The notes beneath the pieces are model-generated. The model saw nothing but the letters and a program-made list of their open reading frames with translations, was not told where the DNA came from and ran no database searches. Of a stretch of 36,596 nucleotides of DNA, positions 1-36,596 are shown one piece after another. This stretch comes from Clostridia bacterium (GTDB lineage: Bacteria > Bacillota > Clostridia > Oscillospirales > CAG-272): the NCBI GenBank assembly GCA_017503285.1, contig JAFVTH010000028.1, positions 1-36,596 of the forward strand. Reading direction: 5' to 3'. The translations under genes and the position numbers were made by a program. Every line of letters begins with the position of its first letter. Position 1 is the first letter of the stretch.

Positions 1-264
1 ACCGTAGGATGAGAACCGTTGGTTCGATAATGAGCTTCCAAGAACGCGAGCCACAGGCGAAGCGCGATTGGCTAAAGCGAATTATACAGCGAGCCTTGGC
101 GAGTCGTAATCCTATCGGGTAGGCCAAAATGCCCTACCGTAGGATGAGAACCGTTGGTTCGATAATGAGCTTCCAAGAACGCGAGCCACGGGCGATGCGC
201 GATTGGCTAAAGCGAATTATACAGCGAGCCTTGGCCAGTCGTAATCCTATCGGGTAGGCCAAAA
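1..264. repeat. Tandem pair of structured 135-bp repeats
   Basis: Two copies lie head to tail with a period of 135 bases (1-129 and 136-264), joined by a six-base spacer (130-135). They differ at only three positions: 55/190 (A/G), 61/196 (A/T) and 101/236 (G/C). The unit bounded by GCCCTACCGTAGGAT (from 132) and ATCCTATCGGGTAGGC has imperfect terminal inverted repeats. Inside there is a GAACC-GTT-GGTTC hairpin, an AGCCA/TGGCT pair and a CCAAG/CTTGG pair, so the transcript could fold into a branched structure. The second copy ends ten bases before the ribosome binding site of the next gene. The first copy may continue off the window edge. I see no open reading frame here. A palindromic intergenic element (MITE- or REP-like) or structured leader is possible. 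Confidence 0.85.
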
Positions 265-286
265 AGTTTTTTGAAAGGAGGTCCTT

Positions 287-1699
287 ATGAAGGAAACTGA
301 TTCTAAATTAGAGCCTTGGAGCGACGGTGAGTTTAGGCGAATACATATTGACTATGACTATACGTATACCGACTGGTGGAAAAGCGATAGTGACCCGGGC
401 TACAACTATGTAAGGGATAAAAGTAATGATTCCTACTATGCAGATGGATATATATGTCAATATCTTGACGGAGATATTGAGGCATTTGTTGGTAGCACCC
501 TTTGCGCTCTGCAAGAGGACAAGTACGGCTTTTTTAAGTATGACAGATATGTTGAGATGATTGAGTTCGGCTGGGACGACACATGCTCTATCAGCATGTC
601 CTACATTATTGATTATTTTATCAAGTATGCTCGTTATGTAGGTGCTAAGTTTATTAGAATCCCAAACAAAGAGGACTTTCCAAAATTCTACTCTAAGATA
701 ACCTGGTGGGTTGATGAAACCTACGAAAACGACTGCTACATCATTTCCATAGACGACCCTATTGTTTACGATGAATATATCCATATAAAGCACTACGAGA
801 CGGATCTTGTTACGGTTGAGGACTTGTATTTTCTGCATTACATAGGCTATGAGGTAGGACGCGATGCTTGTGTTTACAAGCACTATTCCGGAGATGAAAT
901 CAGCATTGACAGGCGCACAGGGGTAATTACCTTTCCAAGCTACGTATGGCACGAGGGAGATGAGCCAACTATCCTTTCTCCACGCTACTTCCCTCATCTG
1001 TGCTTGTTCAGTAATTACTACACTCCAATCAAAGCCCACACGCTTGTTTACGATATAAAAATTGACGGCGTTGATTATGACCTTGCTCGCATTGGAAACG
1101 AGCAGCTTGTAATCTTTCACGATATTTCCGTGGAGGATAACATGTTTGACATCCTTTACAAAATCAGCAAGGCTACCAGCTTTGAAAAATACACTGTTTT
1201 TACAGCAAGCTTAAATATTGAGAGCCTGTTTTCAAAATATTCATATTGCGACAGAAGGATATCAAGCGACCTTTATTACAGCAGCTTGTGTCTTGAGTTT
1301 GACGGATGCGTTGTATACCCACCGCATAAAAAGAAACTTGCAGACCGTGACTTTAACGAAAGGCTCAGCAAAATCAAATCCTTTGGTCTGATAATTGAGG
1401 GAGAAAGCCAGCTAAGCGAGGCTTATGTATTTTTCGACCATTCCTACGCAAGGGCTATCTACAAAAATAAGGAATTTGAATTAAACAAAATTGACAAGCA
1501 AAAAATAGCAAATGCCCTATTTATGGCGCATTTTGGTGTTTGGGAAAAGGAATACACGGGCGATATGAATCTTTCCTGGGGCATTACGCTGGAGCTTGAG
1601 GACGAAACTCTCTCCTTCAGAGGAAACGGAGGCGCGCCTAAGATTTGGATGTACCTTGTTAATGATCTTATTGAGGGGCTTGGGTTAAATGAGATATAG
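287..1699 (+). CDS. Uncharacterised 470-aa acidic, tyrosine-rich protein
   Basis: I do not recognise this protein as a whole. It is rich in Tyr, Asp and Trp, has no signal peptide and no membrane segment, and looks cytoplasmic. Residues about 105-150 (YFIKYARYVGAKFIRIP followed by FPKFYSK) resemble the end of a GNAT acetyltransferase fold, but no complete acetyl-CoA loop is obvious. The C-terminal 40 residues (WGITLELEDETLSFRGNGGAPKIW) resemble a short beta-rich tail found on hypothetical Firmicutes proteins. The start is set by AAAGGAGGT at 274-282. The 3' end overlaps sfsA by 11 bases, so the two are probably translated together. The gene directly follows the tandem repeat, and its promoter must lie in or before that repeat. 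Function unknown. Confidence 0.8.
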   Translation: MKETDSKLEPWSDGEFRRIHIDYDYTYTDWWKSDSDPGYNYVRDKSNDSYYADGYICQYLDGDIEAFVGSTLCALQEDKYGFFKYDRYVEMIEFGWDDTCSISMSYIIDYFIKYARYVGAKFIRIPNKEDFPKFYSKITWWVDETYENDCYIISIDDPIVYDEYIHIKHYETDLVTVEDLYFLHYIGYEVGRDACVYKHYSGDEISIDRRTGVITFPSYVWHEGDEPTILSPRYFPHLCLFSNYYTPIKAHTLVYDIKIDGVDYDLARIGNEQLVIFHDISVEDNMFDILYKISKATSFEKYTVFTASLNIESLFSKYSYCDRRISSDLYYSSLCLEFDGCVVYPPHKKKLADRDFNERLSKIKSFGLIIEGESQLSEAYVFFDHSYARAIYKNKEFELNKIDKQKIANALFMAHFGVWEKEYTGDMNLSWGITLELEDETLSFRGNGGAPKIWMYLVNDLIEGLGLNEI

Positions 1700-2369
1700 C
1701 AGCACTATTAAGGGGAAATTTATCTCGCGCCCCAACAGATTTATTGCCAATGTGGAAATTGACGGACAGGCTACGGTTGTCCATGTAAAAAACACCGGCA
1801 GATGCAAGGAGCTGCTTACCGAGGGGGCTACTGTTATTTTAGCAGAGGGCAAAAATCCGCTGAGAAAAACAAAATACGATTTGATAGCTGTTTACAAGGG
1901 AGATATGCTTGTAAACATGGACTCACAGGTGCCAAACGATGTGGTATATGAATGGCTTTTAGAGAGCAATTTGTTTTCAAAGAATGCCCTTATCAAGCGT
2001 GAGCATACATATGGCAAGAGCAGGTTTGATATTTATGTCGAGGACGGAAAAAGGCGCGCCTTTATTGAGGTTAAGGGCGTTACATTGGAAAACGACGGAG
2101 TTGCCTCATTTCCGGATGCACCGACAGAACGAGGAGTCAAGCATCTTTTGCATCTTATCGAGTGCCAAAATGACGGATACGAGGCTTATATCTTCTTTGT
2201 TATACAAATGAAGGGCGTATATGCTTTCGTTCCAAACGATAAGACACATAAGGAGTTTGGAGATGCACTGCGCCTTTGTAAGCAAAGGGGTGTAAGCATA
2301 CTCTGCTATGACTCTATTGTGACAGAGGATAGCATAAAAATAAGCGACCCTGTGTCTATTTTGATATAA
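1689..2369 (+). CDS. sfsA: SfsA family nuclease (sugar fermentation stimulation protein)
   Basis: The 226-residue length is standard for SfsA. The N-terminal OB-fold part carries RPNRFIANVEIDG and VKNTGRCKELL. The C-terminal nuclease-like half carries RFDIYVE, IEVKGVTLE and FPDAPTERGVKHL, which are the family signatures. The family was named for an Escherichia coli sugar-fermentation phenotype and later members were described as nucleases acting on DNA or RNA; the physiological role remains unsettled. The ATG lies inside the preceding gene, overlapping it by 11 bases in another frame, which suggests translational coupling. The unit ends at a hairpin just after the stop codon. Confidence 0.95.
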   Translation: MRYSSTIKGKFISRPNRFIANVEIDGQATVVHVKNTGRCKELLTEGATVILAEGKNPLRKTKYDLIAVYKGDMLVNMDSQVPNDVVYEWLLESNLFSKNALIKREHTYGKSRFDIYVEDGKRRAFIEVKGVTLENDGVASFPDAPTERGVKHLLHLIECQNDGYEAYIFFVIQMKGVYAFVPNDKTHKEFGDALRLCKQRGVSILCYDSIVTEDSIKISDPVSILI

Positions 2370-2370
2370 A

Positions 2371-2400
2371 AAATGCTGAGCAAATCGCTCAGCATTTTTG
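2371..2400. terminator. Bidirectional terminator between sfsA and the LRR lipoprotein gene
   Basis: Stem AAATGCTGAGC / GCTCAGCATTT (11 bp) with loop AAATC, followed by T-runs in both directions. It sits between convergent stop codons at 2369 and 2403. Confidence 0.9.
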
Positions 2401-2402
2401 TT

Positions 2403-4076
2403 TTATTGCTTTGGAACAAGCTTGCCGTTTTCTACCTTAAAGCTTGTGTTTTCACTATCTACCGTGAATGTAATTTCACAGTCCTCAAAAGCGTTTTCCG
2501 CAACCCTGGTTATATTTTTTGTAATGTGGATTTGGGTAAGTGATATGCAACCGTCAAAGGCATATTCTCCAATTTCCACAGCTGTGCTTGGTAGGTTAAC
2601 CGCACTTAGAGATGTGGCACCTGCAAGCATTGATGGAGCTATATTTGTTATGCCCTCCGGTATTGTAAGCTCTAAAAGCGATGTGCAACCAAGGAAGGCA
2701 GAGCCCTTAATTTCCTCAAGACCATTTGGCAGGATAATTTCCTTAAGTGATACACAGTTTTCAAAGGCGTTATAGTTTACAAGCTTTACTCCACTTGGAA
2801 TGGCAACGCTTTCAAGGCTTGAATTTGAAAAGGCAAATTTTCCAACCTCTGTAGTTCCGTTAGCTACTGTATATTCCTTAGCGCTTGCGCCTGCAAAATA
2901 TTGGATTAAGGTCTTTTCATCCTTTGAATAAAGCGCGCCGTTTTTTACAGTCAGCACTGTGTTCTCTGCGCTCATTATTATTTCTTTGAGGCTTGTACAA
3001 TTATAGAAGCATTTTTCGCCAAGGGAAATAACCCCTTTGCCTATTTCCACATTTTCAAGTAGCTCAGAGCCGTCAAAGGCAGAGCTTCCTATATACAAGA
3101 CGGAATCAGGAATAACTACACGTGTCAGATTAGATTTTGAAAATACACCGGATGCAATACCAACGATGCTATCAGTAATAGAAATATCTTGTGCGACCTC
3201 GTCACTATCGCAGGCAACTATCCATTTGCCAAGAACGTAAATGCCATCATATTTCGAGACAAGAGAGTCACAGCCCATAAACGCCTTGTCGCCTATGTAG
3301 GTAACGCTTGAGGTGTTAATACCTGTAAGCTTGGAGCATCCTCTAAAGGCGCCATCATTTATTTTTACAAATGGGCTTGCCAGCTCAATAGATTCAAGGG
3401 AAGCACAGCCGGCAAAAAGGCTGACAGGAACCTCGGAAAGGCTATTTCTCAGCTTTGCAGTTTTCAGGCTTTCGCAGTTAAAAAAAGCATGCTCGCCAAG
3501 GGAAGTAACGGAGCTTGGCACAGATATAAAGGTAAGACCGGAATTTGAAAACGCCTTGTTCCCGATTGCGGTAACCTTATCGTGAATGGCTACACTTTCA
3601 AGAGAAAAGCAGTTTGTAAAGGTATTGTCCTTAATTTCAGTAACCTTGGCGGGGATATCTATACTAACAAGCGATGCACAGCCGTAAAACGCGCCCTCAC
3701 CAATTTCCTCAATGGTGCTTGGCAAGGTAATTCTTTCTACCTGTGTAAGATGAGAAAGACCACCGTCTGCGATATATTTAATTCCCTCGGGAATTGTGAT
3801 TTTTGTAATATATGGAGCGTCCTTTGTGTCAAAGCCACGAATACCTACAACCGGCAAGCCGTTATATGTATCAGGTATTATAACCTCCATATCTGTAAGA
3901 GTATCGTCCTTGTTGTAAACGCCTATAAATTCATAGCCGTTTTTGTCCTCGGTAAGAAGGAACATAAGGTCGCCTGTCTTATACTGCCCATCATCTTCTG
4001 TGTTTTGGCAGCCACATCCAACAAAGGCAAGGACAACTGTTAAAATTATAAGTGAAAGTAAAAGTATTTTTTTCAT
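2403..4076 (-). CDS. BspA-type leucine-rich-repeat lipoprotein
   Basis: A 557-residue surface protein. Residues 1-21 form a lipoprotein signal with a lipobox ending VGC, so Cys21 is the likely lipidated residue. From about residue 70 to the end it is built of LRR_5 (Treponema pallidum/BspA type) repeats of roughly 23 residues with the pattern I.sIGe.AF.gC.sL..I.iP. A non-repeat N-terminal stretch (about 30-70) precedes them, and the last 20 residues form a short cap. Such proteins are exported and often bind host or microbial surfaces; the ligand here cannot be read. The start follows a modest AGGA site. The gene is the last of the coaW operon, eight bases after the methyltransferase stop. 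Confidence 0.93.
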   Translation of the reverse strand: MKKILLLSLIILTVVLAFVGCGCQNTEDDGQYKTGDLMFLLTEDKNGYEFIGVYNKDDTLTDMEVIIPDTYNGLPVVGIRGFDTKDAPYITKITIPEGIKYIADGGLSHLTQVERITLPSTIEEIGEGAFYGCASLVSIDIPAKVTEIKDNTFTNCFSLESVAIHDKVTAIGNKAFSNSGLTFISVPSSVTSLGEHAFFNCESLKTAKLRNSLSEVPVSLFAGCASLESIELASPFVKINDGAFRGCSKLTGINTSSVTYIGDKAFMGCDSLVSKYDGIYVLGKWIVACDSDEVAQDISITDSIVGIASGVFSKSNLTRVVIPDSVLYIGSSAFDGSELLENVEIGKGVISLGEKCFYNCTSLKEIIMSAENTVLTVKNGALYSKDEKTLIQYFAGASAKEYTVANGTTEVGKFAFSNSSLESVAIPSGVKLVNYNAFENCVSLKEIILPNGLEEIKGSAFLGCTSLLELTIPEGITNIAPSMLAGATSLSAVNLPSTAVEIGEYAFDGCISLTQIHITKNITRVAENAFEDCEITFTVDSENTSFKVENGKLVPKQ

Positions 4077-4084
4077 ATTTATTC

Positions 4085-5101
4085 CTATAACAAAAATTTA
4101 TAAAATTCTCTTAGATATTCAAAGCTGATATATTCCTTAAGCTCACTAAGCGTGCCCTGCCATGTGCCGTTTTTTGCGCCCTTATAAAGGTTTTCAAAAA
4201 CGAACCAGCGAATATTGGAAAGAAGGGACTTTTCTATCCAGTAGCAAAACTTAACGCCCTTATTTATCCTTTCTGCCTTTTTCATACGGGTGTAAAGCTC
4301 CACACCGTCAGAAACATCGTGCCAAAGGTCAACAAAGGCTGTGTCGTAATGCTCATTTGCCATTTGCTCTCTTGCATAATCAATTGCGTCAGCCAAAACA
4401 ATTTTAATTTTATCCTTGTTTTCAAACTGTGGCAGAATATGCTTTTCAAAAAGGCTTATAACGCTTTTATCCCTTTCGATAATAGTTATACTTTTAACCT
4501 CGGGCTTTAAGCTTGCCATATAAGCAAAATAGCCAATACCAAGCCCAAAAACGCACACGTCTCCCCACATTTTTTCAAGATGTGGCTTCATGGTTTCTAT
4601 TTCATTTGGCTTAATTGCCATCCATTCAACACCGTTTTCAAAGACGGTAGGAAAGGAAAATTTTTCTCTGAAAAAGCCAATTTGCGGTATTTCGCGATAG
4701 TTATCATCAATGATAATGTCATCCCAAATAATGCCCTCGTATGGCTCATAATGCTGGTATCCAAGATCCCAGCTACCATCCTTTACGGTTGGAATTTTAA
4801 TGTTTTTGTAAAATGGGTTTTCGTAATATTTTTTGGGGTCAAGCATTTTTACTGCTCTTTTGAAATATTCTCTTTCAAAAATCTCAATCTCATCCTCGTC
4901 CTCGCTAAGGGCATTAGCAAGGAAAATTGCAAAGGCATATTCCTCGTTTTCAGCCACTCCCCCGCCAATTTCCTCCATAATTTCCTTAGAAACAAGGAAA
5001 GGAAAATTGTTAAGATAGGTAGCAACGGCACGAAAAACTGAAAAGTTTTTCGCCTTCATTTCGTTGATTTTTTCAAGCTCTAAAAGCTCTTTTTTATCCA
5101 T
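4085..5101 (-). CDS. Class I SAM-dependent methyltransferase-like protein (spermidine-synthase-like fold)
   Basis: The 338-residue protein has an unassigned helical N-terminal part (1-150) and a Rossmann methyltransferase core: motif I FGLGIGYFA at about 185-193, the acidic end of strand 2 (IIERD, 207-211), ADAID at about 237-241 and FVDLWHD at about 256-262. The arrangement resembles spermidine-synthase-like methyltransferases, but the substrate is not evident. No signal peptide. It starts one base after the coaW stop codon, so it is coupled to coaW, and is followed eight bases later by the LRR lipoprotein. The pairing with a CoA-pathway kinase does not by itself reveal the substrate. Enzyme fold: confident; reaction: unknown. 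Confidence 0.8.
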   Translation of the reverse strand: MDKKELLELEKINEMKAKNFSVFRAVATYLNNFPFLVSKEIMEEIGGGVAENEEYAFAIFLANALSEDEDEIEIFEREYFKRAVKMLDPKKYYENPFYKNIKIPTVKDGSWDLGYQHYEPYEGIIWDDIIIDDNYREIPQIGFFREKFSFPTVFENGVEWMAIKPNEIETMKPHLEKMWGDVCVFGLGIGYFAYMASLKPEVKSITIIERDKSVISLFEKHILPQFENKDKIKIVLADAIDYAREQMANEHYDTAFVDLWHDVSDGVELYTRMKKAERINKGVKFCYWIEKSLLSNIRWFVFENLYKGAKNGTWQGTLSELKEYISFEYLREFYKFLL

Positions 5102-5102
5102 A

Positions 5103-5927
5103 TTATCTCTCGAAGGATGAAAGTGCTGCGCCTATAACTGTGCTAAACTGCGCATTTTCCGGAATAACAAAGTTCATATTAAACATCTCATTAAGAACAT
5201 TGAAAACTCCGGGGGCCTGGGACATTTGTGTTAGGTTTCCTGTAAGGACAATATCCTTAATATTAAACTGCTTTGATGCAAAGTATGCTACCATACCTAT
5301 TGTTTCAAATACCATATTTACAAGACCAAGAGCAAGGTCACCATTAGTTGCAAGGTCGCTAAGCTTACCGAAGTTGGACGCTGTCATATGGCTTGTAAGA
5401 CCGATATCCTTTTTGGACATATCGCCAACCCTAAGGTCGATATTTGTAATATCGCCTGTTTTCGCAAGGTCATCTATATGCTCTATCTTGTTAAGACCCA
5501 AAAGCTTTTGTGAAAGACCCATTATTGTGCCACCGCCAACACCTGTACCTCCAAGATAGTCAGGTGCGAAGCCACGCTTTGCGTGAACAAGGGCAGTACC
5601 TGTGCCGAGGCTGGCAATAATTGCCTCGTCAAGCTTGGAAAGATAAAGTCCACCAAGACCTATGCTCTTAAACTCAGGTGTAACCTCGCATTTAAGGTTA
5701 TAAATTGGCTTATTTACATATGATGAGCCAACTCCTGTTATCATAACCTTTTCTATATCGTTAAGTCCAAGTCCATTTGTGTCAGTAAACTTACCAAATG
5801 CACCATAAATTGATGTAATTGGGTCGTCTGCTGTAACAAACATTGGCTTAATTAAATTTTTATTGCTGTCGAAGCCAACAATTTTAGTTGTGCTACCACC
5901 GATATCAATACCTATAACTACGCTCAT
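5103..5927 (-). CDS. coaW: Type II pantothenate kinase
   Basis: Phosphorylates pantothenate in the first committed step of coenzyme A synthesis. The 274-residue length and the actin-like ATPase fold match the Staphylococcus aureus/eukaryotic type II family: phosphate-1 motif GIDIGGSTTKIVGFD at residues 6-20, ASLGTGTALV, GGTGVGGGTIMGL and the C-terminal VLTGNL and GAALS segments. Type II enzymes are typically little inhibited by CoA, so flux may not be under the usual feedback; that is family knowledge, not visible here. First gene of a three-gene operon (coaW, methyltransferase, LRR lipoprotein) with its own promoter at 5958-5986. ATG is preceded by AAGGAG. Confidence 0.93.
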   Translation of the reverse strand: MSVVIGIDIGGSTTKIVGFDSNKNLIKPMFVTADDPITSIYGAFGKFTDTNGLGLNDIEKVMITGVGSSYVNKPIYNLKCEVTPEFKSIGLGGLYLSKLDEAIIASLGTGTALVHAKRGFAPDYLGGTGVGGGTIMGLSQKLLGLNKIEHIDDLAKTGDITNIDLRVGDMSKKDIGLTSHMTASNFGKLSDLATNGDLALGLVNMVFETIGMVAYFASKQFNIKDIVLTGNLTQMSQAPGVFNVLNEMFNMNFVIPENAQFSTVIGAALSSFER

Positions 5928-5957
5928 TTTCCCTGTCTCCTTTGCGTATTTTTATTA

Positions 5958-5986
5958 ATTTTACCACAGGAACACAAAAAAATCAA
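5958..5986 (-). promoter_or_regulatory. Sigma-A promoter of the coaW operon
   Basis: On the minus strand, -35 TTGATT (5981-5986) and -10 TAAAAT (5958-5963) are separated by exactly 17 bases. It lies between the upstream terminator and the coaW start. Confidence 0.7.
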
Positions 5987-6001
5987 TACTATACATAAAA
6001 A

Positions 6002-6023
6002 GGACACAGCATAAGCTGTGCCC
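6002..6023 (-). terminator. Terminator after the Gfo/Idh/MocA gene
   Basis: Minus-strand stem GGGCACAGC / GCTGTGTCC with loop TTAT, followed by TTTTT, eight bases after the stop codon. Confidence 0.88.
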
Positions 6024-6030
6024 TGTTTTA

Positions 6031-7053
6031 TTATAACTGTATTTCGTGTCCAAGCTCCGCTGATTTATAGATAGCCTCCAAAATCTTAACCATATTTACG
6101 CCCTGCTCAGGAGTAAAGTCCGGCTCTGCCTTGCCCTCAATAACGTCGATAAAGTGACGGATATTGCTCTCGTGATGAGGTGGACAAGCATAGTCATCAA
6201 TACTTGGGTTGATTGTAACATTAGTTCCGCATTCCTCGGTAAAGACAGAAAACTTCCTGTCAATTCCGGACATACGTGAGCCTGCCTTCTCTCCCCTTAG
6301 CTCAACAAACATTTGATCGCATTCAATATTTGATGCCCAAGAAAACTCAATCTGCAGGCAAGCGCCGTTGTCGAAGCGAATAAAGCCCATCGCAAGGTCC
6401 TCAACATCAGTTTTTGAATATGATGTGTGTGGAAACTTTGAATATGTAGAGCCACTAACGGTAACAGGCTTTGGGTTGCCCATCAAGTACATAGCAAGGT
6501 CGATAATATGAACGCCAAGGTCAATAAGTGGTCCGCCACCAGACTGCTTCTTATCGGTAAACCAGCCACCCCAGCCGGGAATACCTCTGCGCCTAATCCA
6601 GCCACAGCGACCTGCGTAAATCTCTCCCATTTTGCCCTCGGCAATAAATTGCTTTAGGAATTTGGTTGTTGGACGATAACGGTTATTTCTTATAACCATA
6701 AGGGTTTTGCCACTTTTTTCAGCTGCAGCCTTCATTTTCTCGGCTTCTGCTACGTTTATTGCATCAGGCTTTTCACAAATTGTGTTTACACCCTTATTAA
6801 GAGCATAAATTGCAGCCTTTGAGTGTATGTTGTTTGGTGTGCAGATATCTACAGCATCAAGCTCCTCGCTATCAAGCATTTCCTCGTAGCTTGTATAGAG
6901 CCTTGCCTTTGGATATCTTTCCGCCATTTTATCAAGCTTTTCCTTGTCAATATCGCAAATGGCAACAATTTCCACGTTGTCAAGCTTGTCATATGCAGGC
7001 AGGTGACAGCCTTGACAAATTTTGCCTGCACCTATAATACCGATTTTAAGCAT
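6031..7053 (-). CDS. Gfo/Idh/MocA family NAD(P)-dependent oxidoreductase
   Basis: A 340-residue cytoplasmic dehydrogenase acting on sugars, inositols or related polyols. N-terminal Rossmann fold with GIIGAGKICQ at residues 5-14 for the dinucleotide, VAICDID at the end of strand 2 and the family EKP motif at about 94-96 (the Lys is the usual catalytic residue). The C-terminal alpha/beta domain contains GGGPLIDLGVHIIDLAMYLMG, in which the DLGVH..D pattern supplies the other catalytic residues. The substrate cannot be read. The ATG shares its A with the ThuA stop codon (TAATG), so the two are translationally coupled, and ThuA-Gfo pairs are common in carbohydrate catabolism. Confidence 0.92.
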   Translation of the reverse strand: MLKIGIIGAGKICQGCHLPAYDKLDNVEIVAICDIDKEKLDKMAERYPKARLYTSYEEMLDSEELDAVDICTPNNIHSKAAIYALNKGVNTICEKPDAINVAEAEKMKAAAEKSGKTLMVIRNNRYRPTTKFLKQFIAEGKMGEIYAGRCGWIRRRGIPGWGGWFTDKKQSGGGPLIDLGVHIIDLAMYLMGNPKPVTVSGSTYSKFPHTSYSKTDVEDLAMGFIRFDNGACLQIEFSWASNIECDQMFVELRGEKAGSRMSGIDRKFSVFTEECGTNVTINPSIDDYACPPHHESNIRHFIDVIEGKAEPDFTPEQGVNMVKILEAIYKSAELGHEIQL

Positions 7054-7790
7054 TATTTTTCCTCAAGTCTTGCAATCCAAGGGCACTCAAGCTTAATTTT
7101 GCAAGCCGGGTTTGCCCATCTAACTGCGTTTGTAATAATCTTTTGAACATTTTCATTATAGAAGGTTGGGAAGGTTTCATGTCCGGGCTGGAAGTAGAAT
7201 ACCTTGCCGTTTTCTCTGTGCCAAATTGCGCCGGAACGGAAAACCTCACCACCATTGTACCAGCCAATCATAAGGAGCTTATCCGGCTCCGGAATGCCAA
7301 ATGGCTCGGAATATGTTTCCTCTGCCTCAAGCTCAAAAAACCTATCATTCAAGCCGGCTGTAATTGGGTGGTTGTGGTCAAGAATCCAAATTCTTTCCTT
7401 ATCATTGCTTTCTCTCCAGCCAAGATTACAGGTTGTACCCATAAGAAGCTTGAAAAGCTTGGAGTGGTGCGCAGAGTGAAGGAAGATAATACCCATACCG
7501 GAAAGAACTGCGTCCTTTACCTTAAGCGCGATTTCGTCAGGAACCTCACCGTGCTTTACGTGACCCCACCAAAGCATAACGTCGGTATTTTCAAGAAGCT
7601 CATCAGTAATGCCTGCATCTGCCCTCAAATTACCCTCCTCGTCGTGAAGGGTTGCAGTTGTAACCTCTATGTCCTCATTTGTAGAAAGGAACTCCTTAAT
7701 TGCGTTGTGAATACCCTTTGGATAAACCTCTTTTACCTTTTCATCCTTGAGCTCATGCCAATATTCATTCCATACAGTAACCTTAATCAT
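7053..7790 (-). CDS. ThuA-like domain protein (trehalose-utilisation family)
   Basis: A 245-residue protein covering one ThuA-like, glutamine-amidotransferase-fold domain. Recognisable segments are VTVWNEYWHE at the start, DVMLWWGHVKHGEVPD, GMGIIFLHSAHHSK, the HPITAGL element and the C-terminal GKVFYFQPGHETFPTFYN. The usual amidotransferase nucleophile Cys is absent at the elbow (HSAHH), as is normal for ThuA proteins. Members are linked to sugar catabolism, with no generally agreed reaction. It heads a two-gene operon with the Gfo/Idh/MocA dehydrogenase, which may act on the same sugar. ATG follows GAGGTG; promoter at 7816-7844. Confidence 0.9.
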   Translation of the reverse strand: MIKVTVWNEYWHELKDEKVKEVYPKGIHNAIKEFLSTNEDIEVTTATLHDEEGNLRADAGITDELLENTDVMLWWGHVKHGEVPDEIALKVKDAVLSGMGIIFLHSAHHSKLFKLLMGTTCNLGWRESNDKERIWILDHNHPITAGLNDRFFELEAEETYSEPFGIPEPDKLLMIGWYNGGEVFRSGAIWHRENGKVFYFQPGHETFPTFYNENVQKIITNAVRWANPACKIKLECPWIARLEEK

Positions 7791-7815
7791 TTCAGCACCT
7801 CACTGTTTTTTTCTT

Positions 7816-7844
7816 AGTATACCATATGCCCCCTCATAATTCAA
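7816..7844 (-). promoter_or_regulatory. Promoter of the ThuA-Gfo operon
   Basis: Minus strand: -35 TTGAAT (7839-7844), 17-bp spacer, -10 TATACT (7816-7821), 25 bases upstream of the ThuA ATG. It is divergent from the ung promoter. Confidence 0.7.
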
Positions 7845-7862
7845 GTAAATAGCCAAATTTTA

Positions 7863-7891
7863 TTGACTTTTTTTGCCAAAAATGATAGGAT
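7863..7891 (+). promoter_or_regulatory. Promoter of ung
   Basis: Plus strand: -35 TTGACT (7863-7868), 17-bp spacer, -10 TAGGAT (7886-7891). A second -10-like TATAAT begins at 7891, but its spacing to the same -35 is 22 bases. Transcription from about 7898 leaves a short leader with the ribosome binding site at 7908-7914. Confidence 0.55.
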
Positions 7892-7919
7892 ATAATTGTA
7901 TTTTATGGGAGGTGATTTT

Positions 7920-8594
7920 TTGGTTTTTCTCGGCAACGACTGGGACAGCATTATAGGCGAGGAATTTAAGAAGGAGTACTATCTAAAAATCCGCAGCTTT
8001 TTGAAAAGTGAATATAGCTCACACAAGATTTTCCCGTCTATGTATGATATTTTTAATGCGCTTAAATACACCTCATATAGTGGCACTAAGGTTGCAATAT
8101 TAGGTCAGGACCCATATCACGAGGAGGGTCAAGCCCACGGTCTTTCCTTTTCTGTAAAAAAGGGGGTAAAGATTCCTCCGTCCCTTGTGAATATATACAA
8201 GGAGCTTAACCGTGACATTGGTATGGATATTCCCACCCATGGGGAGCTTACCACCTGGGCAACACAGGGCGTGCTTTTATTAAATGCCACTCTTACTGTT
8301 CGCCAGGGTATGGCAAACAGCCACCAAAACATTGGCTGGTCCATTTTTACCGACGAGATTATTAAAAAACTAAATGATGCACCACAGCCCATTGTATTTA
8401 TACTTTGGGGTGCAAATGCAAGAAGCAAGAAAAAATATATAACAAATAAGCATCATTTGATAATTGAATCAGCACATCCCTCCCCGCTTTCTGCACATAA
8501 TGGGTTTAATGGCTCTCGCCCCTTTTCAAGGGCTAATGAGTTTCTTGTCAAAAACGGTATTGAGCCAATTAATTGGAATAGTGTTAATGAATAA
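7920..8594 (+). CDS. ung: Uracil-DNA glycosylase (family 1)
   Basis: Removes uracil from DNA, starting base-excision repair. The 224-residue protein has the family 1 motifs: the water-activating GQDPYH at 62-67 (Asp64), the uracil pocket loop GVLLLNATLTV, LWGANA, and the DNA-intercalation loop HPSPLSA at 186-192. I place the start at a TTG (7920) because GGGAGGTG lies at the correct distance before it and the protein then begins MVFLGNDWDSII as in other family members. The in-frame ATG at 7905 overlaps that binding site and has none of its own, and the TTG at 7896 overlaps the promoter. It is a single-gene unit. Confidence 0.95.
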   Translation: MVFLGNDWDSIIGEEFKKEYYLKIRSFLKSEYSSHKIFPSMYDIFNALKYTSYSGTKVAILGQDPYHEEGQAHGLSFSVKKGVKIPPSLVNIYKELNRDIGMDIPTHGELTTWATQGVLLLNATLTVRQGMANSHQNIGWSIFTDEIIKKLNDAPQPIVFILWGANARSKKKYITNKHHLIIESAHPSPLSAHNGFNGSRPFSRANEFLVKNGIEPINWNSVNE

Positions 8595-8597
8595 AAA

Positions 8598-8624
8598 AAG
8601 CAGACAGCCTAAATCTGTCTGCTT
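8598..8624. terminator. Bidirectional terminator of ung and bioY, overlapping the bioY stop
   Basis: Stem AAGCAGACAG / CTGTCTGCTT. Read on the minus strand it is followed by seven T, a strong terminator for bioY; read on the plus strand it serves ung with a weaker T-tract. The bioY stop codon (8609-8611) falls in the loop. Confidence 0.85.
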
Positions 8625-9127
8625 ATTCTTTTTCTAAGCATATTTGATATGAAATAAGAAAGAACCACTAAAATTATGTCCTTTATAATAAAAGGAAGAG
8701 ATACGGCAATAAAGGATGTAATGAAATCAATTTTGCAAAAATAGCTATACCACAGTGTGCCTAAAAGATGGCATACAAAAACCCCTAAAATGCCAAGCAA
8801 GATGCCCTGCCATTTGTTTGGAATTATGGCACACAAAACGCAAAGGGGCAAAAAGCCAACTATAAAGCCACCGGTTGGGCCAAGTATTGCATATATGCCA
8901 CCATTAAAGGCTGAAAATACGGGCACGCCAATTACACCGAGGACAAGATAGACGGTTATTGAAATTGTACCCCTTTTAATGCCTAAGTAGTAGCCACAAA
9001 GGCTAACCACAAGGCATTGTATGGTTATGGGCACAAAGGGTGTGGGAATAGCAATTTGAGAGGCAACCGCCATAGCTGCCACAAGAACAGCACACTCGGT
9101 AATCAGCCTTACGTTACTTGCTTTCAT
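8609..9127 (-). CDS. bioY: Biotin ECF transporter substrate-binding subunit
   Basis: Membrane S component that captures biotin and works with a shared ECF energising module (not in this window). The 172-residue protein has about six hydrophobic helices and the BioY hallmark GPTGGFIVGF in its middle, plus the N-terminal IAIPTPFVPITIQ pattern. It overlaps the 3' end of birA by 14 bases, so regulator-ligase and importer are made together. No biotin biosynthesis genes are present nearby, which fits a scavenging lifestyle but does not prove auxotrophy. The last codons are part of a terminator hairpin. Confidence 0.95.
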   Translation of the reverse strand: MKASNVRLITECAVLVAAMAVASQIAIPTPFVPITIQCLVVSLCGYYLGIKRGTISITVYLVLGVIGVPVFSAFNGGIYAILGPTGGFIVGFLPLCVLCAIIPNKWQGILLGILGVFVCHLLGTLWYSYFCKIDFITSFIAVSLPFIIKDIILVVLSYFISNMLRKRISRQI

Positions 9128-10088
9128 TTTTTCTTACCCTTGCCTCGCCTGAATTGAATTTTTCTATGCCATTATTTGTTTTTACAACCAAGCAGGCATC
9201 GTTATCAATGTCAACAGCTGTGCCATAAATAACCTTGTCTCCTACGTGGACGCTAACGCTTTTTCCAATTATCAAGGATTTTTTGCGATATATGTCTATA
9301 TATTCCTTTTCCTCTATTTTGTTGTAGTGGTAAAACAGCCTTTCAAGTATTTTGGCGCAAAGTCTTGCTTTGAAGTTTTGCGGTGCTTTTTCCTTGAAAA
9401 TAGACGTGGCAATATCGCTTATTTCCTGCGGAAAGCCTCCCTCCGGCTCGCATATATTAACGCCGATACCGATAACTGCATATTCAAGACTGGCGCATTC
9501 AAAATTAATTGAAGCCTCGGTAAGAATGCCACATACCTTTTTATCATTTATATATATATCGTTGACCCATTTAATTTGGCAAGGAATGCTTGTAAGCTCC
9601 TCTATTGCCTCACAAACGGCAACAGCACCCAAAACTGTTATATTCACGCATTTATGCGCAGGTATTTGGGGTCTTAATATAGTTGACATATAAAGCCCGT
9701 TTTTGCTTTCAGAAAGAAAGCTCCTGCCCATTCTACCCTTGCCGTTGCTTTGAGAAAGCGCGACTACGGTAGTGCCCTCATCTGCACCCTTTTGTGCCAG
9801 CTCCTTTGCTGTCACATTTGATGAGGAAATGCTATCATATATATAAATTGGATGACTGTTTGAAAGATAGCTATTTATAGCTTCGCTATCAAAAACCTCT
9901 ATGGAATTTACCAGCGTATAGCCTTGATTTGTTTGCGAAAGGATGTTATAGCCCTCCTTTTTAAGAGCTGTTACAGCCTTCCAAACGCTATTTCTACTAA
10001 TGCCAAGGCGCTGTGCAAGCTCTTGACCTGAAACAGCCCTGCCGGCATTTTCATTTAACACTAATAAAACACTTTGCTTTGTATTCAT
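9114..10088 (-). CDS. birA: Bifunctional biotin-protein ligase / biotin repressor
   Basis: Attaches biotin to carboxylase carrier proteins and, through its N-terminal domain, can repress biotin genes. Residues about 1-65 form a helix-turn-helix of the BirA type (SGQELAQRLGISRNSVWKAV). The catalytic domain has GRMGRSF (the biotinyl-AMP loop), KWVNDIYINDKKVCGIL, and a small C-terminal SH3-like domain (KSVSVHVGDKV). The start at 10088 is chosen because AAAGGGAGAG precedes it and the protein begins directly with the HTH; an upstream in-frame start at 10139 would read through the palindromic operator. Operon with bioY. Presence of the HTH and a palindrome at the promoter suggests autoregulation. 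Confidence 0.94.
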   Translation of the reverse strand: MNTKQSVLLVLNENAGRAVSGQELAQRLGISRNSVWKAVTALKKEGYNILSQTNQGYTLVNSIEVFDSEAINSYLSNSHPIYIYDSISSSNVTAKELAQKGADEGTTVVALSQSNGKGRMGRSFLSESKNGLYMSTILRPQIPAHKCVNITVLGAVAVCEAIEELTSIPCQIKWVNDIYINDKKVCGILTEASINFECASLEYAVIGIGVNICEPEGGFPQEISDIATSIFKEKAPQNFKARLCAKILERLFYHYNKIEEKEYIDIYRKKSLIIGKSVSVHVGDKVIYGTAVDIDNDACLVVKTNNGIEKFNSGEARVRKNESK

Positions 10089-10098
10089 TTCTCTCCCT

Positions 10099-10130
10099 TT
10101 GTCACCCTCATGTCCTGTGCAGGGTGACAA
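10099..10130 (-). promoter_or_regulatory. Candidate BirA operator with overlapping promoter
   Basis: Perfect 10-bp inverted repeat TTGTCACCCT-N12-AGGGTGACAA. Known BirA operators have the same outline, with TTGT...ACAA ends about 34 bp apart, but more usually TAAAC cores. On the minus strand a -10-like TATATT (10129-10134) and -35-like TTTACG (10152-10157) with 17-bp spacing would start transcription within the palindrome. The assignment rests on position and symmetry only. Confidence 0.5.
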
Positions 10131-10142
10131 TATATACAAACG

Positions 10143-10167
10143 AAAACGGACCGTAAAAGTCCGTTTT
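10143..10167 (-). terminator. Terminator of the LCP-like gene
   Basis: Minus-strand stem AAAACGGAC / GTCCGTTTT with a seven-base loop and a T-rich tail, 12 bases past the stop codon. It overlaps the proposed -35 of birA. Confidence 0.8.
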
Positions 10168-10178
10168 CTTTATGTAAA

Positions 10179-11204
10179 TTATTTGTTAGCACCGAAAAGT
10201 GTGTCAACCATTGTTGCTCTTTCAGCAGCGTAGTCGCAATTTGAGTATGCAGGAACCGGATACTTGCAATCATTTCCGCCAACATATGCTGTGTTAGAAA
10301 CGCTAGTAGCAGCACCAAAAGCGAGCTGTGCAAGTGTACCGAAGTCATCTCTTGCGATTGAAGCCTCAAGACCCTTGGAATCCTTAGCAGCATTCAAAAC
10401 GCTGAAGATACCACCAATGCCCTTTGAGAAGAGTGTGTCAACTGTTGCCTTTGTAACATCCTTAATTGCATCACTCTTGCCACTATCCTTGATATAGTTA
10501 ACAACATTGTCACCAGTAACAACCTCGTTACCAATTGTAACACCACCAAGAGCATTGATAACATCAGAAATTGCTGTATAGTCAACCTTAATGTAGCTAT
10601 CAACGCTTACACCGTAGTTAGACTGGATTGTTCTTGCAAGAAGTGGTGCACCACCCCAAAGATATGCATCGGAAAGGCAAGCAACAACGTCTGCACTTGG
10701 AATGTATACAAGTGTTGTGCTGTTAAGAGTAACATATGAGATTTGACGAGTTTCCTTATTCAAGGAAGCAACGATAATTGTGCTTGCATTACCATCTTGG
10801 TTAATACCAAAGAGAGCGAATGTAAATACTGTTTCCTTAGCGATGATGTTTTCAGAAGCATAGGCATGATTCTTAAGAGCCTCAAGATATGTCTTTTCAG
10901 CAAAGCCACCGTTAGCAACAAGTGCCATATATGCATCCTGCGTGCTCATATCTGTAAGCTTTTCAACAGTTGCCTGTGCGTTATCAATATCAACCTCGGC
11001 AAATGCGTTTGCGTAGCTATCAATAATTGCGTTGATAACGAGAAGTGCAAGAGCGACAACGATTGCAATAATGAGAATTGCCATCAAGAACTTCTTTGCG
11101 GAAGAGCCTTGCTTTACATCTGCGTCATTTTTCTCAGCCATTTTAGCTCTGGTTACAGCTTCAACCTCGGCTGTGTTTTGTTTTGTTTCATTTATACTGC
11201 TCAT
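10179..11204 (-). CDS. LytR-CpsA-Psr (LCP) domain protein lacking canonical catalytic residues
   Basis: A 341-residue type II membrane protein: cytoplasmic N-terminus, one helix at about 39-60, extracytoplasmic domain after it. Residues about 125-260 align with the LCP fold (FALFGINQD, STIIVASLN, ISYVTL, LSDAYLWGG, YGVSVDSYIKVDY, ALGGVTI). LCP enzymes transfer undecaprenyl-linked glycopolymers to peptidoglycan using an Arg-Asp in a PRD-like motif and later Arg residues (RxR and RQ). Here the PRD position reads NST (161-163) and the RxR region reads IKDSGK (about 238-243). The last 40 residues hold two Cys (NDCKYP, SNCDYA). I therefore call it LCP-like and probably not a standard transferase. 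Start at ATG 11204, six bases after AGGAGG; the TTG at 11207 is less well spaced. Monocistronic. Confidence 0.8.
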   Translation of the reverse strand: MSSINETKQNTAEVEAVTRAKMAEKNDADVKQGSSAKKFLMAILIIAIVVALALLVINAIIDSYANAFAEVDIDNAQATVEKLTDMSTQDAYMALVANGGFAEKTYLEALKNHAYASENIIAKETVFTFALFGINQDGNASTIIVASLNKETRQISYVTLNSTTLVYIPSADVVACLSDAYLWGGAPLLARTIQSNYGVSVDSYIKVDYTAISDVINALGGVTIGNEVVTGDNVVNYIKDSGKSDAIKDVTKATVDTLFSKGIGGIFSVLNAAKDSKGLEASIARDDFGTLAQLAFGAATSVSNTAYVGGNDCKYPVPAYSNCDYAAERATMVDTLFGANK

Positions 11205-11252
11205 CAAAAGCCTCCTTGTATCAAAAAGAACTCTAAACTTTTATTTATAATA

Positions 11253-11281
11253 ATTGTATAACAAAATAAGGATATTGTCAA
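11253..11281 (-). promoter_or_regulatory. Promoter of the LCP-like gene
   Basis: Minus strand: consensus -35 TTGACA (11276-11281), 17-bp spacer, -10 TACAAT (11253-11258). The near-consensus sequence suggests strong expression. Confidence 0.8.
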
Positions 11282-11323
11282 CACTTTTTTTATATTTTAT
11301 GGCAAAATTTTAATATTTGTCCA

Positions 11324-12322
11324 TTATCTTGTCCCTTGGGTAAATTCTCTTAGAAAATAAATATCATCATTTTTAATTAAGAAGCTCCTGCCGTTTAGAT
11401 AATCAAGCATATCCTCCGCTTCCAAAAAAGTAAGCTTGTATGCACAAAGCGCCTGATGCTTATAGCCCAGTCGCTTATCAAGCTCTATGCTCCCATATTT
11501 ACCATCGCCCAAGAGGGGATTACCAATAGATGCCATATGGGCTCTGATTTGGTGGGTGCGGCCTGTAATCAGGTCTATTTCCACAAGAGAAAGATTGGAT
11601 TTTGGGTTATATTCAACAAGTGAATATTTGGTTATAATTTCCTTGGTGCCTTGCCTTTTTTGCTTGAGCACCTTAACCATATTTGTTTTACTGTCTTTTA
11701 GCAAAAAGTCCGACAGAGTGTCGCTCTTTTTAGGTAATTTGCCGTGAACGGCACACAAATATTGCTTCAAAATTTGGTTGGATTTTATTCTTTCATTAAC
11801 TGCCCTTAGTGCCTCTGCATTCTTTGCGGAAATAACCATTCCTGCCGTGTTTCTGTCAAGACGATTGCACAGGGCCGGTGCAAAGGAATTTTCCTCCTCC
11901 GGCTTATATTCTCCCTTTTGGAAAAGATATGCCTGTATGTGATAAATAAGGGTGTTGCGATCACTAACACTGCCATCTCCGTTGGTTTTTCCGTCTCCGT
12001 CACCACTATGAACCAAAACGCCGGCAGGCTTGTTGCAGATTAAAATATTTTCGTCCTCGTAAACGATATTAATATCTACCTTAACAGACCCAAGCTCAGA
12101 GGTGGAGATTTTATCCCCAAAAAGATCCTCGGAGAGGAACATTTGAACGGTGTCGCCCTCAAAAAGCATCTGCTTTTGCTCTGCCCTTTTGCGATTGACC
12201 TTGATTTTCTTCAGCCTAATTGCCTTATACATCAAGGAAACCGGTATGCCCTTTACCGTTTTTTGAACGAATTTATCAAGGCGCTGACCTGCGTCATTTT
12301 TATTTATTGTAAATTCTCTCAT
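11324..12322 (-). CDS. RluA family 23S rRNA/tRNA pseudouridine synthase
   Basis: Converts uridine to pseudouridine in structured RNA. N-terminal S4 RNA-binding domain at about 1-60 (QRLDKFVQK...LKKIKVNRKRAE) and catalytic domain with NRLDRNTAGMVISAK, whose Asp in RLDRNT is the conserved nucleophile; GRTHQIRAHM and ALCAYKL are the other family motifs. The 332-residue length suits RluA/RluD/YlyB-type enzymes, and which site is modified cannot be told. Two ATGs lie in tandem; the second (12322) is better spaced from GGAG. Transcribed alone from the promoter at 12351-12379. Confidence 0.93.
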   Translation of the reverse strand: MREFTINKNDAGQRLDKFVQKTVKGIPVSLMYKAIRLKKIKVNRKRAEQKQMLFEGDTVQMFLSEDLFGDKISTSELGSVKVDINIVYEDENILICNKPAGVLVHSGDGDGKTNGDGSVSDRNTLIYHIQAYLFQKGEYKPEEENSFAPALCNRLDRNTAGMVISAKNAEALRAVNERIKSNQILKQYLCAVHGKLPKKSDTLSDFLLKDSKTNMVKVLKQKRQGTKEIITKYSLVEYNPKSNLSLVEIDLITGRTHQIRAHMASIGNPLLGDGKYGSIELDKRLGYKHQALCAYKLTFLEAEDMLDYLNGRSFLIKNDDIYFLREFTQGTR

Positions 12323-12350
12323 CATTAACTCCGAATTTTACTTTCGATTC

Positions 12351-12379
12351 ATTTTAACATTTTATAGGTGTCTTTTCAA
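12351..12379 (-). promoter_or_regulatory. Promoter of the RluA-type gene
   Basis: Minus strand: -35 TTGAAA (12374-12379), 17-bp spacer, -10 TAAAAT (12351-12356). Confidence 0.65.
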
Positions 12380-12398
12380 GTGAATTTGCGGTTTTTTA

Positions 12399-12427
12399 TT
12401 TACATAATAAAAAAAGTGTGTTAAAAT
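12399..12427 (+). promoter_or_regulatory. Promoter of mtaB
   Basis: Plus strand: -35 TTTACA (12399-12404), 17-bp spacer, -10 TAAAAT (12422-12427), divergent from the RluA-type gene promoter. Confidence 0.65.
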
Positions 12428-12461
12428 ACAGTAGAAAATCTTGCCGAGGGAGGCTATTTTT

Positions 12462-13772
12462 ATGGAAAAGAAAATAAAAGCAGCCGTTTTGACTCTCGGC
12501 TGCCGTGTTAATCAATATGAAAGTGACTTTATTATAAAGGAGCTTGAAAAGGCCGGTGTACAGATTTGCCCCTTTAGCGAGGTATGCGACCTTTATGTAA
12601 TAAACACCTGCTCTGTAACCGGCGAAAGCGACAGAAAATCAAGGCAAATGATAAGAAGAGCCACAAAGACAAACCCACAGGCTAAGGTTATTGTAACCGG
12701 CTGTTTTTCTCAAATAAATCCAGAGGATGCAGGTAAAATACCGGGGGTAAGCTATGTTTGCGGAAATAACTTAAAGTCAAAAATACCACAAATTGCTCTT
12801 GAGCTTTTGGAAAAGGATATGCCCTGCACCGTTAATGTGCCAAGCATTTATGAGGGTGGCTTTGATACAATGTGTGTGGGTGCGCCGCTTACAAGGACAC
12901 GCGCCTTTGTTAAGGTTGAGGACGGATGTGATTCAAGGTGTGCGTACTGTATTATCCCTTATGCAAGAGGTAATGTGCGCTCTTGCCCACCAAAAAACGT
13001 TATAAACGAGGTTAAAGCCATTGCCGACGAGGGCTGTGTTGAGGTGGTGCTGACAGGGATTGAAACCGCGGCATACGGTAAGGACCTTGAAAACGGCTAC
13101 ACTCTTGCTGATTTGATTATTGATGTTAGTAAAATTGATGGGATTGAAAGAATCAGGCTTGGCTCCCTTGACCCTGCAAGCATAACAAAGTCCTTTGTAG
13201 ATAAGGTTAAGGATGTTAAAAAACTAATGCCGCATTTTCACATTTCAATGCAAAGCGGGAACACAAAAACCCTCAATGCTATGAGGCGCAAGTATAACAT
13301 TGAAATGGCTAAAGCCAACATTGATTATCTAAGGCAAAGCATTGATAATGTTATGCTTTCTGCCGATGTTATCACAGGCTTTCCCGGCGAGAGTGATGAG
13401 GATTTTGAAAAAACTCTTGAGTTTTTCAAAGAAAATAGATTTTTACACCTACATATGTTTCCCTACTCTAAGAGAAAGGGCACTGTTGCCTGTGAAATGA
13501 AGGAGCAGGTTGACGAGGGGATAAAAAGACAGCGCCTGCATATGCTCGAAAGGCAACAAAGAGAAACAAAGCTCCAGCTACTTTTAGAATACATGGAGAA
13601 AAACCCGGTTATACCTGTGCTTTTTGAAGTCTTTGACGGCACCTTTGCCGAGGGGCATTCCCCAAGCTTTGTTGAAATACGGGTAGAAAGTGATGCCTCT
13701 TTAGGCGGAGAGATACATAATGTTAAATTAACTCACACCGACGGACACTTCATTTTTGGAGAGCTAATATAA
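12462..13772 (+). CDS. mtaB: tRNA t6A37 C2-methylthiotransferase MtaB
   Basis: A radical SAM enzyme that adds a methylthio group to N6-threonylcarbamoyladenosine at position 37 of ANN-decoding tRNAs. The 436-residue protein has the three-part methylthiotransferase layout: UPF0004 domain with Cys14 (TLGCRVNQYES), Cys50 (NTCSVT) and Cys81 for the auxiliary 4Fe-4S cluster; radical SAM core with CDSRCAYC (Cys156, 160, 163); and a C-terminal TRAM-like region. TLGCRVN and the spacing match MtaB rather than MiaB or RimO. Start at ATG 12462 follows GAGGGAGG; an in-frame TTG at 12441 lies upstream of that site. Single-gene unit with its own promoter and terminator. Confidence 0.94.
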   Translation: MEKKIKAAVLTLGCRVNQYESDFIIKELEKAGVQICPFSEVCDLYVINTCSVTGESDRKSRQMIRRATKTNPQAKVIVTGCFSQINPEDAGKIPGVSYVCGNNLKSKIPQIALELLEKDMPCTVNVPSIYEGGFDTMCVGAPLTRTRAFVKVEDGCDSRCAYCIIPYARGNVRSCPPKNVINEVKAIADEGCVEVVLTGIETAAYGKDLENGYTLADLIIDVSKIDGIERIRLGSLDPASITKSFVDKVKDVKKLMPHFHISMQSGNTKTLNAMRRKYNIEMAKANIDYLRQSIDNVMLSADVITGFPGESDEDFEKTLEFFKENRFLHLHMFPYSKRKGTVACEMKEQVDEGIKRQRLHMLERQQRETKLQLLLEYMEKNPVIPVLFEVFDGTFAEGHSPSFVEIRVESDASLGGEIHNVKLTHTDGHFIFGELI

Positions 13773-13808
13773 AAAAAAGACCTTGCTTCTTGCAAGGTCT
13801 TTTTTTTT
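13771..13808. terminator. Bidirectional terminator between mtaB and the SPFH gene
   Basis: Perfect stem AAAAGACCTTGC / GCAAGGTCTTTT with loop TTCTT, flanked by eight A and a run of T, shared by convergent genes. Confidence 0.92.
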
Positions 13809-14740
13809 TACTTATCTGTTTTTGTGCTTTCGGAAATTGCGTTTACAAGACCAACTACACCTTGAAGATCGCTTGGGATAATAACCTTTGTTGCGTTGCC
13901 GTCTGCAACCTTTTCAAAGGATTCTAGCTTCTTAAGTGTAATATAAGACTCATCCGGATTTGCCTCATTGATAAGCTTGATAGATGCTGCCTGTGCTTCG
14001 TTAATCTTAAGAATAGCCTCAGCCTCGCCCTCTGCCTTTTTAATTCTTGCTTCCTTTTCTGCCTCTGCACGAAGGATTGCAGCCTGCTTTTCAGCCTCTG
14101 CCTCAAGAATTTGGCTTTCCTTTTTACCTTGGGCAACAAGAATGCTACTGGACTTTTCGCCCTCTGCGCGAAGAATAGCCTCACGCCTTTGGCGCTCCGC
14201 CTTCATCTGCTTTTCCATTGCATCCTGGATTTCAGCAGGTGGCTTAATATTCTTAAGCTCTACTCTGTTAATCTTAATGCCCCATGGGTCAGTTGCCTCG
14301 TCAAGAATAGAACGAATTTTTGCATTGATTGTATCTCTTGAGGTAAGTGTTGTATCAAGCTCCATATCTCCGATAATGTTACGGAGAGTTGTAGCTGTAA
14401 GATTTTCAATTGCTGCCAGTGGATTTTCAACACCATAAGCAAAAAGCTTTGGGTCTGTAATTTGGAAGAAAACAACGGTGTCAATTTGCATTGTAACGTT
14501 ATCCTTTGTGATAACAGGCTGTGGTGGGAAGTCTGCAACCTGCTCCTTTAAGGAAACCTGCTTTGAGATTTTATCTACAAATGGAACGAGCCAGTGAAGT
14601 CCTGTATCCCAAGTACGGAAGTATGAGCCAAGACGCTCAATAACATAAGCCTTTGATTGTGGTACAATTTTGATGTTTGCAATAGCAATAACTGCAAGAA
14701 CAACCAAAATTGAAACGATTATTATAATTGCCGGAATCAT
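13808..14740 (-). CDS. SPFH/band 7 (stomatin-prohibitin) membrane protein
   Basis: A 310-residue membrane-microdomain scaffold protein. One N-terminal membrane segment (about 3-24), the SPFH domain at about 25-180 (IVPQSKAYVIERLGSYFRTWDTGLH, LREQ-like SLKEQVADFPPQPVITKDNV), then a long Ala/Glu-rich coiled coil at about 180-255 containing repeats such as EAEAEKQAAILRAEAEKEARI, and a short C-terminal tail. It belongs to the QmcA/slipin branch. It follows the NfeD-like gene by 18 bases; NfeD-SPFH pairs are conserved across bacteria, with NfeD thought to help assemble or tether the oligomer. Partner specificity here is inferred from context. Confidence 0.93.
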   Translation of the reverse strand: MIPAIIIIVSILVVLAVIAIANIKIVPQSKAYVIERLGSYFRTWDTGLHWLVPFVDKISKQVSLKEQVADFPPQPVITKDNVTMQIDTVVFFQITDPKLFAYGVENPLAAIENLTATTLRNIIGDMELDTTLTSRDTINAKIRSILDEATDPWGIKINRVELKNIKPPAEIQDAMEKQMKAERQRREAILRAEGEKSSSILVAQGKKESQILEAEAEKQAAILRAEAEKEARIKKAEGEAEAILKINEAQAASIKLINEANPDESYITLKKLESFEKVADGNATKVIIPSDLQGVVGLVNAISESTKTDK

Positions 14741-14758
14741 ATTTTCTCTCCTTATATT

Positions 14759-15184
14759 TTATTCAACGATTGCCTTGTTGCCGTCAATTTCTATGAAAAC
14801 AACAATTTCATCCTTGAAAATTTTTCTACCGCTTTCGGACCTTGCGCTCCAAACAGCGCCACCGATTTTAACAGCCCCCTTGCCCAAAACGTTGTCAATT
14901 TCCTCAACAACGATTGCCTCTTTTCCTATAAGAAGCTCTAGGTTTGTTTTTTGACTTTCCTTTTTCCTTGTCAAAAACCTTTTGACAAAGGGTCTTGTTG
15001 CAAGTAAAAGCGCAACAGAAATTACAGCAAAAATAACAATTTGCCAATAGATTTCAATATCGGCAAGCGCTGTAACAAGCGAGGTAACACCAGCACCAAC
15101 AGCAAACCATACTGTAACAAGCTGAACCGTTGCAACCTCAACAACTATAAGCGCAACCATAAGTGCCAGCCAAAACCATTCCAT
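14759..15184 (-). CDS. NfeD-like membrane protein with OB-fold domain
   Basis: A 141-residue protein with two to three hydrophobic helices in residues 1-70 (LMVALIVVEVATVQLVTVWF, VIFAVISVALLLATR) and a C-terminal OB-fold of about 60 residues (LLIGKEAIVVEEI...GAVKIGGAVWSARS), the usual short NfeD layout without a protease domain. It heads the operon with the SPFH protein and has a promoter at 15209-15237 and a GGGGGTG binding site. The standard inference is that the OB domain contacts the SPFH ring. Confidence 0.9.
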   Translation of the reverse strand: MEWFWLALMVALIVVEVATVQLVTVWFAVGAGVTSLVTALADIEIYWQIVIFAVISVALLLATRPFVKRFLTRKKESQKTNLELLIGKEAIVVEEIDNVLGKGAVKIGGAVWSARSESGRKIFKDEIVVFIEIDGNKAIVE

Positions 15185-15208
15185 AAGCGCACCCCCTTAC
15201 ACGATTAT

Positions 15209-15237
15209 ATTTTAGCATAAATCAGGCTAAAAGTAAA
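15209..15237 (-). promoter_or_regulatory. Promoter of the NfeD-SPFH operon
   Basis: Minus strand: -35 TTTACT (15232-15237), 17-bp spacer, -10 TAAAAT (15209-15214). Confidence 0.65.
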
Positions 15238-15253
15238 CAATTTTGATAAAGAA

Positions 15254-16291
15254 TTACACTAATATTTTTTCTTTCTTTTCAAGCTTTTCCTCATAGTAAA
15301 GCGCTATGTTTTTTTCTAAAACGCTTGAAAGAGTATATTTTTCAGTTTCGTATTCTCTAAACGAATAGTCAATTTCTTTTATTTTATCAGCAAAAGCTTT
15401 TATTTCAAGTGGGCAAGTACATTCCTTTGGTAAAAGGTCAATGTGTCCCTTTATGCTTGAGGCAACGATTGGCACCCCTGCCCTCATTGCTTCAAGAATA
15501 TTAAACGGCAAGCCCTCTACCCTTGAGGCTGAAACATATACATCTGCGTCCTCAAGATATGGCTTTATATCCTTAGTATACCCAGAAATACGTACACGTC
15601 CCTCAAGATTTTCCTTTTTTATGTACTTTTCAATTAATTCTCTTTCACTACCGTCGCCAACTAATGTAAGTGTATATTCCGGCAGGTGCTTCATCATTTT
15701 CACAAGGAAAAGTTGATTTTTTCTTTTGCTTATTTCGCCCACGAACAAAAGATTTTTTGGCTTTTTGTTAGCTTTTCTTTCCAAGCCGTCGCATCTTGAA
15801 AAATCTATGCCGATGCCGTCTATCATTTGAACATCCTCAAGACAAAGCTTGTTTTCTTGTGCTATTTGAAAATCCTCACTATTCATAACCAGGATTTTAT
15901 CAGTTTGCTTTCTTACAATTTTTTCACAGCCAAGATATATAGAGTTATGTAGCCAAGAAAAGCCCTTGCCAAAAAGATAGCCGTGAACGGTGTTTATAAC
16001 TCTCGGTCTTTGCTTTGTACCCTTTAGTGCGTATCTGACAAGAAATGCAGCAAGGGTTGTATGTAGGTATATAACATCAGGCTTTAGTTCTATTATATGC
16101 TTTTTGATTTGAGAAATTAATCTAAGATTTTTGAGGGACAAAAAGCGCTTTTCAAAGGGCACGTTAAGGTCTGCACCCTCTCCGCTTGCCATAATGAAAA
16201 CCTGATGACCGTCCTCTCTCATCCTTTCGATATAGGGACGGTGAAAATTATTAATATGCACCATATTTGATGCCACAATAAGTATTTTCAT
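15254..16291 (-). CDS. Family 4 glycosyltransferase, polysaccharide cluster
   Basis: A 345-residue GT-B glycosyltransferase. N-terminal acceptor domain has HINNFHRPYIERMREDGH, typical of EpsD/CapM-like enzymes; the C-terminal nucleotide-sugar domain has LLFVGEISKRKNQ, LVGDGSEREL, VYVSASRVEGLPFNILEAMRAGVPIVAS, where the E..P.N.LEAMA-like segment is the family EX7E motif. It probably adds the second sugar to the lipid-linked precursor made by the adjacent priming transferase. Its ATG overlaps the stop of that gene (ATGA), so they are coupled. Sugar donor unknown. Last gene of the cluster in this window. Confidence 0.9.
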   Translation of the reverse strand: MKILIVASNMVHINNFHRPYIERMREDGHQVFIMASGEGADLNVPFEKRFLSLKNLRLISQIKKHIIELKPDVIYLHTTLAAFLVRYALKGTKQRPRVINTVHGYLFGKGFSWLHNSIYLGCEKIVRKQTDKILVMNSEDFQIAQENKLCLEDVQMIDGIGIDFSRCDGLERKANKKPKNLLFVGEISKRKNQLFLVKMMKHLPEYTLTLVGDGSERELIEKYIKKENLEGRVRISGYTKDIKPYLEDADVYVSASRVEGLPFNILEAMRAGVPIVASSIKGHIDLLPKECTCPLEIKAFADKIKEIDYSFREYETEKYTLSSVLEKNIALYYEEKLEKKEKILV

Positions 16292-17673
16292 TTTACATAT
16301 TTCTCGTTCCTATTAAACATTTTGAATGGAGTCATAAGGATAATTTTCAAGTCGTTAAATGCCGACCATTCCTCGATATACTTAATGTCAAGCTCAATAC
16401 GTCTTTCGATAGAGGTGTCCCCCCTAAAGCCATAGATTTGGGCAAGGCCTGTAATTCCCGGCTTTACCTGGTGCTTAACCTTGTATAGTGGAATAGTCTT
16501 TGAATATTCCTCAACAAACTTAGGTAGCTCCGGTCTCGGTCCTACAATTGACATTGTACCAAAAAGCACATTGAACAGCTGTGGAAGCTCATCAATGCCG
16601 GTTTTACGCATAAATGTGCCAAACCTTGTTTTTCTTGGATCCTCGTTTGTTGTCCATGCAGAGTCTGACATTTCATTAACCCTCATGGAACGGAATTTAT
16701 ACATTGTAAATTCCTCATTGTTTTTGCCAACTCTCTTTTGCTTAAAGATGATTGGTCCCCTTGAGGAAAGACCAACGCCAATTGCCGCAACAAGCATAAT
16801 CGGGGAGGTTAAAATTATGAGAAGCAAGGATATAACAATATCCATAATTCGCTTAATCAAGGCATTACTTATTCTATCAAGCGGTGTGGTTCTTGTGTTA
16901 ATAACAGGCATAGTGCCTATCATATCAACCTGACACTTTGACTTAAAATAATCGTATGTAAATGGGATAATAGCTGTACGAACACCGTTTTTATCACAAA
17001 TATCGATTATTGATGCAATTCTGTCCTTATCCTCATGCTTTACAGCAATAACAAGCTCGTGTGGGTTATACTCCTTCAAAAGCCTATCAAGCTCGCAGTA
17101 GTTGCCAAGCTTTTCTGCAAACTCCGGGCTTTCCTCATCTGTGATACAGCCAAGAATATTAAAGCCGTAGTGTGAGTTTTCTCTAACCTGCTTTTCGTAT
17201 TCCTGCGCGCTTTTACCGGAGCCGAAGATAATAACCTTTTTGGTTTTCGGGCTTCTCTTTCTTATTTCGTGAACTGCCTTGGTGGCAATGATTTTCTTAA
17301 GAAAAATAGCAATTGTGGATATTGCCCCTGCTATAATAGCTATAAAGTAATAGCCCTGTGGCATATCTATAATTGCCAAAACAGACACTGCAAGCGCAAG
17401 AAGAACCACGTTTGCAATACCGTATCTGATAAGCTGAATATGCAGCTTTACAAATATGTTAGTGGAATATAGGTCGCAGAAGGAATATATAACAATGGTA
17501 AAAACGGAAATAGCAACTATAATAGCAAGCCCTATACTGCCAACGCTAACGCCTGCGCCAAGATTTTCAAGGGGCATTATTATAAAAAAGCTTACGCAGA
17601 TTGATGTGAAATTTAACATAGCATCTAAAAGTGCGCTAAACACCTTGCTAATAAGTCTATTGGTTTGTCCCAT
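16288..17673 (-). CDS. Polyprenyl-phosphate sugar phosphotransferase (exopolysaccharide priming)
   Basis: Transfers a sugar 1-phosphate to undecaprenyl phosphate to start a surface polysaccharide. The 461 residues show four N-terminal membrane helices (about 10-130), a CoA-binding-like Rossmann domain (KKVIIFGSGKSAQEYE, about 145-260), another membrane segment (about 270-300) and the bacterial sugar transferase domain (IIFKQKRVGKNNEEFTMYKF, GIDELPQLFNVL, SIVGPRPELP, VKPGITGLAQ). This is the WcaJ/EpsL type layout. ATG follows AAAGGAGG. A hairpin lies between this gene and the exporter ATPase. Confidence 0.93.
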   Translation of the reverse strand: MGQTNRLISKVFSALLDAMLNFTSICVSFFIIMPLENLGAGVSVGSIGLAIIVAISVFTIVIYSFCDLYSTNIFVKLHIQLIRYGIANVVLLALAVSVLAIIDMPQGYYFIAIIAGAISTIAIFLKKIIATKAVHEIRKRSPKTKKVIIFGSGKSAQEYEKQVRENSHYGFNILGCITDEESPEFAEKLGNYCELDRLLKEYNPHELVIAVKHEDKDRIASIIDICDKNGVRTAIIPFTYDYFKSKCQVDMIGTMPVINTRTTPLDRISNALIKRIMDIVISLLLIILTSPIMLVAAIGVGLSSRGPIIFKQKRVGKNNEEFTMYKFRSMRVNEMSDSAWTTNEDPRKTRFGTFMRKTGIDELPQLFNVLFGTMSIVGPRPELPKFVEEYSKTIPLYKVKHQVKPGITGLAQIYGFRGDTSIERRIELDIKYIEEWSAFNDLKIILMTPFKMFNRNEKYVK

Positions 17674-17697
17674 TTTATCCTCCTTTCTAAAAAGATT

Positions 17698-17726
17698 AAA
17701 GCACTAACCCATAAGATTAATGCTTT
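17698..17726 (-). terminator. Possible attenuator between exporter ATPase and sugar transferase genes
   Basis: Minus-strand stem AAAGCATTAA / TTAGTGCTTT (one G-T pair), loop of nine bases, then AATCTTTTT. It begins in the last codons of the ATPase gene. It could reduce read-through into the transferase; weak to moderate. Confidence 0.45.
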
Positions 17727-18550
17727 AAGCTATCGCAATATTTCTTGTATTCAGCGCATACCTCATTAACCTCGCCGTATGCTTTAACCTTTGAGTCCTC
17801 AATCCATACTGCCTTTTGACAAAGCCTCTTTATTTCATTAATGTTATGGGAAACGATAACAAATGATACACCCTTTTGCCTTAGCTCCTCAATTTTTGCG
17901 GAGCATTTGCGTCTGAAGCTCTCGTCACCTACTGACAAAATCTCATCCACAAGCAAAATATCCGGGTCTGCATCAATGGCAATAGCAAAGCCAAGCCTTG
18001 CCACCATACCTGATGAATAGTTTTTGAGTGGTATATGCATATGGTCATGAAGCTCTGCAAAGTCAACAATTTCTTGATACTTTTTATCAAGCTCCTTCTT
18101 CGGGTAGCCTAGGATAGCACCGTTTAGGTAAACATTTTCCTTGCCGCTTGCCTCATAGTCAAAGCCAGCACCAAGGTTAAGTAGTGGGGCAACCTTACCC
18201 TTTACCTTAACTGTACCCTCAGTTGGCTCATATATTTCGGTAAGAAGCTTGAGCATTGTGCTTTTACCAGCGCCATTATGGCCGATAAGCGCAATTGATT
18301 CCCCCTTCTTTACCTGGAAGGAGATATCATCAAGAATTCTAACCTTTTTGCGCTCCAGCTTGCCACGAAGAAGTCTGACAAAAAACTCCTTAAGGTTATC
18401 AACCTTTTCGTCTCTTGTATAAAAGTCAAGACTAACATTTTTTACGTCTATAACAATGTCGTCCTCTTCTGTGCTTGGAGCTTCATTTTCTAATTTAACG
18501 TCCTCTGCCTTTATTTCCTCAGGCTGAACGGTTTTATTTTCTAATTCCAT
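17717..18550 (-). CDS. Polysaccharide/teichoic-acid ABC exporter ATPase (TagH/Wzt type)
   Basis: A 277-residue ATPase that powers export of lipid-linked polysaccharide. After an acidic N-terminal extension (about 1-30) it has Walker A GHNGAGKST, signature YSSGMVARLGFAIA, Walker B DPDILLVDEILSVGD and the H-loop ivSHN. The SSGM signature and SVGD after Walker B are typical of the TagH/Wzt/KpsT group. It lacks the C-terminal polysaccharide-binding domain found in long Wzt proteins, which suggests export without terminal-modification recognition. It follows the permease by 12 bases. Confidence 0.93.
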   Translation of the reverse strand: MELENKTVQPEEIKAEDVKLENEAPSTEEDDIVIDVKNVSLDFYTRDEKVDNLKEFFVRLLRGKLERKKVRILDDISFQVKKGESIALIGHNGAGKSTMLKLLTEIYEPTEGTVKVKGKVAPLLNLGAGFDYEASGKENVYLNGAILGYPKKELDKKYQEIVDFAELHDHMHIPLKNYSSGMVARLGFAIAIDADPDILLVDEILSVGDESFRRKCSAKIEELRQKGVSFVIVSHNINEIKRLCQKAVWIEDSKVKAYGEVNEVCAEYKKYCDSLKH

Positions 18551-18562
18551 TTTGGTCTCCGA

Positions 18563-19567
18563 TTAAATGTAGAATATGAACTTACGTCTTGTAAGAAGGA
18601 ACACAAGTGTGCCAACAAGGAATGCACCAATGCCCCAGCCGTAAAGAATCAAAATCTCTTGCGCACCAGGTAGTGGCGCATACATTTGAGCAGTTTCTAG
18701 CATTTCCATTGCCTTTTGCAAGCCGTTTGTCTTAACAAGCTCACCCCAAAACTCACTTGTTCCAACGCCGTTTATAATCTCTCCGCAGTTTGCAACGAAT
18801 TGTGTGTTCTCTGCGCATCTGTATGCAGCATCTCTGAAAAACTCAACAAAATGATACATTGGGTTTAAGTTAATAACTGCTGTTATGAACTTAGCGCTAA
18901 GGTCTTCTGAGTTAGCAAATCTGTCTACCTTATAGAACATAGGTGTAAGGTATGTCCAGAGAGTTAGGAACACGTTGTAAAAATGCTGAATATCTCTAAA
19001 GAAAACGTATAATGCGGAAAGAATAAGTGAAAGACCGTAACTGAACAGGAACAATGCCGGAACCATAACCAAAATTAAAAGCAAATTTGGGCTGAAGATT
19101 TCAAAAACATTGTTGAAAAATGCCACAAAAATCATAACCGTCAACAAAGCAATCAGGGAGAATGCAAAGTTGATAACCGCACTAAGGTTATTAGAAACCG
19201 GGAAAACAAAATATGAGATTTTATTTTTTGTAAGAAGTCCACGGTTATTAACAAGCGAGGTCATTGACTGAGTAGTGCCAGCCCTCATAAGTGCAAAGGT
19301 AATTGTACCGCAAAGAAGATACAGGGCATATGTTTTATCATCCTTATATCCCAAAACGTTACTAAACACGAAGTACATAACAAGCATGTTAAGTAGTGGG
19401 TTAAGTATGGTCCAAATTGCACCTATGGCAGAATTTCTATATTGAATTTTTACATTTTTCTTTACAAGCTCGCGAACGATATTGGCATTTTTCTTAAAGC
19501 TTGCAGCCTTTTTTACAAAGAATTCCTTAATCCTTGTTAAAAGCTTTGGAGCATTTGTATTATCCAT
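18563..19567 (-). CDS. Polysaccharide ABC exporter permease (TagG/Wzm type)
   Basis: A 334-residue ABC-2 permease. The cytoplasmic N-terminus leads into VKKNVKIQYRNSAIGAIWTILNPLLNMLV, the family amphipathic-helix plus first membrane segment. About six helices follow. A loop of some 60 residues before the last helix (about 240-300) is longer than usual and may be an external domain. Start at ATG 19567 is set by AGGAG; the in-frame upstream start at 19585 would overlap that site. First gene of the 15254-19567 cluster with a consensus promoter. Confidence 0.91.
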   Translation of the reverse strand: MDNTNAPKLLTRIKEFFVKKAASFKKNANIVRELVKKNVKIQYRNSAIGAIWTILNPLLNMLVMYFVFSNVLGYKDDKTYALYLLCGTITFALMRAGTTQSMTSLVNNRGLLTKNKISYFVFPVSNNLSAVINFAFSLIALLTVMIFVAFFNNVFEIFSPNLLLILVMVPALFLFSYGLSLILSALYVFFRDIQHFYNVFLTLWTYLTPMFYKVDRFANSEDLSAKFITAVINLNPMYHFVEFFRDAAYRCAENTQFVANCGEIINGVGTSEFWGELVKTNGLQKAMEMLETAQMYAPLPGAQEILILYGWGIGAFLVGTLVFLLTRRKFIFYI

Positions 19568-19613
19568 TTTTTCTCCTATACGCAAAAATAAAAAATATTA
19601 AAAACTTATAGTT

Positions 19614-19642
19614 ATTGTATCATATTATTAAGCGAATGTCAA
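19614..19642 (-). promoter_or_regulatory. Promoter of the polysaccharide export cluster
   Basis: Minus strand: -35 TTGACA (19637-19642), 17-bp spacer, -10 TACAAT (19614-19619). Same hexamers as the LCP-like gene promoter. Confidence 0.8.
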
Positions 19643-19674
19643 GACTTGCGCTTTTTATCCAAAAATTGACAAAA

Positions 19675-20943
19675 TCAACTATTTTTTATTACTGCCTCAT
19701 AAACATCGTTGTACATATACAAGGAGCCTAGCGCAACAAGAGGTAAATTTTCTTTTCTTGCGTCATCCATAGCCGCCTTAACTGCCTCGTCAATGGTGTT
19801 ATATCCTGTTGCCTCAGCGCCAAGACCCTCAAAGACCCGAGCATATTTATTCGCATCTAGTGCTCTTGGATTATTTGGTGTTACTGTGTATATCCTTTTT
19901 GCAACATCCTTTAGTCTGCTGGCGATAAAGGTATAGTTTTTATCAGCCATAACGCCTGTTAAAATCAGCACCTGTCCCTTGAAGTATTTTTTTATGCTTT
20001 TCAGTGCCTCTAAAATACCCTCCGGATTGTGTGCGCCGTCAAAAACAACGCAGGGAGTGTCTATAATTCTCTCAAAGCGAGCGCTCCAGCTTGCCTTTTC
20101 CATGCCTGTCCTTACAGCGTCGTCACTAATATCATAGCCTTGATATCTAAGCTCGTTTATTGCAGCAAGTGTATTTGTAGCATTTAGGATTTGATAGCTA
20201 CCCAGGAGCTTGATTTTTATATTCTTAAAGCCTCCATATGAAATAACTGTGCCGTCAAGGTCAGCCCTTTTAACCCTTGCCTCCATATGATTTACAAAAA
20301 CAACGCTTGCTTTTTTCTCGTTGGCAACAGAAAGCATAGCATCTATGCCGTTATCCCCTGCGCACCAAAGGCAAACACCGTTTTCCTTAATTATGCCTGC
20401 CTTTTCATAGGCGATTTTATCAATAGTATCTCCCAAAATTGCTGTATGCTCAAGAGAAATGCTTGTAATTACAGAAAGGATTGTGTTTTCTACAACATTT
20501 GTTGAGTCAAGCCTGCCACCAAGGCCACATTCAAGCACAACAAGGTCGCACCCATTATCCTTAAAATATTCAAGGGCGATGGCAGTAACAAGCTCAAATT
20601 CTGTTGGCTTGTCCGTCATTTTATCGCTGACCACCTTAACTCTTTCGGTAATTCTGCAAAGCTGGTCATTATCTATCATTTTACCATCTATCATCATCCT
20701 TTCGTTAAAGCAACGGATGTATGGAGATGTGTAAAGTCCTGTTTTATAGCCTGCCTCTGTAAGCACGCTTTGAAGCATTGAGCAGAAGGAGCCTTTTCCA
20801 TTTGAGCCTGCCACGTGTATGAATTTTAGCTTATTTTGCGGATTTCCAAGTCCATCGCAAAGCTCTCTTATGCGCTCAAGACCAGGCTTGCAAAACTCCC
20901 AGTTTATTGAATGAATGTACTCTAATGCCTCACTATAATTCAT
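19675..20943 (-). CDS. folC: Bifunctional folylpolyglutamate / dihydrofolate synthase
   Basis: Adds glutamate to folates (and possibly to dihydropteroate), trapping them in the cell. A 422-residue Mur-ligase-fold enzyme: P-loop HVAGSNGKGSFCSML at about 43-57, TSPYIRCFNERM (omega-loop region), ECGLGGRLDSTNVV, SITLEH-like SISLEHTAILG, and the C-terminal domain with FDGAHNPEGI. It overlaps folT by four bases (ATGA), so uptake and retention of folate are coupled, and the whole unit is under the THF riboswitch at 21570-21667. Confidence 0.94.
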   Translation of the reverse strand: MNYSEALEYIHSINWEFCKPGLERIRELCDGLGNPQNKLKFIHVAGSNGKGSFCSMLQSVLTEAGYKTGLYTSPYIRCFNERMMIDGKMIDNDQLCRITERVKVVSDKMTDKPTEFELVTAIALEYFKDNGCDLVVLECGLGGRLDSTNVVENTILSVITSISLEHTAILGDTIDKIAYEKAGIIKENGVCLWCAGDNGIDAMLSVANEKKASVVFVNHMEARVKRADLDGTVISYGGFKNIKIKLLGSYQILNATNTLAAINELRYQGYDISDDAVRTGMEKASWSARFERIIDTPCVVFDGAHNPEGILEALKSIKKYFKGQVLILTGVMADKNYTFIASRLKDVAKRIYTVTPNNPRALDANKYARVFEGLGAEATGYNTIDEAVKAAMDDARKENLPLVALGSLYMYNDVYEAVIKNS

Positions 20944-21518
20944 TTATTTTCCACCTCATTGTTAGTGTTATCTGAAGTCCTATACCCTACTATCTTGGCA
21001 AAGCTTTTTCGATTAAGGAGCTTGCATAGCAAGAAAATCTCCAAGGAGCCTATAACAAGATATGTGGGAATACGCAAAAGCACCATAATGTTATAAAACT
21101 CGTAAAGACCGATAGACTTTATTATCATTGAGCAAATAACGTGGGAAAGCGCCCCTGCAACAATAATTTGTAGGTTGCCGTTTTTCTTAATGATGTACTT
21201 TGATACAATTCCGGCAACAACACCTACAAGAGTTGCGCCTATTGTAACAAGAAGGTTTATTGGATAAACCTGTGTGGAAAGCATATAGCTTATAAGGTCG
21301 GTTGATAAGCCAACTACCCCACCAATGATTGGGCCATACAAGATGCCAGCCATTATAATCGGTAGATTTTCAAAGGTGATACGGAAAAGACCGTCACCAA
21401 AGTTTAAGTAGGTTTTACAAAAAATACCGATTACAACACTTATGGCGGTAAGCATGGCAGTAACTGTAAGCAGCCTTGCGCCGCTTAAAGAGCCTTTGCT
21501 CTTTTGTCCTTTAGACAT
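20940..21518 (-). CDS. folT: Folate ECF transporter substrate-binding subunit
   Basis: A 192-residue S component with about six hydrophobic helices. Segments FRITFENLPIIMAGILYGPIIGGVVGLSTDLI and YPINLLVTIGATLVGVVAGI match the FolT-type ECF family; the energising module is elsewhere. Start at ATG 21518 follows GGAGGTG and a run of T; longer in-frame starts would run through the riboswitch. The riboswitch class, and folC directly downstream, both support folate as substrate. Confidence 0.92.
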   Translation of the reverse strand: MSKGQKSKGSLSGARLLTVTAMLTAISVVIGIFCKTYLNFGDGLFRITFENLPIIMAGILYGPIIGGVVGLSTDLISYMLSTQVYPINLLVTIGATLVGVVAGIVSKYIIKKNGNLQIIVAGALSHVICSMIIKSIGLYEFYNIMVLLRIPTYLVIGSLEIFLLCKLLNRKSFAKIVGYRTSDNTNNEVENK

Positions 21519-21569
21519 AAAAAAACACCTCCAGAAATGTAGCACAGATTTTTGCACCATTTTGGAGAT
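21519..21569 (-). promoter_or_regulatory. Expression platform: hairpin hiding the folT ribosome binding site
   Basis: On the transcript, CTCCAAAATG just after the riboswitch can pair with CATTTCTGGAG, which contains the first GGAG of the folT binding site, in a 10-bp stem with one bulged C. This predicts control of translation initiation by the aptamer upstream. Confidence 0.65.
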
Positions 21570-21667
21570 GAGTCCAGCGGGATGCAACATGCGAACCGCA
21601 ACCGAAGTTTTCGTCCCAAAAGCAACTCCCCGTCTTTTGAACACTTAACGCTCGCACATTTACTCTG
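21570..21667 (-). ncRNA. Tetrahydrofolate (THF) riboswitch
   Basis: Read on the minus strand, the leader contains GCGTTAAGTG, GTGCGA pairing with TCGCAT, and the conserved TTGCATCC-CGC segment closed by GAGT/ACTC, in the order of the class I THF aptamer found upstream of folT in Clostridia. It lies directly upstream of folT-folC. The aptamer senses reduced folates and normally turns folate transport down. Confidence 0.88.
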
Positions 21668-21676
21668 TTTACTTAT

Positions 21677-21696
21677 TATGTAGCATCAGCTACATA
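21677..21696 (-). other. 5' hairpin of the folT leader
   Basis: Perfect 8-bp stem TATGTAGC / GCTACATA, loop TGAT on the minus strand, at the predicted 5' end of the transcript. Its ATGTAGC strand is also complementary to GCTACAT a few bases before the folT binding site. Confidence 0.55.
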
Positions 21697-21699
21697 TTT

Positions 21700-21728
21700 A
21701 TCATAGCACAGCAGACCTTTTTTTTCAA
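21700..21728 (-). promoter_or_regulatory. Promoter of folT-folC
   Basis: Minus strand: -35 TTGAAA (21723-21728), 17-bp spacer, -10 TATGAT (21700-21705). Confidence 0.7.
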
Positions 21729-21759
21729 TATAATATTTTAACTTTTATGCCAATTTTTA

Positions 21760-21788
21760 TTGACTTTTTCATATGAATATGATATTAT
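21760..21788 (+). promoter_or_regulatory. Promoter of the putative metal permease
   Basis: Plus strand: -35 TTGACT (21760-21765), 17-bp spacer, -10 TATTAT (21783-21788). Confidence 0.75.
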
Positions 21789-21800
21789 ACCTTTGCAATT

Positions 21801-21825
21801 TGAGAATGATTATCAAATTGATAAT
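21801..21825 (+). promoter_or_regulatory. Overlapping Fur-family boxes
   Basis: TGAGAATGATTATCA (21801-21815) matches the 7-1-7 Fur/PerR/Zur consensus TGATAATnATTATCA with one mismatch. A second, perfect palindrome ATTATCAA-A-TTGATAAT (21809-21825) overlaps it. They lie just downstream of the -10, where a bound repressor would block transcription. Which Fur-family member binds is not readable. Confidence 0.7.
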
Positions 21826-21848
21826 TAAATTGAGAAGGAGGAGCAGAA

Positions 21849-22742
21849 ATGAATATATTATTGGAAGTCCACGAGCATGGGCATTCTGCCGGTGTACTAG
21901 ACTGCTTTTTACATTCACTTGAGCATGCTGTAACCGACACGCTTATTGCCATTCCTCTTCTCTTTTTAGCATATTTATTAATGGAATTTTTAGAAAGACA
22001 TGCCTCCGGTAAAATGGAGCGTGCTCTTAAGAAAATCGGAAGCAACGGACCTTTTATCGGCTCACTGCTTGGCTGTGTGCCACAATGCGGCTTTAGTGCC
22101 TCTGCCTCTAACCTTTATACTGCAGGGCTTATAACAGAGGGCACATTAATTTCCGTTTTTCTTGCTACCTCTGATGAGGCATTTGTGGTTTTGCTTTCCA
22201 CACCTAATGCCTTTCCCGAAATTTTGAAGCTTCTTCTTACTAAAATTGTAATTGGCTTTGTTGCCGGCTTTATAATTGATATTGTGCTTACCTCCATGCG
22301 CATTAAGAAAACACCTGTTGAGATGTGTCAGGATTGTGGCTGCGAGGAAGAAAAATCTATTTGGCTGCCTACCCTTAAGCACACGGCAAAAATGGCTCTG
22401 TTTATCTTTATTATAAATATCGCCCTTGGCTTTGCTATGGAGATGCTTGGAGAGGATATGCTAAGCCATATTCTTCTTAGTGGCTCTTTTTTACAGCCCT
22501 TTGTTACTGCTCTTGTTGGTCTTATACCAAACTGCGCAGTTTCTGCCGTTATAACCAAGCTATATATTGCCGGACACCTTTCCTTTGGCTCTGCTGTTGC
22601 CGGGCTTTGCACCGGTGCCGGCATTGGTCTTGCGGTGCTTTTCAAAGCAAACCCCGTAAAGAAAGAAAACTTCAGAATTATTGGTATTTTATACCTTGTT
22701 TCAGCACTTTCCGGACTCCTTATTTCCTTAATAGGTATATAA
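21849..22742 (+). CDS. Putative heavy-metal/manganese transporter (ArsP_2-like permease)
   Basis: A 297-residue integral membrane protein with about eight to ten helices. It has a His-rich N-terminus (VHEHGH) and an internal duplication: GCVPQCGFSASASNLYTAG (from about 75) and GLIPNCAVSAVITKLYIAG (from about 221) share the P-x-C-x-x-S-A pattern, as in permeases annotated as ArsP_2/putative manganese transporters. The central cytoplasmic loop has CQDCGC, a possible metal site. The substrate is not proven. Regulation by overlapping Fur-like boxes supports a transition metal. Monocistronic, with AAGGAGGAG before the ATG and a terminator after the stop. Confidence 0.8.
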   Translation: MNILLEVHEHGHSAGVLDCFLHSLEHAVTDTLIAIPLLFLAYLLMEFLERHASGKMERALKKIGSNGPFIGSLLGCVPQCGFSASASNLYTAGLITEGTLISVFLATSDEAFVVLLSTPNAFPEILKLLLTKIVIGFVAGFIIDIVLTSMRIKKTPVEMCQDCGCEEEKSIWLPTLKHTAKMALFIFIINIALGFAMEMLGEDMLSHILLSGSFLQPFVTALVGLIPNCAVSAVITKLYIAGHLSFGSAVAGLCTGAGIGLAVLFKANPVKKENFRIIGILYLVSALSGLLISLIGI

Positions 22743-22771
22743 AAATCCCAACCTGACGTTGGGATTTTTTT
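22741..22771. terminator. Bidirectional terminator, metal permease / TlpA gene
   Basis: Stem AAAATCCCAAC / GTTGGGATTTT with loop CTGAC and T-run, between convergent genes. Confidence 0.9.
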
Positions 22772-23252
22772 ATTCTATGTAGTCACTTATTGCATCAATA
22801 AAGCCCTGATAATTTGTTGCGCCGTTTATCGTGTCTACCACTTGTCCGTTTTTGTCAAGAATAACGGTGTAGGGATAGTACATATATCCACCCATTTCTT
22901 CATAATAGCCCTCGTTTTCGTCGTCAATTGCGAAAATAATATCAGACTCCTTATAGTTTTCCATAATGAACGTTGGTGCCTCGTCCTTTCGGCTATATGT
23001 GTGGACGGCAACCACGGACACCTTGCCCTTATATTCTGTTGCTATTCTGTTAAGATAGGGCATTTCATATATGCAGTACGGACACCAAACGCCCCAAAAG
23101 TTCAAGATTGTAACTGTGCCAAGGGATGCCGGGTCTACCCTGCTTTCTGTCTCCCCTGTTTCATCAACAACTATAAGACCCTTATCAGAATCACAGGAAA
23201 AGAGGCAAAATAGCATTGTGAAGATTAATAATATAGAAACAAATTTTTTCAT
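22770..23252 (-). CDS. TlpA/ResA-like thioredoxin-fold lipoprotein
   Basis: A 160-residue extracytoplasmic thiol-disulfide protein. Lipoprotein signal ending LFSC gives lipidated Cys20. The thioredoxin domain has TILNFWGVWCPYCIYEMPYL with redox Cys57 and Cys60, and the later cis-Pro region YYPYTVILDKNG. It lacks a large central insertion and is at the short end of the family. The start at 23252 overlaps the upstream stop (TAATG), so it is co-translated with the membrane protein before it. The client or electron donor is not evident; a small membrane partner may be the reason for pairing. Confidence 0.9.
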   Translation of the reverse strand: MKKFVSILLIFTMLFCLFSCDSDKGLIVVDETGETESRVDPASLGTVTILNFWGVWCPYCIYEMPYLNRIATEYKGKVSVVAVHTYSRKDEAPTFIMENYKESDIIFAIDDENEGYYEEMGGYMYYPYTVILDKNGQVVDTINGATNYQGFIDAISDYIE

Positions 23253-23671
23253 TACTGCTCCATCCTCGCAAGCTTGATTGATGAAATTGCAGAGGCGAAA
23301 AATGCGCCTGCACATATAGTGAATAAAACATAGGAGCGTGAGTATACTGTAAGTGCACCCATGGCGGCTAAGGTAAAGCTAAAGGCAAAGGCAAGCTTTG
23401 AGGTCCTTGGTCTTAGCTCCTTTGAGGTAATGCCCCAAACCGCATTAGCAACGCCAAAGGCAGATGCAACCGTTAAAAGAAGCATAAGCACGGCAGTAAC
23501 TGTATAGATATCGTTTGAGATATAGTGGAAAAGGTTTAGAAAGTTAGTATATTCAAGGGTGATGCCTAAGCTTGAAAGCCTTGTTTCACTAACTCTAATT
23601 ACAGGAAAAAGCATAGCAAGACACACAGTCAGATGTGAAGAAAATATAATCCAGTAATATTTCTTATGCAT
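23252..23671 (-). CDS. Four-helix membrane protein of unknown function
   Basis: A 139-residue protein with four predicted membrane helices at about 8-26, 50-72, 82-100 and 105-125, and short loops. I do not recognise a family. ATG 23671 is preceded by GGAGAGAGG, whereas the in-frame start at 23725 is poorly placed. It is coupled by TAATG to the TlpA-like lipoprotein, so a role in thiol redox at the membrane is possible but unproven. No consensus promoter is obvious in the 70 bases upstream, which are shared with the divergent thrS leader. Confidence 0.8.
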   Translation of the reverse strand: MHKKYYWIIFSSHLTVCLAMLFPVIRVSETRLSSLGITLEYTNFLNLFHYISNDIYTVTAVLMLLLTVASAFGVANAVWGITSKELRPRTSKLAFAFSFTLAAMGALTVYSRSYVLFTICAGAFFASAISSIKLARMEQ

Positions 23672-23740
23672 AACCTCTCTCCTTTCCTTTTTTGATATTT
23701 TATCATTTTTTAGTTTTCGTGTCAAGTTTAATTAAGATGC

Positions 23741-23769
23741 TTGACAATTCTTTTTTTCGGTGCTATAAT
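23741..23769 (+). promoter_or_regulatory. Promoter of the thrS T-box transcript
   Basis: Perfect consensus: TTGACA (23741-23746), 17-bp spacer, TATAAT (23764-23769). Confidence 0.9.
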
Positions 23770-23774
23770 AGGTA

Positions 23775-23964
23775 AAAAGCTATGACGGAAAGAGTAACAG
23801 TTTTTCCATTTTCAGAGAGAGTGGCACCTTGGTGCAAGCCACTTATTTGGGGGATTGTGAAGACCACTCCTGAGCTGCGGGCGGTAAAAAGCCTTGTCGT
23901 TTTCTCGCGTTAAGAGGTAATTAAGTTAAAGTACGGGTGGAACCGTGCGGATTTTGTTAATTCT
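23775..23964 (+). ncRNA. T-box riboswitch, threonine-specific
   Basis: Leader of thrS. It has a stem I with an AGAGTAA motif near the 5' side, a specifier ACC at 23863-23865 followed by A (Thr codon), and the T-box core AAGTACGGGTGGAACCGTGCGG (23929-23950) with TGGA at 23938-23941. TGGA would pair with tRNA ending UCCA, consistent with a U discriminator in tRNA-Thr. Uncharged tRNA-Thr should stabilise the antiterminator and allow thrS expression. Confidence 0.94.
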
Positions 23965-23965
23965 G

Positions 23966-24006
23966 CACCCCGACAAATGCGTTTTGTATTTGTCGAGGTG
24001 TTTTTT
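23966..24006 (+). terminator. T-box-controlled terminator of thrS
   Basis: Stem CACCCCGACAAAT / ATTTGTCGAGGTG (one mismatch) and six T. It is the alternative to the antiterminator formed by the T-box core. Confidence 0.9.
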
Positions 24007-24025
24007 ATTTTTAGGAGGTATAAAT

Positions 24026-25957
24026 ATGAAGGTATTTATCGGTGGAAAGGAAATCCAGTGCAATGCCGGAGAAACTGTTTATGACGCAGCAAGAGGCGCT
24101 GAGCTTATTGACAGAAGCGTTATCGCAGCATCAGTAAACGGTGAGACGGTTGCGCTTACTAAGGAGCTTTGCGAGGGGGATGAGGTTGAGCTTTTAACCT
24201 TTAATCAGCCTGCCGGAAAGCATGTTTTTTGGCATAGTGCATCACACATTTTAGCACAGGCTGTAAAAAGACTTTATCCTGATACAAAATTGACTATTGG
24301 CCCTGCTATCGAAAGCGGCTTCTACTACGACTTTGATGCATCTGTTGCAATCAACCAAGAGGTTCTTAAGAAAATTGAGGACGAGATGAAGAAAATCGTT
24401 AAGGAGAACCTTAAGATTGAGCGCTTTGAGCTTCCAAGAGCTGAGGCAAGAGCCTTTATGGTTGAAAGAGATGAGCCATACAAGGTACAGCTTATTGATG
24501 AGCTACCGGAGGATGCTGTTATCAGCTTCTATCAGCAGGGGGAATTTGTTGACCTTTGTGCCGGTCCACACATTTTTGCAACCGGTGCTGTAAAGGCGCT
24601 TAAGCTTCTACAATGCACAGGTGCTTATTGGAAGGGCGACCAAAGCAACAAGCAGCTACAAAGAGTTTACGGCGTTGCATTCCCATCCAAGGATGAGCTT
24701 AATGCACATCTCACTGCCCTTGAGGAGGCAAGAAAGAGGGACCACAACAAAATCGGCCGCGAGCTTGAATTCTTTACAACCGTTGACTCAATCGGTCAAG
24801 GCTTGCCAATCCTTATGCCTAAGGGTGCAAGGGTTATCCAGCTTTTACAGCGTTGGATTGAGGATGAGGAGCAAAAGCGTGGCTATCTTCTAACAAAGAC
24901 ACCACTTATGGCTAAGCGTGAGCTTTACAAGATTTCCGGACACTGGGACCACTACCTTGATGGTATGTTTGTTCTCGGCGACCCTGATGATTACACAAAG
25001 GAATGCTTTGCGCTCCGTCCTATGACATGTCCATTCCAATACCAGGTATTTCTAAATAAGAAGCGCTCATACAGAGATCTTCCAATGCGTCTTGGCGAAA
25101 CCTCTACTCTTTTCAGAAATGAGGATAGTGGCGAGATGCATGGTCTTATCCGTGTACGTCAGTTTACTATTTCCGAGGGTCACCTTATTTTAAGACCTGA
25201 CCAGCTTTCCGAGGAGTTCAAGGGCTGTCTTGTTCTTGCTAAGCATTGTCTTGAAACACTTGGTCTTTGGGAGGACTGCACCTTCCGTTTCTCACAGTGG
25301 GATCCAAAGCGCACTGACAAGTATGAGGGTACGCCTGAGCAATGGGACGAGGCACAGACAATTATGGGCAAGCTTCTTGACGAGATTGGTCTTGACTACG
25401 AGATTGGTATTGACGAGGCTGCCTTCTACGGTCCTAAGCTTGATATCCAATGCAAGAACGTATTTGGCAAGGAGGACACCATTGTTACTATCCAAATTGA
25501 TATGCTGCTTGCAAAGAAGTTTGGTATGGAATATGTAGACTCCAATAACCAGCTAGCAACACCTTATATAATTCACCGTACATCTATGGGCTGTTATGAA
25601 AGAACGCTTGCTCTTCTTCTTGAAAAGTATGCAGGTGCTTTGCCACTTTGGATGTCTCCAACACAAGCTACTATTATTCCTATCAACTCCGAGTTTGATG
25701 ACTACGCTAAGGAAATTGAAGCAAAGATGCTTAGCCGTGGTATGAGAGTTGAGGTTGACTGCCGTAATGAAACAATGGGTAAGCGTATTCGTGAGGCACA
25801 GCTACAAAAGATTAACTATGTTATTGTTGTTGGTGCAAACGAAAAGGATGCCGGCACAGTTTCTCTACGCGCACGCGGCGGTATTGATCTTGGTGTTATG
25901 CCTATTGATGAAATGATTGACAGACTTGATGTTGAAATCAAGGAAAAGAAAAGATAA
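24026..25957 (+). CDS. thrS: Threonyl-tRNA synthetase
   Basis: Charges tRNA-Thr. The 643 residues are the full bacterial layout: TGS domain (1-62), editing SAD domain starting with HSASHILAQAV (His70, His74) and LCAGPHI, class II catalytic core with MTCPFQYQVF (Zn Cys), FRNEDSGEMHGLIRVRQFT (motif 2), IHRTSMGCYERTLALLLEKYAG (motif 3), and the C-terminal anticodon-binding domain. The editing histidines are intact. Start at ATG 24026 follows TAGGAGG, after the T-box terminator; the upstream in-frame extension lies within the leader RNA and is not coding. Confidence 0.97.
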   Translation: MKVFIGGKEIQCNAGETVYDAARGAELIDRSVIAASVNGETVALTKELCEGDEVELLTFNQPAGKHVFWHSASHILAQAVKRLYPDTKLTIGPAIESGFYYDFDASVAINQEVLKKIEDEMKKIVKENLKIERFELPRAEARAFMVERDEPYKVQLIDELPEDAVISFYQQGEFVDLCAGPHIFATGAVKALKLLQCTGAYWKGDQSNKQLQRVYGVAFPSKDELNAHLTALEEARKRDHNKIGRELEFFTTVDSIGQGLPILMPKGARVIQLLQRWIEDEEQKRGYLLTKTPLMAKRELYKISGHWDHYLDGMFVLGDPDDYTKECFALRPMTCPFQYQVFLNKKRSYRDLPMRLGETSTLFRNEDSGEMHGLIRVRQFTISEGHLILRPDQLSEEFKGCLVLAKHCLETLGLWEDCTFRFSQWDPKRTDKYEGTPEQWDEAQTIMGKLLDEIGLDYEIGIDEAAFYGPKLDIQCKNVFGKEDTIVTIQIDMLLAKKFGMEYVDSNNQLATPYIIHRTSMGCYERTLALLLEKYAGALPLWMSPTQATIIPINSEFDDYAKEIEAKMLSRGMRVEVDCRNETMGKRIREAQLQKINYVIVVGANEKDAGTVSLRARGGIDLGVMPIDEMIDRLDVEIKEKKR

Positions 25958-25972
25958 CTAGAATAAAGTAAT

Positions 25973-26007
25973 AAAGCCCTGCAAAATAATAGTTGTCAGG
26001 GCTTTTT
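25973..26007 (+). terminator. Terminator between thrS and hrb
   Basis: Stem AAAGCCCTG / CAGGGCTTT, extendable by CAA/TTG, followed by TTTTT. The next gene starts 17 bases later and has no visible promoter of its own. Confidence 0.8.
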
Positions 26008-26023
26008 ACAAAATGGAGGGCTT

Positions 26024-26635
26024 ATGGAACAAAGAATTGAAGCAAATGCTCTTTTTAATATTGGCTATGGTCTTTATGCAGTCACCTATAACGACGGTGC
26101 AAGAAGCAACGGACTTATTGTAAATACAGTTGTTCAGGTAACAAGCACACCTCTTAAGGTAGCTGTAACAATAAACAAATCAAACTACTCCCACGATGTT
26201 ATAAAAAATACCAAAAAAATGAATGTTTGCCCCTTAACTATCGACACTCCCTTTGAGATTTTTGAAAAATTGGGCTTTCATAGCGGCAGGGATACAGACA
26301 AGCTTTCCGGTATTTTAAATTGGTCCAGCGCAAACGGTCTTGCCGTTTTAAGTGCTGACTATGTTAACTCATTTTTCTCCCTTGAGGTTTTGGAATATGT
26401 TGACCTTGGAACACACGGTATGTTTATTTGTGGTGTTACCGAGGCTGTGGAAATTTCCGACGTTGAAACAATGACCTATACCTACTATCACAAGAATGTT
26501 AAGCCAAAGCCACAAGCCAAGGCTAAGGGATACGTTTGTAAGATTTGCGGTTATGTTTACGAGGGCGAAAATCTGCCAGAGGATTTTGAGTGCCCTATTT
26601 GTAAGCATGGTGCAATTGATTTTGAAAAATTATAA
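26024..26635 (+). CDS. hrb: Flavoredoxin-rubredoxin fusion (high-molecular-weight rubredoxin)
   Basis: A 203-residue electron-transfer protein. Residues about 1-155 are a flavin-reductase-like FMN domain (LFNIGYGLYAVTYNDG, VNTVVQVTSTP, ANGLAVLSADYV). A short Lys/Pro linker leads to a C-terminal rubredoxin (169-203) with all four iron ligands in two CxxC pairs: Cys172/175 and Cys190/193. In Moorella and related anaerobes such a fusion transfers electrons to an oxygen- or NO-reducing flavodiiron protein; no such partner is in this window. Downstream of the thrS terminator, it may rely on read-through. Confidence 0.93.
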   Translation: MEQRIEANALFNIGYGLYAVTYNDGARSNGLIVNTVVQVTSTPLKVAVTINKSNYSHDVIKNTKKMNVCPLTIDTPFEIFEKLGFHSGRDTDKLSGILNWSSANGLAVLSADYVNSFFSLEVLEYVDLGTHGMFICGVTEAVEISDVETMTYTYYHKNVKPKPQAKAKGYVCKICGYVYEGENLPEDFECPICKHGAIDFEKL

Positions 26636-26637
26636 CA

Positions 26638-26662
26638 AAAAGCAGGCAAATGCCTGCTTTTT
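26638..26662. terminator. Bidirectional terminator after hrb
   Basis: Stem AAAAAGCAGGCA / TGCCTGCTTTTT with a two-base loop (effectively a tetraloop), between convergent stops. Confidence 0.9.
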
Positions 26663-26687
26663 TGTTAAAATATTGCGATACGTGTCG

Positions 26688-27029
26688 CTAATTCTCTTGA
26701 TTTTCGTCCTTGTATGCCTGTACTCTTTTGCCACATTCCGGGCATTTTAGAGTATAATAGGTTTTATCGTCTATGGTTTCAAAAAGGAACTGACCTAAAA
26801 GGCAGCTATACCATTTTGGCTTGAAGCGATGAGAGCCGTCCTTGCAGACAAAATACTTTTTAGACATCAAAATTGCTTTGACGGTTATATGTAGCACAAG
26901 ATATACGCCTAATATAACAAGCACAACCCACCATGGGGTTTTTATAACATTGTCGCCGATGTGTGTTTCGCAGGAGGACAATACTATTAACATAAGGGAT
27001 GCAAGTACGCTTAAAATAATCCTTTTCAT
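26688..27029 (-). CDS. Small lipoprotein-membrane protein with zinc-ribbon-like tail
   Basis: A 113-residue protein. The N-terminus looks like a lipoprotein signal (LIVLSSC, Cys20). A second hydrophobic helix lies at about 32-54. The C-terminal part has Cys62, Cys76 and CPECG (Cys96, Cys99), with four Cys in a zinc-ribbon-like arrangement. If Cys20 is lipidated outside, the ribbon would be cytoplasmic. No family recognised. ATG directly follows the ClC stop codon, and its binding site AAAGAGG is inside the ClC gene, so the two proteins are coupled and possibly interacting. Confidence 0.78.
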   Translation of the reverse strand: MKRIILSVLASLMLIVLSSCETHIGDNVIKTPWWVVLVILGVYLVLHITVKAILMSKKYFVCKDGSHRFKPKWYSCLLGQFLFETIDDKTYYTLKCPECGKRVQAYKDENQEN

Positions 27030-28610
27030 CTATACCTCTTTCGCTTGTGTGCCGGCTATGGCTTCAAGCTCTTTTTTTGTTTGTTCTATATCCAATGTTG
27101 AATATTGAATTGTAAGTATGTCGCCAATGCCAAGCTCCTTACCGCCGTGTCCGTCTAATTCAGCATTTGAATTCTCTGCTTTTTTAACCGATAAAACAAA
27201 CAGGTTGGCAGGCCAGAAAATATCTCTGATTTGCTTTCCCACTGCAAAGGAGCCGTTTTGAATTTCTATTTTTTCGTTAACCACAAGTGGTTCCTTGCCC
27301 TCGCTTTGCTCCTCAACCCTTTCCTCAAGGGCTCTATCATTTATGGATTTCACACCAAACGCCTCGCAAACGAAATATGCAACAAGGCTGACTATAATAA
27401 CCGGAATTATGTTATCCCAGCAAGCAAGCGCTTCTACGGCAAAAACAATTGCGGTAAGTGGTGTTTTAACCACGCCGGAAAGACAAGCCACCATACCAAG
27501 AATGACAATAACTGTCATAAGGCTTGAGTCCAGCCCCAGCATAACAAGTCCCTTGCCTAGCAAGGATGACACAAGTGCGCCTATGGCAAGGACAGGCAAG
27601 AACATACCGCCTGTGATGCCGTTTGCATTTGCGCTTAGTGTCAGGGTTGTTCTAATAACAAGGAGTGCTATTAAAACAAGCGCACTTGGGCTACTGAACA
27701 AAAGCTCCTCAATAAGCATATGTCCTGTTGAAATGCCGGAAAAGGAAAATACGCCGGCAATTAGTGTAAGGCTAAGGATTATAAATATTTTTACATAACC
27801 GGGGACCTTGGCAAGCTTTTTCTTAAACAGAACGCTAATTAGGTCATAATACTTTAGCATAGCTACGCCAAAAATTCCGACAACTAAACCAACAAGCAAG
27901 GGTATCCATAGCTGTGAAAGCTGAAGCGCTTTAATTTCGCTTATATGGAAAAGGCCAGGAGAAATACCAAGAAGCGGGCATAAAAGCTGATTTGTTATGC
28001 TTGCAAAAACAACAGATGAGGATGCAACCATCATAATGGTTGGTGAAATCCTTTGATGCGCCTCCTCTACAGCGAACAAAATGCCAGAAATCGGCGCTCC
28101 TGTAGCGACTGCAAAGCCGGCACAAGCACCTCCTGTCATAGAATATCTATCCCAGGCAAAACGTTTTCTTAAGACTATCCTTGTTGTTCCCCTGCCGACT
28201 GCAGTACCGATTTGGACAGATGGACCCTCGTTACCAAGTGGCACGCCCATCAAAAATGAAAGCAAGGACATAAGCACAACGCCAATCAGTGTGCGAAGCC
28301 ACTTGAAGGTCAAAATACCTCTCAAAATGCCAATTGAGGTGGGAATACCACCACCCTTTATGTCAGCCACTCTTTTGTTTACATGGTAAATAAGCAAGCC
28401 CAAAAGGAAGAATACTATAAGGGCTACGGGGATTAGGTACGGCATTCTGCGAATAAGCCCATAGCATGCTTGGGACAGGTTGATTGCGTAGCCTGCCAAA
28501 AACTTAAAAAGCGTAACAAATGCCGAGGTTAAGGTGCCTACAAAAAAGCCAAGCAAAATGGCAGGGACAACTAAGTTAACTATATAGTTGCCTACTTTTT
28601 TAAGTCTCAT
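27030..28610 (-). CDS. ClC family chloride channel/antiporter with C-terminal TrkA-C-like domain
   Basis: A 526-residue ClC protein. The membrane core (about 1-410) carries the three signatures: GGGIP at 86-90 (Gly for the usual Ser of GSGIP), GNEGP at 126-130 (Glu128, the gating glutamate) and GAPISGILFAVEEAH (Glu182/183, matching the internal proton glutamate of antiporter ClCs). Residues about 445-520 form a TrkA-C/RCK-C-like domain (GSFAVGKQIRDI, GIGDILTIQY), probably regulatory. Presence of both glutamates suggests H+/anion exchange. ATG follows GGGAGGTG. It is co-transcribed with the small ribbon protein. Confidence 0.92.
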   Translation of the reverse strand: MRLKKVGNYIVNLVVPAILLGFFVGTLTSAFVTLFKFLAGYAINLSQACYGLIRRMPYLIPVALIVFFLLGLLIYHVNKRVADIKGGGIPTSIGILRGILTFKWLRTLIGVVLMSLLSFLMGVPLGNEGPSVQIGTAVGRGTTRIVLRKRFAWDRYSMTGGACAGFAVATGAPISGILFAVEEAHQRISPTIMMVASSSVVFASITNQLLCPLLGISPGLFHISEIKALQLSQLWIPLLVGLVVGIFGVAMLKYYDLISVLFKKKLAKVPGYVKIFIILSLTLIAGVFSFSGISTGHMLIEELLFSSPSALVLIALLVIRTTLTLSANANGITGGMFLPVLAIGALVSSLLGKGLVMLGLDSSLMTVIVILGMVACLSGVVKTPLTAIVFAVEALACWDNIIPVIIVSLVAYFVCEAFGVKSINDRALEERVEEQSEGKEPLVVNEKIEIQNGSFAVGKQIRDIFWPANLFVLSVKKAENSNAELDGHGGKELGIGDILTIQYSTLDIEQTKKELEAIAGTQAKEV

Positions 28611-28673
28611 CCTTACACCTCCCTGCTTACTTTTCGCTATTATATTAACACATTATTTTTATAAATTCAATAA

Positions 28674-28694
28674 GGACACCCAAATTGGGTGTCC
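28674..28694 (-). terminator. Hairpin after the GH36 gene
   Basis: Stem GGACACCC / GGGTGTCC with a five-base loop. The minus-strand T-tract (TTATTGAATTT) is imperfect, so termination may be partial. Confidence 0.6.
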
Positions 28695-28702
28695 TTTTTA
28701 TA

Positions 28703-30277
28703 TTAAAAGTTACTACCAAAGGGGGTTGACCAGTTGTATGTCACCCTTTCGCCGTTGATTAAATACTCCTCCGGGCGAGTTGTTTCCATCCAGTCTAGAG
28801 GAATAAGCTCATCATTTTGAACGGATGCAACCTCAAAGGCTCTTCTTAATTCCTCATTTTCCTTTTCGTTAAGCACATTTGGCTTGCAGGAAACGAAGAG
28901 TGCTGAGCCACTTCTTGCAAGAATGTGAAGCCATTGACGGTTTAGTGACCAGTCAATTGCTCCGGTAATGCCAACGCAGTCAGCATCTGCGCCAAAGAAG
29001 GCATTATTCTGGGCAACTCTAAATGCAAGAGTATTAACACCCATTTTTGCTGTTCTGTTCCAGTCAAAGCCACTTGTGTCATCTCCTGTGCGATTAAGCT
29101 GATGAAGCCCCGCACAGAGGTGACCGATAACATTACAGCCGATGATTACAGCGCCGTTTGAGTTATCCTTAATGGTTCTATAAAAATTCTTAATGATTTG
29201 CGCGCTTGTTTTGGTTCTATCGTAAAAGCCCCAGCTACCCGTAGCAGGTGAATCTGTGATTTCAAAGCCCCACTTGCCAAAAATATCAAAGGTAGAAAAG
29301 TCGTGCTTTATGAGCTGGTATCCCCAGTCTACAATTTGCTGTGTGGTTTTTGCCACATATTCAAGCACCTGTGGATGTGATGGGTCTAAAACCTTGTTAC
29401 AGCGCGACAAATACCACTCCTCCGGGAAGGTATCAACCTTTCTTGGCTCGTCATCTCTGCCGTTTATTAGGTATCTTACCCAAATACCGGGGCGCACGCC
29501 AATGTCCTTCATTTCCTTGGCAAGGCGCTTCATATCCGGAAAATGCTCGTTTCCTGTATCCCAAGGGGCATCACAGGAGTGTGGCTGCCATCCGTCGTCG
29601 ATAACCATATATGGTATGTTTTCGTTATTTTTGCAAAGCTCCTTGACTATTTTTGTGTCGGAGATAATTTCCTCGTGGGAGCTTTTTCCATATGCGTAAT
29701 ACCAGTTATTTGAGCCATAAACCACATGGTCGGTTGTATATGGATTTGGACTCATAACCTTACAAAACTCCTTAAGGGCAGAAAACGCAGACATTTCTCT
29801 ATATTCCTTGAAGAAAATGGTTGCACACTCAAGATCATTTTCAAGAAGTGTTGGTAAAGCACCATTTCTTATATCAAGCCAAAGTGTCACGCCATAGCCA
29901 TCGCATTGCCAGTACGCCAAGGAATTTGCGCCAACCTTAACACCAAAGCATTCTGTCAAGCGACCGCTAAAATCTCTTATACTGTCGCTACCATTTGATG
30001 CAAGAAAGTACCAAGGCATATTTCTTTCGGGGTAAATACCACGCCATTCAAGGTCGCCATAGCCCCTTTCCCATGCGTCCCCAAGAATTTTTACATCCTT
30101 GCGCATTTTTTCGTTCCACCTAAGGCGAAGATATTTAACAGCTTGTCCCTTTGCCTCAAGGGTTACAGTAATGCCATCGTTTTCCCCATAGACTACTCTT
30201 GCCTTATCTGTGCTTCCGATTGTTAACACCTCATTTTCAAGATAAAGTGTTGCAATATCAGGTATTCTAAGCTTCAT
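28703..30277 (-). CDS. Glycoside hydrolase family 36-like alpha-galactosidase/glycosidase
   Basis: A 524-residue cytoplasmic glycosidase with a short N-terminal beta domain and a central barrel. GH36/melibiase features: YMVIDDGWQ (226-231), the nucleophile strand YQLIKHDFSTFD with Asp326, and RTGDDTSGFDWN with the acid/base Asp399 or 400. The protein is shorter than classical GH36 enzymes (about 700 residues) and lacks a signal peptide, so substrates would be imported oligosaccharides. Exact linkage specificity is unknown. Start at ATG 30277 has only a weak AAGA-type site. It follows the esterase by 51 bases in a three-gene operon. Confidence 0.87.
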   Translation of the reverse strand: MKLRIPDIATLYLENEVLTIGSTDKARVVYGENDGITVTLEAKGQAVKYLRLRWNEKMRKDVKILGDAWERGYGDLEWRGIYPERNMPWYFLASNGSDSIRDFSGRLTECFGVKVGANSLAYWQCDGYGVTLWLDIRNGALPTLLENDLECATIFFKEYREMSAFSALKEFCKVMSPNPYTTDHVVYGSNNWYYAYGKSSHEEIISDTKIVKELCKNNENIPYMVIDDGWQPHSCDAPWDTGNEHFPDMKRLAKEMKDIGVRPGIWVRYLINGRDDEPRKVDTFPEEWYLSRCNKVLDPSHPQVLEYVAKTTQQIVDWGYQLIKHDFSTFDIFGKWGFEITDSPATGSWGFYDRTKTSAQIIKNFYRTIKDNSNGAVIIGCNVIGHLCAGLHQLNRTGDDTSGFDWNRTAKMGVNTLAFRVAQNNAFFGADADCVGITGAIDWSLNRQWLHILARSGSALFVSCKPNVLNEKENEELRRAFEVASVQNDELIPLDWMETTRPEEYLINGERVTYNWSTPFGSNF

Positions 30278-30328
30278 TTTTCTTAAAAATCAACCACAGG
30301 GTCGACTATTTTTCTCCTAATAGTATTT

Positions 30329-31051
30329 TTATTTGATAATTTCGTCCTTTATATACTGTGCATATTTTAGCTTTGAATCGTAATCCAAATCACAGTGGCC
30401 TCTGTTCTTAACTATATCGTAGGTTATATCAAAGCCCTCTTTTTTCATCTTTTCGACAAAGAGATTTGAATGCTTTTCAATATTAACAGCATCGTCTGTA
30501 TCACAATGAAAAATGTGGTATTTTACCCTTGGTAGCTTTTCAATAAGATGCACCGGGGATAAGGATTTTAATCCTTCCTCAAGTGTGCCGTTTGTACCAT
30601 AAAGAGCACTATATAATGTTCTTGGCAAATCCACCCTTTCTGTGTAGTGGTAAACCACATCGCAAACCGGACAATTTGCAACGCAGGCAACCGGCGTCCT
30701 TTTTGCATACGCCATATAGGTTATTGCGCATTGACCACCCATACTGCCACCTGTGGACACAATCGGAGTGCTTTTCGGCAGGTCAAAATGTTCAAAAACA
30801 ACATCAATAATTTCGTCGGTGTAATCAACCTCTTGCCTGTTCATCCAGCCCCACGGGTTGTTATATGGGACAACGTAAAGTATGCCGTCCTTGCCATAAA
30901 ACTCGCCCTCGGTAGTGTCTCCACCGTTATACATGCTTTGACAGCCAAGACCAAAAAAGGAAATTACTACGCCCTTTATTGGCTTTTTTACTACACTGTC
31001 ATTTATATATGTATAATACCTGATTTTATCATAAGTAATTTGCTTTTCCAT
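30329..31051 (-). CDS. Alpha/beta hydrolase, putative esterase
   Basis: A 240-residue cytoplasmic hydrolase. GGSMGG at 101-106 gives the nucleophile Ser103; CDTDDAVN (183-190) and NRGHCDL (216-222, His219) supply the likely Asp and His. The layout resembles prolyl-oligopeptidase-like esterases that act on acylated sugars; the substrate is not readable. Between a sugar isomerase and a GH36 enzyme, a deacetylation role is an inference. ATG 31051 follows GAGGAC and is eight bases after the isomerase stop. Confidence 0.82.
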   Translation of the reverse strand: MEKQITYDKIRYYTYINDSVVKKPIKGVVISFFGLGCQSMYNGGDTTEGEFYGKDGILYVVPYNNPWGWMNRQEVDYTDEIIDVVFEHFDLPKSTPIVSTGGSMGGQCAITYMAYAKRTPVACVANCPVCDVVYHYTERVDLPRTLYSALYGTNGTLEEGLKSLSPVHLIEKLPRVKYHIFHCDTDDAVNIEKHSNLFVEKMKKEGFDITYDIVKNRGHCDLDYDSKLKYAQYIKDEIIK

Positions 31052-31059
31052 AAGTCCTC

Positions 31060-31905
31060 TTAGTCCCACATACCAAGATTTGGCTTTGGGGTAGATATAA
31101 CAGTTATTGGCTTGTTTTCAAAAACCTCATTTGCGTTTCTTACAAAATCCTCTGCTGTAAGGTCTCTGTCCCTTATAATAGTATTTGGGCATCCAAGATT
31201 AATTTCGTACATCCAAGGTCCGCTATATCCTATTTCCTTAAGCGCGCCAAGAATAGCTTGCCAATCAAGCTTACCCTCGCCCGGGAGCCAATGTCTTTCG
31301 TTTATAAAATCATAGTCAGAAATGTGTGTTGTTACAATTTTGCTTCCGATTTTCTTGATAAACTTAATCGGATCCTCGGAAAGTAAATGGTTAGTGTCAA
31401 AGCACGCCCTAAGGTCAGGGTGGGCAGTCAAAAGCTCTAAAATATCATCAGAATTTCTACCAAGGCAGGTGCGAGGCAGGTTCTCCACGCAAATGGTGGC
31501 TCCTCTTTTTCCGGCAAACTCTTGTAAAACATAAAGGCTTTTTTTAGCGCATGCCATTCTTTCTGCCCTTTTATCCTCATCAATCGGCTCACCACTTGGG
31601 TGAATAATAAATCTATAAATGCCGATAGATGTAGCTTTTTCGATCAATGAAGAAAGATATTCTATGCTATACTCACAGTAAGCAGGATGAGAAATATCAA
31701 TTTCATTAAATGGCATAAACGGAAGATGAAAGGAAAGAACGGTTACTCCATATTTTACGCTCCAGCTCTTTAACAATTCAAAATCCAAGGTTTTGTAGGC
31801 GTTTGATGAAATAGAAAGCTCTACAATTTTTACCCCTGCCTCCTTATACATTTGGAAGCGCTTTTCGTTAATAGTGTCAGTGGTTGACATTCCTATTTGA
31901 TACAT
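31060..31905 (-). CDS. Sugar phosphate isomerase/epimerase (xylose-isomerase-like TIM barrel)
   Basis: A 281-residue AP-endonuclease-2/xylose-isomerase-like barrel. Metal-ligand segments are visible: HPSGEP, CVENLPRTCLG, CFDTNHLLSEDP, THISDYD and MYEINLG. Such enzymes interconvert keto- and aldo-sugars or epimerise them; the substrate is unknown. First gene of the operon with an esterase and a GH36 glycosidase, together suggesting breakdown of an unusual, acylated oligosaccharide. No transporter is linked. ATG 31905 follows AAAGGAG at nine bases; an in-frame start at 31935 is unsupported. Promoter at 31937-31965. Confidence 0.85.
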   Translation of the reverse strand: MYQIGMSTTDTINEKRFQMYKEAGVKIVELSISSNAYKTLDFELLKSWSVKYGVTVLSFHLPFMPFNEIDISHPAYCEYSIEYLSSLIEKATSIGIYRFIIHPSGEPIDEDKRAERMACAKKSLYVLQEFAGKRGATICVENLPRTCLGRNSDDILELLTAHPDLRACFDTNHLLSEDPIKFIKKIGSKIVTTHISDYDFINERHWLPGEGKLDWQAILGALKEIGYSGPWMYEINLGCPNTIIRDRDLTAEDFVRNANEVFENKPITVISTPKPNLGMWD

Positions 31906-31936
31906 ATGATATTTCTCCTTTTGCTTTGTTATCATT

Positions 31937-31965
31937 ATTTTACCATTATTAACCTATAAAATCAA
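31937..31965 (-). promoter_or_regulatory. Promoter of the isomerase-esterase-GH36 operon
   Basis: Minus strand: -35 TTGATT (31960-31965), 17-bp spacer, -10 TAAAAT (31937-31942), the same hexamers as the coaW promoter. Confidence 0.7.
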
Positions 31966-31976
31966 TAGAATATATC

Positions 31977-32006
31977 AAAAAATCGGACACAGGGTCCGAT
32001 TTTTTT
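31977..32006 (-). terminator. Terminator of the AAA+ protease operon
   Basis: Minus-strand stem AAAAATCGGAC / GTCCGATTTTT, loop CCTGT, T-rich tail, six bases after the YbjN-like stop. Confidence 0.9.
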
Positions 32007-32011
32007 GTTTA

Positions 32012-32491
32012 TTATTGGTTTTCTTGATTGATAAATTGTTCAAGTGTGATTGCGCCCTTTGATAACATGAAGAACTTATCATTATAGTTATCGATTGTAG
32101 ATGCGGCAACCAAAATCATATGCTCAAAGAAGTCCGCACCAAGGCTGGAATCCTTGTAGCTGTTTGCAAGCTTGAATATGATTTGACCGCTTCCTATATC
32201 ATAATCAAAGCTTCCGCAGATCATACCGTTGTTTGCAACACAAATGGCAATAGCGGCGTCAACCCTCTTGTCCTCGCTAATCTCAAAGGGCAAACGAGAT
32301 AAGAATTGTACAACCTCCTGCTCTACCTTTACCTCAACAATAAATTCAATAGGAAGGTCTTCGCCCTTAATGCCACTAACTATTACCAGGTCCTCCTCCT
32401 TGGTATCGAAATTCCACTCCTTCTCTCTTAAGGAGCTAACCATGGTGTTAAATACAGATTTCGCCTTCATTAATTTGATTTGATCAGACAT
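32012..32491 (-). CDS. YbjN-like / type III chaperone-fold small protein
   Basis: A 159-residue cytoplasmic protein with alternating helices and a central beta sheet, resembling the YbjN/secretion-chaperone-like fold: VFNTMVSSLREKEWNFDTKEEDLVIV, LSRLPFEISEDKRVDAAIAICVAN, GSFDYDIGSGQIIFKLAN and the C-terminal MILVAASTIDNYNDKF. No catalytic motif. It starts nine bases after the stop of the AAA+ fusion gene, so it is in the same operon. YbjN-like folds bind other proteins, so an adaptor, substrate-delivery or regulator role for the protease is a reasonable inference. Confidence 0.8.
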   Translation of the reverse strand: MSDQIKLMKAKSVFNTMVSSLREKEWNFDTKEEDLVIVSGIKGEDLPIEFIVEVKVEQEVVQFLSRLPFEISEDKRVDAAIAICVANNGMICGSFDYDIGSGQIIFKLANSYKDSSLGADFFEHMILVAASTIDNYNDKFFMLSKGAITLEQFINQENQ

Positions 32492-32500
32492 TTTTATACC

Positions 32501-35500
32501 TCACTGATTTACGTATTTCGTTAAAATTTCATCAATTTCGTTTTCTTTTAGGTGGTTCTTTTGTAAAAGCGCTTCAACCAGCTTATCAAGAGCCTTCTTG
32601 TTTTCAGTAAGCTGCTGTATTGCGATTTCAAGCTGGACATCCAAAATTTCCTTAATTTTTGCCCTAACCTCTTGGTTTTCTATACCATTTGGCATGTAAA
32701 CAAGACCGATATCCGGATCCATACCATAATAACAAATCATTCTTTCTGCTCTTTGTGTAGCACTGCGAATATCTCCGCTTGCACCGGTGTCAATACCCTT
32801 TTCCCTACCGTAGTAAAGAATTTCAGATGCTCTTCCACCTAAGGAAACACGAATAAGATCAAGAAGCTCTGACTTTTGATATGTACCCTTGTTCTCGTTG
32901 CCGCCATGAAGCATATATCCACCATGGTCATCTCTTGCTACAATTGTCAAGTAGGTTGGTTTTTCGCCTGTTAGCCAGCAGGTAAGCGCGTGGCCAGCCT
33001 CATGTCTTGCTGTGCGCTCAAGTGCAGATGGATCCCATGTTTTCTTTTCGCCATTTTGGAATGTTTCAAAGGCTTCGTCAAAGGCTGCGTCGTTTACTGC
33101 GCCACTATCCTGACGGATTGAGTTTCTGAGCGCCATTTCAAATACAGACTCAAGGTCTGCAAGGCTCATTCCCGTTGAGCGAATAGATATGTTTTCTATT
33201 TGCTCGTCGCTTAACTGAACATTTGCGTTCTTGGAAATTTTCATCCTAAGGTACTTTTCGCGCTCTTCCTTGTTTGGAAGGTCTACTTGTATTCTTCTGT
33301 CAAAGCGACGAAGTAGTGCCGGGTCAAGGCTTCTTGAGCCCTCCCCATCTACACTAAAGTTTGTTGCAGCCAAAACAAACACCGGCTTAGTTGTATCAAC
33401 GTTAAAGCCATCAAGCTCCGTTAACAGCGCTGTTAATGTGTCGCCAACGGCAGATGATGTATTTGAGTCGCCATTTCTGTTTTTACCAACCGCATCAATT
33501 TCGTCAATGAACAAAATTGATGGTGCATATTTACGAGCTGTTTGGAAAATCTTATGCACAGCTGCAGAGCCTTCACCAACGTAGCTCTTTAAGAATTGGT
33601 TGCCCTCTGCTGTAATAAATGTAACATCGCTTTCGCCAGCCATCGCCTTTGCAAGCAAGGTTTTACCTGTACCCGGAGGGCCGTAAAGAAGCACACCTCT
33701 TGGTGCTCTAACCCCCTTGCGCATAAATTTGATTGGGTCCTTAAGATATTCTACAAAATATTTAAGCTCATCCTTAGCATCGTTTGCACCGATTACATCA
33801 TCAAACTTTACATTTGGCTTAGATATTTCGTCAAGCATACCCTTGGTGTCATCTGTATCTGTTGAAACAGCAAGCTTAAAGTCAAACAAGCTGATTTGTG
33901 CAGTTGTCTTATCCTTAGATACTGTTTGCAGAGTCTTAAAGGTTAAAACCTTATTTGCCTTTGCAAGCTTTTGCATATTGTGCTGCTGGTATGCAACATC
34001 ACATTTTTCCTTAACATTGTCTTGGAAGGCGTCGTTTACTGTAATTATGCCTCTTACTCCAATTTTTGCAAAGGACAAAAATTCCTCACTAGTTATATCC
34101 TTTTCGTTTTCTTGAATCAAATAAACAGGTGTGCTATATCTTGCAAGCACATAGTTAAGAAATTCTCTACCCTCAGATTTGATATCGTCAATATTTAGGT
34201 AGTTAATATCATTCTTTTGTTCCTTGCAGTTTAGGTCGCAAAGAATAATGTTTATATCATAGTTGAAAAGGATTTCCTTCGCCTCTTCAATTGTATCTGC
34301 AACCTTACAGCCTATTTCGCTAAGTCTCTTTTTGCAGCTTGCAGCCATTTTCTTCTCGGCAAAGATAAGAACATGTGGCTTAGCTGTGTTTACAAACATC
34401 TTTTTGATGTTTTCCTCGCTGTCCTCAAGGGAAACATTAATAACTATTTTCTTAAGGCTCTTTATGCTGGTTTTAACATTTTCTCTTGCAAGAAGCCTTA
34501 AAAGCTCATAAAGCTCTCCGTGGAAGAAGCTATTTGCCCTGCCCTTTACGGTTCTTGCATCTGCCTTACCACCCTCAGCAAGCATAAGCGCAGCCGGAAC
34601 CTTGTCATCAACCTCAATGCTTATGGAATTTTCTCTCACAAAGCTTTCTAAGTTTTTATCAAGCTCTCTTTCCGCAATGGTATAAAGCTCATTTGCGCCC
34701 AGGCGATTAAACATAACAACGTTACCAGAGGCAAATCTGGAGCATATTGCAGATGGGAAAAGAGGGCCACCTGTGTTTGGATTTATATCCTTTGCAAGGG
34801 CATTCATAATTGTTTTCTTGGGAAGCGCAGAAAGGTTTGTTACAGTCGTATCATCGTAAAGATTCTTGCCTGCATTTGTGGTAAAAATAACAATAGCCTT
34901 CTTGAAGGATACCTCCTTGTCGGTATAGTTATCTCTGAGCCTACCTGCATCAAGCATTTGTAGGAACAATTGAATTACATTAAGGTGCGCCTTTTCGACC
35001 TCGTCAAAAAGCAAAACGCAATTAGGATTTTTATCAACGAAGTCGGTAACGTTTCCAGGACTGCCGTTTTTATAAACCTTGTCTGAGCCACAAAACTCCA
35101 AATTGGCTTCCTTTTCGCAATATTCGCTCATATCGAAGCGCTTAAATGGCAAGCCAAGCGCCTCTGCAACCTTTTCAGAAAGGAAGGTTTTACCTACGCC
35201 CGGAGGGCCTGCAAAAAGGAATGTAGCCTTTGGCTTGTTTTCCTTTCTTGTATACGCCATAAGCTCTGACTGGAAATAGCCGGAAACAAATGTATCAATA
35301 GCCTCATCCTGTCCGAAAATGTTTTCAAGAAGTGTATTTTGGATTTTCCTTGTGTTTTCTACAATAACAGCAAGTCTATCAACACCAGCCTCCTCAGGAA
35401 TTTCCTCTACGGGCTCGGCCTTTGGTGTGCTTGCTTTTTTGGCATCCTTTGACTTTGTGGATACTTCCTTATTTAATATGTATTTAGTCATTTCTTCAGT

Positions 35501-35887
35501 TGGCTCTGCAAAAATTTGGCTAAGATACATAGTAGCATCAATTTCGCCCTTGCCCTCTTTGCGAGATTTGGTTTCAAGTACAAAATCTATTTTTTTGAAC
35601 ACGAAATTGCTGGCAGCAGTTTTGTCGCCAGTTTGCTTTATTGCCTCAAGCAAGCCGGCTTTGGCTGCTTTTATATCAAATTTGTACTTATTTAGCTCGT
35701 TTTCAAGAGACAGAAGCTCCTGGTTATCAGCCTCGTTTCCTGTGATTTCCTTTGGCTTTGTTTCCACAATTTCCAGTACAGCCAAAACAAAATCGTTTAT
35801 AGAAATTTGCTGTTCCTTAAGGTTAAGGTCCTTTCTGTTGTTGCCAGCTTTTTTAATTATAAGCTCTAATAGATTGCTTTTTTTCAT
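32501..35887 (-). CDS. Clp-type AAA+ / receiver-like / FtsH-type AAA+ M41 protease fusion
   Basis: An 1128-residue single reading frame. In order: a helical N-terminal region (1-140) resembling a Clp N-domain; a Pro/Lys/Glu linker (141-168); a Clp/Hsp100 class AAA+ module (about 175-480) with Walker A GPPGVGKT (227-234), FDMSEY (251-256) and Walker B VLLFDEVEKAH (291-301); a receiver-like domain (about 503-620) with ILCDLN (candidate Asp551); an FtsH-class AAA+ module (about 690-930) with GPPGTGKT (736-743), YVGEGS (769-774), ILFIDEIDA (791-799) and LDPALLRRFDR (854-864); and an M41 protease (about 950-1128) with HEAGH (His962, Glu963, His966), Asp1039 in TGASGDIRSAT, and C-terminal helices. 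No membrane helix, unlike FtsH. Both ATPases and the protease site look intact. AGGAGAAGG precedes the ATG. Expected to be an ATP-dependent cytoplasmic protease; substrates unknown. Confidence 0.93.
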   Translation of the reverse strand: MKKSNLLELIIKKAGNNRKDLNLKEQQISINDFVLAVLEIVETKPKEITGNEADNQELLSLENELNKYKFDIKAAKAGLLEAIKQTGDKTAASNFVFKKIDFVLETKSRKEGKGEIDATMYLSQIFAEPTEEMTKYILNKEVSTKSKDAKKASTPKAEPVEEIPEEAGVDRLAVIVENTRKIQNTLLENIFGQDEAIDTFVSGYFQSELMAYTRKENKPKATFLFAGPPGVGKTFLSEKVAEALGLPFKRFDMSEYCEKEANLEFCGSDKVYKNGSPGNVTDFVDKNPNCVLLFDEVEKAHLNVIQLFLQMLDAGRLRDNYTDKEVSFKKAIVIFTTNAGKNLYDDTTVTNLSALPKKTIMNALAKDINPNTGGPLFPSAICSRFASGNVVMFNRLGANELYTIAERELDKNLESFVRENSISIEVDDKVPAALMLAEGGKADARTVKGRANSFFHGELYELLRLLARENVKTSIKSLKKIVINVSLEDSEENIKKMFVNTAKPHVLIFAEKKMAASCKKRLSEIGCKVADTIEEAKEILFNYDINIILCDLNCKEQKNDINYLNIDDIKSEGREFLNYVLARYSTPVYLIQENEKDITSEEFLSFAKIGVRGIITVNDAFQDNVKEKCDVAYQQHNMQKLAKANKVLTFKTLQTVSKDKTTAQISLFDFKLAVSTDTDDTKGMLDEISKPNVKFDDVIGANDAKDELKYFVEYLKDPIKFMRKGVRAPRGVLLYGPPGTGKTLLAKAMAGESDVTFITAEGNQFLKSYVGEGSAAVHKIFQTARKYAPSILFIDEIDAVGKNRNGDSNTSSAVGDTLTALLTELDGFNVDTTKPVFVLAATNFSVDGEGSRSLDPALLRRFDRRIQVDLPNKEEREKYLRMKISKNANVQLSDEQIENISIRSTGMSLADLESVFEMALRNSIRQDSGAVNDAAFDEAFETFQNGEKKTWDPSALERTARHEAGHALTCWLTGEKPTYLTIVARDDHGGYMLHGGNENKGTYQKSELLDLIRVSLGGRASEILYYGREKGIDTGASGDIRSATQRAERMICYYGMDPDIGLVYMPNGIENQEVRAKIKEILDVQLEIAIQQLTENKKALDKLVEALLQKNHLKENEIDEILTKYVNQ

Positions 35888-35896
35888 GTCCTTCTC

Positions 35897-36061
35897 CTAT
35901 ATGATTGAGTATTCAAACAATTCATACTTTAATTTGGTGCCAATGTCAACATTTTGTGGCAAAAGTGCCATAGCGATAAAAAGCTCTTCGCCGCTTTCAA
36001 GCTCAGTTAAATAAGCATATTCGCCCTCTATCCGTGAAACTATGTAGTATTTTGTTTCCAT
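35897..36061 (-). CDS. DUF3006-like 54-residue protein
   Basis: Found by direct translation. Starts METKYYIVSRIEGEYAYLTE, then a Leu/Pro turn (MALLPQNVDIGTKL) and ends LFEYSII, matching the short beta-barrel pattern YIVDRIEG.YA.L...LP..V..G of DUF3006 proteins. The ATG at 36061 follows AAAGAGG at a suitable distance; the in-frame ATG at 36076 lies within the operator. The stop is nine bases before the AAA+ fusion start, so this is the first gene of the operon. No known activity; a small regulator or adaptor of the protease is possible. Confidence 0.72.
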   Translation of the reverse strand: METKYYIVSRIEGEYAYLTELESGEELFIAMALLPQNVDIGTKLKYELFEYSII

Positions 36062-36074
36062 TTCAGCCTCTTTC

Positions 36075-36092
36075 ATTACTATATATAGTAAT
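36075..36092 (-). promoter_or_regulatory. 18-bp perfect palindrome, candidate operator
   Basis: ATTACTATATATAGTAAT is identical on both strands. It overlaps the last two bases of the -10 box and covers the expected start point of transcription, the classic position of a repressor site. No regulator gene is adjacent, and the family cannot be named with confidence. Confidence 0.6.
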
Positions 36093-36120
36093 TATAGCAT
36101 AATGATATTTATCAAGTCAA
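36091..36120 (-). promoter_or_regulatory. Promoter of the AAA+ protease operon
   Basis: Minus strand: -35 TTGACT (36115-36120), 18-bp spacer, -10 TATAAT (36091-36096). Confidence 0.8.
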
Positions 36121-36167
36121 CAAAAAAAAGACAACTATACCATATCAACCTTTAAAAAGATTGTTTC

Positions 36168-36186
36168 GACCTACGCAGTGGGTCGT
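36168..36186. other. Short inverted repeat in the intergenic region
   Basis: CGACCTAC-GCA-GTGGGTCG forms an 8-bp stem with one G-T pair. It lies between the upstream terminator and the protease promoter. The remaining bases of 36077-36285 hold no reading frame. Confidence 0.4.
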
Positions 36187-36193
36187 ATAACAA

Positions 36194-36221
36194 AAAAAGC
36201 CGAACCTATGTTCGGCTTTTT
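36194..36221 (-). terminator. Terminator of the edge gene
   Basis: Minus-strand stem AAAAAGCCGAAC / GTTCGGCTTTTT, loop of four, followed by T. A second stem ATGCTCTT / AAGAGCAT (36252-36269) sits between it and the stop codon. Confidence 0.88.
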
Positions 36222-36285
36222 CTGTTATTGATCTTTTGTTGAGTAGCGCAAATGCTCTTTTAAGAGCATCATGCTATGCTGTGTT

Positions 36286-36596
36286 TTATTCTTCGTTATT
36301 CGGTGGTGCTACAACGTCATTATATGAAACAAAGCAGTACCTTTCGTTTTCCTCAGGTGTACCGGATTGGAGATAGAAGTATTCTGTCCCTTCGCCATCT
36401 GTTACTTCAACATATGCGCCCATTGCAATCTTCATATCCTTATGCTCTTCTCCAAAGCCTACAATTTTTATCTCGAATATTTCATATCCAAATCTTGAAA
36501 TGTTTGTGCTGACTACACCCTCTGCAGCTGTGCCATCGCTTGCAAAAATATCATTGTCCCCTATTCTGTCCTTCAATACTGCAAACAAGCCATAGC
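36286..36596 (-). CDS. C-terminal part of an uncharacterised protein, cut by the window edge
   Basis: The frame is open to the end of the window (codons for Tyr-Gly precede the first possible TTG start), so at least 103 residues are visible and the true start is probably outside. The visible part is mixed alpha/beta, acidic, with no signal or membrane segment and no motif I recognise; it ends PPNNEE. It has its own terminator, so it is not part of the protease operon. Confidence 0.6.
   Translation of the reverse strand, partial: YGLFAVLKDRIGDNDIFASDGTAAEGVVSTNISRFGYEIFEIKIVGFGEEHKDMKIAMGAYVEVTDGEGTEYFYLQSGTPEENERYCFVSYNDVVAPPNNEE

Follow-up and report, generated by a model that had tools for sequence, protein, structure and literature searches.

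The minus strand of the window (the whole stretch of 36,596 nucleotides analysed here) carries one uninterrupted reading frame (32501..35887, ATG start, 1128 codons, no internal stops), whose product combines a Clp-type AAA domain, an FtsH-type AAA domain and an M41 peptidase (Pfam AAA_2, AAA and Peptidase_M41). The first observation made on this DNA, two AAA classes and an M41 protease in a single soluble protein, is thus confirmed. Walker A and B of both modules, HEAGH and the third zinc ligand, all of them named in that observation, are found in the motif alignment of the window protein, and the homologue search yielded 24 further copies with identical domain order. In the usual description FtsH sits in the membrane and has a single AAA ring, and Clp unfoldases depend on a protease from another chain; a soluble chain stacking a Clp-type on an FtsH-type ring would, if true, be a new way to build a self-contained degradation machine. 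We lean towards interpreting the fusion as a soluble two-ring ATP-dependent zinc protease, gated by a YbjN-type adaptor and belonging to accessory stress or conflict loci.

Domain architecture of the window protein

The gene and its parts are as follows; the motif names (Walker, sensor-1, arginine finger, pore loop, ClpP-docking loop) are those we take to apply to the respective residues of the fusion.

32501..35887, minus: Clp-like/receiver-like/FtsH-M41 fusion gene, 1128 aa (ORF and Pfam)
35438..35887, minus: Clp-N-like region, residues 1-150 (weak profile match to ClpA N-domains)
34778..35236, minus: AAA1, Clp type (AAA_2), residues 218-370 (Pfam E 1.7e-35)
35186..35209, minus: Walker A of AAA1, residues 227-234 (motif alignment)
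35054..35092, minus: pore-loop region of AAA1, residues 266-278 (alignment; role presumed from Clp proteins)
35000..35017, minus: Walker B of AAA1, residues 291-296, with DE295-296 (motif alignment)
33968..34438, minus: receiver-like (pseudo-receiver) region, residues 484-640 (profile A3 against PDB)
34235..34237, minus: Asp551, at the place of the phospho-accepting Asp (alignment)
33281..33694, minus: AAA2, classic FtsH-type AAA, residues 732-869 (Pfam E 1.1e-51)
33659..33682, minus: Walker A of AAA2, residues 736-743 (motif alignment)
33494..33517, minus: Walker B of AAA2, residues 791-798, with DE795-796 (motif alignment)
33299..33310, minus: shortened second-region-of-homology motif RRFD, residues 860-863 (comparison with FtsH controls)
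32525..33019, minus: Peptidase M41, residues 957-1121 (Pfam E 6e-28)
32990..33004, minus: zinc site HEAGH, residues 962-966 (kept in 23/23 copies extending there)
32771..32773, minus: third zinc ligand Asp1039 (kept in 23/23 copies extending there)

Of the predicted layout, the domain order and the loss of the membrane part hold, the Clp-N-like region is recovered weakly and the receiver-like insert at profile level only. A 15-row profile (A4) matches the ClpA N-domain structures 1mbu, 1k6k and 1lzw at E 0.006-0.007, with unrelated matches from 0.015; the best single stretch in a Clp N-domain search reached a weak i-Evalue of 0.28, and the N-terminal part of the window protein alone gave no convincing Pfam match. 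AAA1 of the window protein possesses sensor-1 N338 and R384. An IGF-like triplet, the mark of a ClpP-docking loop, is absent from residues 338-386 in 24 copies, the control being weak: of three Clp-type genes in the host genome, just one showed such a triplet. The fusion resembles ClpA/ClpC/ClpB (Hsp100) in that its AAA_2 module corresponds to the latter half of the ClpA profile, besides the weakly matching Clp-N-like region, but it has one Clp-type AAA only and carries its own protease in the same chain.

The insert may have the (beta-alpha)5 fold of receivers: its 22-row profile (A3) matches mostly receivers in the PDB (28 of 36 matches up to E 10, by name), the top match (E 0.00018) being a de novo protein and the best natural receiver reaching E 0.0059. 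With a limit of E 1, Response_reg was matched in 7/22 members, most strongly at 0.0011, the window member not among them, and the window region alone gave no convincing match in Pfam or PDB. The beta-3 Asp (place of Asp551) is invariant in the 22 rows and kept in 23/24 copies. Of what we take to be the receiver motif set (acidic pair, Asp, Thr/Ser, Lys), the Asp alone is retained in the alignment. Since acidic pair and Lys are missing, the insert is termed a pseudo-receiver, and its phosphorylation appears unlikely. RssB, a receiver-type protein, delivers substrate to ClpXP according to the available text of PMC7226468. Unlike RssB and other receivers, the insert lacks acidic pair and Lys and sits inside a protease chain.

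The C-terminal half is FtsH-like in its classic AAA followed by M41, with Walker A/B before HEXXH, HEAGH and a distal Asp, and AAA2 of the window protein has sensor-1 N843 and R860/R861. FtsH_fam is the best NCBIfam match, yet its 349.3 bits over residues 687-1118 stay under the cut-off of 600. Further differences from FtsH are the additional Clp-type AAA and receiver-like part, RRF in 23/24 fusions vs RPGRF or RAGRF in 19/19 FtsH controls (5 of 17 taken from loci L055-L071), and the membrane segments: a hydropathy script predicted none in 24 fusions (L161 without its N-terminus), but at least one in each of the 19 controls.

Relatives and known systems

Including the window, 25 copies with the same domain order were found on 24 contigs, one of them 264,714 bases long. 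L072 and L161 are cut by contig ends, and L010 is left out of the 24-copy counts because it contains at least one in-frame stop. In an order-wide sample the fusion occurs in 13 of 394 genomes; the other 381 gave no match across both halves, every one giving some match, and second copies may be missed since two candidates were scored per genome. The tree separates the C-terminal halves of 23 fusions, as a single clade (support 90/97), from 20 other M41 proteins; L072 is not included because it is cut, and no FtsH frame was obtained from L031. Purifying selection acts on a close pair within subfamily B (dN 0.009 vs dS 0.272). The genome of the window protein also encodes its own FtsH of 744 aa as well as Clp-type genes, and the fusion thus comes in addition to them. 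This source genome is a draft and appears Clostridia-like.

A phage or plasmid gene was considered and rejected within the records that matched (529 plasmid, 91 phage), none of which reaches 80% query coverage at any place. In IMG/VR the best two of at least 80 loci (L074, L075) encode ordinary FtsH with membrane segments, and the other 78 show no matched stretch beyond about 1.8 kb in the match table; a viral copy in IMG/VR may therefore still exist.

As had been predicted, no characterised enzyme of this order came to light: a full-text search of open-licence papers contained no comparable Clp–FtsH–M41 enzyme among the matches listed. One PADLOC similarity is to IetA of IetAS, whose profile matches AAA2 plus the preceding stretch (8.2e-51, residues 632-946). 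IetA works paired with a separate subtilisin-type protease, whereas the protease of the fusion is of M41 type and part of the same chain; no separate subtilisin partner is present among the seven other window proteins scanned, the contig ending 0.7 kb upstream. The FtsH ternary conflict systems, as far as the available text of PMC7159879 describes them, have FtsH-type AAA proteins in conflict loci, with two FtsH-type AAA domains of which the first is inactive, alongside MoxR and vWA, and with rare Clp-N repeats-vWA variants; a Clp-FtsH-M41 fusion is not described in that text. Pfam detected no MoxR or vWA partners among the seven other window proteins.

Gene neighbourhoods

The YbjN-like gene, the empty site in a congener and the CARF, TrkA/RyR-like and TIR neighbours of relatives go beyond the first observation. 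Four further features surround the fusion in the window.

32012..32491, minus: YbjN-like gene, 159 aa, next downstream after a gap of 9 nt (PF10722 E 0.00048)
35897..36076, minus: DUF3006-like gene, 59 aa, 9 nt upstream of the fusion (PF11213 E 0.0002, under cut-off)
36091..36120, minus: promoter-like site before the three genes (consensus matches 11/12, spacer 18)
31977..32005, minus: terminator-like hairpin after the YbjN-like gene (sequence scan)

Promoter-like sites number 15 in the region vs a mean of 8.8 in shuffles, and terminator-like hairpins 6 vs 4.2. In the congener G005, fusion and YbjN-like gene are both absent between the same flanking genes; the DUF3006-like gene, present there without the pair, forms one border of this two-gene insertion.

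YbjN-like genes adjoin 8 of 24 fusions, the other 16 loci lacking such a neighbour. The window gene scores 20.8 bits against PF10722, just below the cut-off of 22, and Pfam and PDB searches with its product added nothing useful beyond this thin match; elsewhere the scores are 14.5 (L012), 54.1 (L033), 24.4 (L008, located by HMM search) and 25.5 bits (L168), while the neighbour of L165 has no YbjN match in Pfam. Comparison of the YbjN-like protein with the receiver profile revealed no relation. Of 394 genomes, 13 contain the fusion, 12 the YbjN family (profile built from fusion-adjacent genes) and 5 both, against 0.40 expected (P 1.2e-5, shared ancestry ignored); the two 394-genome counts are taken as one draw because the genome handles agree as far as they are listed. 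In two of these five genomes (G049, G053) the YbjN gene lies elsewhere than the fusion. The fusion is missing from 7/12 YbjN-bearing genomes, and at 3 of 7 loci of the fusion-free genomes the YbjN family stands beside a 665-688-aa AAA protein, two of which are 93% alike. YbjN proteins have a type-III-chaperone-like fold and are thought to act via protein binding, according to the available texts of PMC5398634 and PMC3575483.

Neighbour counts rest on whatever flank each locus had, so absences on the short contigs (L033, L034, L072, L158, L161) mean little. The family scan took in 145 of 154 picked proteins (families listed: 25/103 and 25/130), and searches for neighbour families covered 20 fusion genomes, those of L008, L010 and L012 (contigs alone) being left out. 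CARF, RyR, TIR and TrkA-like neighbours are absent from the window, where 0.7 kb of contig remains on the upstream side of the fusion.

Proposed function and alternatives

What we infer here, i.e. hexamer, proteolysis, threading order, roles of adaptor and receiver-like part and a triggering signal, would combine as follows. Six chains may assemble into a cytosolic hexamer, in which the second ring stands in for the FtsH membrane anchor. The Clp-N-like region and the YbjN-type, type-III-chaperone-like partner would choose or hand over the substrate, the Clp-type ring would pull it in, the pseudo-receiver spacer might couple the rings or take regulatory input, and the FtsH-type ring would thread the substrate on to the zinc sites of M41. 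The fusion would thereby serve stress or conflict loci as an accessory module for degradation, gated by a signal or an adaptor. Counted for this explanation are the motifs, the single clade, the lack of membrane segments, the joint absence in G005, the co-occurrence with YbjN, the status as an extra to the own FtsH and Clp genes, the purifying selection in one pair, the AAA protein next to YbjN in fusion-free genomes, the chaperone-like YbjN fold and the precedent of RssB; counted against it are pore-loop losses, L162, the 16/24 loci without YbjN neighbour, the 7/12 YbjN-bearing genomes without the fusion, the shared ancestry ignored in the co-occurrence test, the YbjN profile being built from fusion-adjacent genes, the thin Pfam support for YbjN and the lack of signalling neighbours in the window.

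In the 24-copy alignment, L033, L159, L160 and L161 have lost the pore loop of AAA1, a subfamily B trait, with the Walker residues intact there, as would be expected if AAA1 were a docking or oligomerising ring and the FtsH-type AAA2 alone threaded substrate. We regard this reading as unlikely, because 18 other copies share the full-length loop of the window protein (it is shortened in L162), the window protein retains R384 and the sensor Asn, and AAA2 pore-loop loss also occurs, four residues being missing in L011 and L165. In L162 ATPase residues are lost in both modules, whereas HEAGH and Asp are kept. From its motifs the window protein is plausibly the active two-engine protease of the original prediction; owing to the pore-loop losses and L162, this does not extend to the relatives in general. 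The complete motor and protease motifs and the purifying selection would also suit housekeeping-like quality control, in which a soluble protease degrades damaged cytosolic proteins chosen by Clp-N without a dedicated signal, but this is quite improbable for a fusion occurring in 13/394 genomes only and having a YbjN-like or signalling-type neighbour at 17/24 loci. Although the copies stem from draft assemblies, an assembly chimera or chance frame has next to no probability and is ruled out by the relatives, i.e. 24 further copies of identical order on 23 other contigs, grouped into a single clade.

A role as conflict effector, in which a nucleotide or membrane signal switches the protease on and degradation of host or phage proteins stops infection, is a possible but doubtful alternative to the adaptor-gated protease. 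It draws on the patchy distribution with the empty site in G005, and on neighbours: CARF genes within three genes of 4/24 fusions (CARF2 in L032 and L035, CARF4-PDDEXK in L034 and L156), with two of the three CARF2 matches in 20 fusion genomes at the fusion; TrkA/RyR-like proteins (labelled 'membrane' by eye) at 5/24 loci and small RyR proteins at 4/24; a TIR gene at L038 and a TIR-like one at L159. However, just 2 of 7 CARF4-type genes and 3 of 7 RyR matches above 100 bits in the fusion genomes are at the fusion, no signalling neighbour was seen in the window, the matched plasmid and phage records lack an 80%-cover place, and PADLOC matches (IetA, DolB, others) are partial, none spanning the chain. 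Cas10/Csm1 is not above cut-off in any of the 20 fusion genomes (nine weak matches lie below it), so a direct link to type III CRISPR is rejected. Tentatively, the fusions could be a family of soluble, single-chain two-ring metalloproteases acting as interchangeable effectors of modular CRISPR-independent signalling loci, with CARF proteins, TrkA/RyR-like sensors, TIR proteins or YbjN-type adaptors as trigger and the pseudo-receiver between the rings as relay.

A soluble two-ring protease of this kind would open several questions to study: if a pair of dissimilar motors can work together within a single chain, which part a pseudo-receiver plays when placed between them, and if protease adaptors exist among YbjN proteins; the neighbour genes suggest concrete candidate signals.

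Upstream genes of 266-304 aa at L034, L155 and L165 look sigma-like by eye, and sigma factors are not proven. Pfam found nothing in those of L155 and L165; only a relative, L205, matches Sigma70_r2, with 25.5 bits (cut-off 24).

Architecture and catalytic state of the fusion

The gene at 32501-35887 (-) is real and runs without a break, as originally predicted, and its Pfam order AAA_2, AAA, Peptidase_M41 unites Clp-type and FtsH-type AAA modules with an M41 peptidase in one chain. We regard the Clp/receiver-like/FtsH-M41 architecture of this protein (the fusion) as established almost beyond doubt. NCBIfam models match it in parts: residues 687-1118 score 349.3 bits with FtsH_fam, whose cut-off is 600, and residues 168-435 score 179.2 bits with ClpA, whose cut-off is 993; none among the matches listed spans the whole chain. 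It matches 376 solved sequences, and the 60 listed (p97/Cdc48-type, FtsH, AFG3L2-type) match best in the second half. At other places the window genome, a 1.50-Mb draft of 74.7% completeness, possesses an FtsH of its own, 744 aa long, as well as Clp-type frames. The Clp-FtsH fusion is absent among the matches listed in open-licence literature, in agreement with the prediction that no characterised enzyme of this order is known; other literature may nevertheless describe it. The FtsH review PMC9020784, in the part covered here, nowhere uses the word fusion, and FtsH ternary systems are treated in a section of PMC7159879.

A 22-row profile of residues 484-640 has 36 PDB matches up to E 10, 28 of them receivers by name; the top match is a de novo protein (E 0.00018) and the best natural one LuxO (E 0.0059). 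Scanned singly (E up to 1), 7 of the 22 members match Response_reg, at best with 0.0011, and 8 match OKR_DC_1_N, at best with 0.00063; neither model is matched by the window member. The predicted receiver-like insert holds for profile likeness and for Asp551, conserved in 23/24 copies, but not for the receiver paired acids and Lys, which are not conserved in the 24-copy alignment. For the predicted Clp N-domain-like region, a 15-row N-terminal profile matches ClpA N-domains at E 0.006-0.007, with unrelated matches close by at 0.015-0.04. The insert is likely receiver-like, and the N-terminus likely, to a lesser degree, Clp-N-like.

Counts of catalytic residues, hydropathy and neighbours use 24 copies, with L010 (L-numbers are loci on other contigs) excluded because of its stop. 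Walker B1, Walker A2 and Walker B2 are conserved in 23/24 copies, the exception being L162, and HEAGH and the distal Asp are present in all 23 copies reaching that far, L162 included. The AAA1 pore loop is missing from the alignment in L033, L159, L160 and L161, and four AAA2 pore-loop residues in L011 and L165. The window protein is probably an active ATP-dependent protease. L162 (7573-10458) is a divergent fusion in which both AAA modules are short of ATPase residues but the zinc site persists; it may be a peptidase that works without ATP.

The predicted loss of the FtsH membrane part is supported: by a hydropathy script, none of the 24 fusions (L161 without its N-terminus) has a membrane segment, whereas 19/19 FtsH controls have at least one. 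L162 comes nearest to a call, at a rounded threshold of 1.6. A short RRF motif is found in 23/24 fusions and 0/19 controls.

Distribution and phylogeny

Scanning genome contigs yields 5 loci from 65 pattern matches, and 8 of 57 close genomes match over both halves. In the order sample, 13/394 genomes carry 14 both-halves matches (1035-1788 bits), the next score being 404 bits for the FtsH part only. Besides the window genome, 2 of 391 genomes in the class sample and 2 of 398 in the phylum sample pass 1e-130. The same domain order, sought as support for the prediction, is thus present in 25 copies on 24 contigs, window and L010 included. No place in the matching plasmid (529) or phage (91) records covers 80% of the query. 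L010 (7995-11465) is interrupted between its halves by one or more in-frame stops, either because the gene is broken or through an error of sequencing.

In the AAA2-M41 tree one branch separates 23 fusions from 20 others (support 90/97, 86% of bootstrap trees), which would fit a single fusion origin without proving it; L176 and L162 have long branches, and false joins are flagged as a risk by the program. Subfamily A comprises 16 rows including the window, the very long L162 branch being placed there uncertainly, B comprises L033, L159, L160 and L161, and C comprises L035, L032b (a second fusion on the L032 contig) and L166. One contig of genome G024 bears one A and one C copy. L032 possesses two fusions of different subfamilies (2726-5611 and 11292-14981), ~5.7 kb apart. 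L176 (2858-4123), on a very long branch, encodes a 421-aa AAA-M41 protein that lacks the Clp half, its frame opening with the AAA module. Between L160 and L161, dN is 0.009 and dS 0.272 over the 881 codons that overlap.

The YbjN-like neighbour

Gene order on the minus strand of the window
35897-36076 (-), DUF3006-like gene
32501-35887 (-), fusion
32012-32491 (-), YbjN-like gene
31060-31935 (-), flanking gene
30329-31069 (-), flanking gene
28703-30277 (-), flanking gene
27030-28610 (-), flanking gene

In the congener G005 (locus L198), a DUF3006-like gene (77% identical) lies directly before counterparts of 31060-31935, 30329-31069 and 28703-30277 (60, 59 and 77% identity), followed by one other gene and a CLC gene (58%). 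In the flank alignment one border of the pair falls at the DUF3006 stop codon; the other precedes a conserved region ahead of gene 31060-31935. The site thus lacks both the fusion and the YbjN-like gene, and no match over both halves is found elsewhere in G005 (76% complete). The window further encodes a protein that combines a flavin reductase with a rubredoxin-like domain (26024-26635).

YbjN-like genes adjoin the fusion at 8/24 loci, recognised by HMM (window, L008, L012, L154, L157, L165) or by PF10722 or cluster (L033, L159). The YbjN profile gives 14 matches at E up to 0.001 in 20 fusion genomes; 11 exceed 140 bits, of which 7 adjoin a fusion, at four loci. Fusion and YbjN family co-occur in 5/394 genomes against 0.40 expected (P 1.2e-5), in a test that ignores kinship and uses a profile built from fusion-adjacent genes. 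Two of the five, G049 and G053, have their YbjN gene away from the fusion, and seven of the 394 genomes possess the family without a fusion. At three fusion-free loci an AAA protein of 665-688 aa with AAA_lid_6 lies immediately upstream of the YbjN-like gene:

L205, 6353-8350, AAA protein with AAA_lid_6
L206, 2303-4318, AAA protein with AAA_lid_6
L211, 6569-8635, AAA protein with AAA_lid_6

L205 and L206 are 93% alike and carry sigma-like and small Cys/His genes upstream, as in L155 and L165; such an AAA partner is not found at the other four fusion-free YbjN loci. The three loci are possibly a parallel system, and they offer the clearest hint that the YbjN-like protein works for AAA machines. 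YbjN structures have a type-III-chaperone-like fold, with function via protein binding suggested (PMC5398634, PMC3575483, each in part); a protease role is not found in those parts. A YbjN-gated role of the fusion is a good hypothesis, with even chances of being correct. L205 also contains a CAP12/Pycsar-type TIR gene (10320-11711). At L167 (7049-14771) a vWA-like protein and a tubulin/FtsZ-like protein of 1260 aa, both recognised by eye, have two YbjN-like genes nearby.

Signalling-type neighbours

Within three genes of the fusion occur large TrkA/RyR-like proteins (5/24 loci: L009, L032, L038, L039, L155), small RyR proteins (4/24: L012, L032, L038, L039), CARF genes (4/24: L032b, L034, L035, L156) and TIR or TIR-like genes (2/24: L038, L159). 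The TrkA/RyR-like group has little backing from Pfam: of the five scanned, one passes a cut-off (TrkA_N, L038), the others being tied by HMM. Together with YbjN-like genes, at least one of these types is present at 17/24 loci and none at L011, L158, L160, L161, L162, L072 and L166, the last having solely unknown genes of subfamily C as neighbours. In 20 fusion genomes, 3/7 RyR matches above 100 bits (9 in all), 2/3 CARF2 matches and 2/7 CARF4-type genes are located at the fusion, so these families also occur elsewhere in fusion genomes. A role of the fusion in conflict is possible, though less likely than not. Pairs of small RyR and TrkA/RyR-like genes are also found away from the fusion in fusion-bearing genomes, at L170 (4903-7072) and L171 (4330-6888).
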